This document shows positions 1-64,000 of a DNA stretch of 64,000 nucleotides, one piece after another; position 1 is the first letter of the stretch; each line of letters begins with the position of its first letter. Under the pieces are notes generated by a model, which was not told the DNA's origin, made no database searches, and was given only the letters and a program-made list of their open reading frames with translations. The position numbers and the translations under genes are program-made. Origin of the DNA: Celeribacter neptunius (GTDB lineage Bacteria; Pseudomonadota; Alphaproteobacteria; Rhodobacterales; Rhodobacteraceae); the NCBI RefSeq assembly GCF_900113955.1, contig NZ_FORH01000004.1:124001-188000 (forward strand), given 5' to 3'.

Positions 1-43
1 CTTGAGGAAGCAATCGAGCTGGCCTCCAGAGCTTGATCCTGAC

Positions 44-70
44 GATGTGCCCCCATTGGCGGGGCACATC
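44..70. repeat. Perfect 10-bp inverted repeat with 7-nt loop
   Basis: GATGTGCCCC (44-53) is followed by a 7-nt loop and its exact reverse complement (61-70). It lies downstream of the leftward-reading tRNA-Arg, so it could be a transcript-end hairpin, but there is no T-run on either side. Nothing else convincing is seen in bases 1-150. Confidence 0.4.
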
Positions 71-150
71 ACAATTCAAAACGATTGCCCGACACAGGCG
101 GGTTGGGCCGCCGGCCGCGCGCGCCACAATACCAACAACACGGAAGGTGC

Positions 151-227
151 TGGCGATCCCGACAGGATTCGAACCTGTAACCTGCCCCTTAGGAGGGGGC
201 TGCTCTATCCAGTTGAGCCACGGGACC
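151..227 (-). tRNA. tRNA-Arg (anticodon CCT)
   Basis: On the minus strand the sequence folds as a 77-nt cloverleaf. The acceptor stem is GGTCCCG paired with CGGGATC, followed by discriminator G and an encoded CCA. The anticodon arm GCCCC-CTCCTAA-GGGGC presents CCT, which reads AGG. The T-arm contains the standard GGTTCGAATCC. Apparent protein-coding frames across this region are shadows of the tRNA. Confidence 0.97.
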
Positions 228-365
228 GCACGGCCTTCTCTTAGCCGGGCGTGAGGTCCCGGCACAAGAGGCAAGGTCGTTTTGTCAAAGGAAGCGGTTC
301 CGCGACGGCGCGCGCGCAGGGCGGCATGTGGCACGTGCGTAAGACTGGAAAGCGCGTAAAACAGG

Positions 366-402
366 AAAAGGGGGAGCGTTTTGGCCCACCACTCCCCCTT
401 TT
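366..402. terminator. Bidirectional terminator-like hairpin
   Basis: AAAAGGGGGAG (366-376) pairs perfectly with CTCCCCCTTTT (392-402) across a 15-nt loop. The flanking A and T tracts make it terminator-like in both directions. It is the main structure in the gene-free stretch 228-591, together with the operator at 498-509; no other gene or RNA is seen there. Confidence 0.6.
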
Positions 403-497
403 GACATCCGAAGCAGCGGGACCGCACAGGTCACGACCACTCCGGAGATTTGCATACGGCCCGCCCTCAGCCTCCCTGAAGAGGCGCGAAAAGAGCC

Positions 498-509
498 GTT
501 AGCGATAAC
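498..509. promoter_or_regulatory. Candidate GntR/LacI-type operator upstream of the LacI-family gene
   Basis: GTTAGCGATAAC is a near-palindrome with a central CG. It fits the pattern GTTANCGNTAAC, which is the core of the E. coli GntR box. It lies 82 nt upstream of the chosen start of the LacI-family gene, so autoregulation is the simplest reading. The site is seen directly; binding is inferred. Confidence 0.5.
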
Positions 510-591
510 ATAACCGCATTGCAACACATGGACAAGGTGGTTTTATGATGTAAACTGAGGCACATATTAAAGCATGCAGGAGGGTACGGTC

Positions 592-1650
592 ATGTCGCAG
601 GGTTCCGGGAAAACGCCAGCCAAAAGGCCATTGACCCTACGTGACGTGTCAGAAGCCTCCGGCGTCTCGGAAATGACCGTCAGCCGGGTGTTGCGCAATC
701 GCGGCGACGTCTCGGAAGCGACACGGACAAAGGTGCTCGAGGCCGCGCGTGAACTGGGCTATGTGCCCAACAAGATCGCCGGCGCTCTGGCCTCCTCGCG
801 GGTCAATCTGGTCGCGGTGATCATCCCCTCGATGTCGAACATGGTTTTCCCCGAAGTCATGACCGGGATCAACGAGGTGCTCGAGGGCACCGAATTGCAG
901 CCCGTCGTGGGCATCACCAATTACAAGCCGGAACGCGAAGAGGCGGTGCTTTATCAGATGCTGTCCTGGCGCCCGTCCGGCGTGATCATCGCGGGGCTCG
1001 AGCATACCGAAGCCGCCAAGGCGATGATGGGTGCCGCAGGCATCCCGATCGTCGAGATCATGGACACGGATGGCGAGGCGGTCGACTCGGCCGTGGGCAT
1101 TTCGCACCGCCGTGCCGGTCGCAAGATGGCCCAGGCGATCATCGACGCCGGTTACAAGCGGATCGGCTTTCTCGGCACCAAGATGCCGCTGGATCACCGT
1201 GCCCGCAAACGCTTCGAGGGCTTCACCGAGGTGCTGGCGAAGGCCAAGCTCGAGATTGCCGACAGCGAATTCTATTCCGGTGGCTCCGCACTCAAGAAAG
1301 GGCGCGAGATGACCGAGGCAATCCTCAAGCGCAATGAAGAGGAACCTCTGGATTTCCTCTATTATTCCAATGACATGATCGGCGCTGGTGGGTTGATGTA
1401 TTGTCTCGACAACGGCATCGATGTGCCGGGCGACATCGGGCTTGCCGGGTTCAACGGTATCGAATTCCTCGACGGCTTGCCGCGCAAGCTGGCGACGATG
1501 GATGCCTGCCGGGTCGAGATCGGTCGCGCCGCCGCCGAGATCATCGCCAAACGGGTCGAGGATGAGAAGGCGCCGACGGGCGAGATTATCACGCTCGAAC
1601 CCTCGCTCGACTATGGCGAAACTCTGAAGCGGAAAAAGAAACCGCTCTGA
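592..1650 (+). CDS. LacI-family transcriptional regulator, GntR-like
   Basis: The 352-aa protein has an N-terminal LacI helix-turn-helix (about residues 15-35, including VSEMTVSRVLR) and a hinge helix around KIAGALASS. A periplasmic-binding-protein-like effector domain follows. The middle (YKPEREE, MLSW, AGIPIVEIMD) follows E. coli GntR, the gluconate repressor, more closely than LacI or PurR, so a sugar acid is the likely effector, though this is not proven. The start at 592 is preferred over an in-frame ATG at 574 because GCAGGAGGG lies just before it. A GntR-box-like operator lies upstream. The next gene is ilvD; dehydratases of that family also include Edd of gluconate catabolism, but this neighbour reads as true IlvD. 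Confidence 0.88.
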   Translation: MSQGSGKTPAKRPLTLRDVSEASGVSEMTVSRVLRNRGDVSEATRTKVLEAARELGYVPNKIAGALASSRVNLVAVIIPSMSNMVFPEVMTGINEVLEGTELQPVVGITNYKPEREEAVLYQMLSWRPSGVIIAGLEHTEAAKAMMGAAGIPIVEIMDTDGEAVDSAVGISHRRAGRKMAQAIIDAGYKRIGFLGTKMPLDHRARKRFEGFTEVLAKAKLEIADSEFYSGGSALKKGREMTEAILKRNEEEPLDFLYYSNDMIGAGGLMYCLDNGIDVPGDIGLAGFNGIEFLDGLPRKLATMDACRVEIGRAAAEIIAKRVEDEKAPTGEIITLEPSLDYGETLKRKKKPL

Positions 1651-1803
1651 TCCGCGGGCGTTCCGGTAAGATTATTCATCCTCGCACAGGCCATCGTGAC
1701 TGGAAATGTCGCGCTGAAAGCCTTATTGAACGGCAACCCCGTGCCGCTGGCCCCGTGCCCGCGACGCGGGCCAAGTGACGTTACAGAAACGAAAGCCAAC
1801 ACC

Positions 1804-3648
1804 ATGCCCCATTACAGATCCCGCCGCTCCACCCATGGCCGGAACATGGCCGGTGCCCGCGGCCTTTGGCGCGCGACCGGCATGACCGACGGAGATTTCG
1901 GCAAGCCGATCATCGCGGTCGTGAACTCGTTCACCCAATTCGTGCCGGGCCACGTGCATCTCAAGGACTTGGGCCAGATGGTCGCGCGTGAGATCGAAAA
2001 CGCCGGCGGTGTGGCAAAGGAATTCAACACCATCGCGGTGGATGACGGCATCGCCATGGGCCATGACGGCATGCTCTATTCCCTGCCCTCGCGCGAGGTG
2101 ATCGCCGACAGCGTGGAATATATGGTCAATGCGCATTGTGCGGATGCCATGGTCTGCATCTCCAACTGCGACAAGATCACCCCCGGCATGATGATGGCGG
2201 CGATGCGGCTCAATATCCCGGTGATCTTCGTCTCCGGCGGGCCGATGGAAGCGGGCAAGGTGCAGATCGGCGATCTCGATCGTGCGGTCGATCTGGTCGA
2301 TGCCATGGTCGCCGCCGCCGATGACCAGTACACGGATGAAGAGGTCGATGCGTTTGAGCAGAATGCCTGCCCGACCTGCGGCTCCTGTTCCGGCATGTTC
2401 ACCGCCAACTCGATGAACTGTCTCGCCGAGGCGCTGGGTCTCGCTTTGCCGGGCAACGGTTCGACGCTCGCCACCCATGCGGATCGCAAGAACCTGTTCC
2501 TGGAGGCCGGGCGCAAGATCGTCGAGATCACCAAACGTCATTATGAGGGCGAGGAACAGGGGCTCCTGCCGCGCGAGATCGCGACGTTCGAAGCCTTTGA
2601 GAATGCCATGTCGCTCGACATCGCCATGGGCGGGTCCACGAATACGGTTCTGCACCTTCTGGCGATTGCCCATGAGGGCGAGGTCGATTTCACCATGCAG
2701 GACATCGACCGGCTGTCGCGCAAAGTGCCCTGTCTCTGCAAGGTCGCGCCGAACATTCACAACGTTCATATGGAAGACGTGCACCGCGCGGGCGGCATTT
2801 TCTCCATTCTGGGTGAAATGCAGCGTGGCGGCTTGCTCCATGGCGATGTGCGCACGGTACACAGTGACAGCATGGCGGCAGCGATTGCCAAATGGGACAT
2901 CACGGTCGCGAACAACCCCGAAGCCGAGCAGCTTTTCAAGGCAGCGCCCGGCGGCGTGCGCACGACGCAGGCGTTTTCGACCGAGAACCGCTATAAGGAG
3001 CTCGACACCGACCGTGAAGGCGGGGTGATCCGCTCCTGTGAACATGCGTTCTCGAAAGACGGCGGTCTGGCGGTGCTGTTCGGCAATATCGCCGAGCGCG
3101 GCTGTATCGTGAAAACCGCGGGCGTCGATGACAGCAACCTGACGTTCAGCGGCAAGGCGCATGTGTTCGAGAGCCAGGACGATGCGGTCGAGGGGATTCT
3201 CACCCGCAAGGTCGAGGCCGGCGAGGTGGTGATCATCCGCTACGAGGGGCCGCAGGGCGGGCCGGGGATGCAGGAAATGCTCTACCCGACTTCGTATCTG
3301 AAATCCAAAGGTCTGGGCAAGAAATGCGCGCTCTTGACCGACGGGCGGTTCTCCGGCGGCACTTCCGGGCTCTCCATCGGCCATGTCTCGCCGGAAGCGG
3401 CGGAAGGCGGGTTGATCGGTCTGGTGGAAGATGGCGACATCGTCGAGATCGATATCCCGAACCGGACGATCAATCTCGCGGTCGATGACGCCACGCTGGC
3501 GGCACGGCGCGAGGCCAAAGGTGCCCTGCCATGGAAACCGGCGGCAGAGCGCCCGCGTGCGGTGTCCACCGCGCTCAAGGCCTATGCCATGTTCGCCTCC
3601 TCGGCGGACAAGGGCGGGGTGCGCATCCTGCCGGACTCTGCCAAGTAA
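1804..3648 (+). CDS. ilvD: Dihydroxy-acid dehydratase
   Basis: The 614-aa protein has the length of E. coli IlvD. It dehydrates 2,3-dihydroxy acids to 2-keto acids in valine and isoleucine synthesis, in the cytoplasm, with an iron-sulfur cluster. Visible landmarks are [10 protein letters not shown] (Cys122), [17 protein letters not shown] (Cys189, 192, 195), LPGNGS, and the C-terminal [19 protein letters not shown]. The start at [12 protein letters not shown] matches the family N-terminus; the upstream in-frame extension to 1696 is unlike the family and was not used. The gene is monocistronic and followed by a strong terminator. The 153-nt gap before it shows no clear attenuator. Confidence 0.97.
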
Positions 3649-3716
3649 TTCGGGCCGAGCAATCCGGGCAAGTGATCCGGTTAAATAAGGCTCTGATCCA
3701 GCCGAAAAGACACCAG

Positions 3717-3744
3717 ACGCCGCTCCATTCGGGGCGGCGTTTTT
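3717..3744 (+). terminator. Rho-independent terminator after ilvD
   Basis: ACGCCGCTCC pairs with GGGGCGGCGT (one T-G pair) around a 4-nt loop, followed by a T run. It sits between the convergent ilvD and META-domain genes. Confidence 0.85.
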
Positions 3745-3745
3745 G

Positions 3746-4645
3746 TCAGCGCCGCGCGGTGATCACCGCCTGATCAAGACTGTAAAGAACCAGCGCGCCG
3801 GTCTCGTCGATATCGAACCGATCGACGGATTGCAGAGCCGAGAGATAGCGTGTCTCCTGCGCCATCAGCGCCTCAGGACACATCATTCTGGTGCTGGCCA
3901 GAGGGCCAATGTCGAGCCCCTCGCCGGTCAGCCCCATCTGCCCCATGTAACGGTTGCAGCTTGCCTTGCCCGATAGATGACCATCGGCACCGACCAGAAG
4001 CGTTGTCTGACTGTTGTCCACCACCCCCTGCCCCATGATGTCTTCGATGCGCCATTCGCGCCCGGTCAACAGGTCCATCGTATTCCCGGCACAGCCGCGC
4101 AGGGTCGTGCCCTCGAGATCCAGCATGACCTGTTCCGGGTAGGGCCGCCCGGTCATGTCGTCATGGCAGAGCGCCTTTTCGACGGTGATCTCCATCTCCG
4201 GCAGGTCGTACCACAGCGCGCCGTCGCGCAGTTCCGCCTCCGGCGGGGTCAGTTCCAGCTCCCGTGTGCCATACTCCAACAGAGCTTTAAGCCTTCCGTC
4301 CGCAACGGTGATAAGCCAGCCCGGCTCATTGCCACGCGCCACCCATGGCCGTTGCGTCAGGGTACAGGATTGGGACGCGCCCCCGATCTCGAGGCTGGCC
4401 GCATCGCCCTTGATCCAGAATTCGACATCCCCCTCACCGCTCACATAGCGCGCACCGGAGGCTGAAATGGCCTGTGACAGGGGGATCTGATCCTCTCCGA
4501 GGGCGAGCACAGCCACCTCTTTCGCGAAACCGACAACGCCATGCTGCGCATCGCAGGCGACCCTGGTCGAAAACCCGAAGGGAACCTCCGCCACGGCGGG
4601 CGCGGCAAGCAGAGTGAAAATAAGGATATGCGAAAAACGGACCAT
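3746..4645 (-). CDS. Periplasmic MliC/META-domain protein
   Basis: The 299-aa protein starts with a signal peptide ending near AAPAVAEVPF. Three parts are visible. The first is a MliC-like segment (about residues 64-95, FWIKGDAASLEIGG then SQSCT), the fold of membrane-bound inhibitors of c-type lysozyme. The second is a COG3650-like segment (about 100-135, ARGNEPGWLI). The third is a C-terminal META/HslJ-like domain (about 190-297) with SCNRYMGQ and STRMMCPEA. No lipobox is seen, so it is probably a soluble periplasmic protein. HslJ-type META proteins are linked to envelope stress and drug tolerance, and MliC to lysozyme resistance; the role here is inferred. It is convergent with ilvD. Confidence 0.75.
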   Translation of the reverse strand: MVRFSHILIFTLLAAPAVAEVPFGFSTRVACDAQHGVVGFAKEVAVLALGEDQIPLSQAISASGARYVSGEGDVEFWIKGDAASLEIGGASQSCTLTQRPWVARGNEPGWLITVADGRLKALLEYGTRELELTPPEAELRDGALWYDLPEMEITVEKALCHDDMTGRPYPEQVMLDLEGTTLRGCAGNTMDLLTGREWRIEDIMGQGVVDNSQTTLLVGADGHLSGKASCNRYMGQMGLTGEGLDIGPLASTRMMCPEALMAQETRYLSALQSVDRFDIDETGALVLYSLDQAVITARR

Positions 4646-4710
4646 GGGTCACCTTCCTGTCAAACAATGCCTTGAGGAGGACAGGCGGCCCGCTCGCTGT
4701 CAACCAACGT

Positions 4711-5970
4711 TCATGCGAGCAATTGCGTGTCCGACTTGCCAGTGATCAGAGCGCGAAGGATCGCGCCCTCCTCCTGCGGCGTCGCGAAAGAGACTTCGGT
4801 GAATTGCTCCGTCCGGCCCATATGCGGGTTTTCCATTAGGATCACATGCTCACGACCAATCTGGGCCTGCAAATGCTTTTGCACCTGGGCATCGCCAGCG
4901 GCACGCAGACGGGCCGCACGCTCCTTGATCGCCTTGCCATTGACCTGACGCGGGATTTTCGCGGCCGGTGTGCCCTCGCGTTTCGAGTAGGGGAAGACAT
5001 GGAGCCAGGTCAGATCGCAATCGGTCACCAGTTTCAGCGAGTTTTCGAACTGCGCCTCGGTTTCGGTCGGGAATCCGGCGATGATATCGGCGCCAAAGGT
5101 CATCTCGGGCCGCAGCTTGCGCGCCTCTTCACAGAATCGGATCGCATCGTCGCGCAGATGCCGCCGGGCCATACGTTTGAGGATCAGATCATCGCCATGC
5201 TGCAAGGAGAGGTGCAGATGCGGCATCAGACGCGGCTCGGTCGCGATCGCCTGCATCAGCATCTCGTCGGCCTCGATGGAATCGATGGACGAGATCCGAA
5301 GGCGCGGCAGGTCCGGCACGAGTTTCAGAATGCGCATCACTAGATCGCCCAGGCGCGGCGTCGCCGGCAGGTCCGCGCCCCAGCTGGTCAGATCGACCCC
5401 GGTGAGCACAACCTCGTTGAAGCCCTTGTCCACCAGACGCTTGATCTGATCGACCACAACCCCGGCGGGCACGGAGCGGGAATTGCCGCGCCCGTAAGGG
5501 ATGATGCAGAAGGTACAGCGGTGATCGCAGCCGTTCTGCACCTGAACATAGGCGCGGTGACGCCCGAATCCGTCGATCAGGTGACCCGCGGTCTCGGTCA
5601 CCGACATAATGTCATTGACCTGAACGCGTTCAGTGTCGCCGATGAAATTCGGACCCATGCTCTGCCATGTCTCGGGCTGCATCTTTTCCGTGTTGCCGAT
5701 CACCAGATCGACCTCGCCCATGGTGGCGAAGGTCTCCGGCTCGGTCTGGGCGGCACAGCCGGTGACGATGATCTTCGCCTCCGGATTGTCGCGGCGAAGC
5801 TTGCGAATCTCCTGACGCGCCTTACGCACCGCCTCGGCCGTCACGGCACAGGTGTTGACCACCACGGCATTCTCGACGCCATTGGCTTCGGCCAATTCCT
5901 TCATCGCCTCGGTCTCATAGGCGTTGAGGCGACAGCCCAGTGTCGCAAAGATTGGCGGATTGGCGGACAT
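4711..5970 (-). CDS. mtaB: tRNA N6-threonylcarbamoyladenosine(37)-C2 methylthiotransferase MtaB
   Basis: The 419-aa protein is a radical-SAM methylthiotransferase converting t6A37 to ms2t6A37 in tRNAs reading ANN codons. The N-terminal UPF0004 domain carries its cluster cysteines Cys13 (TLGCRLN), Cys41 (NTCAVT) and Cys72 (VTGCAAQ). The radical-SAM motif CDHRCTFC supplies Cys148, 152 and 155. A TRAM-like C-terminus ends the protein. The motif set and length fit MtaB rather than MiaB or RimO. Its ATG overlaps the dapF stop in a TGATG arrangement, so the two genes are co-transcribed and translationally coupled. Confidence 0.95.
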   Translation of the reverse strand: MSANPPIFATLGCRLNAYETEAMKELAEANGVENAVVVNTCAVTAEAVRKARQEIRKLRRDNPEAKIIVTGCAAQTEPETFATMGEVDLVIGNTEKMQPETWQSMGPNFIGDTERVQVNDIMSVTETAGHLIDGFGRHRAYVQVQNGCDHRCTFCIIPYGRGNSRSVPAGVVVDQIKRLVDKGFNEVVLTGVDLTSWGADLPATPRLGDLVMRILKLVPDLPRLRISSIDSIEADEMLMQAIATEPRLMPHLHLSLQHGDDLILKRMARRHLRDDAIRFCEEARKLRPEMTFGADIIAGFPTETEAQFENSLKLVTDCDLTWLHVFPYSKREGTPAAKIPRQVNGKAIKERAARLRAAGDAQVQKHLQAQIGREHVILMENPHMGRTEQFTEVSFATPQEEGAILRALITGKSDTQLLA

Positions 5971-6803
5971 CAGACGCGCTCCAGAAAAGACGTGTCGAAC
6001 TCGGCCTTGAAAACGAGCTGAGTCGGGCCGGTCATCCAGACACCGTCATCGCGCCACTCCAGCGTGAGCCAGCCGCCATCGACCTCCATCCGCACTTTCT
6101 TGTCGGTGAGCCCGCGCAGCGAAGCGGCCACGGCGGTGGCACAGGCGCCGGAGCCACAGGCCAGCGTGATCCCGGTGCCGCGCTCCCAGACCCGCATACG
6201 AATCTCGTCACGCGACCGGATCTCGGCGAATTCCACATTGGTGCGCTGCGGAAACAGCGGATCGAATTCGACCTTGCGGCCCCAGCCGGGCACATCCACC
6301 GCTTTGATGTCCTCGACAAAGAACACCGCATGGGGATTGCCCATGCCGACGGCCACGGGTTCGCCCTCGAGCGGCAGAAATTCCGTATCGACCGGGTGCG
6401 ACAGCGGAACCTCGTCCCACATCAGCTGCGGATGCCCCATATTGACCGAGACCTCGTCGCCCATATCGCGGGCAATGAGAATGCCGCGCTCGGTGCGGAT
6501 CGTCACCTCGTCACGCCCGAGCTCATCAAGCATCAGTCGTCCGACACAGCGCGTGGCATTGCCACAGGCCCCGGCCCGCGAACCGTCGGAATTCCAAAAA
6601 TCGAGATCGATATCCGCCGCCTCCGAACTGCGAATCTCCGCAAGCTGGTCGAATCCCACGCCGCAATGGCGATCGCCGATGGCTTTGGCGAGATCGGGGG
6701 TGACCACAGCATCGCGCCCCCGTGAATCAATGATCACGAAGTCATTTCCCAGCCCGTGCATTTTCAGAAAGGGCAGGTTCGGAGGGGGCGTCTGTTGTTG
6801 CAT
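5970..6803 (-). CDS. dapF: Diaminopimelate epimerase
   Basis: DapF interconverts LL- and meso-diaminopimelate for lysine and peptidoglycan. The 277-aa reading begins at [20 protein letters not shown]. The two catalytic cysteines are in GACGNATRC and ACGSGACAT, and HGLGNDFV is the family N-terminal signature. A longer frame starting with TTG at 6839 is possible and has a purine-rich stretch before it, but the extra residues are not family-like. It is the first gene of the dapF-mtaB pair and overlaps mtaB by one base. Confidence 0.95.
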
Positions 6804-6918
6804 GGCCGGGCATATAAACCTTGTTGCGACCTTTTCCAAGAAATTCTCTTTTCTGCTTGACGCCCCCGCTCAGCAACTGTAGTTCCCCCCGCACAGCCTC
6901 TCGGGGCTGACAGAGAGT

Positions 6919-6994
6919 GGGCCGTTAGCTCAGTTGGTAGAGCAACTGACTTTTAATCAGTGGGTCGCAGGTTCGAATCCTGCACGGCTCACCA
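6919..6994 (+). tRNA. tRNA-Lys (anticodon TTT)
   Basis: A 76-nt cloverleaf with acceptor GGGCCGT/ACGGCTC and encoded CCA. The anticodon loop reads CTTTTAA, anticodon TTT. Its 3' part, from base 6950 onward, is duplicated at 14136-14182, marking it as the integration site of the downstream element. The gene remains complete at the left end. Confidence 0.98.
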
Positions 6995-6996
6995 CT
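6950..6996. repeat. attL of the tRNA-Lys element
   Basis: A 47-bp stretch from within the tRNA-Lys anticodon arm to two bases past CCA, identical to 14136-14182. Sequence diverges immediately on both sides of the match. Confidence 0.93.
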
Positions 6997-7060
6997 TTCT
7001 TCCAGTAAGATCAAATGGTTAGGGGCAAAGACGCCCTATCACATCAGTTCCTGCTTTCTT

Positions 7061-7081
7061 TTCCGGAAGCAATAAGGAAGC
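7061..7081. repeat. Left arm-type repeat site
   Basis: TTCCGGAAGC is followed by 5 nt and a second GGAAGC. The same arrangement (dyad, GGAAGC-N5-GGAAGC) recurs at the other end of the element at 13984-14004. This resembles accessory (arm) sites bound by the N-terminal domain of tyrosine integrases. The repeat is seen directly; binding is inferred. Confidence 0.55.
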
Positions 7082-7395
7082 ATGCACAGGGAAGAAGCTG
7101 TGTGGCGAGGGAGCAACGGTGCCTCCATCTGGAATTCAGAGCGGCAGATACTCTGTCGCTCGACCGCGCTTTCCAAATTCTCAAATGACTATTTCGAGCG
7201 TTGTCTTGAATGCGCTCTTATTGAAGTTGATCGGAGTCGCTTCCTTGTCCGTCCTCAAGTTGGACCGGGTTCTAGTCGGCGGTGGAAGAAAAAACCGTGA
7301 CCGGTGAGTAGAATTAACGACAAGCCATAACTGTTGCGCCCCCGCAACATAGTAACCATTTTGCTCAATCTGCGGAAAGATCGTTTTCTTGCAAC
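7082..7395. other. Gene-free left end of the element
   Basis: No convincing gene is seen; the short frames lack a family signature or a good ribosome site. The one structure noted is an inverted repeat TGTTGCG-CCCC-CGCAACA at 7332-7349, which may be an operator or the hairpin of a small transcript. Confidence 0.4.
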
Positions 7396-7433
7396 CCATA
7401 CTTGTCCGTATACAATCCATACTAATTCGTATA
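7396..7433. promoter_or_regulatory. Two in-phase operator-like repeats upstream of the autotransporter
   Basis: The motif CCATACT-N4-CGTATA occurs at 7396-7412 and 7417-7433, a spacing of 21 bp or two helical turns. Each copy contains a small dyad ATAC-N6-GTAT. They lie 115-150 nt before the ATG at 7548. The layout suggests a dimeric regulator binding the same DNA face twice; the regulator is unknown. Confidence 0.5.
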
Positions 7434-7547
7434 GTCGCATAAGTGGGGCCGTATTTGGCCCCTGTCATGTTCGTTTAGATTTATGCTGGTTACTCTTAAC
7501 GCACAAAACGTTCCCAGTTCATGGGAAGAACACTCGCGGGGGATCAA

Positions 7548-9737
7548 ATGAACCTTAAAACTCTGAAACTTCAAACCTGTGCGCCCTTGGCCATTTGTAC
7601 TCTGATCGGTACGTCGGCATTCGCCGGATCGTTCGACACGGTGCCGGTGATCGATGTCACCGGGGACGGCTATGTTTTTGCCGATCCTGCGGAGGGCATT
7701 CTCGAACCCGGCATTCAATCTTTCACGGAGGAGCCGGGCGCGGAATATTCCAACACAGGGAATTCAAATGGTATCTTGAACTGCCTCATGGCCTATAATC
7801 CGGACCTTGAAGGCTGCGATGCCCCGCGAGGCTCCGGCAAAAGGATCAAAACCCGCCTGACTGGCTCTGACGGTATGGATATTCGCCTGAGTACGCAAAG
7901 CACGGGCGACGTGACCGAATATTACGTGTTCGGCAAGACGTCCAACCTCGCCGGCGCCCGCATGCTGGGCTTTCAATTTGAACTCGGCACCGGCTCAGGC
8001 AGCGACTTTGTCGCTTTCGATACGACGGACCCGACTTATGCCGCCTTGTTTGATGTTGAATTCACCGACGGCAAATTCAATCTACCGGACGGCTTGTTCG
8101 GCAATGGCGGAAACGAGAGCGACACCGGTTTCTTCGACGACACGTCGGCGGTCATGAGTACGGATCAGTTGACGGCCGCGCTGATCGAGCTTGGCGCAAT
8201 TTCCAGCAGCAGTACATATACGGACCTTTTCGGCGACGGGTTCTTGGACGATACGCAAGTCCCTGACGGGTTCTTTTTCGATATGTCGAGCTACGATGAG
8301 ACCGCGGACGAGCCAGCACTCATCGCTTGGTACAATGTCAGTGCCGGTGCGTGGGTCTACGGCAATGTGGATGCAGATGCGATCACTGCACTGGAAACCG
8401 AGCTGGGTATGTCTGTCGGCTACTCTGCCGAAAGTGAACTGTCCGACGAAGTCGTGGCGGCGATGCAAGCCAACGGCCTAATCAGCGTCGATATCATCGA
8501 AGATCTGCGCAACATGAACCTGAACTTCATGATCGAGCTTGGCGATGTTGACGGCAATGAGGTCACTCTACGACTCGTTCCGGTCTTCTCCGATATCGTC
8601 AATGAGACCTACACAGAATATCAGTTCAAGGTTGCGGGTATGCTCGATGGCGCGGCTGAGATCCCTTACCTCGATCTCGGTAACGCTGCGCTGTATCAGG
8701 CTGCGGTCAGCGAAATCCTTGCACTCGATGAAGCGGATCAATTGGCCGCACTGGAAAGTGTCGGCTTTAGCTTCCTCGGCAGCTTTAACTCGCTCTCCTA
8801 CGAATTGGGCCGCGCAATGACGGCAGCCATGCCGGAGGGTGGGGTTAATCGCAGTTCCTCTGGGGCAACACTTTCGACAAAAGGCATGCCGAACGGCTGG
8901 TCGCTCGGAGAGAATGTCTCTGGCTTCGTGACGGCACGGGGGGGAGCAGCCAGTTATGACCGTACGACCAATGGGACCGGCTATGACGTCGACACTTATG
9001 CCTTTGCTGCGGGGGCCGAATGGCAGCTCGATCCGACCTTGAGCTTCGGCGTCATGGTCGGCGGCGGTACGGGCAAGGCTGACGCGCAGTCCGGACTTGG
9101 CTCGGTTGACGCAGACGCCCTGTCGATTGCAGTTTTCGGACGCAAAGCCTTTGGCGAAGGCGGGAGCATCAGCGCCGTCCTTGGCTATCAGGACCTGTCT
9201 TTCGATAGCACGCGCAACGTATTGGACGAAACAGCCGTTGGCGAGACGGACGGTTCTCAGATTTTCGCCGCACTGAAAGCGAAATACCTGTTCCAGAATG
9301 GTGCTTTCACTTATGGACCGCGGGCCTCGGTTGAATATTTCAAGCAGAAGGTTGACGGTTTTGAGGAAACTGGCGCCGGAGCGTGGAACCTTGCCATTGG
9401 CGATCAGGATGGCGATGTGGTCATCGCTTCTGTCGGCATCATGGGCGAATATGCCCTACCGCAGTCCACGCAAGAGACCCTGTTGACTGGTGCGCTCTCG
9501 CTGACCAGTACGTCTGGTGACGATCAGTTGATTGAGACAGGTTTCGTTGGTCTGCCCTCGACCACTGTGCCCGTCGATGGGTTCGATGATCAGTGGATTG
9601 ATTTGGAACTTGGCTTCTCCAGCGTGCTTAGCGCAACTTCCAGTGCGCAAACCACATTGCGTGGCGGATATCATGGTTCCTTTGGTGACGATTATGAGAG
9701 CCACGCACTTCAGCTTTCCGTGAATTTCCAATTCTGA
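7548..9737 (+). CDS. Autotransporter-type outer-membrane protein
   Basis: The 729-aa protein starts at MNLKTLKLQTCAPL after GGGGGATCAA; an in-frame ATG at 7521 is less well supported. It has a signal peptide ending near TSAFAG. A long acidic, Ser/Thr/Gly-rich passenger follows (about 27-440) with a segment (YYVFGKTSNLAGARMLGF) that recalls choice-of-anchor-F proteins; this assignment is tentative. From about residue 455 the pattern becomes alternating aromatic/hydrophobic strands typical of an autotransporter beta-barrel, ending in LQLSVNFQF with the terminal Phe expected for BAM recognition. It is the only rightward gene in the element and has its own upstream repeats and strong terminator, so it behaves as a separately controlled cargo gene. 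Passenger function is unknown. Confidence 0.75.
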   Translation: MNLKTLKLQTCAPLAICTLIGTSAFAGSFDTVPVIDVTGDGYVFADPAEGILEPGIQSFTEEPGAEYSNTGNSNGILNCLMAYNPDLEGCDAPRGSGKRIKTRLTGSDGMDIRLSTQSTGDVTEYYVFGKTSNLAGARMLGFQFELGTGSGSDFVAFDTTDPTYAALFDVEFTDGKFNLPDGLFGNGGNESDTGFFDDTSAVMSTDQLTAALIELGAISSSSTYTDLFGDGFLDDTQVPDGFFFDMSSYDETADEPALIAWYNVSAGAWVYGNVDADAITALETELGMSVGYSAESELSDEVVAAMQANGLISVDIIEDLRNMNLNFMIELGDVDGNEVTLRLVPVFSDIVNETYTEYQFKVAGMLDGAAEIPYLDLGNAALYQAAVSEILALDEADQLAALESVGFSFLGSFNSLSYELGRAMTAAMPEGGVNRSSSGATLSTKGMPNGWSLGENVSGFVTARGGAASYDRTTNGTGYDVDTYAFAAGAEWQLDPTLSFGVMVGGGTGKADAQSGLGSVDADALSIAVFGRKAFGEGGSISAVLGYQDLSFDSTRNVLDETAVGETDGSQIFAALKAKYLFQNGAFTYGPRASVEYFKQKVDGFEETGAGAWNLAIGDQDGDVVIASVGIMGEYALPQSTQETLLTGALSLTSTSGDDQLIETGFVGLPSTTVPVDGFDDQWIDLELGFSSVLSATSSAQTTLRGGYHGSFGDDYESHALQLSVNFQF

Positions 9738-9762
9738 TTGAGTTCATCAGAGAGAGAACAGG

Positions 9763-9795
9763 AGACAGCGCATAAAATATGCGCTGTCTTTTTTC
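9763..9795 (+). terminator. Strong terminator after the autotransporter gene
   Basis: AGACAGCGCATA pairs perfectly (12 bp) with TATGCGCTGTCT around a 3-nt loop, followed by a long T run. Confidence 0.93.
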
Positions 9796-9880
9796 TTTCT
9801 GCACGTCAACCATTGACGATCTCTCGCGTTTCTAAAGACTATCAAACATCTATTGCATTGAAAAATGCTACCCACCCACA

Positions 9881-11032
9881 TCACCCGACAAACCGATACC
9901 GTTCCTTGGCCTTGCTGAGCTTGTTCGCGGCGCGCTCGGGGTCGGCTTGGATTTCCGTCCGTAGCCGCTCGCCCATATCCTGCATGTAGCCCTGTAGATC
10001 GTCGCTCTCGACGCCCTCAAGGGCCGCTAGGGTGGTGCAATTGCCCAAGGCGAGGGCGAGGATCATTTTGATTTGATCGGCCTTGTGCACCTCCTTCACG
10101 GCGCTGGCGCCCACATGGCTGCGCAACTCGGTCAGGTCTTCGTCGGCGTCCACCTTGGCTATGTCCCAAATCTCATGGTTCGGCCAGCGGGCGCGGTTCG
10201 TGTCTGTCGGGTCGGGTTCGCAGTAGCGGATTTTCTCAAAGGCTTCCGCGATCACGTCGCCGAATTTGGCGTCGAAATCCTCCCATGTGGTGATGCCCCA
10301 GCGGTCTTTCATGATCCGCTTGCCCGCCCGCACCTCCACGCGCCAGATCCGGCTCTCAGAACGGTCTTTCGGGTCCAGAGGCGGCAGGCCCTCGGCTTTA
10401 CGGGTCTCGTTCCAGATGTCCCACCAGATCGGCTTGCGCTTGTCGGTGACTTCCAGCCGCTTGTCGTAGATGGTGACCTGTCGCCCCGGCATTTTGCCAA
10501 CGGTGACGGAGGTGAACCGCCCGGATTTGCCATTGCTCAGCGTGTGGTCCTCCGGGGTCAGGTGATCGGCGCGGTTCGAGTGGCTATGGATCACAAAATT
10601 CTCCGGCGTCAGCTCAAAATCCGGGGCCAGAATATCGACGCAAAAGTCGGTGCGCCCGATGCTGACCTGACGCGGGCCATAGCGCACGCCCAGCCGTTCC
10701 AGCGTGTTCGCGATGTGGGTCCGGACATAGCCCAGCCCTCGGGTGGCGAGCATGAGCGAGCCGACAACAATGCGGATGCCCCAAGGATCGCGGGCATTGG
10801 GCTTCTTGAAGAACCATGTGACCGGCAGAGGCCCGCTTTGCAGGATAAAGCGATAGCCCTGCACGCCATGGGGCAGCAGGTCAAATTCCGCCCCGCCATA
10901 GCTCACAGCGCGGCTCTCTCGGGCGTCCTCGGCCTCTTCGCGGATCGGGTCGAGATATTCGAACAGCTCGGGCGGAATATTGGCCTCAATCGACAGTTCC
11001 AGACGGTCAAAGCCACGGTGAAGGATGTTCAT
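9881..11032 (-). CDS. Putative rolling-circle replication initiator (Rep_trans/RstA-like)
   Basis: The 383-aa protein has the sequence landmarks of the replication initiation factor family (Rep_trans), which covers pT181-type plasmid Reps and filamentous-phage RstA-type proteins. An acidic metal-site-like segment GRTDFCVDI lies at 126-134. TIYDKRLE at 187-194 follows a VTVGK strand and supplies the candidate nicking Tyr189. WRVEVRAGK follows at 230-238. Such enzymes nick a double-strand origin and stay covalently attached through tyrosine. A perfect hairpin lies 37 nt upstream of the start. It reads with the 73-aa gene, the AlpA-like gene and the 238-aa gene in one leftward block. Assignment rests on motif reading alone. 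Confidence 0.65.
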   Translation of the reverse strand: MNILHRGFDRLELSIEANIPPELFEYLDPIREEAEDARESRAVSYGGAEFDLLPHGVQGYRFILQSGPLPVTWFFKKPNARDPWGIRIVVGSLMLATRGLGYVRTHIANTLERLGVRYGPRQVSIGRTDFCVDILAPDFELTPENFVIHSHSNRADHLTPEDHTLSNGKSGRFTSVTVGKMPGRQVTIYDKRLEVTDKRKPIWWDIWNETRKAEGLPPLDPKDRSESRIWRVEVRAGKRIMKDRWGITTWEDFDAKFGDVIAEAFEKIRYCEPDPTDTNRARWPNHEIWDIAKVDADEDLTELRSHVGASAVKEVHKADQIKMILALALGNCTTLAALEGVESDDLQGYMQDMGERLRTEIQADPERAANKLSKAKERYRFVG

Positions 11033-11068
11033 TGTTTTACTCTTTCTCTTTGGCGGACGGTATTTCCA

Positions 11069-11095
11069 GAGGGGGGTGCTACAATCACCCCCCTC
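11069..11095. repeat. Perfect 10-bp hairpin upstream of rep; candidate double-strand origin
   Basis: GAGGGGGGTG (11069-11078) and CACCCCCCTC (11086-11095) flank the 7-nt loop CTACAAT. There is no T-run after it on the minus strand, so it is not an ordinary terminator. Rolling-circle origins typically expose the nick site in such a loop next to the rep gene. Alternatives are an attenuator or an operator for rep. Confidence 0.5.
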
Positions 11096-11141
11096 ATTCG
11101 GCGGATGCCGCGCGTAATTTCTAAAGTTGTTTTGGAAGTGC

Positions 11142-11157
11142 GGGCGCTTGCGCGCCC
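11142..11157. repeat. Inverted repeat between rep and the 73-aa gene
   Basis: GGGCGC and GCGCCC flank a 4-nt loop in the 189-nt gap between rep and the next gene. It may add secondary structure to the leader of rep or to a replication origin. Confidence 0.35.
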
Positions 11158-11195
11158 TTTAACGGTGCCTCCGGCGGGGCAGCGATTGTTTTGGG

Positions 11196-11214
11196 GCCGG
11201 GCTGAACGCCCGGC
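11196..11214 (-). terminator. Hairpin just after the 73-aa gene
   Basis: GCCGGGC and GCCCGGC flank a 5-nt loop, 7 nt beyond the stop of the leftward 73-aa gene. The downstream tract is A-rich rather than T-rich on the transcript strand, so termination would be weak. Confidence 0.4.
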
Positions 11215-11221
11215 GCTCCAA

Positions 11222-11443
11222 TTAGCTGTTGGCCGCAAGCTGCTTTGCGATCCAGCTTTCGGCCCGTTCCGCGCATTTGGAGAGGTTCAGCAGGTCATTG
11301 TGACCGAAGCTCGCGGTGTTGCGCCAATCGCCCTCTTGCGTCTTGTAGGCGCGCGTCAGATCGACGGAATAGAACCCGTCATTGTTCCAGATGGTGGCGG
11401 TGATCAGGCCGATTTTGAACCTGTAAGCGGGTTGATTGGACAT
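11222..11443 (-). CDS. Small conserved element protein, possibly DNA-binding
   Basis: The 73-aa protein starts at MSNQPAYRFKIG after AGAAAGGAAATCACC. It has a short beta-rich body (ITATIWNNDGFYSVDLTRAYK) and a C-terminal helix ending AESWIAKQL. It resembles small proteins that accompany replication genes on mobile elements. A single-strand DNA-binding role is a guess based on the beta-rich, aromatic-containing sheet and its place between an AlpA-like regulator and rep. I do not recognise a named family. Confidence 0.6.
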   Translation of the reverse strand: MSNQPAYRFKIGLITATIWNNDGFYSVDLTRAYKTQEGDWRNTASFGHNDLLNLSKCAERAESWIAKQLAANS

Positions 11444-11594
11444 GGTGATTTCCTTTCTGTGCCAAGTCATTTCAGGGGCGGCAACGGGTATAGAAAGGGC
11501 GCGAGGTGACGGTGTCGCCCCGCGCCCCTAGAGCCATCCGGCCCCAAAATCCCGCTCGTTGCTGCCAACTCCGAACGGGCAAAACTCTCGTGAT

Positions 11595-11819
11595 TTAGGA
11601 AGGTGCGCTGGTCGTGTTGGCGACGCGCTTGGCGCTGATCCAGTCTTGCAGGTCGCGGCGCGTGTAGCGCACGGAGCGGCCCGAGACCTTGATGAACAAA
11701 GGCCCGCCCCCGCGCACACGCCAGTTCTGCAAGGCGCGCACGGAATAGCACAGGTAGCTGGCCGCGTCCTTCTCGTCGATCAGGCGGTCGTAGTAGTCAG
11801 GATCAAGTTGTGTTTGCAT
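11595..11819 (-). CDS. AlpA-like helix-turn-helix regulator/excisionase
   Basis: The 74-aa protein has the MerR-like winged HTH of AlpA/Xis proteins: DEKDAASYLCYSVRALQNWR, a GGGPLFIKVSGRSVRY wing, then RRDLQDWISAKRV. Family members act as recombination directionality factors or activate integrase expression. GAGGGCAAC precedes the ATG. It sits in the leftward block between the 238-aa gene and the 73-aa gene, as expected of the element's switch protein. Confidence 0.85.
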   Translation of the reverse strand: MQTQLDPDYYDRLIDEKDAASYLCYSVRALQNWRVRGGGPLFIKVSGRSVRYTRRDLQDWISAKRVANTTSAPS

Positions 11820-11923
11820 GTTGCCCTCGCTGCATGTCGTTGCGTTGAGAACAATATGAGGCGTATTGCGAATCGCTTCTAATGGCGGAAATGGACGCGT
11901 TTTGCGCCATTAACGCCATCGCC

Positions 11924-12640
11924 TTATTTTCTTAGGTTAAACGCGCGTCTGGCCGTGTCCCCGAGCACATGGCTGGTCGGGTTTTCCTGCCCGTACATCG
12001 ACCAGAAAACGAGGTGCAGGAGATCGAAGAACGGGCCGTGATAGACTTGAGCGTCATCAATCCCGTTCCAATCGTCGAAGCGATAGCCCGTCATCGGCTC
12101 CTGCCCGGTGTATTTTTTGAAAACGTATCCGAGTTCCTTGATCGTGTCGGAAAGGGTCTCGTTCTGTTTGGGTTTGCCTTTGGGCTTGTCGTGAACGCGC
12201 CTCGCCTCGTCGAGAATATCCGAGAAGGTCGCGAGACGATCTATCAGGAGATGAATGTGGTAGCCGCCGAAGCTCAGGCCTTCGTAGTCTTCCGGTAGGG
12301 TCGCTTCGAAATCTTCCGGCTCGACGCCGGTGCTGGCGGCGTCAATTTCCCAAACGATATGGTCGTGCATCTCGTCCAGTTGGTCTTGCAGGCTGGCAAT
12401 CGTCTTTTCGAGCTTGCGATAGATCGGCGTCCGCGTCTTGGCGTCGAGTGACACCTTTTGATCCGGGCCGGGGGAATAGAAGCTCATGGCCTCGGCAAGG
12501 TCGGCCTCGAAGGTGGCGGGGCAGTCTCCCTCAACACCGAGTGTCCGCCATGCTTTCGCAAGGTCCAGACGCGCGAAGGCTGCGGCCCGCTCCGCGATAC
12601 GTCTGCGTCCGGCGTCTGAGAGGTGAATGTCGTCGTCCAT
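11924..12640 (-). CDS. Hypothetical element protein with coiled coil
   Basis: The 238-aa reading starts at MDDDIHLSDAGRRRIAERA; a longer frame to 12685 runs into the upstream repeat region and is less likely. About residues 70-95 (YRKLEKTIASLQDQLDEM) form a helical, coiled-coil-like stretch. The remainder is acidic and helix-rich with no signal peptide or membrane segment. I recognise no family. It is the first gene of the leftward block and lies directly downstream of a cluster of CGATACGT repeats, so it could encode the regulator or replication accessory that uses them. Confidence 0.65.
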   Translation of the reverse strand: MDDDIHLSDAGRRRIAERAAAFARLDLAKAWRTLGVEGDCPATFEADLAEAMSFYSPGPDQKVSLDAKTRTPIYRKLEKTIASLQDQLDEMHDHIVWEIDAASTGVEPEDFEATLPEDYEGLSFGGYHIHLLIDRLATFSDILDEARRVHDKPKGKPKQNETLSDTIKELGYVFKKYTGQEPMTGYRFDDWNGIDDAQVYHGPFFDLLHLVFWSMYGQENPTSHVLGDTARRAFNLRK

Positions 12641-12661
12641 TGGTTTTTCTCTGGCTGCTCT

Positions 12662-12760
12662 CGATACGTTCGCTACGTAATGCAACCGGCGGCAGAATAC
12701 CCGCCCGTATCGTAGCGATACGTTACGTTAGGCATGAGCCGGGCGAAACGCCCGATACGT
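12662..12760. repeat. Cluster of CGATACGT repeats between integrase and the leftward operon
   Basis: CGATACGT occurs in direct orientation at 12662, 12716 and 12753. A reversed CGTATCG at 12706-12712 makes a 7-bp dyad with the second copy (CGTATCG-TAG-CGATACG). The cluster occupies the 123-nt gap holding the promoter of the leftward 238-aa gene. It could be operator DNA or an iteron-like origin. Confidence 0.6.
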
Positions 12761-12763
12761 AGC

Positions 12764-13954
12764 CTATCGAACCACACGCAACGCGGGGCCGTCCTGCCTG
12801 TCCCTGCTACGTACCGCACGAGCAAGACGCGCGGCGACAGACCCGGCAGCTTTTTGAACCGCGTCATCGGCGAGGTGCGCATAACGCAAAGTTGTGGTCA
12901 GGTTTTTGTGGCCCAAAATCTCCTTCAGCGTGAACGGGTCGATCCCGTCTTTCATCGCGACGGACGCATAGGTGTGACGCAGATCGTGGATACGCACGTC
13001 ATTCAAACCGGCCCGTTCCCGAATGCGCCGCCACGGCTTTTGCAGGTTCACCAAGGGCTGCCCCTCAACATCGCCCAAGATCACGTAGGGATTGCCCTCT
13101 TCTCGCGGCAGTTCCATCAGAATCTCGTAGGCCTCACGGGGGAGGGGGATGCGCCGCCGCCCGGTCTTGCTGTCCGGCAATTCCAAATGGTGGCTCGTCA
13201 CATAGTCCCATCGCAGCGTCAGAATCTCGTTGAGGCGACATCCGGTGTAAATCAACAGGAGGATTGCCGAGACTACGTAGACGCTCTCTGAGCCTTCTTC
13301 CAGCGACTCTGCAAGGACTTCACCAAGACGGATTTGCTCATCGTCGGAGAGATAGCGTTTCTTTTCTTCCTCGCGGAATTTCTTGATCCGTCGCGCGGGG
13401 TTCGATCCGGCCTGACGCAAGCCCCAGTCTTCGGCCAGATTGAAGAGTTTGGACAACATGCTGGCGGCGCGATTGGCCTGATAAGGCGTGTCCCGCAATT
13501 CGTGGTGAAACGCGACCACGTCGGCGCGACTTACTTCGGCGATTGCGATAGGGCCGAGTTTGGGCCGAATGAAACGCCGGATAATGCTGTGATAGTCGCG
13601 GGCAGTCGTCGGCTTGCAATGCTGATCCACATATTCTTCCAGAAAGCGATCACACAGCCCCGCAATCGTCGGAGCATGACGTTTAGCACGTCGCTGGGCC
13701 GAAGGGTCTTCCCCGCGTGCAACAGAGGCTAGAAGCTGCTTGGCCTCATTGCGCGCTTCCTCGGTCGTCAAAACACCATGCTGACCGATGGTGACGCGCC
13801 GTGTGCGGTGACCGGCACGATATTGCACGAGGTAGGTCTTCTTGCCGGAGGGATAGACCCGAATGCCAAAACCGCGCATGTCACGATCCCAGACAAAATA
13901 GTCCGCTGTTTCGACCTCGAGCCCTTCCACGGACCGTTTCGTCAGTTTGAACAT
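12764..13954 (-). CDS. int: P4-type tyrosine integrase
   Basis: The 396-aa protein has an N-terminal DUF4102-type arm-binding domain (MRGFGIRVYPSGKKTYLVQY), a SAM-like core-binding domain (about 95-185) and a catalytic domain. The full active-site set is visible: Arg240 (TGCRLNEI), Lys263 (SKTGRRR), His323/Arg326 (HDLRHTYAS), His349 (LGHKN) and Tyr358 (RYAHL). It is expected to recombine the tRNA-Lys 3' end. It lies at the attR end and reads inward; GGAAGC arm-like repeats overlap its upstream region, which would allow self-regulation. The ribosome site is weak (CAGGGAG ten bases off). Confidence 0.96.
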   Translation of the reverse strand: MFKLTKRSVEGLEVETADYFVWDRDMRGFGIRVYPSGKKTYLVQYRAGHRTRRVTIGQHGVLTTEEARNEAKQLLASVARGEDPSAQRRAKRHAPTIAGLCDRFLEEYVDQHCKPTTARDYHSIIRRFIRPKLGPIAIAEVSRADVVAFHHELRDTPYQANRAASMLSKLFNLAEDWGLRQAGSNPARRIKKFREEEKKRYLSDDEQIRLGEVLAESLEEGSESVYVVSAILLLIYTGCRLNEILTLRWDYVTSHHLELPDSKTGRRRIPLPREAYEILMELPREEGNPYVILGDVEGQPLVNLQKPWRRIRERAGLNDVRIHDLRHTYASVAMKDGIDPFTLKEILGHKNLTTTLRYAHLADDAVQKAAGSVAARLARAVRSRDRQDGPALRVVR

Positions 13955-13970
13955 TTCCAGAACACTCCCT

Positions 13971-14004
13971 GCTTCCGTTTTGCTTCCGGAAGCTATACGG
14001 AAGC
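13971..14004. repeat. Right arm-type repeat site, overlapping the int upstream region
   Basis: The arrangement is GCTTCC-N5-GCTTCC-GGAAGC-N5-GGAAGC, a symmetric set of four hexamers at 11-bp spacing. Its right half repeats the left-end site at 7061-7081. It begins 17 nt upstream of the int start. Confidence 0.6.
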
Positions 14005-14135
14005 AAATTGCGGTGAATTATGGCGTAACTGATGAAACGCCGGAGCGGTCGAGTTCAAGATAAATAATTGTTTATAATGCATTTTTGGAAATGCAGCGCA
14101 AACTGGCGAAATGCGTGAAAATCGCTCTGGCCGTT

Positions 14136-14182
14136 CTTTTAATCAGTGGGTCGCAGGTTCGAATCCTGCACGGCTCACCACT
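14136..14182. repeat. attR: 47-bp copy of the tRNA-Lys 3' end
   Basis: Identical to 6950-6996, including the T-arm and CCA. The 5' half of the tRNA is absent, so this is the displaced original chromosomal end and not a functional tRNA. Confidence 0.93.
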
Positions 14183-14344
14183 CTTTCCTCAAAACGCTGA
14201 AATCCACCGCCGCGCAATCGCGAAGGCGGGTCACCCGTCGGTCTGGTGCGGCCTGACAATCAGAATTCCTTAGTGATTTCGATGGGTTTCGAGATTGCGC
14301 ACCGAATGCGCATCGGCTCGCGACATGTTAGCGAGCATAGATAA

Positions 14345-14364
14345 ATCTGAGATATATCTTAGAT
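14345..14364. promoter_or_regulatory. 20-bp near-palindrome upstream of petABC
   Basis: ATCTGAGATATATCTTAGAT is palindromic except for one mismatched pair. It is the main feature in the 345-nt gene-free stretch 14183-14527 between attR and petA. A regulator site for petABC or a remnant of the integration region are both possible. Confidence 0.35.
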
Positions 14365-14527
14365 GTCCCTGAGAGGCCACACCGCGACAGATCGCGCGTC
14401 TTCACAATCGATTGAATGCTAGACGCAAGGGCAATGGCTCGCTAAAAGCGCCTGCGAAGGGCTGCGGGAAACTGCGGCCTCTCAAGCATTGGCCGGGGAG
14501 ACCGGCTTGAGAAAATGGAGAATTGCC

Positions 14528-15091
14528 GTGTCCCACGTAGACGAACACGAAGGCACCCGCCGCGATTTCCTGTACTACGCCACGGGTGGCGCAGGTGCAG
14601 TAGCCGCAGGTGCCGCAGTCTGGCCGCTGGTCAACCAGATGAACCCCTCCGCCGACGTTCAGGCGCTCAGCTCGATCCGGGTTGATATCAGTGGTGTCGA
14701 GACCGGCACGCAGCTGACCGTCAAATGGCGCGGCAAGCCGGTGTTCATCCGCCGCCGTACACAAGAAGAGATCGACATGGGCCGCGCGGTTCCGCTCGCC
14801 GATCTGGTCGACCAGAATGCAGAGAACGCGAACATCGCCGCCGATGCGGACGCCTCCGATCAGAACCGCACCCTGGACGAAGCCGGCGAATGGCTGGTGA
14901 TGATGGGGGTTTGCACCCACCTCGGCTGTGTGCCGCTGGGCGATGGCGCCGGTGACTTCGGCGGCTGGTTCTGCCCTTGCCACGGGTCGCATTACGACAC
15001 CGCAGGCCGCATCCGCAAAGGACCGGCCCCGCGCAACCTCGATATCCCGGTCGCCGCCTTTGACGGCGACACCGAGATTGTTCTGGGCTGA
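14528..15091 (+). CDS. petA: Ubiquinol-cytochrome c reductase iron-sulfur (Rieske) subunit
   Basis: The 187-aa protein delivers electrons from ubiquinol to cytochrome c1 in the bc1 complex. Cluster-binding boxes CTHLGC and CPCHGSH are present. The N-terminus has a twin-arginine-type TRRDFLYYA before a hydrophobic anchor, as in Rhodobacter PetA. The GTG start at 14528 ([14 protein letters not shown]) is chosen by comparison with Rhodobacter and by GGAGAATT before it; an in-frame ATG at 14489 would add 13 untypical residues. First gene of petABC, 11 nt before petB. Confidence 0.97.
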
Positions 15092-15102
15092 GGGAGGAAC
15101 TT

Positions 15103-16416
15103 ATGTCTGGTATTCCGCACGACCATTACGAACCGAAGACCGGTATTGAAAAGGCGATCAATTCCCGCCTGCCGATCATCGGCCTGATCTATGACACGCT
15201 CATGATCCCGACCCCCAAGAACCTCAACTGGATGTGGATCTGGGGCATCGTCCTTGCCTTCTGTCTCGGACTTCAGATCGTCACCGGCATCGTCCTGGTG
15301 ATGCATTACACGCCGCAGGTCGACCTGGCCTTTGCCTCGGTCGAACATATCATGCGTGACGTGAACGGCGGCCATATGCTGCGCTACCTGCACGCCAATG
15401 GCGCGTCGCTGTTCTTCTTTGCCGTCTATCTCCATATCTTCCGCGGTCTCTACTACGGCTCCTACAAGACGCCGCGCGAGATCACATGGATCATCGGCAT
15501 GATCATCTATCTGCTGATGATGGCCACCGGTTTCATGGGCTATGTTCTGCCCTGGGGTCAGATGTCCTTCTGGGGCGCGACCGTGATCACCGGCCTGTTC
15601 GGCGCCATCCCGTTCATCGGCGAGCCGATCCAGACCTGGCTTCTGGGCGGGCCGGCCGTGGACAATGCCACGCTGAACCGCTTCTTCTCGCTGCACTACC
15701 TGCTGCCCTTCGTGATCGCGGGTCTGGTGATCGTCCACATCTGGGCCTTCCACCACACCGGCAACAACAACCCGGCGGGTATCGATGTGCGCAAAGGCTC
15801 GAAAGCCGAAGCCGAGAAAGACACCCTGCCGTTCTGGCCGTATTTCGTGATCAAGGATCTCTTTGCCCTGGGCATCGTCCTGATCGGGTTCTTCGCGGTT
15901 GTCGGCTTCATGCCGAACTTCCTCGGCCACCCGGACAACTATATCGAAGCCAACCCGCTCTCGACCCCGGCACATATCGTGCCTGAATGGTACTTCCTGC
16001 CGTTCTACGCGATCCTGCGGGCCTTCACCGCGGATGTCTGGGCCGTGCAAGCCGTGTCCTTCCTCACCGGCGGCATCGTCGATGCGAAGTTCTTCGGTGT
16101 GCTGGCGATGTTCGGTGCGATCATCGCAATGGCTCTGGTTCCCTGGCTGGACACCTCTTCGGTGCGCTCCGGCAAATACCGCCCGAGCTTCAAATGGTGG
16201 TTCTGGCTGCTGGCCGTGGACTTCGTCGTGTTGATGTGGGTTGGCGCCATGCCGACCGATGGCATCTACCCGTATATCTCGCTGATCGGTGCGACCTACT
16301 GGTTCGCCTACTTCTTCGTGATCCTGCCGCTTCTGGGCGTGATCGAGAAACCGGCGCCGTTGCCGGCCACGATCGAAGAAGATTTCGCGTCGCATTACCC
16401 CGGCGCGGCTGAGTGA
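15103..16416 (+). CDS. petB: Cytochrome b of the bc1 complex
   Basis: The 437-aa protein is the membrane core of the bc1 complex, binding two b-hemes and both quinone sites. Eight transmembrane segments can be traced. [14 protein letters not shown] marks the Qo-site PEWY loop, and [19 protein letters not shown] is the conserved cd region. AGGGAGGAACTT provides a strong ribosome site. The length fits Rhodobacter-type cytochrome b. petC starts 17 nt beyond its stop. Confidence 0.98.
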
Positions 16417-16433
16417 GAAAGGAAACAGGGACT

Positions 16434-17246
16434 ATGATCAAGCAACTTACCCTCTCCGCCCTCACCGTTCTGGGCCTGACCGCTGGCGCGATGGCATCCG
16501 AAGGCGGCAGCACCCATGACGTGGACTTCTCCTTCGAAGGCCCGTTCGGCAAATACGACCAGATGCAGCTTCAGCGCGGCCTTCAGGTCTACACCGAAGT
16601 GTGTTCGGCCTGTCACGGCATGAAATTCGTGCCGATCCGGACGCTTGCCGATGAAGGTGGCCCGCAGCTCCCCGCGGAGCAGGTCCGTGCCTATGCGGCC
16701 CAGTTCGCGGTGAATGACGAAGCCTCGAACATGCATCTCTTCGACTATGACGAAGGCGCTGCGCGGCCGTTGACCGAGAATGACCATTTCCCGGCCAACA
16801 ATTCGCAGAACGCGCCGGACCTGTCGCTGATGGCGAAGGCCCGCGCGGGGTTCCACGGACCCTACGGCACCGGGATCAACCAGTTCGTCAAAGGCATTGG
16901 TGGCCCCGAGCACATCGTCGCCATCCTGACCGGCTACACCGGTGAGGAGAAGACCGAAGCCGGCACCACCTATTACGAGAACACCGCGTTTTCGACCGGC
17001 TGGATCGCCATGGCCCCGCCGCTCTACGGTGAGGACGTGGAATATGCCGACGGCCATTCCAACGAGATCCACCACGAGGCCGAAGACGTCGCGGCCTTCC
17101 TGATGTGGGCCGCCGAGCCGAAGATGATGGCGCGCAAGAAAGCCGGCTTTGTCGCCGTGGCCTTCCTTGTCGTCCTCACCTCGCTTCTGTTCCTGACGAA
17201 CAAGAAGCTCTGGGCGCCGCACAAAGGCAAAAAGACCACGCTCTGA
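16434..17246 (+). CDS. petC: Cytochrome c1
   Basis: The 270-aa protein has a signal peptide ([15 protein letters not shown] to AMAS), a heme-c site CSACH (Cys57, Cys60, His61), and a distal Met ligand in [12 protein letters not shown]-terminal anchor ([15 protein letters not shown]) holds it to the membrane with the heme domain in the periplasm. The start at 16434 follows AAGGAAACAGGGACT; an earlier in-frame codon at 16413 lies within the petB stop region. Last gene of petABC, followed by a terminator. Confidence 0.97.
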
Positions 17247-17269
17247 GTGAGCTCAGTCTGACCAAACAG

Positions 17270-17301
17270 AAAGCGCCCCGGTTCCGCCGGGGCGCTTTTT
17301 T
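17270..17301 (+). terminator. Terminator of petABC
   Basis: AAGCGCCCCGG pairs with CCGGGGCGCTT around TTCCG, followed by a T run. It lies between the convergent petC and thiQ and could serve both. Confidence 0.92.
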
Positions 17302-17323
17302 CATGCGAGGAGCATTGCCGGGC

Positions 17324-18034
17324 TCAGCTGCCGAGATAGTCCGTCAAACCCTGCGGCGGATCGGCCTTCATTTCGGCCCAGACGCGCGGCGGCTGGCAGA
17401 GGCCACCCTCGACCCAGATCACCAGATCGGCGAAGCGATCCACGTCGGCAATGTCATGGGTGACCATCAGCATGGTGGCAGACAGCCGGTCGGAGACCTG
17501 GATCGCCTGATCGATCATCTCGCCGCGCATGGCCGGCCCCAGGGCCGAAAACGGCTCGTCCAGGAGGATCAGCGGCTTTTCCTGCACCAGCACACGCGCG
17601 AGCGCCACACGGCTCTGCTGCCCGCCCGAAAGCTCGCCCGGACGACGCGCCTCCATGCCTGACAGGCCGACCGCCGCCAGCGCCTCGGCAACCCGTGCTT
17701 TCTCCGCGCGGCTCAGGCGCAGATTGGGACGGATGCCCAGCCCGACATTCTCGGCCGCCGTCATATGCGAAAACAGATTGTTGTCCTGAAACAGATGCGC
17801 GATCGGGCGTTGATGCGGCAGGGCCCGGGTCATGTCCCGCCCCTGCCAGCGGATCGCCCCCCGATCCGGCGCTTCGAACCCGCCGATCAGCGATAGAAGC
17901 GTGGATTTCCCGGCGCCGGACGGGCCAATCACCGCGACGCGCTTGCCCACCGGAATGGTGAAATCGGCAGAGAGGGTGAAGTCGCCAAAGCTCGGATCCC
18001 CCTGTGTCAGGCTCAGATGATCGAATTCAAGCAC
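17324..18034 (-). CDS. thiQ: Thiamine ABC transporter ATP-binding protein
   Basis: The 236-aa ABC ATPase energises thiamine/TPP import with ThiB and ThiP. It shows Walker A GPSGAGKST, signature LSGGQQSRVALAR, Walker B LILLDEP and the switch His in MVTHD. The GTG start at 18034 is chosen because it gives the usual ThiQ N-terminus (VLEFDHLSL) and overlaps the thiP stop by 8 nt; an ATG at 18055 is an alternative. Third gene of the riboswitch-controlled thiBPQ operon. Confidence 0.93.
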   Translation of the reverse strand: MLEFDHLSLTQGDPSFGDFTLSADFTIPVGKRVAVIGPSGAGKSTLLSLIGGFEAPDRGAIRWQGRDMTRALPHQRPIAHLFQDNNLFSHMTAAENVGLGIRPNLRLSRAEKARVAEALAAVGLSGMEARRPGELSGGQQSRVALARVLVQEKPLILLDEPFSALGPAMRGEMIDQAIQVSDRLSATMLMVTHDIADVDRFADLVIWVEGGLCQPPRVWAEMKADPPQGLTDYLGS

Positions 18035-19583
18035 GGCGGCGCCCCCAGAGATCAAAGATGTAGAACAGGCTCAGGCTCAGCCCCAGAAGCAGCAAGGCCG
18101 CCCCCATGGCCTGATCCATACGGTATGACCCCATGAGTCGGTAGATCTGCAGTGGCAGGGTCGCCGCCTCGGGGCGGGCGAACAGGGTGATGACCCCGAG
18201 ATCCCCCATCGAGAGCGCCGCCGCCAGACCCGCGGAAAACCCGATCGGGGCCTTGAGCCGTGGCAGAGTCACCAGCCGCAGCCGCGCCCAGCCGGTCAGA
18301 CCGAGACTGTCGGAGAGGCGGCCATAATCCCGCTCGACAGCCGCCAGCGCCGGGCTCAGCGCGCGCAGGATGAAGGGCAGGGACATCACCGCATTGACCA
18401 AGGCGGTGATCAGGAGCGCCCACTCCGCCGGATCGGTCACGGCGAACAGGACGATATAGAGGCCGGTGCCCATCACCAGCGGCGAAGCGGCGATGGAGGA
18501 CATGCCGATCACCTCCAATCCACGCCAGCGCAGGGCCGACAGCGCGAGCGCGAGCGACAAGAGGATCGCCAGACCGGCAGAACCCAGAGCGGTTGCGAGC
18601 GAGCGCAGCGCGGCGGACCAGACGGAAGCCGGCAGATCCGAGATCCCCGCCGTGCCCCGGAGGAGGATCGCCAGGAGCGGCGTCAAAAGGAACAGGCTGA
18701 CCGTCCCGATCCAGAACAGATCAAATGCGAGACCGCGGATCGTGCGGGCATCGAAGCGCTGCACCACCCGGTCCAACCCGCCCTGCCCCATTTGCGGCAC
18801 ACGAAATCTGAGCGAGGTCAACGCAGCCACGACGCAGATCAACACCTGAATCAGTGCCAGAAGCGAGGCTTTGCCCAGGTTGAAATCGTATCGAAACGCT
18901 TCGTAGATCGCGAGCTCCACCGTGGTCGCTTTTGGCCCGCCGCCAAAGGTCAGGGCCACGGCGAATGAGGTCGTGCAAATGAGAAAGATCACCGTGAAAG
19001 CCCCCGGCACGATCTCTTTCAGCATCGGCAGCTCGATATGACGAAAGATGTCGCCGGGGGCGAAATGCAGCGCCGAAGCCAGCCGAAACCGCTCCGCCGG
19101 GATCGCGCCCCAACCTTGCAATAGAAGCCGGGTTGCCAGCGGCAGGTTGAAGAACACATGCGCCAGTACGACGCCATGAAATCCGTAGATCGAAATCGGC
19201 TCTAATCCGGCCCAACTTAGCAAAACCGAGACAAAACCCGTCTTGCCGAACACGGCGGTCAGACCGAGGATCGCAACGATGGTCGGCAGGATGAAAGGCG
19301 CCCCCAGAAGGGTGATCAAGAGACCCCGCCCCGGGAAGCTCCGGCGCGCCAGCGCGCGTGCGGCGGGGATGGCGAAGAGCACGGAAAGCGCGGCGGAGAG
19401 CGCCGCCTGCACCACGGTGAAACGCACCGCCAGCCAGTCGAAACGCGAGAGGGCAGAGAAGCTTTCCGCCCGCAAGGCCACGGCGCCCAATGTGCCGAGG
19501 CTCAGGGCGGCGACAAGCGCCGCCGCGAGAAGCCCCGGCCAGAGCGACCGAAGGCGGTTTATTGCGAAAACGCGCTGCGCCAT
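18027..19583 (-). CDS. thiP: Thiamine ABC transporter permease
   Basis: The 518-aa protein is a fused double permease with about 12 membrane segments and two binding-protein-dependent transport modules, as in ThiP. The first module ends near residue 260; the second carries an EAA-like loop around RDYGRLSDSLGL. Its start overlaps the thiB end by 25 nt, and its stop overlaps the thiQ start, indicating tight coupling in the operon. Confidence 0.94.
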   Translation of the reverse strand: MAQRVFAINRLRSLWPGLLAAALVAALSLGTLGAVALRAESFSALSRFDWLAVRFTVVQAALSAALSVLFAIPAARALARRSFPGRGLLITLLGAPFILPTIVAILGLTAVFGKTGFVSVLLSWAGLEPISIYGFHGVVLAHVFFNLPLATRLLLQGWGAIPAERFRLASALHFAPGDIFRHIELPMLKEIVPGAFTVIFLICTTSFAVALTFGGGPKATTVELAIYEAFRYDFNLGKASLLALIQVLICVVAALTSLRFRVPQMGQGGLDRVVQRFDARTIRGLAFDLFWIGTVSLFLLTPLLAILLRGTAGISDLPASVWSAALRSLATALGSAGLAILLSLALALSALRWRGLEVIGMSSIAASPLVMGTGLYIVLFAVTDPAEWALLITALVNAVMSLPFILRALSPALAAVERDYGRLSDSLGLTGWARLRLVTLPRLKAPIGFSAGLAAALSMGDLGVITLFARPEAATLPLQIYRLMGSYRMDQAMGAALLLLGLSLSLFYIFDLWGRRRA

Positions 19584-20533
19584 TCGGTAATCGCCTCATC
19601 CCGCAGGGCGTCGGCCGCATCTTCATCCAGGAAGATCGCCTTTTCCGGGTAGTTGAGCTCCGAGAAGGCCTCCGGCCACTGGTCCTTCGGCAGGGCCGCC
19701 GGATAGGACCAGTTGGCGGTCGGAATGATTTCCTGGAAGGTCGGAGAGAGGATGAAGGCCATGAAGGCGTCGGCCAACTCCGGCTGATCGGTTCCGGCCA
19801 GTTTTGCGGCGGATTCGACCATGAAATAGTGGCCTTCCTCAAAAAGTGCCGCGGATTTCGTGTCGTCCTCTTCGGCGATGATGTGATAGGCGGGCGAGGT
19901 CGTGTAGCTCAGCACCATGTCCACCTCGCCATCGGTGAACAGACCATAGGCTTCGGACCAGCCCTTGGTCACCGTGGTGACCTTCGGCGCAAGCTTGGCC
20001 CAGGCGTCTTCTGCCTCATCGCCGAAGACTTCCCTGCCCCAGAGCACCAGGGCCAGCCCGGAGATCGAGGTCCGCGGGTCCTGGATGGCAATGGACCAAT
20101 CCTCGTCGGAATTCACCAGCTCATGGAAGGATTTCGGCGGGTTTTGGATCTTTGTATTGTCGTAGATGAAGGCCGTGTAAGACCAGTTGAACGGCAGGAA
20201 CGTGTCATCCGTCCAGTCGATCGGCAGGGTCAGGGGCGAAAGATCCTGACCATGCGGAGCGAAAAGCCCGGTCTCGCGGGCTTTTTTCATGACGTCGGAA
20301 TTGAAACCGATGGCCACGTCGGCCTTGGTGCGATCGCCCTCGAGCAAGAGCCGGGGCAGCAGGTCGCCGGTGACATATTCAATCTCGCACGCGCATTCGT
20401 CCTCGAAGGCCGCCTTGATCGCCGGACCCGGGCCCCATTCGGAGGCGAAATAATCGGGGGCATAGATGGTGAGAGGATCTGCTTGCGCAGTGGTTGCGGT
20501 CAGCAGCGCCGCAAATGTAAGTCCATATTTCAT
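19559..20533 (-). CDS. thiB: Thiamine-binding periplasmic protein
   Basis: The 324-aa solute-binding protein begins with the signal peptide MKYGLTFAALLTATTAQA. The mature part (IYAPDYFASEWGPGPAIKAAFE, then TGDLLPRLLLEGDRTKADV) matches the thiamine-binding branch of the iron/thiamine/polyamine family. The start at 20533 follows GGAGCGAGCC; an in-frame ATG at 20545 is upstream of that site. A TPP riboswitch lies in its leader. Confidence 0.94.
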   Translation of the reverse strand: MKYGLTFAALLTATTAQADPLTIYAPDYFASEWGPGPAIKAAFEDECACEIEYVTGDLLPRLLLEGDRTKADVAIGFNSDVMKKARETGLFAPHGQDLSPLTLPIDWTDDTFLPFNWSYTAFIYDNTKIQNPPKSFHELVNSDEDWSIAIQDPRTSISGLALVLWGREVFGDEAEDAWAKLAPKVTTVTKGWSEAYGLFTDGEVDMVLSYTTSPAYHIIAEEDDTKSAALFEEGHYFMVESAAKLAGTDQPELADAFMAFILSPTFQEIIPTANWSYPAALPKDQWPEAFSELNYPEKAIFLDEDAADALRDEAITEWRSAFSQ

Positions 20534-20603
20534 GGCTCGCTCCATATGACATGGGCGAAGAAAAAGGGCAGCGGGTCTGCAAGGATAAGCCAGATCAGCC
20601 GAT

Positions 20604-20696
20604 ACCTTCCCTCCGCCGGTGTTAGCCGGTTCAGGTTCAACGGGTTCGCATGGCGCATCTCAGCCGTGTCGGGCACGGGCACCCCGAGGTGAGGGC
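20604..20696 (-). promoter_or_regulatory. TPP riboswitch (THI element) of thiBPQ
   Basis: On the minus strand the leader contains CTCGGGGTGCC, GGCTGAGATG, ACCCGTTGAACCTGA and CACCGGCGGAGGGAAGG in the order of the THI-box core. It ends about 70 nt before the thiB ATG. Binding of thiamine pyrophosphate is expected to lower thiBPQ expression, probably at translation initiation; no clear intrinsic terminator follows the aptamer. Confidence 0.96.
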
Positions 20697-20785
20697 CAAC
20701 TTAGCGTGGATTTCGTGCGGTGCAAGACCCGGTCTTTTCGAAGCGGCCCGGAGAGGTTATGGAGAGACGATCAGGGAGACGCCAT

Positions 20786-21886
20786 ATGAGCATGAACACA
20801 TTCGGACATCTTTTCCGCTTCACCACCTGGGGGGAAAGCCACGGCCCCGCTTTGGGCGCGACCGTCGATGGCTGCCCGCCCGGCGTGGAGATCAATGAAG
20901 AGATGCTTCAGGTCTGGCTCGACAAGCGCAAACCCGGCACCTCCAAGTTCACCACCCAGCGGCGCGAACCCGATCAGGTGGAAATCCTCTCGGGCGTGTT
21001 CGAGGGCAAGACCACCGGCACACCGATCCAGCTGATGATCCGCAACACCGATCAGCGCTCCAAGGATTATGGCGAGATTGCCCAGGCCTTCCGCCCGGGT
21101 CACGCCGACATCACCTATTACCAGAAATACGGCATTCGCGATTATCGCGGCGGTGGCCGGTCTTCGGCGCGCGAGACCGCGGCACGGGTCGCCGCCGGCG
21201 GCATCGCCCGGGCGGTTTTGGCCGAATTCGTGCCTGATCTCGAGATCAAAGGCTATATGACCCAGATCGGTCCGCATGGCATCGAGGGCGCACGCGACAT
21301 GGCGGAGATCGACAACAACCCATTCTGGGTGCCCTCGGCCAAGACGGCGGAGACCTGGGCCGACTACCTCGGCGAGATCCGCAAAAAAGGCTCGTCGGTG
21401 GGCGCGATTGTCGAGATCACCGCCAAAGGTGCCCCGGCCGGGCTCGGCGCGCCGATCTATGCCAAGTTGGACACGGATCTCGCCGCGGCGATGATGTCGA
21501 TCAACGCGGTGAAAGCGGTCGAGATCGGTGAGGGCATGAATGCCGCCTGTCTGACCGGCGAAGAGAATGCCGACGAGATGCGGATGGGGCCGAATGGACC
21601 TGAGTTCGGGTCTAATCACGCCGGCGGCATCCTTGGCGGGATTTCCACCGGGCAGGATCTGGTGGTGCGTTTCGCGGTGAAACCGACCTCGTCAATCCTG
21701 ACCCCGCGCAAGACCGTCACCAGATCGGGTGAGGACACCGATCTGATCACCAAGGGCCGCCATGATCCCTGCGTCGGCATTCGTGCCGTGCCGGTGGGCG
21801 AGGCGATGATGGCCTGTGTCATCCTCGATCACCTGCTGTTGCATCGTGGCCAGGTCGGCGAGGGGCTGCGCGGCAAAATTGGCTGA
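20786..21886 (+). CDS. aroC: Chorismate synthase
   Basis: The 366-aa enzyme makes chorismate from EPSP with reduced FMN, the last step of the shikimate pathway. [20 protein letters not shown] is the family N-terminus. [31 protein letters not shown] and [20 protein letters not shown] are the other signatures. The start at 20786 follows GGGAG; in-frame codons from 20720 precede the family start. An AEC transporter gene overlaps its 3' end. Confidence 0.97.
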
Positions 21887-22832
21887 TATCCTCACCATTT
21901 TCGGGATCACTTTCCCGATTTTTGCCATGGTCGCGATCGGCTATGGCACGGTCGCCAAAGGCGTGTTTCGACCCAAGGACATGGGAGTCCTCGGCGGATG
22001 GGTGATGAATTTCGCCTTGCCGGCGCTGGTCTTTGGCGCGATCTCCTCACGCCCGATTTCCGAGGTGGTACATCCGGACTACATGGTCATCTATCTCCTG
22101 ACCGGGATTCTGACCGCCGGAATGACCTTTCTCTGGTTTTCCGTCAGCACCGACCCGAGCCGTCGGGGTGTGGCGATGATGATCTCTTATTGTCCGAACA
22201 CCGGGTTTATCGGCTACCCGATGTTTCTCATCCTGGCACCGGATCACGCAGGCATCATTCTGGCGATGAACTTCCTCGTGGAAAACATCATCTTCATCCC
22301 GCTCGCGATGATGGTGATTGATGCCGGCAAACCGCAGGATCAGCGCCAGAAGAATCTCATCCGACAATTTGCCGCCATGCTCAAAGGTCTGATCAAACGT
22401 CCCTTGATCATCGCCATCCTTCTCGGTTTCCTCATTTCCGCCATGGGCCTTAGCCTGCCGGAACCACTGCGCCATCTGATCCAGCTCATCGCCAATTCCG
22501 CTTCGGCCGTCGCCCTGTTCGTCATCGGCGGCTCTCTCGTGGGCCTGTCGTTTGAAGGCAATCTGCGGCTCGCCAGCCAGGCCGCTGTCGGCAAGCTGCT
22601 CGTCATGCCACTCTTCGCGGCCCTCGTTATGTTCGTGATGCAGCGCGCGGGCATCACGCTGGACCCGGATTTCCGCACAGCCGCTTTCGTTTCCGCAGCA
22701 CTTCCCACCATGGCTGTCGCGGCCATTTTCGCTCAGGAAGTCGGCCGTGGTGCATTGGCCTCCCTCTCGATCCTGATCAACACGCTCGGCGCTTTCATCA
22801 CACTCAACCTGGTGTTGCTTTTGGTGGTTTAG
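21879..22832 (+). CDS. AEC-family (auxin efflux carrier-like) transporter
   Basis: The 317-aa hydrophobic protein has about ten membrane segments with the AEC pattern: [17 protein letters not shown] near the N-terminus, [12 protein letters not shown], and an internal repeat ending in a C-terminal bundle. Bacterial members are often malonate or dicarboxylate exporters; the substrate here is unknown. The likely start is TTG at 21879, overlapping aroC by 8 nt; the ribosome site is weak, so this start is tentative. Probably co-transcribed with aroC. Confidence 0.8.
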
Positions 22833-22862
22833 AGCCGCTTTTTGATCCTGAACCCGCGCATG

Positions 22863-22890
22863 AAAAAAGGGCCGCCCAAGCGACCCTTTC
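22863..22890 (-). terminator. Terminator after the HU gene
   Basis: On the minus strand AAAGGGTCGC and GGCGGCCCTTTTTT form a stem-loop with a T run, 19 nt past the HU stop. It lies between the convergent AEC and HU genes. Confidence 0.8.
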
Positions 22891-22908
22891 TCAAACCAGG
22901 CGACCGGT

Positions 22909-23196
22909 TCAGCCGTTGACGCTGTCTTTCAGCGCTTTGGCGATGGTCATCTTGACGACCTTGTCCGCTTCTTTCTTCATCTGCGCGCCGGTCTGCGGGT
23001 TGCGAACCATACGCTCGGGGCGTTCACGGCAGTAGATTTTGCCAACACCCGGAAGGGTCACGGCACCACCGGCGGACACTTCTTTGGTGATGATGGCGGT
23101 GACAGCTTCGAGAGCGGCACCAGCGGATTTCTTGTCAGAACCCATCTCTTCTGCGAGTGCAGCCACGAGCTGGGTCTTGGTCATCGGTTTCGTCAT
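22909..23196 (-). CDS. HU-family DNA-binding protein
   Basis: The 95-aa histone-like protein has the HU/IHF fold: helical N-terminus MTKTQLVAALAEEMGSDKKS, GGAVTLPGVGKIY, and the arm region RPERMVRNPQTGAQM. It bends DNA non-specifically and helps organise the nucleoid. The start at MTKPMTKTQL follows GAGGAGTATACAGAC. It stands alone with its own terminator. Confidence 0.94.
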   Translation of the reverse strand: MTKPMTKTQLVAALAEEMGSDKKSAGAALEAVTAIITKEVSAGGAVTLPGVGKIYCRERPERMVRNPQTGAQMKKEADKVVKMTIAKALKDSVNG

Positions 23197-23330
23197 GTCT
23201 GTATACTCCTCGTACATCCCCCATGGATTAGGGGGTTATTGCGCATTTCTAAGCGAATATTGAGGGGCCGCACAACGCCTAGTGTAACGATCCAAGGCAT
23301 TTTCGCGCATTTTGGGCGAAAAAGCTCCGT

Positions 23331-24815
23331 TCAAAGGAAGGCAGTTTCCTCGAAAGAGCGCAATTTCCGGCTGTGAATGCGTTCGATCGGCATCTCACGC
23401 AGGATTTCCATCGACCGAATTCCGATCAGCAAATGCCGCGAGACCTGTGATTTGTAGAAATCCGAGGCCATGCCGGGCAGTTTCAGCTCGCCATGGAGCG
23501 GCTTGTCGGAGACGCATAGAAGCGTGCCATAGGGGACGCGGAAACGGAACCCGTTGGCGGCAATCGTGGCGCTTTCCATATCGAGTGCGATCGCCCGCGA
23601 TTGGCTCAGGCGTTGCACCGGGCCGGATTGGTCCCGGAGCTCCCAGTTGCGGTTGTCGATCGTCGCCACCGTGCCGGTGCGCATGATCCGTTTCAGATCG
23701 TAGCCACCCAGCTCGGTGATCTCCTCGACCGCCGCCTCGAGCGAGGTCTGGATCTCGGCCAGCGCCGGGATCGGCACCCAGACCGGCAAGTCATCGTCGA
23801 GCACATGGTCTTCGCGCAGATAGGCGTGGGCCAGAACGAAATCGCCCAAGCTCTGGGAATTGCGCAACCCGGCGCAATGGCCGACCATGATCCATGCATG
23901 CGGGCGCAGCACGGCGATATGGTCGGTCGCGGTTTTGGCATTCGACGGGCCGACGCCGATATTCACCAGGGTGATGCCGGAGCCATCTGCACGCTTGAGG
24001 TGATAGGTCGGCATCTGCGGCATTTTCGGCGAGGACGGGATCGCAGTGTCCGCATCGGTGATCTCGACATTACCGGTCGAGACAAAGCTCGTATAGCCGC
24101 TCGTCGGGTCGGCGAGCTGGGTACGGGCATAGGCCTCGAATTCCGACACGTAGAACTGGTAGTTGGTGAACAGCACATGGTTCTGGAAATGGCAGGCATC
24201 CGTCGCCGTGTAATGCGACAGGCGCGCCAGCGAGTAATCGATGCGCTGTGCGGTAAAGGGCGCAAGCGCGCCGGAGCCGTCCTCATGCGCATAACCGAAC
24301 CCGTTGACGATATCGTCATGGGTCGTGGTCAGATCCGGCACGTCGAAAATATCACGCAGCGGATAGGCCATGGCGCCTTCCTGCGGCACGGTGATATTCT
24401 CGTCATTGGCGACCGCGAAATGCACCGGCATCGGTGTTTGAGAGGCACCAATCTGCACCTCGACCCTATGGTTCTGGACGATCTGGGTGATCTGTTGTCG
24501 CAGGTAATTGCGGAACAGGTCGGGCCGGGTGATAGTGGTCGAATATTCACCGGGTTTCGCCACATGGCCAAAGGACAGGCGGCTGTCCATCGCGGCGTAG
24601 GATGTCGTGATCACCCGGATTTCGGGGTAAAAGGCCCGGTAGCGCGCCGTCGGCGTGTTGCCGCTGGCGATCCAGGAAAACTTTTCCGTCAGGAAAGAAC
24701 AGGCCTCGTCATAAAGCTCTTCGAGATAGGCGACCGCGGCGGCCGGGTCGGAAAACATCCGGGCCTCGCGCGCGATCGGTGTTTCAAGGGTCAGGCTGTT
24801 GAGCGCGTTATTCAT
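23331..24815 (-). CDS. amn: AMP nucleosidase
   Basis: The 494-aa enzyme splits AMP into adenine and ribose 5-phosphate. The N-terminal Amn-specific domain spans about residues 1-170. The C-terminal nucleoside-phosphorylase-fold domain includes NIGVGPSNAKTATDHIAVL, MVGHCAGLRNSQSLGDFVLA and ALDMESATIAANGFRFRVPY. The length equals E. coli Amn. AGAGGATATAAAA precedes the ATG. It is divergent from the SDR gene at 24951. Confidence 0.95.
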   Translation of the reverse strand: MNNALNSLTLETPIAREARMFSDPAAAVAYLEELYDEACSFLTEKFSWIASGNTPTARYRAFYPEIRVITTSYAAMDSRLSFGHVAKPGEYSTTITRPDLFRNYLRQQITQIVQNHRVEVQIGASQTPMPVHFAVANDENITVPQEGAMAYPLRDIFDVPDLTTTHDDIVNGFGYAHEDGSGALAPFTAQRIDYSLARLSHYTATDACHFQNHVLFTNYQFYVSEFEAYARTQLADPTSGYTSFVSTGNVEITDADTAIPSSPKMPQMPTYHLKRADGSGITLVNIGVGPSNAKTATDHIAVLRPHAWIMVGHCAGLRNSQSLGDFVLAHAYLREDHVLDDDLPVWVPIPALAEIQTSLEAAVEEITELGGYDLKRIMRTGTVATIDNRNWELRDQSGPVQRLSQSRAIALDMESATIAANGFRFRVPYGTLLCVSDKPLHGELKLPGMASDFYKSQVSRHLLIGIRSMEILREMPIERIHSRKLRSFEETAFL

Positions 24816-24950
24816 TTTTATATCCTCTGATCAGCTTGCGGATCTTCTTTGGCATCCCTGCTCATTTCCGCTTGTCATCTCGTGGTGACCTCGTCACTCA
24901 ATTGAGACCATGTCAGAGAAATGCGCAAGAGAGGCGACAGGGGGAAAGAA

Positions 24951-25850
24951 ATGACAGAGGCGAGATTGTTTTCCTTCGGCCACGGCTACAGCGCGCAGGC
25001 CCTCGCACAGCGCCTGATCGCGAAAGGCTGGACCGTTTTCGGCACCACGCGCCATGCGGAGAAAGCCGCCGCCATTGCGGCAACTGGCGTACAACCGGTC
25101 TGCCTCGAAACAGATCCAATTCCAGCGGAACTCGGCCAGGCGACGCATCTTTTGATCTCCGCCGCACCAGATGTGACACGCGACCACGACGTCGATCCGA
25201 TGCTCCGCGACTATCGCGAGGCGCTGATCGAGGCGGCCCCCAATCTGCAATGGGTGGGATATCTCTCGACCACGGGCGTCTATGGCGATCATGGCGGAGG
25301 CTGGGTGGAGGAGGACACGCCGCTCACCCCGAGCACGACACGCGGATCAGCCCGGGTGCGCGCCGAGGAAGAATGGCAGAGATTTGCGCAGGATTTGGGT
25401 CTGAATCTGTCGGTTTTTCGTCTCGCGGGCATCTATGGTCCCGGGCGCGGCCCCTTTGCCAAGGTGCGCGCCGGCACCGCCCGCCGGATCATCAAGACGG
25501 ATCAGGTGTTTTCCCGCATCCATGTCGAGGATATCGCTCAGGTGCTCGAAGCTTCGATGGAACGACCCGAGGACAGCGGGATCTATAATGTCTGCGACGA
25601 CCTGGCCGCCCCACCCGAAGATGTGATCGGTTACGCCGCCGAGCTACTCGGCTTGCCCATCCCACCGGCGGAAGATTTCGACACGGCCGAAATGAGCCCG
25701 ATGGCACGCAGTTTCTACGGCGAGAGCAAGAAGGTGCGCAACGACCGGATGAAACAAAACCTTGGGATCGAACTCATCTACCCGGATTACAAGAGCGGGC
25801 TGAAAGCGCTTCTTGCGCAGGATCAGGGTCTTATTTCAAAAGATCAATAG
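24951..25850 (+). CDS. SDR-family NAD(P)-dependent epimerase-like protein (YeeZ-like)
   Basis: The 299-aa protein has a Rossmann start (LFSFGHGYSAQALAQRL), STTGVYGDHGG with the Ser/Tyr region, and a typical extended-SDR C-terminus (IYNVCDDLAAPPEDVIGYAA). The glycine motif is the variant GHGYSA seen in YeeZ-type proteins. The substrate is unknown. The start at 24951 follows GGGGAAAGAA. Its 3' end overlaps the convergent MFS gene by 7 nt. Confidence 0.82.
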   Translation: MTEARLFSFGHGYSAQALAQRLIAKGWTVFGTTRHAEKAAAIAATGVQPVCLETDPIPAELGQATHLLISAAPDVTRDHDVDPMLRDYREALIEAAPNLQWVGYLSTTGVYGDHGGGWVEEDTPLTPSTTRGSARVRAEEEWQRFAQDLGLNLSVFRLAGIYGPGRGPFAKVRAGTARRIIKTDQVFSRIHVEDIAQVLEASMERPEDSGIYNVCDDLAAPPEDVIGYAAELLGLPIPPAEDFDTAEMSPMARSFYGESKKVRNDRMKQNLGIELIYPDYKSGLKALLAQDQGLISKDQ

Positions 25851-27076
25851 CTGCCCTGCCAGTTGCGGCGCTGGTCCCAAAGCGTCACCGCATAGAGCAA
25901 CACGCCGGCGAGTGTCAGCGCCGCCCCGACATAGCCCGACGAGGGAAACCCGTAGCCGCGGGCGATATAGATCGAGGCGACGAAGGGGCCCAAAGCATTG
26001 GCCGCATTGAAAGCCGCATGGTGCAGTGCGGCGGCCAAGGATTGCGCATCACCCGCCACAGTCATCAACCGGGTCTGCAACAGGATCGGCAAGCCGTTGG
26101 CAATGCCCATCGCCAGCACCAGCGCCACCAGGGCATAAGCATGCCCGGCCACGACGGGATAGAGCATCAGAAGCACGATATTGGCGAAAAGCATCACAAA
26201 GACCGAGAGGTTGAGCGCGCGATCCGCGGCCCAGCCGGCCAGCAGGGCCCCGAGGGTCATGCCACCGCCCATGATCGCCAGATAGATCGGAATATTGCCG
26301 TCGCTGATCTTGGTCACCTCGATCAGCGTCGAAGCCAGATAGGTATAGAAGGCAAAGAAACCGCCGAAACCAATCGCCCCGGTCAGCAATGTCAGAAGCA
26401 CCTGACGATTCTTGAGCGCACCGAGTTCCTGCAGCGCGTTCGAGCCGGAGCCTTCTGTGGTTTGCGGCGCGAAGATCAGGATCATCATGGCCGTCGCAGC
26501 GGACAGGACCCCGACCAGGGCAAAGGCCCATCGCCAACCGACGGTCTGCCCGAGCACATTGGCGAAAGGTACGCCGACAACCGTGGCAATGGTCAGCCCG
26601 AGCATCAGCTTGGCCACGGCGCGACCACGTTGACCGGGTCCGGCCAAGGAGGCGGCCATCAGTGCCGCAACCCCGAAATAGGCGCCATGTGGCATACCGC
26701 TCAGGAAGCGCGCCAGAAGCATGGTCGGATAGCTCGCGGCCAGTGCCGACAGGATATGGGTCAGGCAGAACATCAGCATCAACCCGATGAGGACAAGCCG
26801 CCGCTCGATTCTGGCCGCGGCTACGGCGATCAGCGGCGCTCCAACCACCACGCCCAGCGCATAGGCAGAGATCAACCGGCTGGCCGTCGCCTCATCGATC
26901 CCAAGCCCCTCTGCCATGAAGGGCAAGAGGCTCATGGTGGCGAATTCGGTGGTGCCAATCGCGAACCCGCCCATGGCGAGCGCAAAAAGGACAATACCCG
27001 GTCGCGAGCCGGTGTGGGTGGGGGTCGCCACGGCCATGGTTGGATAATCCTGTGAGGAGTGTTCGCTTTGACTCAT
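25844..27076 (-). CDS. MFS efflux transporter (AraJ/YdhP-like)
   Basis: The protein (410 aa from 27076, 397 aa from 27037) has 12 membrane segments and the major-facilitator pattern of the sugar/drug efflux subgroup. FAIGTTEFATMSLLPFMAEGL lies in helix 1-2, and GMPHGAYFGVAALMA and an MGGGMTLGALLAG repeat follow. The start is uncertain: ATG at 27076 has purines abutting it, whereas 27037 has AGGAT ten bases upstream. Efflux substrate is not predictable. Convergent with the SDR gene. Confidence 0.83.
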   Translation of the reverse strand: MSQSEHSSQDYPTMAVATPTHTGSRPGIVLFALAMGGFAIGTTEFATMSLLPFMAEGLGIDEATASRLISAYALGVVVGAPLIAVAAARIERRLVLIGLMLMFCLTHILSALAASYPTMLLARFLSGMPHGAYFGVAALMAASLAGPGQRGRAVAKLMLGLTIATVVGVPFANVLGQTVGWRWAFALVGVLSAATAMMILIFAPQTTEGSGSNALQELGALKNRQVLLTLLTGAIGFGGFFAFYTYLASTLIEVTKISDGNIPIYLAIMGGGMTLGALLAGWAADRALNLSVFVMLFANIVLLMLYPVVAGHAYALVALVLAMGIANGLPILLQTRLMTVAGDAQSLAAALHHAAFNAANALGPFVASIYIARGYGFPSSGYVGAALTLAGVLLYAVTLWDQRRNWQGSY

Positions 27077-27172
27077 CCCCCATTCGGGGATGAGGATCAA
27101 TATCGCAATCGCGCGGCTTTGCTCATATCCGCCTTGCGCAAACGACAGAGCGGAGAGCGGCGGAATCCACGA

Positions 27173-29101
27173 TCAGGCGCGTTTGCTGGACAAATCCGCC
27201 ACACCCAGCACGGCCAACACCTTGGCTTCGATATCCGGCACATTGAGACCCGCGGTCGCGTACATCGCCTCGGGGCTGGCCTGATCGATGAACGTGTCCG
27301 GCAGGGTCATAGAGCGGAATTTAAGCCCATGATCGAACACGCCCTCTTCGGCGAGAAAATCGGCCACATGCGAGCCGAAACCGCCGATTGCGCCCTCTTC
27401 GAGCGTGATCAGCGCCTCATGGTTCGCGGCCAGATCGCGGATCAATCCGTGATCCAGAGGCTTGGCAAAACGCGCGTCCGCGACGGTGCAGGAAATCCCC
27501 TTGGCCGCGAGGTTTTCGGCGGCTTTCAAGGCGGGTTCGAGACGCGTCCCGAAGGAGAGAAGCGCCACGCGGCTCCCCTCACGCACGATCCGGCCCTTGC
27601 CGATCTCGAGCACCTCGCCATGTTCCGGCATCTGCACGCCGACGCCTTCGCCACGCGGGTAGCGGAAGGCGATCGGACCGTCGTTATGCGCGGCGGCGGT
27701 GGCGACCATATGGACGAGTTCCGCCTCATCGGCGGCGGCCATGACCACCATGCCCGGCAGGTTGGCCATGAAAGCGATGTCGAAAGACCCGGCGTGCGTC
27801 GCGCCATCGGCACCGACGAGCCCGGCACGGTCGATGGCAAAGCGCACCGGCAGGCGCTGGATCGCCACATCATGCACGACCTGATCGTAGCCGCGCTGCA
27901 GGAAGGTCGAATACATAGCACAGAAGGGTTTCATCCCACCGGCCGCGAGACCGGCGGAGAAAGTCACCCCATGCTGCTCGGCGATACCGACATCGAAACA
28001 ACGCGCCGGAAAGCGTTCGGCGAAAAGATCGAGCCCGGTGCCATCCGGCATGGCCGCAGTCACGGCGACGATCTTGTCATCGCGTGTCGCCTCGTCGATC
28101 AGCGCCTTGGCGAAGACCTTGGTATAGGAGGGCGCGTTGGACTTGGCCTTTTTCTGTTCGCCGGTGACCACGTCGAACTTGGCGGTCGCGTGTCCCTTGT
28201 CCGGGCGTCCCTCCGCCGGGGCATAGCCTTTGCCCTTTTTGGTGATCGCGTGGATCAGGATCGGCCCGGTGGCGCGCTCCTTCACGGTGCGCAGCACATT
28301 CAGGAGCTGGTCCATGTCATGACCGTCGATCGGCCCGACATAGGAGAAGCCGAGCTCTTCGAACAGCGTGCCGCCAATGGTCATGCCCTTGAGCATTTCC
28401 TTGGCGCGTTTGGCGCCTTCCTGGAACGGATGCGGCAGGAGCGACACCGCCCCCTTGGCAGCGGCTTTCAGCTCCTGGAACGGTTCACCGGCATAAAGAC
28501 GCGTCAGGTAAGACGAGAGCGCACCGGTCGGCGGGGCAATCGACATTTCATTGTCATTGAGGATGACGATCAGACGCTTGCCCAGATGGCCGGCGTTGTT
28601 CATCGCCTCGAAAGCCATACCTGCGGACATGGAACCATCGCCGATCACCGCGATCGCATCGCCGATTCCGTGTTCCGGTGCACCACCGAGATCGCGCGCC
28701 ACGGCAAAGCCCAAAGCGGCCGAGATCGAGGTGGAGCTATGCGCCGCGCCGAACGGGTCATAGGGGCTTTCCGAACGTTTGGTGAAGCCGGACAGCCCGC
28801 CCTCTTGCCGCAGTGTCCGGATGCGGTCGCGACGACCGGTGAGGATCTTGTGCGGATAGCATTGGTGCGAGACGTCCCAGATCAGCCGGTCTTTCGGCGT
28901 ATCAAACACCGCATGCAGCGCCACGGTCAGTTCGACCACGCCGAGCCCTGCGCCAAGGTGACCACCGGTGACAGAGACCGCGGCAATGGTTTCCTGACGT
29001 AGCTCATGCGCCAGACGTTTCAATTCAACGTCGGACAGCGCCTTGAGATCGGCGGGGACATTCACGCGATCAAGGGTCGGAGTGGCTGGTCGGTCGGACA
29101 T
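27173..29101 (-). CDS. dxs: 1-deoxy-D-xylulose-5-phosphate synthase
   Basis: The 642-aa TPP enzyme condenses pyruvate and glyceraldehyde 3-phosphate, the first step of the MEP isoprenoid pathway and also the source of deoxyxylulose phosphate for thiamine and pyridoxal. [34 protein letters not shown] and the transketolase C-terminal domains are present. It follows ispA by 14 nt in the operon xseB-ispA-dxs, which supplies precursor and prenyl chain together. Confidence 0.97.
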
Positions 29102-29115
29102 GGCGTCTCGCTTTC

Positions 29116-29982
29116 TCAGGTTTCCCGCGAAATAACGAAACGGGCGAGGTCCCGCAAGGACTCTGCCCGGGTTCCATAGGGGCTCAATGCCGCACAGGCG
29201 TCATCGACCAAAGAGCTAGCACGCATCTTGGCGCCCTCAAGCCCCAGAAGCGACACGAAGGTCGCCTTGCCCGCATGGGCGTCCTTGCCGACGGCTTTGC
29301 CGGTTTTCTCGATATCGCCCTCTACATCGAGAATATCGTCCTGGATCTGGAACGCCAGGCCCAGCGCCTTGGCATAGGCGCCGAGCGGCTTCGGGTCACC
29401 GCCGCCGAGGATCGCACCGGCGCGCGCGGACCATTCAATCAGGGCGCCCGTCTTGTTGCCTTGCAGCTCGGTGATCTCAGCGAGATCGAGCGGACTTTCG
29501 GCAGTCTCTGCGGCGATATCCTGCGCCTGTCCCAGCACCATGCCGGAAATGCCGGCGGACCTGGCGAGAGAGGCGATCAATTCGACCCGAACCTGGCTCA
29601 AAACGTCCATTTCAGGCCGGGTCAACAGCTCGAACGACAGGGTCTGTAGCGCATCGCCGACGAGCACGGCCGTGGCCTCGTCCCAGCGTTTGTGCACGGT
29701 CGGCTGACCCCGGCGCAGGTCGTCATCGTCCATACAGGGCAGATCGTCATGCACGAGACTATAGGCATGCAGCGCCTCGATCGCGGCGGCGGCCCAGACC
29801 GATTGCGCGGCGGGGATGCCATGGAGGCTCGCCCCCTCCATCACCAGAAAGGCCCGAAGCCGCTTGCCGCCCTGAAGCGCATAGCGCAGACCTTCCTCGA
29901 CCGGCATGGCGCCCAGCGGCTCCAGAACCGTGTCGAAACAGGCGGAAACCGCCTCTTTACAGCGCTGCAGATGGTCCTGCAT
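29116..29982 (-). CDS. ispA: Polyprenyl (farnesyl/geranylgeranyl) diphosphate synthase
   Basis: The 288-aa protein builds C15 (or C20) prenyl diphosphate from IPP and DMAPP. The first aspartate-rich motif is [15 protein letters not shown] and the second is [18 protein letters not shown] is the IPP-binding start. The short length and operon (between xseB and dxs) fit IspA. Its ATG overlaps the xseB stop by one base (TGATG). Confidence 0.95.
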
Positions 29983-30224
29983 CAGACACCTTCGGCTTTG
30001 GTCGTCCCGGCGGCGGCGCCATCGGGCCCGACGGTGATCTTTTCGACCTTTTCCTCGGCCTCTTTCAGCTTGGCCTCACAATGCGCCTTGAGCGCAGCGC
30101 CGCGTTCATAGAGCGCGATACTGTCCTCGAGCGCGACATCGCCCCGCTCCAGCTTGCTCACGACCTCATTGAGTTCGGCCATGGCGGTTTCAAAGGACAT
30201 CTCGCTGACCGGTGTCTCGCTCAT
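29982..30224 (-). CDS. xseB: Exodeoxyribonuclease VII small subunit
   Basis: The 80-aa protein shows the family core FETAMAELNEVVSKLERG, ALEDSIALYERG, and a C-terminal charged helix. It partners XseA (not in this window) to degrade single-stranded DNA. The start MSETPVSEMS at 30224 follows GGGAGAGACAG; upstream in-frame residues to 30305 are not family-like. First gene of the operon with ispA and dxs. Confidence 0.94.
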   Translation of the reverse strand: MSETPVSEMSFETAMAELNEVVSKLERGDVALEDSIALYERGAALKAHCEAKLKEAEEKVEKITVGPDGAAAGTTKAEGV

Positions 30225-30327
30225 CTGTCTCTCCCGATTGCTTTGCCCCCTGCATATAGGAAAATGGCGGGGATTGACCAGTTCGAGTTTCCGGACAATC
30301 CGCACGTCCCGCTGCGCTCCGGGCGGG

Positions 30328-31026
30328 TTATTCCGGCGTCAGCATATAGCCCGCGCCGCGCACGGTTTGCAGATAGCGAGGCTGACGCGGGTCGTCCTCG
30401 AGTTTGCGCCGCAGACGGGTGATTTGCACATCGACAGCGCGCTCCTGCGCCTGACCGCCATCGCGGCCCAGTCGTTCGACCAATTCGCCGCGCGATACAG
30501 GTTCGCCGGAGGCGGCGACAAAAATCCGCATCAATTGCGACTCGGTGCCGGTCAGGCGGACAACCTGATCGCCCTGCCACAGCTCGCCGCGTTCGACATC
30601 GTAGCGAAACCGCCCGAGATGCAGGAATTTCGGCCCGGCTTCGGTCTCTTCCACCTGCGGCATGCGCCGCAGCACGGCATTGATGCGCAACAGCAGCTCT
30701 TTCGGCTCGAACGGTTTCGGCAGGTAATCATCGGCGCCAGCCTCCAGCCCCAGGATGCGCTCCTCGGTCTCACCCTTGGCGGTCAGGAGCATGATCGGCG
30801 TGGCGATATCCTGACGCAGCGCCTTGGTCAGGCTGATGCCGTCCTCGCCGGGCATCATCACATCCAGAACGATGAGATCGAATTCCAACCCGGCCAAAAG
30901 CCGGCGTGCATGGGCGGCATCGCGGGCCGCTGTGACGCAAAACCCATGACGGATCAGGAATTTCTGCAACAAACCGCGGATGCGCTCATCGTCATCCACG
31001 ATCAGAAGATGGATCTCTCCGCTCAC
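30328..31026 (-). CDS. petR: OmpR-family response regulator, PetR-like
   Basis: The 232-aa regulator has a receiver domain (LLIVDDDERIRGLL, phospho-Asp in DLIVLDVMMPGEDG, Lys in YLPKPFEP) and an OmpR winged helix (about 135-230, RAVDVQITRLRRKLEDD, YLQTVRGAGYML). With the MarR-type gene 3 nt upstream it matches the petP-petR pair known from Rhodobacter capsulatus. No histidine kinase lies next to it. petABC itself is about 15 kb away here. Confidence 0.85.
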   Translation of the reverse strand: MSGEIHLLIVDDDERIRGLLQKFLIRHGFCVTAARDAAHARRLLAGLEFDLIVLDVMMPGEDGISLTKALRQDIATPIMLLTAKGETEERILGLEAGADDYLPKPFEPKELLLRINAVLRRMPQVEETEAGPKFLHLGRFRYDVERGELWQGDQVVRLTGTESQLMRIFVAASGEPVSRGELVERLGRDGGQAQERAVDVQITRLRRKLEDDPRQPRYLQTVRGAGYMLTPE

Positions 31027-31029
31027 CCT

Positions 31030-31542
31030 TTACTCTCCCCTGTTCGTCATGGCGTTGAAATACGCCGCCTGGTCCGGGTCCATCATCGCCTCCAGCACGC
31101 GCCGGAACCCCGCCACGGCCTCATGACCCGCCTCCCGATAGGCCACCCGCATCCGCGCCCGCTGCGCCTCCGACAATTCCGCCTCGAGCGCCGTGCCGGT
31201 CTCCGAGAGGTAGAGGTGACGTTCCCGTTTGTCTTGTACGCCAATTCGGCTCTCGACCAAACCATCCTCGATCAAAGTGCGCAACACCCGGTTCAGCGAC
31301 TGTTTGGTGACACCCAAGATGCCGAGAAGGTTGTTCACATTGGTCCCCGGTGCCCGGCCGATGAAATGCAGTGCCCGGTGATGCGCCCGACCATAGCCGT
31401 ATTTCTCGAGAATACGGTCCGGATCGGCGGTGAACCCGCGATAGGCAAAGAACATCGCCTCGATGCCTTTCCGGAGCTGCTCGTCCGTCAGAAAGAGCAG
31501 CGCCTGCCCGCCTTTGGTTCCGCCAGCCTTGCCGTCCGCCAT
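31030..31542 (-). CDS. petP: MarR-family regulator, PetP-like
   Basis: The 170-aa protein carries the MarR winged helix: HHRALHFIGRAPGTNVNNLL, GVTKQSLNRVLRTLIEDGLV and a wing RIGVQDKRERHLYLSETG. The start at MADGKAGGTKGG (31542) follows GAGGCGGAT; a TTG at 31560 is possible. It forms a two-gene unit with the response regulator, the arrangement called petP-petR in Rhodobacter. The ligand is unknown. Confidence 0.83.
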   Translation of the reverse strand: MADGKAGGTKGGQALLFLTDEQLRKGIEAMFFAYRGFTADPDRILEKYGYGRAHHRALHFIGRAPGTNVNNLLGILGVTKQSLNRVLRTLIEDGLVESRIGVQDKRERHLYLSETGTALEAELSEAQRARMRVAYREAGHEAVAGFRRVLEAMMDPDQAAYFNAMTNRGE

Positions 31543-31723
31543 ATCCGCCTCATTTCTCAAAATGCATAATTTACACTCACTTTAAGTCAGCCATGTTGAC
31601 ATTCCAAGATTGAATTGATAGCGAAACCGGGATTTCGCGCAACAATCGTCCCAAATATCGCCAGATCGCGCAATTTCATGAAAGCTACGGCGCCTGCGGG
31701 ACAGGACAGAAAAGGAGAGCCCC

Positions 31724-32593
31724 ATGGCGGGTAGCTACGAAGATCGTGACGGCTATATCTGGATGGACGGCGCGCTGGTCGATTGGCGCGACGCCAAGGT
31801 GCATATCCTGACCCACGCCATGCATTACGCCTCCTCCGTGTTCGAGGGCGAGCGTTGCTATGAGGGCAAGATTTTCAAATCTGTCGAACATTCCAAGCGC
31901 CTGCTCGAATCCGGCAAGGCGCTCGACATGCCGATCCCCTACACGGTCGAAGAGATCGAAAAGGCCAAGTACGATGTGCTCAAGGCCAATGGCTGGGACA
32001 ATGCCTATGTGCGCGTGGTGGCCTGGCGCGGCGCCGGCGAGGACATGGGCGTTGCCGCCAACAGAAACCCTGTGCGCATGGCCGTCGCGGCCTGGGAATG
32101 GGGCGCTTACTATGGCGACGCCAAGATGAAGGGCGCCAAGCTCGATATCGCGAAATGGAAACGGCCCTCGCCGGAGACCATTCCGACCGCGGCCAAGGCC
32201 GCCGGTCTCTACATGATCTGCACCATGTCGAAACATGCCGCCGAGGCGAAAGGATGTTCGGATGCCTTGTTCATGGATTATCGCGGCTACGTGGCCGAGG
32301 CGACCGGCGCGAATATCTTTTTCGTCAAGGATGGTGAAGTGCACACGCCGATCCCGGACGCCATCCTCAACGGCATCACCCGTCAGACCGTGATCGGCAT
32401 GCTGAAGGACAAGGGTATCACCGTACATGAGCGCCGGATCATGCCCGAGGAGCTCGACGGGTTCGAACAGTGTTTCCTCACCGGCACCGCGGCCGAGGTG
32501 ACGCCCGTCGGCCAGATCGGGGAGTATATGTTCGAGGTCGGTGCCCTGACCCGCGACATCGCCACCGATTACGAAAAGCTGGTCCGCAGCTGA
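31724..32593 (+). CDS. ilvE: Branched-chain amino-acid aminotransferase
   Basis: The 289-aa PLP enzyme transfers amino groups between glutamate and the keto acids of valine, leucine and isoleucine. HYASSVFEGERCYEGKIF, TAAKAAGLYMICTM (candidate PLP lysine region), EATGANIFFVKDG and FLTGTAAEVTPVGQI are fold-type IV landmarks. AAGGAGAGCCCC precedes the ATG. It is divergent from petP-petR. Confidence 0.95.
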   Translation: MAGSYEDRDGYIWMDGALVDWRDAKVHILTHAMHYASSVFEGERCYEGKIFKSVEHSKRLLESGKALDMPIPYTVEEIEKAKYDVLKANGWDNAYVRVVAWRGAGEDMGVAANRNPVRMAVAAWEWGAYYGDAKMKGAKLDIAKWKRPSPETIPTAAKAAGLYMICTMSKHAAEAKGCSDALFMDYRGYVAEATGANIFFVKDGEVHTPIPDAILNGITRQTVIGMLKDKGITVHERRIMPEELDGFEQCFLTGTAAEVTPVGQIGEYMFEVGALTRDIATDYEKLVRS

Positions 32594-32599
32594 CAATGG

Positions 32600-32628
32600 T
32601 GCCGCTCTTGCGAGAGGGGGCGGCATTT
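32600..32628 (+). terminator. Weak terminator-like hairpin after ilvE
   Basis: TGCCGC and GCGGCA flank an inner CTC/GAG pairing, followed by only three Ts. Confidence 0.4.
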
Positions 32629-32700
32629 CGCAAATCGCTTTAACCTAGAACTAAGAGCTTTCTGCCAACTTCCTCCCGTGTGTTGGCAGGAGGCTGTCCC

Positions 32701-33195
32701 TTGGTTAGAAAAGATACGATCGTCATCGGTCTCATCACGGTGTTCATTGTCACCCCGGCAGTGCTTGCCCTGACCGCCTATTTCATCACGAAAAACCCGT
32801 CTTTGCGGCCTCTGGGCATTACCGTCGACCGACTCTCCGAAGCCGGTCAGCTGGAAAACAACGGGTTGATTATTGCCGTGGTGGACATCGGCAGCGAGTC
32901 GCGAAAAGCGTCGAGCAAAACACAATACGAGGCCGCCATCGAAAAGGCGTTTAACCAGCTGAACGCCGAGGTTCGGGTGAAGTTCCGCACCATTCCTGGC
33001 AGCAATGTCAATGTCACCTATCTGGTCGGCGAAAGCCGTATCGGCCCTTTCCCCGCATCCCGCGCCTCCGAAGGCATCCTCCCGGCGATCGAAGCGGAAA
33101 AGATGGTCGTGGCCCATCGCAAGGCCACGGTGAAGGAACAGGAACGACGCGCCACCGTCCGGCGCGATGGTTTCTGGGACTGGGTCTTCGACTGA
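32701..33195 (+). CDS. Hypothetical single-pass membrane protein
   Basis: The 164-aa reading starts with TTG at 32701 after AGGAGG (a GTG at 32680 is in frame). An N-terminal hydrophobic segment (TIVIGLITVFIVTPAVLALTAYF) is likely an uncleaved anchor. A soluble domain follows with a conserved-looking strand NVTYLVGESRIGPFPASRA and a basic C-terminus. I do not recognise the family. It lies 107 nt after ilvE and may be transcribed with it. Confidence 0.7.
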   Translation: MVRKDTIVIGLITVFIVTPAVLALTAYFITKNPSLRPLGITVDRLSEAGQLENNGLIIAVVDIGSESRKASSKTQYEAAIEKAFNQLNAEVRVKFRTIPGSNVNVTYLVGESRIGPFPASRASEGILPAIEAEKMVVAHRKATVKEQERRATVRRDGFWDWVFD

Positions 33196-33219
33196 ACTCC
33201 GACCCTCACCTCTTCGCCC

Positions 33220-34140
33220 TCAAAGCGCGTCGGCACGTTTGCGCTTGGCCGCGCTCAGGCCCAACGCGCGCTCTCTCAGGATGATCACCACCCCGGCCGA
33301 GATGACGATGCTCGCCCCCAGCAACATCGGCAGGGTCGGCACATCGCCGAACACAACGTAGCCAATGACCAGGGCAAAAACCATCGAGGCGTAATCGAAG
33401 GGCGCCAGCAGCGAGGCATCGGCGTAGCGATAGCAGGAGGTGAGAAACACCTGCGCCAGCCCGCCGATCAAACCGCCAAGTGTCAAATACAGCGCAACCA
33501 GAGGGCTCGGCACCACCCATTGACCCAGAGGCAGGGTCATCAGGCCTGCAACGGTACAGGACATCGAGAACCAGAACACGATCGAGCTGGTGGATTCGCT
33601 GCGCACCATGTTGCGGACATGCAATTGCACGATCGCGGCCAGACAGGCACCGCCCAGCGCCACCATCGCCCCGAGCTGCTCGCGCGGGTCCGGCGTGCCG
33701 TTGAACACGGTGATCCGTGGCATCAGCACGATGATCACCCCGACAAGCCCCGCGAAAACCGCGGAGAGGCGGAACAGACGCACCTCTTCCCCGGCAAACA
33801 TCGCCGCAAAAATCACCAGAAGCAAAGGCGCGGCATAGCCGATCACCGTTGCTTCGGGCAGCGGCAACAGGGCCAGAGCGTAGAAGTTGAGAAACATCGC
33901 ACTCGCCCCGATCATGCCGCGCCAGACATGCCCCATGGGGGATTTGACCCGCAACCCGGAAAGAAAACCCTGCTTGCTGCGCGCCAGCCAGATGAAGATC
34001 ACCGGCAGGGCGAAAAACGACCGGAAAAATACCGCTTCACCGGGGGGCACCTCGTCGCTCGCCGCTTTGACGAGGGCGGCCATGACGACAAAGCACACGA
34101 CCGAGGCAAGCTTGAGGCCAATGCCCCGAAACGGCTCCAT
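33220..34140 (-). CDS. DMT-superfamily (EamA) transporter
   Basis: The 306-aa protein has ten membrane segments in two EamA repeats, with the first ending around GVIIVLMPRI and the second ending in GASIVISAGVVIILRER. Small-metabolite efflux is usual for the family; the substrate is unknown. It is last in a leftward run mtgA-GST-queG-eamA with gaps of 26-50 nt, suggesting one transcript. Confidence 0.88.
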   Translation of the reverse strand: MEPFRGIGLKLASVVCFVVMAALVKAASDEVPPGEAVFFRSFFALPVIFIWLARSKQGFLSGLRVKSPMGHVWRGMIGASAMFLNFYALALLPLPEATVIGYAAPLLLVIFAAMFAGEEVRLFRLSAVFAGLVGVIIVLMPRITVFNGTPDPREQLGAMVALGGACLAAIVQLHVRNMVRSESTSSIVFWFSMSCTVAGLMTLPLGQWVVPSPLVALYLTLGGLIGGLAQVFLTSCYRYADASLLAPFDYASMVFALVIGYVVFGDVPTLPMLLGASIVISAGVVIILRERALGLSAAKRKRADAL

Positions 34141-34179
34141 TCTCTGCTCTCCGAACTGGATGGGAACGGGCCTATGGTT

Positions 34180-35253
34180 TCATTCACGAGAGAGACGCGC
34201 AACGGCCCATTCAGCGGCATCACGCACGACGGCATCCGCATCTTCGCACAGAGAAACCGCCACGTCGCGCAAATCCGATGAGCCCGAATTGCCGATGGCG
34301 TAGAGCACATTGCGGACAAAGCGATCGCGTCCGATACGTTTGATTGGCGAGCCGGAGAATTTCGCCCGGAACGCCGCATCGTCCAACGCGGCCAGCTCGC
34401 GCAAGGACGGATCGCGCAGATCGTCGCGCGCGGCGTAGCGCAGCTCCTGCGCCGCCACCGCGAACTTGTTCCAAGGGCAGGCCGCGAGACAATCGTCGCA
34501 GCCATAGATCCGGTTGCCGAGTTTGGAGCGAAGCTCAGGCTCGACCGGCCCGTGATGCTCGATCGTCAGATAGGAGATACAGCGCCTAGCGTCGATCTGG
34601 AACGGTGCCGGAAAGGCATCGGTCGGACAGGCATCAAGACAGGCACGGCAAGAGCCGCAATGCTCGTTTTCCGCCGGATCTGGATCGAATTCATGGGTGG
34701 TGAAGATCGCGCCCAAGAAAAACCAGCTGCCGAGATCGCGAGACAGGAGATTGGTATGCTTGCCCTGCCAGCCAAGCCCGGCCTGCATCGCCAACGGTTT
34801 CTCCATCACCGGCGCGGTGTCGACGAACACCTTGATCTCCGTCCCCTCGCCCGCCTGTTCAATGAGCCAGCGCCCGAGCCGTTTGAGCCGTTTCTTGACG
34901 ATGTCATGATAGTCACGATTGCGGGCATAGACCGAAATTGCGCCGGATTCGGGTCTGCTTATAACCGCCATCGGATCTTCATCCGGGGTATAGCTTTCGG
35001 CCAGCATGATCACGGATTTCGCCTCTGGCCAAAGCGCCGCCGGATCGCCGCGCCAATTCATCCGCTCGGCCATCCAGCCCATCTGACCATGGCGGTCCAT
35101 TTCGACGAAGCTTTCGAGCCGAGCCATGGCGCCGGGCAGGATCGGACGACCGAAAGCCGCCTTGGAGAATCCCTCCTCCAGGGCGCGGGCCCGCACGGAC
35201 TCCTTGTCCGGTCCGGTCGCTTTGTCGCTGTGAGGCGTATCTAATCCAGCCAA
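34180..35253 (-). CDS. queG: Epoxyqueuosine reductase
   Basis: The 357-aa enzyme reduces epoxyqueuosine to queuosine in tRNA, using cobalamin and two 4Fe-4S clusters. The ferredoxin-like cysteine sets are [16 protein letters not shown] and [11 protein letters not shown]. The N-terminal domain carries the DUF1730 part ([17 protein letters not shown]). The C-terminus has HEAT-type helices ([15 protein letters not shown] to AAEWAVARL). Third gene of the mtgA-GST-queG-eamA run. Confidence 0.95.
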
Positions 35254-35279
35254 ATTGATCCCTTTCGGGCCAGTCTATC

Positions 35280-35945
35280 TCAGAAATCGAGATCGGTATA
35301 ATGCGCCGGCGGCGGAAAACCCGAAACCTGATCCGCCAAGAGAGAGCGAAACGCCGGGCGCGATTTGATCTTGGCATACCAGTCCTTCACCACCTCGTGG
35401 CGGTTCCAGTCGACATCCGAGATATAGTCGAGCGAAGACAGATGCGCGGCGGCGGCGAAATCCGCCAGAGTCATCGCATCACCTGCGAGCCAGCGCCGGC
35501 GATCCAGCAGCCAGGCCATGTAATCGAGATGATATTTGATCGCTTTCGAGCCGGCTTTGACATTGGCCGCCACCGGGTAGCCGGTCTTCATCAGTTTGCG
35601 ATTGACCCGCTCGTAAAGCAGTTTCGAGGTGACCTCTTGATGAAACTTGTCATCGAACCAGCAGACCAGCCGGCGCACCTCATATTTTCCTTCGGGATCC
35701 TTGGGCATCAGCGGCGGCGACGGGTAACGATCTTCGAGATACTCACAGATCGCCGCGCTTTCCGCGAGATGCATGTCATCGATCCGCAAGACCGGCACCT
35801 TGCCGGCCGGGTTGCGGCGCATGAAATCCGGGTCTTCTTCCCAATAGCGCTCTTCGACGAGCTCGACCTCGAGCTTCTTTTCCGCCAAGCACAGGCGGAC
35901 CTTGCGGCAAAAGGGAGAGAGGGGGACGTGGTACAGTCGGATCAT
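35280..35945 (-). CDS. Glutathione S-transferase family protein
   Basis: The 221-aa protein has a thioredoxin-fold N-terminus (YHVPLSPFCRKVRLCLAEKK) with a Ser-Pro-Phe-Cys active-site region, a cis-Pro in GKVPVLRID, and the glutathione-contacting ESAAICEYLEDRYP. An all-helical C-terminal domain follows (ADFAAAAHLSSLDYI). The substrate is unknown. Confidence 0.9.
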   Translation of the reverse strand: MIRLYHVPLSPFCRKVRLCLAEKKLEVELVEERYWEEDPDFMRRNPAGKVPVLRIDDMHLAESAAICEYLEDRYPSPPLMPKDPEGKYEVRRLVCWFDDKFHQEVTSKLLYERVNRKLMKTGYPVAANVKAGSKAIKYHLDYMAWLLDRRRWLAGDAMTLADFAAAAHLSSLDYISDVDWNRHEVVKDWYAKIKSRPAFRSLLADQVSGFPPPAHYTDLDF

Positions 35946-35995
35946 GCTGGCTACTCGCGGGTTTTCTCTCTACTTGCCGCATGCGCTCCGGCAGT

Positions 35996-36736
35996 TCAAT
36001 CCTCGAAACAGGCGCTTCGGCCATCTCGCGCGATTGTGGCCGCGCCATCGACGATCTGAGCGGCTCTTCGCCGCACGAAAGGCCCGGGCGTGCCTGCATT
36101 GCGATCCTTTGGCGCCGGCAGGACGGCGGCCAGTTGTGCCGCCTGCCGGGCCGTGAGTTCTTCCGGCCCGACCCCGAAATAGTGGCGCGCCGCCGCTTCC
36201 GCGCCAAAGATCCCTCTATCGAATTCAGCAACGTTCAAATAGACCTCCAGGATCCGCCGCTTGCTCCAGGTCAGTTCGACCAGCGGGGTGATCAGCGCTT
36301 CCAGGGCCTTGCGGGGCCAGCTCCGCCCCTGCCAGAGAAAGGCGTTTTTCACCACTTGCTGCGAGATGGTCGAAGCGCCACGCTGTCCCCCCTCGGAGAT
36401 CGCCGCGCGGATCGCTGTGAGATCAAACCCCCAATGGTTGCAGAAATTGGCATCCTCGGCCGCCACAACGGAGCGCGCCAGAGCCGGCGAAATGCGCTCC
36501 ATCGGGGTCCATTGATAGTCGACCCTGACGCCCTGACGCCCGCTTTCCGCCAGCATGTAGAAGGTCCCGGGCAGCGGCAGAACGGAATAGGCGAGAATCC
36601 ACAGAAACAGCAGGGCAACAATCACCAGAACAGCGCGGATCGCGCGTCGGCGCAGGCGCCGGAACAGGCCCGGGCGCGCCGCCTGCGGTTTCGGTTTTGT
36701 TTTTCGCGTGGTTTTGCGTGCCGTCTGTTTTGCCAT
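35996..36736 (-). CDS. mtgA: Monofunctional peptidoglycan glycosyltransferase
   Basis: The 246-aa GT51 enzyme polymerises lipid II into glycan strands in the periplasm. A basic N-terminus is followed by one membrane anchor (AVLVIVALLFLWILAYS). The catalytic motif EDANFCNHWGFD contains the first Glu. GASTISQQVVKNAFLW and RRILEVYLNVAEF are the other GT51 motifs. No transpeptidase domain follows, which fits MtgA. The start at MAKQTARKT is preferred over an ATG at 36772; both have weak ribosome sites. Confidence 0.94.
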   Translation of the reverse strand: MAKQTARKTTRKTKPKPQAARPGLFRRLRRRAIRAVLVIVALLFLWILAYSVLPLPGTFYMLAESGRQGVRVDYQWTPMERISPALARSVVAAEDANFCNHWGFDLTAIRAAISEGGQRGASTISQQVVKNAFLWQGRSWPRKALEALITPLVELTWSKRRILEVYLNVAEFDRGIFGAEAAARHYFGVGPEELTARQAAQLAAVLPAPKDRNAGTPGPFVRRRAAQIVDGAATIARDGRSACFED

Positions 36737-36805
36737 GGAACTGAGGAACCACGGGCCCGGCACTGAGGTCAAGCCCGTGCGCTATCCTTTGCAGCTCCTG
36801 AATAT

Positions 36806-36834
36806 GAAAAAGCCCCCGGGGTCGGGGGCTTTTT
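36806..36834 (-). terminator. Bidirectional terminator after gltB
   Basis: AAAAAGCCCCC and GGGGGCTTTTT flank a 6-nt loop. It is 31 nt past the gltB stop, and reads as a terminator on both strands. Confidence 0.88.
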
Positions 36835-36864
36835 GCTGAATTCGGGTCGAAACCGGTGCTTCGA

Positions 36865-39800
36865 TCACTCGGCCGGGATGGCGCCCTTTTCGAGTGTCAG
36901 CGGCACCGGCAGATGCACCAGCATCTCTTTCGGGCAGACCTGAAGGAAGTTGGATTTCTCCTCTTCCCAGTTGCTCAGGATGTCCTTGGCCTTGATCGAA
37001 TTGGTCTCATTGGCGTGACGTTCGATCAGGGCTTTCAACTCACCTTCCCAGTGATCCACGGTGACCGGGCAGGTCACGAGGGTCTCCGGGTTGATCAGGT
37101 TGAGCGAGGTGCCTGCCGGATCGTAGAGATAGGCCATACCGCCGGTCATGCCGGCACCGAAGTTGGCACCGATCGAGCCGAGGATCACCGCGATACCGCC
37201 AGTCATGTATTCACAACCGTTGGAGCCACAGCCCTCGATCACCACTTTCGCACCGGAGTTGCGCACGGCGAAACGTTCGCCCGCGCGGCCCGCCGCGAAG
37301 AGATAGCCATCGGTGGCACCGTAGAGCACGGTGTTGCCGATGATCGTGTTCTGATCGGCGGTGAGCGGCGAATGCATCGGCGGACGCACCACGACGGTGC
37401 CGCCCGAAAGGCCCTTGCCGACATAGTCGTTGGCATCGCCGGAAACCTCGATCTTCAGACCCGGGGCGGCAAAGGCGCCCAGAGACTGACCGGCGGAACC
37501 GGTGAGTTTCACCGTCAGGTGATCGGGTTGCAGGCTGTTGCGCATGCCGAATTTCGACACGATATGCGACGAGGTGCGGGTGCCGATGGTCCGAAGCGTG
37601 TTCTGCACCGCATAGGAGAGCTGCATCTTCTCGCCATCGTTGAGGAAGCGCGCGGCATCCGAGACGATTTGCGCATCGAGCGTCTCCGGCACCGCGTTGC
37701 GCGGCTTGGAGCGGTCGTAGACGATCTTGTCCGCGCCATCGACGGAGATCAGCAGCGGGTTCAGATCGAGATCGTCGAGATGCGCCGAGCCGCGCGAGAC
37801 CTGGGTCAGAAGATCGGCACGACCGATCACCTCGTCCAGGGACCGTGCGCCGATGGAGGCCAGAAGCTCCCGCACTTCCTGAGCGTAGAAGGTGATCAGG
37901 TTGACGACCTTGTCGGCATTGCCGGTGAACTTGTCACGCAGGCGCTCGTCCTGGGTGCAGACACCCACGGGGCAGGTGTTCGACTGGCACTGACGCACCA
38001 TGATACAGCCCATGGCGATCAGAGCCGCGGTGCCGATGCCGTATTCCTCGGCGCCGAGCATGGCCGCCATAACCACATCGCGACCGGTGCGCAGACCACC
38101 GTCGGTGCGCAGCGTCACACGATCGCGCAGGTTGTTCATGGCGAGCACCTGATGCGCCTCGGTGAGACCCATTTCCCAGGGCAGACCGGCGAATTTGATC
38201 GAGGTCGCCGGAGAGGCGCCGGTGCCACCATTGTGACCCGAGATCAGGATGATATCCGCTTTCGCCTTGGCCACACCGGCAGCGATGGTGCCGACACCGG
38301 AGGAGGCCACGAGTTTCACCGTCACCTTGGCTTTCGGGTTGATCTGTTTCAGGTCGTAGATCAGCTGCGCCAGATCTTCGATCGAGTAGATATCGTGGTG
38401 CGGCGGCGGCGAGATCAGGGTCACACCTTTGGTCGAGTGACGCAGCTTGGCGATGAGGTCGGTGACCTTCATCCCCGGCAGCTGACCGCCTTCACCGGGC
38501 TTGGCGCCCTGAGCGACCTTGATCTCCAGCTCTTCGCAATGCAGCAGGTATTCCGCCGTCACGCCGAAGCGGCCAGACGCCACCTGTTTGATCTTCGCCG
38601 AGGCGTTGTCACCGTTGGGTTCCGGCGTGAAATCATCGGGGCTCTCGCCGCCTTCGCCGGAGTCGGATTTCGCACCGATACGGTTCATCGCAATCGACAG
38701 CGTGCGGTGCGCCTCGGGCGACAGCGCGCCCAGCGACATGCCCGGGGTCACGAAGCGTTTGCGGATCGAGGTGATCGATTCCACCTCTTCGATCGGCACG
38801 GGTTTCCCCAAGGGTTTGAAGTCCAGAAGATCGCGCAGATGAATCGGCGGGTTGGCCTGCATCTTGGCGGAATACTGTTTCCACATCTCGTAGGACGCAC
38901 GGTCACAGGCCGATTGCAGCATGTGCATCGACTGGGCTTCCCAGGCGTGAGTCTCGCCGGATTTGCGCGACTTGTAGAAGCCGCCGATCGGCAGGGTGTT
39001 ACCACCGAGCCAGCCCTGTTTGTGCACGGCTTCGAGTTTCTTCTGGATACCACCAACCCCGATGCCGGAAATCCGCGAATGCATGCCCGGGAAGAAATCC
39101 GCCACCATGGCGCGCGACAGGCCCACGGCTTCGAAGTTCAGACCACCGCGGTAAGACGAGATCACCGAGATCCCCATCTTCGCCATGATCTTCAACAGGC
39201 CGGCATCCACCGCCGCACGGTAGCGGGACATCGCCTCGGACAGGGTGCAATCCAGGAGACCACGCTCGATCCGGTCGGCGAGGCTGTCCTCGGCCAGATA
39301 GGCGTTGACGATGGTGGCACCACAGCCGATCAGCACCGCGAAATAGTGCGGGTCGATACATTCGGCAGAGCGCACGCCAAGCGAACAGAAGGTCCGAAGC
39401 CCCTTGCGGGTCAGCCAGCTGTGCACGGCAGAGGTGGCGAGGATCATCGGCATGGCGATTTTTTCTTCGCTCTGCTTCTTGTCGCTCAGGATGATGTGAC
39501 CACCGCCGGATCGCACGGCTTCCTCGGCCTCGGCCCGGATACGAGCCAGCCCGTCGCGCAGTGCGTTCGGCCCGCCATTCACCGGGAAGGTACAATCGAT
39601 CTCGGTCATCGGCGCATTGAAATGCGATTTCAGATCCTCGAATTGCGCGTTGCCGACAAAGGGGCTTTCCAGCACGAGAATTTCGGTCTGGGAGCTGTCT
39701 TCATCCAAGACGTTCTTGAGGTTGCCAAAGCGCGTCTTGAGGCTCATCACGCGATATTCGCGCAAGGAGTCGATCGGCGGGTTGGTGACCTGAGAGAAGT

Positions 39801-41400
39801 TCTGACGGAAGAAATGCGAGAGCGGGCGGTATTTCTCGGAGAGCACGGCCGAGGGCGTGTCGTCGCCCATGGAGGCGAGCGCCTCTTTGCCATCCTCGGC
39901 CATGGGCGCGAGGATCTGTTCCAGCTCTTCGATCGTGTAACCGGCAGCGATCTGACGTTTTTTCAACTCGGCGCCGGTGAAGATCGGCTCTTCGGTCAGG
40001 CCGGATAGCTCCTCTTCGAGATCGACGATCTTGCCAACCCATTCGCCAAAGGGCTGGGCATTGGCCAGGCGGTCCTTAATTTCGGTATCGTGGTAGAGCT
40101 TGCCCTCGGACATATCGACCGCGAGAAGCTGACCCGGGCCCAGCGCACCTTTTTCGACCACGGTGGCCTCATCGGTCGGCACCATGCCGACTTCGGAGCC
40201 TGCAATCACCAGACCGTCACCGGTGACGACATAGCGCATCGGGCGCAGACCGTTGCGGTCAAGCCCGGCGCAGACCCAGCGGCCATCGGTCATGGCGAGC
40301 GCGGCGGGACCGTCCCAGGGCTCCATCACGGAGTTCACATAGGAATACATGTCGCGCCAGGCTTCCGGCAGTTCCTCGGCGTTTTTCGACCAGGCTTCCG
40401 GCACCAGCATGGTTTTCGCCATCGGTGCCGAGCGACCAGCGCGCACCAGGACCTCGAACACGGCATCGAGCGCCGCGGAGTCGGATGCCCCCTGCGGGAT
40501 GATCGGTTTGATATCCTCGGCCATCTCCCCGAAGGTGGTGGAGGCCATGCGGATCTCGTGCGATTTCATCCAGTTGCTGTTGCCCTGAATGGTGTTGATC
40601 TCACCGTTATGGGCCAGCATGCGGAACGGCTGGGCCAGCCACCATTGCGGGAAGGTGTTGGTGGAATAGCGCTGGTGATAGATCGCGAAAGCGGATTCGA
40701 AACGCTCGTCCATCAGGTCCGGGTAGAACACGGCGACCTGTTCGGCGAGCATCATGCCCTTGTAGATGATCGAGCGGCAGGACAGCGAGCAGATGTAAAG
40801 TTCACGCACGCCGGCGGCCTGCGCAGCTTTCTCGATCCGGCGACGGATGACGTAGAGCTCACGTTCGAAGGTTTCCTCATCCACACCCTTGGAATTGGAA
40901 ATCAGGATCTGTTCGATCTCCGGGCGCGTGGCGTTGGCTTTCTCACCGAGGCATTCGGTGTTCACCGGCACATGGCGCCAGCCATAGATGTAATAGCCCA
41001 TGCGCAGGACTTCGGTTTCGACGATGGTGCGGCAGGTTTCCTGCGCCCCGAAATCCGTGCGCGGCAGGAAGACCTGACCCACGGCCAGAAGCTCGTCTTC
41101 GCGGGCAACGTGGCCGGTGCGACGGATCTGATCGCCAAAGAAGTGATGCGGGATCTGCACATGAATGCCGGCGCCATCGCCGGTCTTGCCATCGGCATCG
41201 ACGGCACCACGGTGCCAGATCGCTTTCAGCGCGGTAATGCCGTTTTCCACGACCTTGCGGGATTTGGACCCATCGACGGAGACCACGAGGCCCACACCGC
41301 AAGAGGAATGCTCATCCTCTTCGCGAAACAGCGAGTGCTCGGTCATCCATTCGCGTTTGGCAGCTTCCTGTGCCGCCCAGCTTTGGTCAAACTTGGTCAT
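36865..41400 (-). CDS. gltB: Glutamate synthase (NADPH) large subunit
   Basis: The 1511-aa enzyme makes two glutamates from glutamine and 2-oxoglutarate. After a short propeptide the class-II amidotransferase nucleophile is in HSSCGVGLVV (about Cys34). The central and FMN-binding domains follow, with the cluster cysteines in CIMVRQCQSNTCPVGVC, and a glycine-rich beta-helix forms the C-terminus (GSNGCEYMTGGIAVILG). AAAGGTACCGAT precedes the ATG. It lies 57 nt downstream of gltD; length matches the bacterial family. Confidence 0.98.
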   Translation of the reverse strand: MTKFDQSWAAQEAAKREWMTEHSLFREEDEHSSCGVGLVVSVDGSKSRKVVENGITALKAIWHRGAVDADGKTGDGAGIHVQIPHHFFGDQIRRTGHVAREDELLAVGQVFLPRTDFGAQETCRTIVETEVLRMGYYIYGWRHVPVNTECLGEKANATRPEIEQILISNSKGVDEETFERELYVIRRRIEKAAQAAGVRELYICSLSCRSIIYKGMMLAEQVAVFYPDLMDERFESAFAIYHQRYSTNTFPQWWLAQPFRMLAHNGEINTIQGNSNWMKSHEIRMASTTFGEMAEDIKPIIPQGASDSAALDAVFEVLVRAGRSAPMAKTMLVPEAWSKNAEELPEAWRDMYSYVNSVMEPWDGPAALAMTDGRWVCAGLDRNGLRPMRYVVTGDGLVIAGSEVGMVPTDEATVVEKGALGPGQLLAVDMSEGKLYHDTEIKDRLANAQPFGEWVGKIVDLEEELSGLTEEPIFTGAELKKRQIAAGYTIEELEQILAPMAEDGKEALASMGDDTPSAVLSEKYRPLSHFFRQNFSQVTNPPIDSLREYRVMSLKTRFGNLKNVLDEDSSQTEILVLESPFVGNAQFEDLKSHFNAPMTEIDCTFPVNGGPNALRDGLARIRAEAEEAVRSGGGHIILSDKKQSEEKIAMPMILATSAVHSWLTRKGLRTFCSLGVRSAECIDPHYFAVLIGCGATIVNAYLAEDSLADRIERGLLDCTLSEAMSRYRAAVDAGLLKIMAKMGISVISSYRGGLNFEAVGLSRAMVADFFPGMHSRISGIGVGGIQKKLEAVHKQGWLGGNTLPIGGFYKSRKSGETHAWEAQSMHMLQSACDRASYEMWKQYSAKMQANPPIHLRDLLDFKPLGKPVPIEEVESITSIRKRFVTPGMSLGALSPEAHRTLSIAMNRIGAKSDSGEGGESPDDFTPEPNGDNASAKIKQVASGRFGVTAEYLLHCEELEIKVAQGAKPGEGGQLPGMKVTDLIAKLRHSTKGVTLISPPPHHDIYSIEDLAQLIYDLKQINPKAKVTVKLVASSGVGTIAAGVAKAKADIILISGHNGGTGASPATSIKFAGLPWEMGLTEAHQVLAMNNLRDRVTLRTDGGLRTGRDVVMAAMLGAEEYGIGTAALIAMGCIMVRQCQSNTCPVGVCTQDERLRDKFTGNADKVVNLITFYAQEVRELLASIGARSLDEVIGRADLLTQVSRGSAHLDDLDLNPLLISVDGADKIVYDRSKPRNAVPETLDAQIVSDAARFLNDGEKMQLSYAVQNTLRTIGTRTSSHIVSKFGMRNSLQPDHLTVKLTGSAGQSLGAFAAPGLKIEVSGDANDYVGKGLSGGTVVVRPPMHSPLTADQNTIIGNTVLYGATDGYLFAAGRAGERFAVRNSGAKVVIEGCGSNGCEYMTGGIAVILGSIGANFGAGMTGGMAYLYDPAGTSLNLINPETLVTCPVTVDHWEGELKALIERHANETNSIKAKDILSNWEEEKSNFLQVCPKEMLVHLPVPLTLEKGAIPAE

Positions 41401-41457
41401 ATCGGTACCTTTCAGATCAAAGGCGGAGGAGACCTCTCCCCTCCTTTACAAATCAGA

Positions 41458-42891
41458 TTATTCAGCGGCCACGGCGGCGGATTGGTCGATATAGTCGATC
41501 ATCGCATCGGCGGCTTCGCGACCATCGCGGATCGCCCAGACCACCAGAGAGGCCCCGCGCTGAATGTCGCCACAGGCATAGACACCTTCGAGCGAGCTGG
41601 CATGGGTCTTGAAATCGGCCATGATGGTGCCCCAGCGGGTCACTTCCAGGCCTTCGACACCCCAAAGCTGCGGCAGCTCTTCCGGCTCGAAGCCCAGCGC
41701 CTTGATCACCAGATCGGCCTCTTCGACATAGTCGGCACCCTCGATCACCTCGGGGGACTGACGACCGGAGGCATCGGGGGCACCGAGGCGCATTTTCTGC
41801 ACCATCACGCCGCTCACCGGATCGCCGGCAAAGCCTTTCGGGGCGGAAAGCCAGACGAACTCGACGCCTTCTTCCTCGGCGTTCTGGGTCTCGCGCTGCG
41901 AGCCGGGCATATTGGCGCGGTCGCGACGGTAAAGACATTTGACCGAGGTCGCGCCCTGACGGATCGCGGTGCGGACACAGTCCATGGCGGTGTCACCGCC
42001 ACCGATCACCACGACCTTCTTGCCCGCGGCATTCAACTCGCCGCTCTCGTATTCCTCGACCTCGTCGCCGAAACCGACCTTGTTCGAGGCGGTGAGATAG
42101 TCGATCGCCTTGACGATCCCCTCGGCCCCGGCCCCCGGCCCTTTCAGATCGCGGGATTTGTAGACGCCGGTGGCGATCAGCACCGCATCGTGCTTGCCCC
42201 GGATCGCATCAAAGGAAATGTCTTCCCCGACATTGCAGTTCATCACGAATTCGACGCCCGAATCCTCGAGCTGTTTCACGCGACGCAGCACGATGTCCTT
42301 TTCGAGCTTGAACCCGGGAATACCGTACATCATCAGCCCGCCGGCGCGGTCGGAGCGCTCGTAAACGGTGACCTTGAGACCGGCACGGCGCAGACGGTCG
42401 GCAGCGGCCAGGCCGCCCGGACCGGAGCCGATGATGCCGACGCTTTCCTCACGCTCGACCGCCGGGGCGAAGGTCTCGACCCAGCCGTTTTCCCAGGCCG
42501 TGTCGGTGATATATTTCTCGACGGAGCCGATGGTCACCGTACCGTGACCGGAATTCTCGATCACGCAATTGCCTTCGCAGAGACGGTCCTGCGGACAGAT
42601 GCGACCGCAGATCTCCGGGAAGGTGTTGGTCGCCTGAGAGATCTCATAGGCCTCTTTCAGACGGCCCGTCGCGGTCAGACGCAGCCAATCGGGAATGTTG
42701 TTGTGCAGCGGGCAATGGGTGTGGCAGTAGGGCACACCGCATTGCGAACAGCGCGAGGCTTGCTCTTCGGCTTTCGCCTCGACGAATTCGCCATAGATTT
42801 CGTGAAAATCGTCTTTCCGATCTTCTGCGGACCGCTTTTCCGGCATGTCCCTGCCTACGGTCACAAATTTGAGCATCGGCTCTTTCGCCAT
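41458..42891 (-). CDS. gltD: Glutamate synthase (NADPH) small subunit
   Basis: The 477-aa flavoprotein passes electrons from NADPH to GltB. The N-terminal cysteine clusters are CSQCGVPYCHTHCPLHNN and CGRICPQDRLCEGNC. FAD- and NADPH-binding glycine motifs are IGSGPGGLAAADRLR and VVIGGGDTAMDC. The start at MAKEPMLKFVTVGRD (42891) follows CGGAGATG; an in-frame extension to 43020 is not family-like. First gene of gltD-gltB. Confidence 0.96.
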   Translation of the reverse strand: MAKEPMLKFVTVGRDMPEKRSAEDRKDDFHEIYGEFVEAKAEEQASRCSQCGVPYCHTHCPLHNNIPDWLRLTATGRLKEAYEISQATNTFPEICGRICPQDRLCEGNCVIENSGHGTVTIGSVEKYITDTAWENGWVETFAPAVEREESVGIIGSGPGGLAAADRLRRAGLKVTVYERSDRAGGLMMYGIPGFKLEKDIVLRRVKQLEDSGVEFVMNCNVGEDISFDAIRGKHDAVLIATGVYKSRDLKGPGAGAEGIVKAIDYLTASNKVGFGDEVEEYESGELNAAGKKVVVIGGGDTAMDCVRTAIRQGATSVKCLYRRDRANMPGSQRETQNAEEEGVEFVWLSAPKGFAGDPVSGVMVQKMRLGAPDASGRQSPEVIEGADYVEEADLVIKALGFEPEELPQLWGVEGLEVTRWGTIMADFKTHASSLEGVYACGDIQRGASLVVWAIRDGREAADAMIDYIDQSAAVAAE

Positions 42892-43120
42892 GACACCACA
42901 TCTCCGAAGGTTGGTATTGAGTTGTTGCCTCATTATAAGGACTCTCCGGAAAAGAAAAGTCAGAAAAGCTGTCCTATTTTTCGTTTTTTCCAGGGCGCTC
43001 GTCACAAGATCGGGGCGCACACAAGGATTTTACGACAGCATTGCTTACCTATATGCTTTCTTCTTATTGATTTCAAAAACGTTTATGTCTTAGCGTATCT
43101 CAGGTCACTTCGGAGTTCCC

Positions 43121-43924
43121 ATGAGCCTCTTTTATCTCTTAATCGTCGCGATTGTTCAGGGGATTACCGAATTCCTGCCAATCTCCTCTTCCGGCCACCT
43201 GATTCTCCTGCCCTATCTGCTCGGCACCCAGGATCAGGGGCAGGCCATCGACGTCGCCGTCCACATCGGCACTTTGGGCGCCGTCATCCTGTATTTCTGG
43301 CGCGATGTGAAAGTCGGGCTGGCCGGGTTGCCGCGCCTGATGACCGGACGCACGGATACGCCCGGCTCAAAGCTTGCCTTCCTGCTCGTCATCGCCACCA
43401 TCCCGGTCATCCTGATCGGGTTGATCCTGAAAGAAACCGGCCTGTCGGACATGATGCGCTCGCCCGCCGTGATCGGCTGGACCATGCTGATTTTCGGCCT
43501 CGTGCTCTATTGGTTCGATCAGAAGAGCCCGGCGGAAAAGACCGAGACGGATTGGAACATCAAGGATGCGATCAAACTCGGGCTTTGGCAGGCGGTGGCG
43601 CTGATCCCGGGCACCTCACGATCCGGCATCACCATCACAGGCGCCCGCGCCATGGGCTATACCCGTCATGACGGTGCAAAGATTTCCATGCTGATGTCGA
43701 TCCCGACGATCATGGCCTCCGGCATTCTTCTGGGGGCCGAGGTGATCGGCGAGGCGAATTGGGCCATGATGAAAGATGCGGCCATCGGCGCAGTCTTTGC
43801 CTTTGGCGCGGCACTTCTGGCGCTCACATTGATGATGCGCCTGCTGCGCTCGGTGAGCTTTACGCCCTATGTGATCTACCGGGTGATCCTCGGGGTGGTG
43901 CTTTTGGGCATTTCCTACCTCTGA
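43121..43924 (+). CDS. uppP: Undecaprenyl-diphosphatase
   Basis: The 267-aa BacA/UppP membrane enzyme dephosphorylates undecaprenyl diphosphate to recycle the carrier lipid for peptidoglycan and polysaccharides. Signatures are VQGITEFLPISSSGHL and LIPGTSRSGITITGA. About eight membrane segments are visible. GGAGTTCCC precedes the ATG. It is divergent from gltD and followed by a terminator. Confidence 0.96.
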   Translation: MSLFYLLIVAIVQGITEFLPISSSGHLILLPYLLGTQDQGQAIDVAVHIGTLGAVILYFWRDVKVGLAGLPRLMTGRTDTPGSKLAFLLVIATIPVILIGLILKETGLSDMMRSPAVIGWTMLIFGLVLYWFDQKSPAEKTETDWNIKDAIKLGLWQAVALIPGTSRSGITITGARAMGYTRHDGAKISMLMSIPTIMASGILLGAEVIGEANWAMMKDAAIGAVFAFGAALLALTLMMRLLRSVSFTPYVIYRVILGVVLLGISYL

Positions 43925-43950
43925 TGCCCGACAACCATCCCCGCAAAACA

Positions 43951-43980
43951 AAAGCGCGCCCAGATGGGACGCGCTTTTTT
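43951..43980 (+). terminator. Terminator after uppP
   Basis: AAAGCGCG and CGCGCTTT form the stem, followed by a T run, between convergent uppP and the NDUFA9-like gene. Confidence 0.85.
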
Positions 43981-44016
43981 GATTTCCTATCCGCTGGCTG
44001 ATCCGCCCGGCGAAAC

Positions 44017-45003
44017 TCAGGTTTTGCCGAGCTGTTTGCCGCTTTCGCGAATCGCGTCGTACTGACCGGAGGGGCGATAGACCCACATGTAATCCGGCAG
44101 AACCGCCTGCAATGCGGTGGGCTTGATCCCGAGATCGGCAAAGCTCTTGGTCCCTTCGGACACCACATTGTCAACTTTCAGATTGGCCACCTGATCGCGG
44201 GTCAGGATCGAATTGTGGAACAGGCCAAGCGTGAGCGCCTGCGCCACACCGAAGCCGGTCGCCATCAGCTTGCCGATCCAGAACGGCAGGTTGATCACGA
44301 TGCGCTCGCGGTGCACCGCTTTCAGCACATCGCCCATCAGGCCTTTGAGCGTATCCACATCCGGACCGCCCAGCTCGTAGATGCCAGCACCGGCCTGGCC
44401 CAGCACGGCTTTGACGGCGGCCTGGGCCACATCATCGACATAGACCGGCTGGAATTTCGTATTGCCGCCGACCAGCGGCACAACCACGTTCTTTTCCGCC
44501 ATCTTGCCGAAACGGTTGAAGAACCCGTCCTCAGTGCCGAAAATCACCGAGGGGCGCAGGATCACGGCACTCGGGAAGGCGGCAAGGATCTTGGCCTCGC
44601 CCTCGGCCTTCGTGCGCGCATATTCGGAGGCGGCATTGGCGTCGGCGCCAATCGCCGAAAGATGCACGAGCTGGCCCACACCCTCTTCGGCGGCGATGCG
44701 GGCGATGCGCCCGGCGCCTTCGGCCTGTACGGCGGCAAAGCTGTTCTTGCCGCGCTCGGTCAGCACGCCCACACAGTTCACAACCGCGTCAGCCCCTGCC
44801 ATCGCGGCACGCACGGAAGCGTCGTCACGAATATTGCAGAACACCGGCTCGACCTGACCGACCGCGCCATAAGGTTTTACATGAAGCGACTCATTCGGAC
44901 GGCGTACGGCAACGCGGACGCGCCAGCCCTCCTTTGCCATACGACGGGCGATATACCGCCCGACAAAGCCAGCGCCGCCATAGATGGTGACCAGTTTCGT
45001 CAT
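44017..45003 (-). CDS. Complex I NDUFA9-like NAD(P)-binding protein
   Basis: The 328-aa protein is an atypical SDR with VTIYGGAGFVGRYIARRM at the N-terminus, VVNCVGVLTERGKNSFAAV, and the YVDDVAQA segment. Alphaproteobacterial homologues are related to the mitochondrial complex I accessory subunit NDUFA9 and to ubiquinone-linked proteins. The start at 45003 follows GGAGATGCAG. Its exact role is unproven. tRNA-Leu starts 143 nt further right. Confidence 0.87.
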   Translation of the reverse strand: MTKLVTIYGGAGFVGRYIARRMAKEGWRVRVAVRRPNESLHVKPYGAVGQVEPVFCNIRDDASVRAAMAGADAVVNCVGVLTERGKNSFAAVQAEGAGRIARIAAEEGVGQLVHLSAIGADANAASEYARTKAEGEAKILAAFPSAVILRPSVIFGTEDGFFNRFGKMAEKNVVVPLVGGNTKFQPVYVDDVAQAAVKAVLGQAGAGIYELGGPDVDTLKGLMGDVLKAVHRERIVINLPFWIGKLMATGFGVAQALTLGLFHNSILTRDQVANLKVDNVVSEGTKSFADLGIKPTALQAVLPDYMWVYRPSGQYDAIRESGKQLGKT

Positions 45004-45146
45004 CTGCATCTCCAATGCCAAATTGCCGCTATTGCTTAGCTTTTAGAGCAGAAATGAACAAGACGCTATTGCAGGAACAAAAAACCTTTCAAATGGCCGT
45101 TGACACCGGCCGCAAGGCCTATTACATCGCGGCCTCACGACATCGT

Positions 45147-45233
45147 GCCCAGATGGCGGAATTGGTAGACGCGCTAGCTTCAGGTGCTAGTGTCCGTATG
45201 GACGTGGAGGTTCGAGTCCTCTTCTGGGCACCA
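45147..45233 (+). tRNA. tRNA-Leu (anticodon CAG)
   Basis: An 87-nt class-II cloverleaf with acceptor GCCCAGA/TCTGGGC, long variable arm and encoded CCA. The anticodon loop TTCAGGT presents CAG. The last 16 bases recur at 52949-52964, marking it as the integration site of the second island. Confidence 0.97.
45218..45233. repeat. attL of the tRNA-Leu island
   Basis: CCTCTTCTGGGCACCA, the 3' end of tRNA-Leu including CCA; identical to 52949-52964. Confidence 0.85.
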
Positions 45234-45290
45234 CTATCCCCCTCATATCTCGATGAAACCGAAAGAAAACAGGTATCTAGCCTGTTTTTG

Positions 45291-45320
45291 GGACCATTTA
45301 CTGGACCGCTTTCAGGACCA
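45291..45320. repeat. Left GGACC arm-type repeats
   Basis: GGACC occurs at 45291, 45303 and 45315, exactly 12 bp apart. Two copies with the same spacing sit at the opposite end of the island (52869, 52881). This looks like integrase arm-binding DNA and lies upstream of the first integrase. Confidence 0.55.
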
Positions 45321-45393
45321 CTTTGAGATCTGCTCGGTAAATTTTACGAGCATTTTGTAGCGCCTCTGGTTATGTTTCGCGCGAATAAGTGAG

Positions 45394-46701
45394 ATGGATC
45401 AGATGGCCGAAAAGCTACCCAAATACGTCTTCAAGCGCCCCAATGGCAGTTACAGATACAAGCGCAATGTTCCCAAGGACTTACGCAGAGTTATCCCGAA
45501 GGCCACTGTCTACCGCAAGCTCGGCAATACCTATCAAGAGGCAATAGCAGCACTGCCAGTCGCTCATGCCGAAATCGAAGCTCTTTTTGACCGAGAACGT
45601 CGGACTTCCGATGAACACCGCGCCGCAATGCTCGTTCGAGAACGTTTGGGCAAGTCGACCTATAATGCTTATCGAGATGGCGTTATCGATATCTACTGGC
45701 AGGAATACGACGATCTTTTGGAGCTCGCAGAAGACACTGAGGGGAACGTCCCGCCTGGCGTGACTAACGCTTTGAATAGGGCAAGATATATAAAGCCGTC
45801 AGTCACGTTCGATCAGGCGCTCAGAGAGTACGAAGAGTTTCTGCGTGAAGACGGGAAAGACGATAGCGGCCTCAAAGCTCGTATGGCGCGGATAAAGCGA
45901 GATCTTATTATTTGCCTTGGCGACAAGCTGTTCGAACAAGCTGATCTCAAATTGATTACCCGAGCGAACGCAAATGCCTTTCGCGACATGTTGCTCGCAC
46001 GAATGTCCCCTAACTCTGTCCAACGCAACGTCGGTGTCGTCAAAGCAGCCCTCAACCATGCTATCCTTGAACACGACCTCGACATCAAGAACGTGTTCCA
46101 GGCCCTAAAGATCAAAGGGGCGGGCAGCAGCAAAACAGATCGCCTTCCAATCACGGACGAACAGCTCAGAGACATCTGGCCCGCCTTCAAGAGCAGCACC
46201 ACTGCACTATCCCTGTTGCTCCTCCTCACCGACACTGGAGCACGGCTGTCGGAAATCACGGGTTTAGCAACTGGAGACATCGATCTAGAGGCAGGTATCC
46301 TTCATATCAGAGAGAACAGTTTCCGTAGCCTTAAGACCAAGACATCAACCCGAGACGTTCCGCTCTCCCAGAGAGCCACGGACTGCCTCAGAGAGCTTAC
46401 TAAGAGCATGCCGGATGGGTCTCCCATCTTTTCGAGATATGCCGTTCCTCGCGGCAATGACAAAGCCTCTGCCATGCTAATGAAGCGGCTTCGAAGTGTT
46501 ATCTCGGACAAGAAGATCACGATCCACTCTCTGAGGCATCGAATGAAGGACAAGCTTCGAAACACGGGCTGTCCCGAAGTGCTCTCGATGGCCATTTTGG
46601 GACACAGCACCAACACCGTGGCAGCGAATTATGGTTCGGGCTATGCGATCCAAACCATGAGGGATGCGATGGCAAAGGTTTGGCCAAGCACGCCCAGTTA
46701 A
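45394..46701 (+). CDS. int: Tyrosine integrase of the tRNA-Leu island
   Basis: The 435-aa recombinase has an N-terminal arm-binding region (YVFKRPNGSYRYKRNVPKDL), a core-binding region (about 130-235) and a catalytic domain. The latter shows Arg in TGARLSEI, Lys in LKTKTSTRDV, His/Arg in HSLRHR, His in LGHSTN and Tyr in AANYGSGY. A start at 45403 (MAEKLPKYV) is equally possible. Adjacent to the tRNA and arm-like repeats, it is the likely enzyme for integration at tRNA-Leu. Confidence 0.94.
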   Translation: MDQMAEKLPKYVFKRPNGSYRYKRNVPKDLRRVIPKATVYRKLGNTYQEAIAALPVAHAEIEALFDRERRTSDEHRAAMLVRERLGKSTYNAYRDGVIDIYWQEYDDLLELAEDTEGNVPPGVTNALNRARYIKPSVTFDQALREYEEFLREDGKDDSGLKARMARIKRDLIICLGDKLFEQADLKLITRANANAFRDMLLARMSPNSVQRNVGVVKAALNHAILEHDLDIKNVFQALKIKGAGSSKTDRLPITDEQLRDIWPAFKSSTTALSLLLLLTDTGARLSEITGLATGDIDLEAGILHIRENSFRSLKTKTSTRDVPLSQRATDCLRELTKSMPDGSPIFSRYAVPRGNDKASAMLMKRLRSVISDKKITIHSLRHRMKDKLRNTGCPEVLSMAILGHSTNTVAANYGSGYAIQTMRDAMAKVWPSTPS

Positions 46702-46892
46702 TCCAGCAAATTCAGGCGATGGCAAATCGACCAAAACAGTCAAAACTGCCGTCATATAACTTGTTGTTTTTAACCATATAAATATTACCTCCGACTATAG
46801 GTAGAAGGCTATTGATGATCACAGTCAAAAGAAATGCTTGATTATTGATATGCCCTCAAATCGAAGAAGAGGATGGGGCGCACCCATACCCT

Positions 46893-46920
46893 TACCTATT
46901 ACCTATTACCTATTACCTAT
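46893..46920. repeat. Four perfect tandem copies of TACCTAT
   Basis: The 7-mer repeats four times without change and is followed by an AT-rich run, ending 36 nt before the ATG of the orphan 207-aa gene. The copy number could vary by slippage and alter promoter spacing, or the repeats could be a binding array. The remaining gap 46702-46956 shows no gene. Confidence 0.85.
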
Positions 46921-46956
46921 ATATTGTTATTATTTATCAATTACTTATGAGGAAAT

Positions 46957-47580
46957 ATGAATCATTCAACAAGCTATATTGACCCGAAATTCTTCAACGC
47001 AAACCTCTCTCAATACCAAGGCTACCACCTCCAAGTATTTCGTGCAGGTCGCGCCAAGATTAGTCTGCAGGCCGAAACCCAACAGAAGCACGAATATTTT
47101 GCACAGCGGCCCAAAAGGGACCTTGAGGGCTACGGACGTCAAAAAGCCCGTTCACGCGATAATTCAAAGGAACATTTTCGGATCGTTGATCGTTTGCTTG
47201 CCGATAACACCGATGCGAAGGTGTATCGTCTGTATGCTAAAGGAAACAATAACGAAACGGCAGACAACGCGCATCTGATTGCGTCGGTGGCGAAGAAAAC
47301 CATTTGGCTCGTCATGGGAACTATCACACATCGCTGGATCGTGCTCTCAGCGGTTGTTGAATGGCTTGTTTCTGGGAAGGGCGCGCGCACAGGTGAGCAG
47401 AGCCTATTTAACGAATACATGCCATCGTACGAGCACGACTGGCAGGATGCTTCCTTTCTGCCCGAAGACTACAAGCATGAAATAAGAGACAATGTCTTTG
47501 AACTTAACCCTCAGCACTCTAGCAGAACCAATACGACGCAGGGTAGCTATGAAGTCGACGAGAACGGAACCATATTTTAG
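46957..47580 (+). CDS. Orphan island protein of unknown function
   Basis: The 207-aa protein is not recognised. GAGGAAAT precedes the ATG. The sequence is polar, with one hydrophobic stretch in the middle (TIWLVMGTITHRWIVLSAVVEWLV, about residues 113-136, allowing one membrane pass or a buried hairpin). The C-terminus is acidic. Its codon use is AT-rich relative to core genes, as expected for acquired DNA. It stands alone between the first integrase and the second integrase operon. Confidence 0.65.
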   Translation: MNHSTSYIDPKFFNANLSQYQGYHLQVFRAGRAKISLQAETQQKHEYFAQRPKRDLEGYGRQKARSRDNSKEHFRIVDRLLADNTDAKVYRLYAKGNNNETADNAHLIASVAKKTIWLVMGTITHRWIVLSAVVEWLVSGKGARTGEQSLFNEYMPSYEHDWQDASFLPEDYKHEIRDNVFELNPQHSSRTNTTQGSYEVDENGTIF

Positions 47581-47616
47581 GCGCTCCCGCATCTATAATA
47601 TGGCTGTCTCACTTTG

Positions 47617-47633
47617 AATATAGATGTATATTT
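47617..47633. repeat. Near-repeat with the right end of the island
   Basis: AATATAGATGTATATTT differs by one base from AATATAGAGGTATATTT at 52852-52868. Both lie in AT-rich DNA, so chance is possible, but the positions would suit boundaries of a nested element containing the second integrase. The gap 47581-47867 holds no other clear feature besides the dyad at 47836. Confidence 0.3.
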
Positions 47634-47835
47634 TCAATATGATAACGTAAAATCTTACCAGAGATTCGATACCTAAGCGTCCTGCAGACATTGATTAAGT
47701 GCAGCACCCTTTGGCTGTGTGCTAAACACCAAAGGCTGTGAGTGTGATCGACCACACCACGTCTTGCAACACAAAAGCAGAACCAAGTCGATTGCACCTC
47801 GCATTGCCCAGCAAACTGAGAAACTTCGGGCATCT

Positions 47836-47856
47836 ATGATGGTAACCAACCATCAT
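47836..47856. promoter_or_regulatory. Dyad operator candidate before the second integrase operon
   Basis: ATGATGGT and ACCATCAT flank a 5-nt centre, just upstream of the ribosome site of the 77-aa gene. The position suits a repressor site controlling the small operon that contains the second integrase. Confidence 0.5.
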
Positions 47857-47867
47857 GGAGACAAACA

Positions 47868-48101
47868 ATGTTTACCTCATTCACGCTGCTCGCACTTGCG
47901 GGTGGCGCTTTTCGCTTTGGCACGGGCTTGCTTCTCGCCCGCAAGTGGAACCTCACCATCAGCCTACCTCAACTGTTTGCTGTGGGGCTCGTTGTCCTTG
48001 CGGCTCTACCTGACCTCATCAAACCCCTGCCCTTCCCCTTTCCTCTCGGACTGACCTTGGGCTTCGTCCTTCCGGACCTGATCATTGCGAGGCGCTCATG
48101 A
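47868..48101 (+). CDS. Small membrane protein
   Basis: The 77-aa protein has two or three hydrophobic segments (TLLALAGGAFRFGTGLLLA, QLFAVGLVVLAAL, LGLTLGFVLPDLIIA) and is predicted to be an inner-membrane protein. ATGGAGACAAACA precedes the ATG. Its stop overlaps the next start in ATGA, indicating coupling. No family recognised. Confidence 0.6.
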   Translation: MFTSFTLLALAGGAFRFGTGLLLARKWNLTISLPQLFAVGLVVLAALPDLIKPLPFPFPLGLTLGFVLPDLIIARRS

Positions 48102-48322
48102 CAATCAATGACACCTTGCTCACTCCCGGCGCAATCGTCGTAATCGCCGGTTTTGACGACATCCCCTCACACCTCTTCCAGATCGATGAAGTCTACGAAG
48201 ATGTTGTGACCGGCATTGCTCTCACTGGCCCGCTTGAGGGCGAATACGGAGAGCCGGACAAGAGCCTAATCCAGCGGATTTGGCCAAATGACACACAAGA
48301 GGCCTCTCAGGGATCATCGTAA
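48098..48322 (+). CDS. Small acidic hypothetical protein
   Basis: The 74-aa protein starts within the ATGA overlap. It is acidic and beta-rich (PGAIVVIAGFDDIPSHLFQIDEV), perhaps an SH3-like or small regulatory domain; no family is recognised. It lies 80 nt before the second integrase and reads in the same direction. Confidence 0.6.
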   Translation: MTINDTLLTPGAIVVIAGFDDIPSHLFQIDEVYEDVVTGIALTGPLEGEYGEPDKSLIQRIWPNDTQEASQGSS

Positions 48323-48402
48323 ACCCTGAGCCCCTCTGATCTTTCTCGGAAAATCTCACATCAGACACAAAACCGGGGCGTTTGCCCCGGAAAGGAGACC
48401 CT

Positions 48403-49644
48403 ATGTCTGCCAAGATCAAGTATGCCTATCTGCGGCACAACACATGGATTTATCGCAGAACCTACCCCAAGCCTCTGCAACCTGTCTTGGGCTCCGCGCT
48501 CAAGCGCTCCCTTCGCACCTCTGACGCTAGAACCGCCCAGTCCCGTGTGAAGGACCTCAACGCCACCTATGACCGCATTGTCATGGAGGCAGAGAATCAA
48601 CTCAAGGAAGCCAACCAAGAGCCCTCCGATCGGCTCGATGTCACTTTGCCCCGCTTCAAGCGTCTCAGGCTCATTGGCGAACAGGAGGTGGGAGCGCTTG
48701 CCTCTACCTATCTGGCTGCCGCTTATCAGCGCTTGCGTCCCGGCAGCTACAAGTCGGTTCGCTTCGCCATGGAGTTGCTGTCCTCGCATCTGGGAGCGCA
48801 GAAGATCGGGGAACTCTCACCAAGCACCGGACGGGAGGTACTTGCTCTCATTGGGCAGCTCTCTCCCAACATCCGCAAGTATGCGGAGGCACAGGGTCAA
48901 TCCCTGAGCCAGTTGGCAGAGCTCTCTCAGACCCTCGAGGGAATATCCCTGACCCCGCAGACCCAGAGGCGGATCTGGGAGCAGATGTCTGCCTTCCTAG
49001 ACTGGTGTGTAGAGCAAGGCGAAAGCGATACCAACCCGTGGGAAAAGCTCAAGGTCAATGCGCCACCCGAGCCGGACCCGCACCGGGTTCTGACAGATAA
49101 GCAGGTCGTCATATTGCTGGCGGAGAAAGACAGGGCACTTCACGGTGCCCTTCTTTTTGGCCTACTCACAGGTCTTCGCTCTGGTGAAATCTGTGGTCTC
49201 ATGGCTGAGGATGTCACGCAGAAGGGCAACCTCGGGTGGTTTGTCATGGTCAGGCCCAACGCGGTTCGCTTGCTGAAGTCAAAGGCGGCGGAACGGGAAG
49301 TGCCTCTTCATCCTGTCCTGGAACAGTATCTGGATGGATCTTACGGACGACAGGGGCGGCTTTTCCCGAGCCTCTCGGTCGATCGGGTGGTGAAGTCTTA
49401 TGCCAAACTCCGGTCACTGCATCCCGAGCTCTCCGGTACAGTGTTCCACTCCACCCGCAAGTGGTTCGTCACCCAATGCGAGCGCACAGGTGTGCCTGAG
49501 CACTTCACAGCAGCACTGGTGGGGCATCAGTCGGCACGGTCACAAAACCGGCTCACCTACGGGCTCTACTCTGCCGGGATCAATGATGAACAAAAGCGAG
49601 AGATCATCGATCAACTGCGGCTACCAGTGGAGGTGTCGCCATGA
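48403..49644 (+). CDS. Second tyrosine recombinase of the island
   Basis: The 413-aa protein starts at MSAKIKYAYLRHNTWIYRR after AAAGGAGA; an in-frame ATG at 48382 lies before the ribosome site. The N-terminus resembles the DUF6538 arm domain common in alphaproteobacterial integrases. The catalytic residues are visible as Arg in TGLRSGEI, Lys in LKSKAAEREVPLH, His/Arg in HSTRKWF, His in VGHQS and Tyr in LTYGLYS. Its sequence is clearly different from the first integrase, so it probably serves another attachment site or came with an earlier element. A 62-aa gene overlaps its stop by 4 nt. Confidence 0.92.
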   Translation: MSAKIKYAYLRHNTWIYRRTYPKPLQPVLGSALKRSLRTSDARTAQSRVKDLNATYDRIVMEAENQLKEANQEPSDRLDVTLPRFKRLRLIGEQEVGALASTYLAAAYQRLRPGSYKSVRFAMELLSSHLGAQKIGELSPSTGREVLALIGQLSPNIRKYAEAQGQSLSQLAELSQTLEGISLTPQTQRRIWEQMSAFLDWCVEQGESDTNPWEKLKVNAPPEPDPHRVLTDKQVVILLAEKDRALHGALLFGLLTGLRSGEICGLMAEDVTQKGNLGWFVMVRPNAVRLLKSKAAEREVPLHPVLEQYLDGSYGRQGRLFPSLSVDRVVKSYAKLRSLHPELSGTVFHSTRKWFVTQCERTGVPEHFTAALVGHQSARSQNRLTYGLYSAGINDEQKREIIDQLRLPVEVSP

Positions 49645-49829
49645 CTCCCCGCCCCCACATCATCCCCGATATCGAGGCCTTCGAGGAGAGAGCTGCCATT
49701 GCCGAGTATGATGGGTGGCTGTCACGCAAACAGGCTGAAGACCTCGCGGCCCGCGCTCAAGGCTTCGTGAGTGCTGATCAGTATTGGGAAGTTCTCGCCG
49801 ACTATGTCATCAACAGACGCTTCACGTAG
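49641..49829 (+). CDS. Small protein coupled to the second integrase
   Basis: The 62-aa protein overlaps the integrase stop in ATGA. It is helical (YDGWLSRKQAEDLAARAQGF) and could be an integrase accessory factor. No family is recognised. After it, 49830-50107 holds a GC-rich hairpin-like stretch (CCCCCGTCC near 49841 and GGGCGGGGG near 49868) but no convincing gene. Confidence 0.65.
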   Translation: MTPRPHIIPDIEAFEERAAIAEYDGWLSRKQAEDLAARAQGFVSADQYWEVLADYVINRRFT

Positions 49830-50107
49830 ATGGATCATGCCCCCGTCCGGTTGCCTTCATTGGCGATTGGGCGGGGGAAAGCCTTTGAATATCTCTTTTC
49901 ACCCACTATGCTGCTTTTCGGCATAAAGCGTTTCAGTCATGGGGCTTCAATGTCCGCCAATTCAGGCATTCGCTGCGTCAGTGCGATTGGAGACTGCTCG
50001 AAGTCACATTGCTCGGGAGGCCCTGCTTTAGATGGCTTTGCATTACGCGTCCGTTTCGTCATCGTGCGCCCCAGTCTTAATTGTAGCAGTCACATATTGG
50101 AGACCCC

Positions 50108-51718
50108 ATGACCTTTAATCTCAGCTTCCCGACACAGAGCGCCAATTTCGCCAATATGCAGCTACACGCAGGTGAATTGATCTTCGTATTGGGCGCGAAT
50201 GGCACTGGCAAGTCGAGCCTTATGCATCTTTTCGCAAGCCGCAATCAGAACAACGTTCGCAAGATATCTGCTCATCGGCAAACGTGGATGAACTCGAATG
50301 CCTTGGACATGACGCCCGCGAACAAGTTACAGACTGAGGCACATCTTAAGACGGATGACCGCAGGCAGGAATCTCGCTACAAAGACCCCTACGGGGCGCA
50401 ACGGGCAAGCATGACTGTATATGAATTGATCAACGCGGAAAACGTTCGTGCAAGGTCGATAGCTGCTGCAGTTGATGCGAACGATAGCGAAGCTGTTAAC
50501 GAAGCCAAGAAGGTCGAAGCCCCGATTACCGTCATTAACGAACTGCTACGTGAGTCGAATATCCCGATCAAGATTACAGTTCGTGCAGATGAACGGGTAA
50601 TGGCGAGCAAGGACGGCGGCCCAGAATACAGTGTAGCTGAGTTGTCAGATGGAGAGCGCAATGCTCTCTTGATTGCGGGCAACGTGCTGACTGCGCCTAA
50701 AGGAACTCTGCTGATCATCGATGAACCAGAGAGGCACCTACATCGTTCGATTATTGCTCCACTGCTGAGCCTGCTATTTGAACAGCGCTCTGACTGTGGG
50801 TTCGCCGTCTCTACGCATGACCACGATCTGCCTCTCGAAGTGCCCGGAGCTAGAACGCTTCTAATTCGTGCGTGCAGCTTCAATGGCCAACATGCGCAAA
50901 TTTGGGAGGCTGATGAACTGCCTGCGGAGGCGCCGATCGACGATGTCCTCAAACGCGATCTTCTCGGCTCGCGTCGGAGGATGTTGTTCGTCGAAGGAAC
51001 CGAAAGCAGCTTGGATAAGCCCCTCTACAGCTTGATCTTTCCCATGGTGTCAGTGATTCCGAAAGGTAATTGCCGAGAAGTCGAGAACGCGGTTTCCGGC
51101 AGTCGTTCTGGTGAAAGCTTCCACTGGCTTAGAGCGTTCGGTATCGCTGATGGTGACGGCTACAATGAAGAACAGATTGAATCTAAACGACAACGAGGCG
51201 TATATGCACTTCCGTTTTATTCCGTTGAAGCCATATATTTCCACCCTGAGATAATAAATAGGATCGCTGCTCGAAAAGCGGAAGTGGATGGTAGTGACGC
51301 AGTCAAGGTTGCAGAGCAAGCCATCTTGGGTGGCGTCATAAGCGTTTCTGATCACACTGACCGCCTCAGCAAAAACGCTGCAAAGAAGGCTGTGCGCAAA
51401 CTGATCATGGATCAGCTTCCGAATGATGACGATCTTCTTAACGGACAAGAAATCACATTCACGAATTGCGGCCCTCAAATTCACGCAACGAGGAAAGCAG
51501 AACTTGATGCTGCGGTCGAAGACAATGACTGGATCACGATTCTTAATCGGTGTTCCATTCGGGAGTGCGGGGCGCGCAATAGCATCATCGAGGCACTTGG
51601 GTTCCGTACGATAGCTGATTATGAGAAAGCTGTACGTCATTTGCTTGTCGTCGATGATGATGCGCTCACGTTTGTGCGTGGCCTATTCGGACAACTTCCC
51701 GCAGACTTGGAAATTTGA
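50108..51718 (+). CDS. Fused ABC ATPase-DUF4435/TOPRIM protein, PARIS-like (AriA-AriB fusion) defence candidate
   Basis: The 536-aa protein has two parts. Residues 1-275 form an AAA15/ABC-type ATPase: Walker A GANGTGKS (29-36), signature LSDGERNALL (179-188), Walker B LLIIDEP (201-207) and a switch His in STHDHD (237). Residues 290-400 match the DUF4435/TOPRIM plan: RMLFVEGTESS with Glu296, FGIADGDGY with Asp348 and Asp350, and a later VYALPFYSVEAIYFHPEII segment. In PARIS systems AriA (ATPase) holds AriB (DUF4435 nuclease) until a phage anti-restriction protein triggers release; single-gene fusions are known. OLD-family nucleases are the main alternative, but their TOPRIM is not DUF4435. It stands alone in the island, as a self-contained defence gene would. 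Confidence 0.7.
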   Translation: MTFNLSFPTQSANFANMQLHAGELIFVLGANGTGKSSLMHLFASRNQNNVRKISAHRQTWMNSNALDMTPANKLQTEAHLKTDDRRQESRYKDPYGAQRASMTVYELINAENVRARSIAAAVDANDSEAVNEAKKVEAPITVINELLRESNIPIKITVRADERVMASKDGGPEYSVAELSDGERNALLIAGNVLTAPKGTLLIIDEPERHLHRSIIAPLLSLLFEQRSDCGFAVSTHDHDLPLEVPGARTLLIRACSFNGQHAQIWEADELPAEAPIDDVLKRDLLGSRRRMLFVEGTESSLDKPLYSLIFPMVSVIPKGNCREVENAVSGSRSGESFHWLRAFGIADGDGYNEEQIESKRQRGVYALPFYSVEAIYFHPEIINRIAARKAEVDGSDAVKVAEQAILGGVISVSDHTDRLSKNAAKKAVRKLIMDQLPNDDDLLNGQEITFTNCGPQIHATRKAELDAAVEDNDWITILNRCSIRECGARNSIIEALGFRTIADYEKAVRHLLVVDDDALTFVRGLFGQLPADLEI

Positions 51719-52247
51719 TCCTAATTTGCACCGGACTTGGCCATATCGGCTTTTGCAAGAGTGAGAGATCCTGTTGGCTTCTGCAGCGAACGTTCGCATC
51801 TCGCGCAAATAGGATATTTACTCGTATTGTGACGACAATCTTCTCACAACCCTACGATCCGATAAGGTCCATTATGAGAACAAGTCTAAAATAAACGTGT
51901 TCCAACTAGTCCTTGCGATACCATCGCATATTTTGAGCATCACGACCCTCGTCACTGATACGCCCCTCTAAAAATGAGGGGATTACCATCTCAAGCCCAC
52001 TACTGAGGACACTCTAAGTCGAGGTCCATGCGAAAACCTAGATCACTCGGTGTAAATTGGCAGGAAATCGTTGCTAAAGGTGTGCCCAATACCTGCTCGT
52101 AAAACACCTACTGCTTGCTCTGCAGGTTGTCTGTGGCGTAAGCGAGACAGTTCATCTGATGACACAGCCCTAACGACGTGGAAATAGCATGTCGCAAACT
52201 AAAGTTGGTTATACTTTATTGTTTCCCATTCCTTAATGACCGAGATT
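51719..52247. other. 529-nt gene-free stretch after the ATPase-DUF4435 gene
   Basis: No convincing gene is seen in either strand. A 6-bp hairpin CCCCTC-N7-GAGGGG lies at 51963-51981 without a T run. The stretch is moderately AT-rich. A small RNA or decayed cargo DNA cannot be excluded. Confidence 0.35.
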
Positions 52248-52715
52248 TCAGCCGCCGGTTGCTCTGGCAATCCCACTATGGATATAATCTGAAACAGCGG
52301 CTATATCTGGGCTAGGCTGCTGCAACTTCATCTCTGCTTCTTCGAGACGGTTTTTGAGCAGTTGAATCCTCGATTCTAATAGAGACACTGCTTCATCAGT
52401 GTCGACCTCAAGCTGGCTAAATGCGCTTCGTGCCTCACGCCCAGCAAACCCCTCAACGACATACAACTGCCCATCGACGGTGAGATTGAACACTTGTTCG
52501 AAAGACACCTCACACTGAATGCCTTTCCACTCAGCAGTGCTAAAGCCGAGGATGCGTCCGGTGTAGCGCACATCAAATTCGTCCACTTTACGTGCGGAAT
52601 ACGCCTCAACCGCTTCAATACACGCTAAAATATTTCCAGCATCACCGGCTCTTACGGCACTTGGACTTGCCGAGATGACCCCAGCAAGAAGTGGAATGAC
52701 AATGAAAGCTTTCAT
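52248..52715 (-). CDS. Secreted or periplasmic hypothetical protein with coiled coil
   Basis: The 155-aa reading starts at MKAFIVIPLLAGVISASPSAVRA, a signal peptide, after GGGGAAAAG; a longer frame to 52850 precedes this. The mature domain has two cysteines (LACIEAV, IQCEVSF) that could form a disulfide. The C-terminal third is a heptad-rich coiled coil (VSLLESRIQLLKNRLEEAEM). No family is recognised. It is the only leftward gene in the island, near attR. Confidence 0.65.
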   Translation of the reverse strand: MKAFIVIPLLAGVISASPSAVRAGDAGNILACIEAVEAYSARKVDEFDVRYTGRILGFSTAEWKGIQCEVSFEQVFNLTVDGQLYVVEGFAGREARSAFSQLEVDTDEAVSLLESRIQLLKNRLEEAEMKLQQPSPDIAAVSDYIHSGIARATGG

Positions 52716-52868
52716 CTTTTCCCCAAAGAATAGATTTGAATATGTGGCTACAGTATTGCACCCGCACATACTGTCGGCGCAACCCCCGAGAGTGTTGGGT
52801 GGTTTGTAGAGGTTGCCTTCGCCGCTTAAGCATGAAGAAATTCGGCGCATAAATATAGAGGTATATTT

Positions 52869-52885
52869 GGACCATTTTTAGGACC
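52869..52885. repeat. Right GGACC arm-type repeats
   Basis: GGACC at 52869 and 52881, with the same 12-bp spacing as the left-end set at 45291-45320. Both sets lie just inside their att core. Confidence 0.5.
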
Positions 52886-52948
52886 ACTATCTCAAAATTA
52901 TATATCATAAGTACCTATGAATAAATAGAATATTAAAGTTTTCGATTG

Positions 52949-52964
52949 CCTCTTCTGGGCACCA
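52949..52964. repeat. attR of the tRNA-Leu island
   Basis: A 16-bp copy of the tRNA-Leu 3' end (CCTCTTCTGGGCACCA) without the rest of the tRNA. Beyond it, 52965-53225 shows no convincing gene. Confidence 0.85.
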
Positions 52965-53225
52965 TTACCCCCCCTTGATATCCGATGCTCTGACACGAAG
53001 ATCTCGCGAAACGAGGGGCCGGTACCCGCGTGCGCAGACTTGACTTACAGCCCCGCCGATTCCCATATGAGAGCGGCATTGCCAGATCAGAAAGGCGAGG
53101 ACGGGCCGCTGTCATTCGAATTTTCCAACCATGTCATCGGCCACCTCGCCGGGACTCGACCCGGCCCCGGCATCAGCGATGGTGATCTGGCCCTGTCGCC
53201 CATGCGCGCCACGCGTCGCTGAGCC

Positions 53226-53918
53226 ATGGCCTCCGACCCACAGACGACTCATCGAGCAATGCCGCGCCCCAAACCCCGTGCCTGGCCGAAATCTCTGATT
53301 CTGCTTCTCATGCTCAATATCCTGCCTGAGCTGGTGTTCGATCTTTTCGTCCTCAGCTCTCAGGATGGATTGGCGGCCATCCTGCGGACGCGTCTCTATC
53401 AATATCTGGCGTTTTGGCCCAGCCTTCTGAGCGGCGCGCATGCCGGTTACCCCGGTCAGGCTCTTTTCATGTTCCTGACCTATGGGTTCCTGCATGCCGG
53501 GCTGGCGCATCTGACGATCAATATGATCACATTGGTCTCACTGTCCCGTCCACTACTGGAATCCCTCGGCTCACGCCGGTTCATGTCGCTCTACCTCATC
53601 GGGATCATAGGTGGAGCCGGCGGCTACGCGCTGCTCGCGACGCAGCCACAACCCATGGTCGGCGCGTCGGGCGCCCTGTTCGGGCTGGCCGGTGCGCTTC
53701 TTTGGGAACGCGCCGTCGAAGACCTGCGCGATCTCGGGCTTTGGGAGACCCTCAGGGGGCTCGCATTCCCGCTCCTGTGGCTCGTTCTGATCAATGTCGT
53801 GATGTATGTGGCCTTCAACGGGCATCTGGCCTGGGAGGCGCATCTGGGGGGCTGTATCAGTGGCGCAATTGCCATGGCCTGGCTCATGCATCGGCGCAAA
53901 GCACAGGGCACCGATTGA
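53226..53918 (+). CDS. Rhomboid-family intramembrane serine protease
   Basis: The 230-aa membrane protein has six hydrophobic segments. Catalytic features are the HLTINM motif in helix 2, the nucleophile Ser in GASGALFGLAG, and the His in EAHLGGCISGAIA. It cleaves transmembrane substrates; targets are unknown. The start is not fixed: 53226 lacks a clear ribosome site and MPRPKPRAWP at 53262 is possible. It is the first chromosomal gene right of the island. Confidence 0.9.
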   Translation: MASDPQTTHRAMPRPKPRAWPKSLILLLMLNILPELVFDLFVLSSQDGLAAILRTRLYQYLAFWPSLLSGAHAGYPGQALFMFLTYGFLHAGLAHLTINMITLVSLSRPLLESLGSRRFMSLYLIGIIGGAGGYALLATQPQPMVGASGALFGLAGALLWERAVEDLRDLGLWETLRGLAFPLLWLVLINVVMYVAFNGHLAWEAHLGGCISGAIAMAWLMHRRKAQGTD

Positions 53919-53990
53919 GCCCCGCGCCCATCGCGCGACGATAGCAGGTAATCGATACCCCGGCTGTGGCTTCTCAGAGCACGAAATGCA

Positions 53991-55592
53991 CTATTCCGGA
54001 ATGTACTCCGGAAGCTTTTGCAGCGCCTGCGCCATGAAGGTCTGCATCCGCTGCTCCGCCTCCTGAACGGTCTCGCCTTCGCCGATCTTGGTCACGAAAC
54101 GCACAATGCCACCATCCGTACGGCCTTTGGTCAAACCGTCGCGCAGCACGGTCAGCTTGGCCGCGAAGTCATTGGTCATCCGGACACCACGCTGTTCGAA
54201 CCAATAGTAGACCAATTGCTGTTCAGTTTGCTTTTCGATGATCGCACGGTTGACGGTAAAACTTCCGTAGACCGTGTTCGGGAAGCTGACCTGGGCTTTC
54301 TCCAAAGAATGAATTTCCCAGCCGCCGGACGGCAGACACACTTCGGGTGAGTGAATGCCCTGCCCTTCGGTCTGGCTCGCATACCAGGCCGAGAAAAACT
54401 CAACCGGTTCCCTTTGGTCCGGGCTGGTATAGAGGCTCATGATATAGTCATTGGCGCCCAGGACACGTTCGACATCGTCATCGAGGATCATGGTCTGGCC
54501 ACGCCAATTCTCGATCGTGCGCGGGAAAAGGGCAAAGACCTCCCGGACCAGCGGCGGGGCGTCAGGCCGGAGAGCCGGCACCAACACGGCCGAGGCCGCG
54601 GTGATGAGCACAGCAGCGACCATCGGAACCACGGAAGCGCGCAGCCGGAAAACCCGGCCCAGATGCGGCCCCATCCCGCCGAAGTCGAAATCCACGGTTT
54701 CGCTCAGGGTCTTCGGGTTGGTGGTGAACCGTTGCAGGAGCATTGCGAACAGAAACAGGATCGCGACACAGGTTCCGAAAATCACCCAACCTTCGAAATA
54801 GTGCAAAAATCCCTCGGCCTGTCCGATGCCGTAATAATTCACCAGTACACCGATCATGCCGATCCGGAAGGAATTCATCAGCACGGCCAGCGGCGCGGCC
54901 AGTGCAAAGATCAGGACCTTGTGCGCATAGGGACCCCGATAGAGAATCGCCACGAGATAGCTGAACGACAGGATCGGGAAGAGATAGCGCAGCCCGGAAC
55001 AGGCTTCGGCCACCAAGAGCTGATAGGGGCCAAGATCGATGACATTGCCATCAAGGAACACCGGGATGCCGAAGAGGTTGATCACCCAAACGCCGAACTC
55101 GGAAGACACACCCTGAAGAAAGGTGTTCATTTTCCAGTACATGTATTGTGGCAGCGGCAGCATGAAAACGAGGTGCAGGACCGGAAGCTGATGTCTCTTG
55201 CCTTGAGCCCAACCCATGAAGACCAGAACGACGCCCGAGACCCAGATCACAAAGCCATAGGTCACGACATCCGGGATCTGCGCCAGATTGCCGATGATCG
55301 CCACCAGAGCGGCAAACAGCATGACGGCAAGGCCGGGACCTCTCTTAAGCGCCCCCTCCGCCGGACGCGGATGATGGTCCCGCAGCTCGCGCAGGAACAG
55401 GTAGAGTGAGATCAGCGGGATCAGCGGCCCGTGACTATATTCCGGCGTAATCCAGGCCCGCCCCAACGACACGAAGCCGAGCCAGAACAGCGGGATCGAC
55501 ACGAGGACGAGCCCTGCGAGCCAAAAGAAGCCACTCCGCACGAATGGCGCTTGCTGGGTATTCTCCGGGGGGAAGGTATCGACGGAAGTCAT
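53991..55592 (-). CDS. xrtD: Exosortase XrtD-type with fused EpsI domain
   Basis: The 533-aa protein is a multi-pass transpeptidase-like exosortase for C-terminal sorting signals. The catalytic triad is visible: Cys198 (VAEACSGLRYLFP), Arg243 (NSFRIGMIG) and His264 (HYFEGWV). After the last membrane helix, residues 315-533 form an EpsI-like periplasmic domain. The architecture and family context fit XrtD (VPLPA-CTERM type) of Rhodobacteraceae; XrtE is the alternative. No VPLPA- or PEP-CTERM substrate gene is visible in this window. It ends the leftward polysaccharide operon. Confidence 0.85.
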   Translation of the reverse strand: MTSVDTFPPENTQQAPFVRSGFFWLAGLVLVSIPLFWLGFVSLGRAWITPEYSHGPLIPLISLYLFLRELRDHHPRPAEGALKRGPGLAVMLFAALVAIIGNLAQIPDVVTYGFVIWVSGVVLVFMGWAQGKRHQLPVLHLVFMLPLPQYMYWKMNTFLQGVSSEFGVWVINLFGIPVFLDGNVIDLGPYQLLVAEACSGLRYLFPILSFSYLVAILYRGPYAHKVLIFALAAPLAVLMNSFRIGMIGVLVNYYGIGQAEGFLHYFEGWVIFGTCVAILFLFAMLLQRFTTNPKTLSETVDFDFGGMGPHLGRVFRLRASVVPMVAAVLITAASAVLVPALRPDAPPLVREVFALFPRTIENWRGQTMILDDDVERVLGANDYIMSLYTSPDQREPVEFFSAWYASQTEGQGIHSPEVCLPSGGWEIHSLEKAQVSFPNTVYGSFTVNRAIIEKQTEQQLVYYWFEQRGVRMTNDFAAKLTVLRDGLTKGRTDGGIVRFVTKIGEGETVQEAEQRMQTFMAQALQKLPEYIPE

Positions 55593-55698
55593 AGGGCACT
55601 CTTTAATAGGTTCAACGGTACGTGGACTGGATCATGCAATCGAATCTATCATGCGGCGAGAGGAGGCCTCGATCAACTCTGCGTCAGAGATCTCCCGA

Positions 55699-56991
55699 TC
55701 AAAGGCGACCTTGCCAGCTGCGACCGATGTTAAAATAGACAGCTTCGGATGTGGCGCGATCGCTTCCGGTTTCAGATCGCGTCGTCGAGCTGAGACCCAG
55801 CGAAAGTTGCCAGTTCTTGTCGAGCTGATGATTCAGCTGCACGCTGGCAGAGAAGCTTTCCGTGTCGTCATCCGTCAGAAGACTGTTTTCGTCGGCATAG
55901 ACACCCGCCAAGGACAGCGACGACAGCGGCGACAATGCGAGATCGAACCCCGCCACGGCCGCGGTCGTCACGACGACATCGTTGTCCGACGTGTCGGTCA
56001 CCGAGGAATTCAGGGAAAGGCCCAGTTGTGCCGTCGACGTGAGCCGGGCGTCATAGCTCAGCCGCCCGGTGAGTTGCGTGTCGAAATCATCGGAAAAAGT
56101 CGCACCGACATCCAGGCTCAGCTGGCTCGTTTTTGTCGGAGAGATGGCGAGGCCAGCACTGAGACTATAGCGCTCGCTGGTGTTTTCCGGGTCCGCATAG
56201 GCGAGCGAGCCCCGCAGCGAAAGAGCGTCAGACTGAATGGCGGTCAGGCTCAGGCCGAAATTGGTCGTCGCAGCGGCTGCCGTGCTGTCGGATTTCCGAT
56301 GTGCGTAGGACAGCTGACTGTCCAAGCGAAGGGTCGGCGTCAGGTCGAAATGCGCGTTCAGGGCGGATGTCCAGTTCGAGCTGTCTTCCAAACCGGAGGA
56401 GCTGACATTGGAGTATTTCAGCTCGTTCCCCGACAGGGTGACGCCCCAGCCGAAGGCCTGATCCTGATCGAATTGGGCGGTCAGACGGTACGAGATATTC
56501 TCGCGCGTCCCGGTGCCCTGCAGGCTGGCAAGGTCCTCCGGAACGACAATCACGCCATCCTCATCGGCCACAAGCTCGGCGGCATTCAGATAAGAAATGT
56601 CGTCCGTGAGATATTGCGCATAGGCGCTCAACTCTGCACGCGGGGCAATATGCGCGTAGCGCAGCACCGCGTTCTTGCGGTCCAGCGAGAATTCTTTATT
56701 GGCGCTGTCCACATCTCCGAACGGATAGTTCAGACGGCCGGCGGCAGTCAGGGAAAACGTCGACTGGCGGCTCACGGAATGCAAGGTCGCACTCAAATCC
56801 GTCTTCAGCAGATAGCGCACGTCGCTATCGTCTGCGGTCAACGTCGGGTTGCGCGTGGCTTCAAAGCCCTGGCGCAGGCTGAACTCTTGCGTCAGCCCAC
56901 CCCGTTCCTGACCCAAGGCGGGCGAGATCGCAGCGATACAGATGACTGCCGTTGAAACGCTTGTCCGAAGCGAATTAGACCGTTTCTTCAT
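55699..56991 (-). CDS. Outer-membrane beta-barrel protein of the exopolysaccharide locus
   Basis: The 430-aa protein has a signal peptide ending near ISPALGQ. The rest is a long series of amphipathic strands (LSLDVGATFSDDFD, RLTSTAQLGLSLNSSV, and many similar) ending in YFNIGRSWQGRL. This is the pattern of barrel proteins found in exosortase-linked EPS loci, probably for polymer export. Subtype is not recognised. It lies 27 nt after the Wza-like gene and 106 nt before xrtD. Confidence 0.75.
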   Translation of the reverse strand: MKKRSNSLRTSVSTAVICIAAISPALGQERGGLTQEFSLRQGFEATRNPTLTADDSDVRYLLKTDLSATLHSVSRQSTFSLTAAGRLNYPFGDVDSANKEFSLDRKNAVLRYAHIAPRAELSAYAQYLTDDISYLNAAELVADEDGVIVVPEDLASLQGTGTRENISYRLTAQFDQDQAFGWGVTLSGNELKYSNVSSSGLEDSSNWTSALNAHFDLTPTLRLDSQLSYAHRKSDSTAAAATTNFGLSLTAIQSDALSLRGSLAYADPENTSERYSLSAGLAISPTKTSQLSLDVGATFSDDFDTQLTGRLSYDARLTSTAQLGLSLNSSVTDTSDNDVVVTTAAVAGFDLALSPLSSLSLAGVYADENSLLTDDDTESFSASVQLNHQLDKNWQLSLGLSSTTRSETGSDRATSEAVYFNIGRSWQGRL

Positions 56992-57018
56992 TTTCGTGCC
57001 CGCCCCCTGCAGCTTCGG

Positions 57019-57627
57019 TTACTCGAACAACCGACGCGCCGGCACCACGATGACATCGCCGTCCTGCATTTCGGAAAGAGCAACGCCGGCTTCGCCGTTC
57101 AGAACCCGTTTGTAGTTCAGTTTTGCGACCGTCTCGCGACCTTCAACAACACGGCGCAGCTGGACGCGTTTCTCCGCGGCAAAGTCGGTGAACCCACCAG
57201 CCTGGGACAGAGCCTGAAGCAGCGTCGAACCGCCGGCGATGCTCAGCATGCCCGGGTTGTTCACTTCACCGATGACGTAGATATCGATCGTCGAGGGGGT
57301 CGCGACCGTATCCGGACGCAGCTGCAACAGGGAAACAACCACGGTCGGGCGGGTTGCAAAGTTGCTCGCGAGACCGTCTGTCACGCGGCGCTGTGCTTCC
57401 GGAATCGAGGCACCGGATACGCGAATGTTGCCGGCCAGCGGCAAGGAGATCCGACCATCGGGGGCCACCAGAACCTCGCGGTTGATGGTGGAATCTTCGA
57501 GCACTTCAACCCGCAACAGATCGCCCGAACGGATACGATAGCCCTGGGCGTTTGCCATGGAAGCGAAAGTCGTCGCAACCAGGATCACGAGCGAGGCGAG
57601 AATAGAGAAATAGCGTGTAGATGTCAT
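57019..57627 (-). CDS. Short Wza/BexD-type polysaccharide export protein
   Basis: The 202-aa protein has a cleavable signal peptide (MTSTRYFSILASLVILV to MANAQG) and no lipobox Cys. A poly_export domain follows (YRIRSGDLLRVEVLEDS, APDGRISLPLAGNI), then one SLBB repeat (IYVIGEVNNPGMLSI, LLQALSQAGGF). It is about half the length of Wza and lacks the C-terminal pore helix, so it likely forms a partial periplasmic export ring with the barrel protein. The start at 57627 is the best fit; in-frame codons extend to 57714. Confidence 0.85.
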   Translation of the reverse strand: MTSTRYFSILASLVILVATTFASMANAQGYRIRSGDLLRVEVLEDSTINREVLVAPDGRISLPLAGNIRVSGASIPEAQRRVTDGLASNFATRPTVVVSLLQLRPDTVATPSTIDIYVIGEVNNPGMLSIAGGSTLLQALSQAGGFTDFAAEKRVQLRRVVEGRETVAKLNYKRVLNGEAGVALSEMQDGDVIVVPARRLFE

Positions 57628-57764
57628 TTTATAACGTCCAGACTTCAAAGGATTCACATCATGCATCCGCACAATTGTGCATTGCGGTTTCAGTATCACA
57701 GAACAGAAATTCACCCTAGGTAAACGATAGGGTTTGGCCCTGTTATGTGGCTTGTAGGCGACAG

Positions 57765-60209
57765 TTATTGGCTCGCCTCGGCGGCAAGCATGTCATATTT
57801 GGCTTTCGCCATGTCAAGTTTCTGCACATTTTGCCCGCCTTCGGCGAGACGGAAGCCACGTTCATATTCGGCCATGGCCTCGTCTTTGCGATTCGCCGCC
57901 GTGTAAGCTTCGGCAAGATTGAATGCGACGGTCGGATTATCGGGCAAGCCACGCGCCGCAGCTTCGAGATTCAGAACCGCCTCGCTTACCCGCCCCTGAC
58001 GCAGCCTGACATATCCGACCGTATCAAGGATGGCCGGGAAATTGCTGGCGGAGAGGACATTCGCGATCTCTGCCGCTTTTGCGAGAGAGGCTTCATCGTC
58101 CTTATAATAGACAAGCATGCTGGCATAATTGTTCGCCACGGTCAGGTTGTTGGGATTCAGCACGTAGAGCTTTTCGTAACTTGCCAGAGCCGCATCGATG
58201 TCGCCCTCCTGTTCGAGCTCAAAGGCACGCAACAGAACCAGCTGCTCGGAATCCGGCTTCCGTTCAAGCGCAGACGAAAGCAGCGCCTGCGCCTCTTCCT
58301 TTCGGCCATCCTGCTGCAACAGCGCGTAGAGACGTTGGATAACGACGATCTGATCCGGCTCTGCCGCGGACAAGGCCTTCAGAAGCTCAATTGCCTCCCC
58401 CATCTTGCCTTGCAAAGAGAGCAGATTGGCTTCGATCACTTTCAAAGCGATCGTTTCGGGGAAACGATCCTGAAGCTCCTTGAGATGTTTGGACGCATCC
58501 TCATAACGGCCCGACATCACCTCGATCCGCAGGATTTGCAGCTCGCCGCCAAGCTCATCGACACCCTCACCATTCTCATCGAGCGAATTCCGCAAGAACG
58601 CGAGGCTGTCGTCGACGCGATTCTCCTGAAACAGAATGTTGGCTTGCAGGTTTCGTATCAGCTCGGACGCCTCCGGGTTCTTGCTGTCGACCAGGCGATT
58701 GAGCAAGGCACGGGCACCATCGAGATCACCGCGCTGAAACTGCAGTTTCGCCAGCTGCGAAACCAGCGGCATATTGTTGATATTCCTGGCGACACTGTCT
58801 TGCAGCACACGTTCGGCCGCGGCCAGGTTGCCGCGCGCCGCCTGGAAATGCGCATAGGGAATCGCCGCTTTCGGCGACGAATCGCTGACTTCGACCGCCT
58901 GCGCCAAACGCTGTTCGGCAAGCTGCTGATTGCCAAGCCGCTGTTGCGTCTCTGCCAACATCAGCATGGCATCGACGTTGCGCGGCGCCTGGCTTAGCAC
59001 GGTCCGCAGATCCGTCACCGCATCGGTGAGCTCACCGGCCCGGATAAAGCGGGAGGCCCGCGTCAACAGCGCGTCAATATAATAGGGGTCCGTATCGAGA
59101 ATCTCGGTGAGCAACGGCGTGGCGCTGTCGGGGTCACCGAGATCCGTATACATTTTGACCAGTGCCATGCGGCCATCGTTTTTCTGACCCTCGTCCTGAA
59201 TGGCCTCGACAATGCCCTTCATCACCGAGACGTCTCGATCCTGACCGTTGGTGAAGCGAAGATACGCGGCCTGAGCCGCATAGCGGCGGCCAAGATCGGT
59301 TCCCTCGTTTGCGGTTGCCAGACGGTCGATCTCCTCGAGCGCGACATCGTCACCCTGAGTTTCGCGCAGCAAACGCACCAAGGTCGCATGACCCTCAAAG
59401 GGCGCATCGTCTGCCCCGGCCCGTTCCCGCAGAAAGGCTTCGGCTTCGGCCATTTCATTGCGCGAGAAATACCACCCCAAAAGCAGATCTGCGGCCTGCT
59501 CGCTTTCCGGGAAGGTATCATACATCTTGCGCAGACGATCACCGACGAGCTCGTCTTCCCCTCCGGCATCCAGTGCGCGCAGCTCCGCCATCATCAAGGA
59601 TTGCGATCTCGGATGACGCGCGAGGAGGCGCTGAACATAGGGCAATGCGCTGGCGGGCTCCGGGCCCGTGGACGTCCAGTCGATCATCAAGCGCAACGCC
59701 GTATCCAGATCCGGATCCTTTTCGAGCAGCGCGCGGGCCTCTTCGACCTGACCAGCCGCGGCAAGCATGTCATCGCCCTTCTTGGCCTCAAAATAGGCCA
59801 GGATCACCCCGAGGGCCTGCCCCCGCAGATTGTCCGGTTCCAGCTCCAGTGCCTTTTGACCATGGCGCTCTACCTCATCCCATGAATTTGTGTCGAGCGC
59901 GATTTCCGCGAGGCGCCGCCGGATTTCGGCATCGTTCGGATGTTGCTCCGAGAGGATATTAAACTGCGCATAGGCGCGCGGAATATCGTCCTCTTGCAAA
60001 AGCAGCTCGCCATAGAGCTCACGGGCTTCGCGATGGAATTTGTTGTTCTTGAGCGCATTGCGCAGCTCGATAATGGCGCGCGACGTGTCGCCTTCGTCCC
60101 GAAGCTCCAGCGCTGACGCATAGAATTTCTCCGCGCGCTCCTCTTTATCAATACAGCCCGTCAAAACCGACGCGCACACAAGAAACAAAATTCCAACACG
60201 GACAATCAC
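57765..60209 (-). CDS. Large TPR lipoprotein of the exosortase/EPS system (PrsT-like)
   Basis: The 814-aa protein begins with a lipoprotein signal ending in SVLTGC, so it is probably outer-membrane anchored. Most of the length is tandem TPR helices with the spacing LELEPDN, LDTDPYYIDALLTRA, AEPDQIVVIQRLYALLQQ and similar. PEP-CTERM loci carry equivalent TPR proteins that scaffold polymer export. It is first in the leftward operon TPR-Wza-barrel-xrtD. Confidence 0.86.
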   Translation of the reverse strand: MIVRVGILFLVCASVLTGCIDKEERAEKFYASALELRDEGDTSRAIIELRNALKNNKFHREARELYGELLLQEDDIPRAYAQFNILSEQHPNDAEIRRRLAEIALDTNSWDEVERHGQKALELEPDNLRGQALGVILAYFEAKKGDDMLAAAGQVEEARALLEKDPDLDTALRLMIDWTSTGPEPASALPYVQRLLARHPRSQSLMMAELRALDAGGEDELVGDRLRKMYDTFPESEQAADLLLGWYFSRNEMAEAEAFLRERAGADDAPFEGHATLVRLLRETQGDDVALEEIDRLATANEGTDLGRRYAAQAAYLRFTNGQDRDVSVMKGIVEAIQDEGQKNDGRMALVKMYTDLGDPDSATPLLTEILDTDPYYIDALLTRASRFIRAGELTDAVTDLRTVLSQAPRNVDAMLMLAETQQRLGNQQLAEQRLAQAVEVSDSSPKAAIPYAHFQAARGNLAAAERVLQDSVARNINNMPLVSQLAKLQFQRGDLDGARALLNRLVDSKNPEASELIRNLQANILFQENRVDDSLAFLRNSLDENGEGVDELGGELQILRIEVMSGRYEDASKHLKELQDRFPETIALKVIEANLLSLQGKMGEAIELLKALSAAEPDQIVVIQRLYALLQQDGRKEEAQALLSSALERKPDSEQLVLLRAFELEQEGDIDAALASYEKLYVLNPNNLTVANNYASMLVYYKDDEASLAKAAEIANVLSASNFPAILDTVGYVRLRQGRVSEAVLNLEAAARGLPDNPTVAFNLAEAYTAANRKDEAMAEYERGFRLAEGGQNVQKLDMAKAKYDMLAAEASQ

Positions 60210-60529
60210 GACACCGACCTCTCAAAAGACACCCAAACGGTGTTCATTTAACATATATGAGCCACGAGGACACGCAGTTTGTCTGGCCTGACGATGACGC
60301 TGAAACCGCTTTGCAGGTGCGGAAAAGGGGGTCGGGCGCGTTTCTCTGGTCATATGCGAGCCGCCCGCCGCACTGGATTTCACACCAATGTCGCGGACAA
60401 TCAAGTGAAACGAGAGCTGTTGTCCATAAGATGTTATATTTCAGGCATTTTCATGCTTGAACACCAGTCAATTTCTAAAAACATTGCCTCAGTATTTTAG
60501 GGTTCATATACTCACGGAGGGAGGATAGA
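60210..60529. other. Divergent promoter region of the EPS locus
   Basis: The 320-nt space separates the leftward TPR operon and the rightward ATPase operon and must hold both promoters. TGTC-GCG-GACA at 60389-60399 is a small dyad. No gene is supported here; a short frame near 60257 lacks context. Confidence 0.4.
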
Positions 60530-61453
60530 GTGACCGTGCACCAACGCAGCAATGCGTGCACGGACTTTGGGTATGAGAGTAGGTTAATGAACTTTTCCTT
60601 GCAAAACGTGCTGGATCACTTTGGCTTGTCCGGGCGCCCCTTCACGCTGGTACCTGATCCAGGTTTTTTCTTCATGTCAGAGCAGCACAGGTACGCACAG
60701 GCGTCGCTTGCTTATGGCATCATGTCCAGAGCCCCGATCACGATGCTCACCGGCGACATTGGCGCCGGCAAGACGCTTATCTTGCGCGATCTTCTCCTGA
60801 ATCAACAAGATGAAGATATTACGGTGGGTCTCGTCGCCAACGCCGCGCCCGCCGATCGGGTCGAAATGTTGCGCCTCGTGCTTTATGCCCTGGGTGAGGA
60901 CGTCCCCGAGACAGACAGTTACGCGAAGCTCTACGCGCAACTTGAGGCCTTTTTGGTCGACAGATACCGCGCCGGCCAGCGCGTTGTGCTGATATTTGAT
61001 GAAGCGCAAAATCTCGATCGCGATTCGCTCGAGCATTTGCGCATGCTGACCAATATCAACTACGGCGAGCATGAGCTTGTTCAGCTGGTCCTGATCGGCC
61101 AACCGGATCTGCGCGACATGATCGCCCGTCCGGACCTGCGTCAGTTGGCTCAGCGGATCTCGGCCAGCGCCTATATCTCGCCGCTGTCGAAAGATGAAAT
61201 CGGCGCCTATATCGAATACAGGCTACAGGTGGTCGGTCGCGAAGACCCGCTTTTCTCGTCCGACACCTATGAGATGATTTACGATCACACAGGCGGCGTT
61301 CCGCGCCTGATCAATCAGCTCTGCGATTACGGGCTGCTCTATGCCTTTGGCGGCAACGAGCAAATCGTGACCTGCGAAACGCTCGCTTCCGTCGTAGAAG
61401 ACAATTTTCTGATGAGCGGCGAACGCGCCGTTCCGCTTCGCGCCTTGCCATGA
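60530..61453 (+). CDS. ExeA/TIGR03015-like secretion ATPase of the EPS system
   Basis: The 307-aa AAA protein has FGLSGRPFTLVPDPGFFF near its start, Walker A GDIGAGKT (75-82) and Walker B VVLIFDEAQNL. The sensor region NYGEHELVQLVLIGQPDL and GGVPRLINQLCD follow, the pattern of ExeA-type ATPases found in PEP-CTERM/EPS loci. Start: GTG at 60530 has a strong site (GGAGGGAGGATA), while ATG at 60587 gives the usual family N-terminus; both are possible. First of three rightward genes with the Wzz-like and kinase genes. Confidence 0.86.
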   Translation: MTVHQRSNACTDFGYESRLMNFSLQNVLDHFGLSGRPFTLVPDPGFFFMSEQHRYAQASLAYGIMSRAPITMLTGDIGAGKTLILRDLLLNQQDEDITVGLVANAAPADRVEMLRLVLYALGEDVPETDSYAKLYAQLEAFLVDRYRAGQRVVLIFDEAQNLDRDSLEHLRMLTNINYGEHELVQLVLIGQPDLRDMIARPDLRQLAQRISASAYISPLSKDEIGAYIEYRLQVVGREDPLFSSDTYEMIYDHTGGVPRLINQLCDYGLLYAFGGNEQIVTCETLASVVEDNFLMSGERAVPLRALP

Positions 61454-61499
61454 GGCAAAAGCCCCCTTCGAACGCACAATACAGTACTGAGGCCGAGTG

Positions 61500-63092
61500 A
61501 TGGATTTTTCTTTTTATTGGCAGTTGTTCAAGCGCCGTCTGCCGCTCGTGATTGTCTTGGCGATCATCGGCGCCATTGCCGGGGCGACACTGGCCCTGCG
61601 CATGCCGACAATCTTCAATTCGCGCGCGGTCTTGATCGTGCAAACCGCGCAGATCCCCGACGAACTGGCCGCAAGTACCGTGCGCACGGGCGAGATGGAA
61701 GCCCTGCAGATCATTCGGCAGCGTATCCTGAGCCGCGAGGTTTTGCTCGATCTGGCCAACAAGCTAAAGATCTACGACTCCAACACGCTCATGGGGCCGG
61801 ATAGCAAAGTCACCAATATGCGTGACCGGATCACCATCGAAACAGAAGGCGGGCAACGCACACGGTTTGGTCCGCGAGACGCAACCATCATGCAGGTTGG
61901 CTTTGCCGCCGACAACCCGAAGCTGGCCGCAACTACCGCAAATGAGCTCGTCACGCTGATCATGCAGACCAACCTGGAGATGCGGACGGATGTCGCCCAG
62001 CAAACGCTGGATTTCTTCTCTCAAGAAGTTGATCGCTATGAGGCACAGCTCAACAAACTGAGCGCGCAGCTGCTCGACTTTCAGGAAAACAACCTCGGCG
62101 CCCTGCCCGACAGTCTGGATTTCCGTCGGGATCAAATCGCGCGACTGCAATCGAATCTCGAGGATTTGAAACGCAGCGAGGCCACACTCCAGGACCGTCG
62201 CGCACAGCTTGTGAGCCTGTTCGAATCCACCGGGACCACGCAGCTTGACGCCGCGAAACGGCAAATTCAGGCCTTGCCGCAACGCACGCTGCGCCCGGCC
62301 GAACAGCGGCTCGCACAATTGCAGGCGGAATATGAGGCACAGGTCGGTGTCCTGTCCGAAAACAACCCGCGCATGGTCTTCCTTCGCAGTCAGATTGAAT
62401 CCGCCAAAGAGCGCGTTGCCGCGCTGCCGCCGATTGAAGACGGCAACACCGGCGAAGAAACCGCGAAAGAACAGGCCTCCTCGGTTTTCAACATTCAACT
62501 GGCCGATATTGACGCGCAGATCGCCTATGTCGAGGACCAAAAGCTATCGACCCAGGAGCAGATCACCGATCTGAACCGTTCGATCGAAGCCACACCGGGC
62601 AATGCCGTGACCCTTGCCTCGCTGCAACGCGCCTATTCGGCGGCTCAGGAACAGTACAATCAGGCAGTGTCCAACAAGGCGCAAGCTCAGACCGGCACCA
62701 TCATTGAATCGATGTCGCGCGGTCAGCGCATCAGCGTGATCGAACAGGCGGTTCCGCCCGAAAAACCGGCGAGCCCGAACAGGCCGCTGATTTCGATCGC
62801 AGGTCTGGGGGCGGGTGCCGGGCTTGGGCTGCTGATCATTCTGATCGGCGAGCTTTTGAACAAGACCATTCGCCGACCGGAAGATCTCAAGAACCAGCTC
62901 GGGATCGAAACCTTCGCGACAATTCCCTATATCATGACGCCCAATGCGATCATTGCCCGCACGGTTCGAAGCCTTCTCATCGCTGTTCTGGCGGTCTGCA
63001 TCGTCAGTGCCGCGCTCTGGTTCGTGAACAGGAACGTCACGCCCCTTCAACCCCTTCTCGAACGTCTCCTCTCGGCAGCGTCGCTGATCTAA
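61500..63092 (+). CDS. Wzz-type polysaccharide chain-length/copolymerase protein
   Basis: The 530-aa protein has an N-terminal membrane segment (LPLVIVLAIIGAIAGATLAL), a long periplasmic coiled-coil region (YEAQLNKLSAQLLDFQEN and following), and a GNVR-like end with PEKPASPNRPL. A second membrane segment (ISIAGLGAGAGLGLLIILIG) follows, then a third near the C-terminus (LLIAVLAVCIVSAALWFV). The ATG at 61500 after GAGGCCGAGTG is chosen; a GTG one codon earlier is in frame. It would pair with the downstream autokinase to control polymer length. Confidence 0.9.
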   Translation: MDFSFYWQLFKRRLPLVIVLAIIGAIAGATLALRMPTIFNSRAVLIVQTAQIPDELAASTVRTGEMEALQIIRQRILSREVLLDLANKLKIYDSNTLMGPDSKVTNMRDRITIETEGGQRTRFGPRDATIMQVGFAADNPKLAATTANELVTLIMQTNLEMRTDVAQQTLDFFSQEVDRYEAQLNKLSAQLLDFQENNLGALPDSLDFRRDQIARLQSNLEDLKRSEATLQDRRAQLVSLFESTGTTQLDAAKRQIQALPQRTLRPAEQRLAQLQAEYEAQVGVLSENNPRMVFLRSQIESAKERVAALPPIEDGNTGEETAKEQASSVFNIQLADIDAQIAYVEDQKLSTQEQITDLNRSIEATPGNAVTLASLQRAYSAAQEQYNQAVSNKAQAQTGTIIESMSRGQRISVIEQAVPPEKPASPNRPLISIAGLGAGAGLGLLIILIGELLNKTIRRPEDLKNQLGIETFATIPYIMTPNAIIARTVRSLLIAVLAVCIVSAALWFVNRNVTPLQPLLERLLSAASLI

Positions 63093-63107
63093 CGGTAAGG
63101 TAGCACC

Positions 63108-63935
63108 ATGGAACGACTTCAAGCAGCGATCGAAAAGGCACGTAAAGGTTCTCCGGGAGGCGGCCAGCGAGGCCAGAAACATCAGAGCCTGCAAGAGAAA
63201 TGGAACGCCTTGGAGCCACTTTCTCTCTCCGCGCCGACGCTCAAGAAGAATCTCATTTTCGCCCATGAAGCCACGCATGAGGCCGTATCGTTTGATATCC
63301 TGCGCACCCGTACCTTGCGGTTCATGCAGCAACGCGGCTGGACCCGGGTGGCGGTGACCTCTCCCAGCCCCGCCTGCGGCAAAAGCACGGTGTCGCTCAA
63401 CCTTGCCTTCGCGATGGCGCGTCAGCAGAACACACATACGATCCAAATCGAACTGGATATGCGGCAACCCAGCCAGGAAAGGCTGCTCGGGCTGGCCAAG
63501 AGGAACACCACGACCACGTCGAGCAACGACTTGGAGGAATTATTGTCCGGCGAAACGCCTTTCTCGCAAGTGGCGCGCCGTCACGGTGACCGTTTGGCTC
63601 TGGCCACCAATGGAAATGCGGTTTCCAATGCCTCTGACCTGCTCCTCGGCCCGCAGGTCGGCGATGTGCTTCAGAAGATCGAAGACGAGTACAAACCCGA
63701 TATCATGATCTTTGACATGCCGCCCATGCTCGCCAATGACGACATGATCGCCTTCACCCAGCATGTCGATTGCGTCTTGCTGATTGCCGCGGCCGAAAAC
63801 ACGACACTGGAACAGATCGAGCGCTGCGAACGCGATCTCGCTGAGCAAACCAATGTCTTGGGCGTGGTCCTGAACAAATGCCGTGTGACGCCCGCGGATG
63901 GGCGCTACGGCTACAACTATTCCTACGGTACTTGA
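63108..63935 (+). CDS. BY-type tyrosine autokinase of the EPS locus
   Basis: The 275-aa CpsD/CapB-family protein shows Walker A SPACGKST (an unusual Ala-Cys before GKST), the A' motif TIQIELDMRQPSQ and Walker B IMIFDMPPML. The C-terminus ends in a small tyrosine cluster (YGYNYSYGT) suited to autophosphorylation. With the separate Wzz-like gene 15 nt upstream it matches the split Wzz-plus-kinase form. The cycle of phosphorylation would tune polymer synthesis. The remaining 65 bases to the window end hold no supported feature. Confidence 0.88.
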   Translation: MERLQAAIEKARKGSPGGGQRGQKHQSLQEKWNALEPLSLSAPTLKKNLIFAHEATHEAVSFDILRTRTLRFMQQRGWTRVAVTSPSPACGKSTVSLNLAFAMARQQNTHTIQIELDMRQPSQERLLGLAKRNTTTTSSNDLEELLSGETPFSQVARRHGDRLALATNGNAVSNASDLLLGPQVGDVLQKIEDEYKPDIMIFDMPPMLANDDMIAFTQHVDCVLLIAAAENTTLEQIERCERDLAEQTNVLGVVLNKCRVTPADGRYGYNYSYGT

Positions 63936-64000
63936 GACGGCGCCGCTGACGATCGGCGGGCCCCGTTCTCAACTCAATAGTGCCACGCGGGCGTGAGCCT

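Follow-up and report, generated by a model that had tools for sequence, protein, structure and literature searches.

The window analysed here, a stretch of 64,000 nucleotides of the Celeribacter neptunius genome, carries an island of about 7.7 kb that has a low GC content, two tyrosine integrases and an att repeat, matching at 23 of 25 nucleotides, at a tRNA-Leu gene. The integration target is a tRNA-Leu(CAG) located by ARAGORN at 45147-45233 (+). One copy of the 25-nt direct repeat, which is attL-like, lies over the 3' end of the tRNA at 45218-45242 (+), and the attR-like copy is found at 52949-52973 (+). Beside the tRNA there is a tyrosine integrase of 435 aa (45394-46701, +; Pfam Phage_integrase 5.8e-17; phrog_1). 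The second tyrosine integrase, 420 aa with a DUF6538 N-terminus, is encoded at 48382-49644 (+; Phage_integrase 1.4e-7, DUF6538 2.1e-11; phrog_1) and its end is overlapped by a 62-aa ORF without a Pfam match (49641-49829, +). The island also contains a 207-aa ORF at 46957-47580 (+) and, at its right end, a 200-aa ORF at 52248-52850 (-) with a start that resembles a signal peptide when judged by eye; neither of them matches a family above a cut-off.

Downstream of the second integrase, a single uninterrupted frame at 50108-51718 (+) encodes a 536-aa protein, which is a fused AriA-AriB (PARIS-type) protein according to the ORF, the PADLOC AriAB family PDLC02982 and Pfam AAA_21 plus DUF4435. GGAG is present a little 5' of the ATG. 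A promoter scan, which is a weak test, detected no consensus sigma-70 promoter upstream of the gene, and a terminator scan returned no more candidates than were found in shuffles. The coordinates and length of the ORF are those given in a first-pass annotation of this DNA, which had also placed the gene in an integrase-bearing island at tRNA-Leu, and the repeats and the two integrases agree with that placement.

The borders of the island are reflected in base composition and in homology. GC content ranges from 0.47 to 0.57 in the eight 1-kb bins covering 45001-53000 and from 0.57 to 0.63 in the five bins on each side. Homology of the left flank to six loci of the same genus ends between 45233 and 45268, at or just past the end of the tRNA. 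No empty site was identified, as nine island and flank proteins had no match beyond the tRNA in these six loci, and a rhomboid-family protein of the right flank has just weak matches elsewhere (at most 41% identity). The fused AriAB gene was found in none of the 19 genomes of the same genus that were searched, which is consistent with a recent arrival.

A second tRNA-anchored island is present in the window at 6919-14182. It starts at a tRNA-Lys (6919-6994) and has an exact repeat of 47 nt, at 6950-6996 in the 3' part of the tRNA and at 14136-14182. This island contains an integrase (12764-13954) and a 738-aa autotransporter (7521-9737), and its GC content is lower at 7-10 kb.

Domains and conserved residues of the fused protein

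The protein consists of two halves. Residues 1-274 (50108-50929, +) form an AriA-like ABC ATPase half that is recognized by Pfam AAA_21 and ABC_tran, by invariant motifs and in an AF2 model. Residues 275-536 (50930-51715, +) form an AriB-like DUF4435/TOPRIM nuclease half with a helical C-terminus, as indicated by DUF4435, AF2 and Foldseek. The Pfam scores are 42.4 bits for AAA_21 (cut-off 27), 41.3 bits for ABC_tran (cut-off 25) and 32.0 bits for DUF4435 (cut-off 27), and AAA_15 falls under its threshold (24.6 vs a cut-off of 32.1). An ABC/AAA15 ATPase had been proposed for the N-terminal half; the complete ABC-type ATPase stands but the AAA15 label does not, since the Pfam family is AAA_21. 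The DUF4435/TOPRIM-like C-terminus proposed for the other half is retained, with DUF4435 passing the Pfam cut-off and AriB first among the matches of the predicted fold.

Single-gene AriAB fusions were reported when PARIS was first described, according to PMC9122126, and they are also modelled in PADLOC. The window protein is therefore a further member of a known fused form, as the suggestion that merged PARIS forms are known had implied. The profiles for this form are described as resting on AAA_15 or AAA_21 plus DUF4435 in one protein (PMC9122126), and here AAA_21 and DUF4435 are both above cut-off in one chain. The assignment to the fused form was made with the Pfam cut-offs and the PADLOC PDLC02982 score. 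PDLC02982, the fused AriAB family, is the best PADLOC match (186.4 bits, E 2.1e-55) and aligns residues 2-433 with profile positions 26-467 of 570; the runners-up are AriA (1.9e-13) and AriB alone (8.5e-8). The top PHROG is phrog_25246 (1.1e-61), which is in the category moron/host takeover. A literature search, which was incomplete, found no experimental study of the fused form, although one may exist.

All the motif residues named in the first-pass annotation were located: Walker A at residues 29-36, the signature from 179 onward, the Walker B/DEP segment that ends at 207 and includes D205-E206, and H237 in the ATPase half, followed by E296, D348 and D350 in the nuclease half. D303, E374 and R485 are additional residues of note in the nuclease half. 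In an alignment of 35 fused proteins, which includes the window protein, G29, N31, G32, G34, K35, S180, G182, E183, D205, E208 and H237 of the ATPase and E296, D303, D348, D350 and E374 of the TOPRIM domain are identical in all 35. Other columns of this alignment are less strict, as position 36 is Ser or Thr, D181 is changed to Glu in one of the 35 proteins and E206 is replaced in two.

Comparison of the window gene with its closest relative gave a pS of 0.80 and a pN of 0.20. Synonymous sites are saturated, thus no ratio of the two is given, but the constraint on amino-acid changes is far beyond chance. This bears on whether the gene is a decayed or inactive remnant, as might be suggested by the promoter scan described above. 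A full-length frame, intact motifs and strong amino-acid constraint argue against a remnant, and this explanation is considered very improbable.

Relatives and their genomic neighbourhoods

The closest relative found is WP_241420088.1 (L014) from a plasmid of Acidiphilium multivorum, which is 69% identical over the full length, lies beside a resolvase and is annotated only as an AAA family ATPase. Full-length relatives with 29-31% identity are found on E. coli and Salmonella plasmids of 5-11 kb and on a Kocuria plasmid. Matches at E<=1e-20 were obtained in 5 of 385 genomes from the class and in 11 of 398 from the phylum, with the genome of the window counted. Single-sequence scans of genome and viral contigs returned no relatives; those described here came from whole-genome and plasmid searches and from an alignment query.

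A tree of the 35 fused proteins separates a clade A of 16 members, including the window protein, from a clade B of 19 with support of 100/100, and the earlier proposal that the sequence may represent a divergent branch is supported by this split. The tree is unrooted, so that the split does not indicate which form is older, and the long end branches of L039, L005 and L021 were flagged. The window's own copy (L001) and the partial matches L002, L032-L035, L043 and L044 were left out of the tree, and L006 was set aside owing to its ambiguous orientation. Five clade B proteins (L010, L017, L018, L020 and L021) score 348-582 bits with PDLC02982 and six clade A proteins score 146-212.

The window protein and other single-gene AriAB fusions (PMC9122126; PDLC02982) share domain order, the Pfam pair, the catalytic acids and a compact ATPase. 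They are also similar in length, with 536 aa compared to a model of 570 positions, and each half has profile homology to 19 further fusions, at E values of about 1e-59 and 1e-49. However, the window protein belongs to a separate, fully supported branch, has lower PDLC02982 scores and has R485 in place of Lys. Position 485 is Arg in 15 of the 16 clade A proteins and Lys in the remaining one, and it is Lys in 19/19 clade B proteins. Clade A marks a branch in which the tRNA target and the phage trigger may differ.

Variations on the fused arrangement were observed in clade B. In L020, a Paraburkholderia sabiae plasmid, a fused AriAB lies immediately after a two-gene pair of AAA ATPase and DUF4435 (1345-5620), so that the two forms are adjacent. 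In L017, a Rhizobium plasmid, the fusion at 4004-6226 has 740 aa, with about 200 extra C-terminal residues past the AriAB match. Small plasmids of E. coli and Salmonella repeatedly carry a clade A fusion (for example L015, p2323-3), which is mostly annotated as just an AAA family ATPase.

Several clade A genes are located next to phage or defence genes. On a viral contig, L038 lies between Phage_GPA and the portal and terminase genes. In P2-like phages, anti-phage systems are described as concentrated in the interval from gpA to the portal gene gpQ, with old and tin at this site in P2 (PMC9122126), and L038 occupies this hotspot in a P2-like element. L036 and L037 are beside capsid genes, L036 also beside a portal gene, and L041 is beside a terminase gene, while L039, L042 and L023 adjoin integrases. 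The 6.5 kb plasmid of L015 also encodes a ToxN/AbiQ-family toxin by annotation, and the neighbours of L016 are a protein annotated with a TIR domain and a type IIG restriction-like enzyme. Ten of the neighbours were examined with PADLOC, which recognized both neighbours of L016 and one at L042; the other seven had no match at E<=1e-10. A mobile-element setting is visible in 11 of the 16 clade A rows, but the 16 rows include 6 that come from a virus collection and 3 from plasmids. Among the 6 from general genome collections, for which 1-4 neighbours per locus were scanned, a mobile-element neighbour is seen only at L023.

The presence of these genes on small plasmids and islands could also point to a protein that derives from PARIS but serves element maintenance or another purpose than defence, for example by stabilizing the island or excluding competing elements rather than phages. 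The window island, in which few genes other than the two integrases have a known function, could be read in the same way. However, among the relatives there are genes at a defence position in a prophage and genes next to those for phage structural proteins, and a maintenance role appears quite improbable.

Comparison of the two halves with AriA-AriB and OLD proteins

Another explanation that has to be considered is a DNA nuclease of the OLD family (class 1-like) encoded by one gene, in which an ATPase-controlled TOPRIM domain would cut phage DNA or recombination-intermediate DNA and not tRNA. OLD class 1 proteins and Gabija GajA resemble the window protein in that a single chain has an ABC ATPase followed by a TOPRIM domain, and their ATPase halves are related to it. 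PARIS ATPases are placed in the OLD family in PMC12839542, and according to PMC10568477 it is not clear if the fused AriAB forms an OLD class of its own or if it operates differently. The difference lies in the TOPRIM domain, which in the window protein is of the DUF4435 type and not OLD-like, with a predicted fold nearer to AriB.

At E<=0.01, DUF4435 is detected in 16/16 clade A proteins and the OLD-like TOPRIM (PF20469) in 0/16. The model PF20469 is listed for PARIS as well as Gabija in PMC10952713, therefore the presence of DUF4435 carries more weight than the absence of PF20469. PADLOC AriAB matches all 16 clade A proteins and the PADLOC AriB model matches 11 of the 16 at E<=1e-5. No GajB-type helicase was found beside the window gene when six island proteins were scanned at family cut-offs.

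The AF2 model of residues 275-536 (18 rows) has a pLDDT of 90.9 and a pTM of 0.85. A Foldseek search of the PDB with this model gave one match below 1e-3, chain 8ux9_A of the PARIS complex (E 3.1e-4, probability 1.00), which was taken as AriB from its length and from the label AriA on 8ux9_B. The alignment has 307 columns over a chain of 306 residues; the whole-chain TM is 0.38 with an rmsd of 14 A, and because this TM is low the overall arrangement is poorly matched. The second match is OLD 6p74 at E 0.029, about 100-fold weaker. A search of a viral fold library returned no match below 1e-3. The C-terminal profile did not retrieve an AriB chain from the PDB sequences but four unrelated chains; this result is uninformative because a two-gene AriB used as a control failed in the same search.

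Profile comparisons gave a similar order. The C-terminal half of clade A matches two-gene AriB (n=5) with E 1.1e-5 and a probability of 61%, and OLD-type C-termini (n=7) with E 8.4e-4 and a probability of 10%. The two-gene set consists of five systems, three identified with the PADLOC AriB model and two by annotation, and 5 of 12 OLD-type proteins were dropped as the cutting pattern missed them. The OLD-type C-termini have no similarity to clade B (E 0.68) or to two-gene AriB (0.78), thus clade A is the nearest to OLD, a point in favour of an OLD nuclease. However, E374 is invariant in the fused proteins and has a counterpart, the Glu-Asn pair after D-x-D, in 5/5 two-gene AriB proteins.

For the ATPase half, the profile comparison places OLD ATPases (E 2.7e-17) nearer than two-gene AriA (6.4e-12). 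The full-length AF2 model (pLDDT 86.8, pTM 0.55) also has OLD 6p74 as its top PDB match; the ATPase dominates this fold search, as most of the matches that follow are SMC heads, GajA and retron ATPases, and AriA does not appear among the best 50 matches listed. The stretch from Walker A to the signature has 150 residues in the window protein, 149-152 in clade A and 119-162 in clade B, compared to 242-361 in five two-gene AriA proteins from other genomes. All 35 fused proteins are thus compact, with about 90-210 residues fewer than two-gene AriA in this stretch, and the signature region of the structurally characterized AriA, which has 464 residues, is at 362-461. A compact ATPase was thus seen in all the fused proteins examined, and their form cannot be described as a plain joining of two-gene AriA to AriB. 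The two-gene PARIS of E. coli B185 (AriA-AriB; PDB 8ux9, 8v45) has the same combination of ATPase and DUF4435/TOPRIM, but the window system is one polypeptide with a short ATPase.

Taken with the PADLOC AriAB match and the mobile island, DUF4435 and the predicted C-terminal fold favour the PARIS-type fusion that was first suggested over an OLD or Gabija identity, and a DNA nuclease of the OLD family is considered unlikely. The profiles for AriA, AriB, DUF4435 and OLD and a structure prediction were among the checks named with that suggestion.

Proposed mode of action

In two-gene PARIS, a hexamer of AriA holds AriB and phage proteins such as Ocr are the trigger (PMC12409363; PMC11455837). AriB acts as a dimer and cuts the anticodon stem of tRNA-Lys and other tRNAs (PMC12409363; PMC11455837). 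Two-gene PARIS is described as a ring from which AriB is released, but the mechanism of activation has yet to be clarified according to PMC12409363.

The window gene is probably a one-protein PARIS-type abortive-infection system carried as cargo by the integrase island at tRNA-Leu. The N-terminal ABC ATPase would be the sensor; it probably oligomerizes and would hold the C-terminal TOPRIM nuclease in check. Recognition of a phage protein would then lead to a rearrangement of the nuclease halves into an active dimer that cuts specific host tRNAs with a two-metal site made up of E296, D348 and D350, with D303 and E374 probably assisting. Cleavage of tRNA would stop translation and thereby phage growth. 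The analysis established the domain content, the intact motifs, the nearest families and the mobile location, while oligomeric sensing, tRNA cleavage and growth arrest are carried over from PARIS, and on this analogy the most likely event upon sensing of a phage trigger is the cutting of a host tRNA.

Because the nuclease is covalently tethered to the ATPase, activation of an uncut chain would have to proceed by a conformational change or by an exchange of partners, either inside one oligomer or from one oligomer to another. The sensing step is the least transferable part of the comparison with PARIS, as the ATPase is short and nearer to OLD ATPases than to AriA, and Ocr sensing should not be assumed since all 35 fused ATPases are compact. 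It has tentatively been suggested here that the fused proteins represent a compact PARIS design, in which the nuclease is activated on its tether by rearrangement within an oligomer of the ATPase, and in which the trigger recognized by the short ATPase is something other than an Ocr-like DNA mimic. If this suggestion, which is possible but somewhat doubtful, is true, then PARIS immunity does not require AriB to be released. As long as the chain is intact, the tether prevents a separate subunit from leaving, so the window protein would be a clean test of whether release matters, and a compact natural fusion offers a simple construct for testing release versus activation directly.

Two further observations concern the tRNA target and the host. 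The basic residue 485, near the C-terminus, may match R236 of AriB, which is described as contacting tRNA (PMC12409363). On one contig of the host genome, a weakly matching HsdR-like ORF (27.3 bits with a cut-off of 25.1) and an N6-methylase are separated by about 5 kb, which is consistent with a restriction system for PARIS to guard, and a second, weaker HsdR match is found on another host contig.
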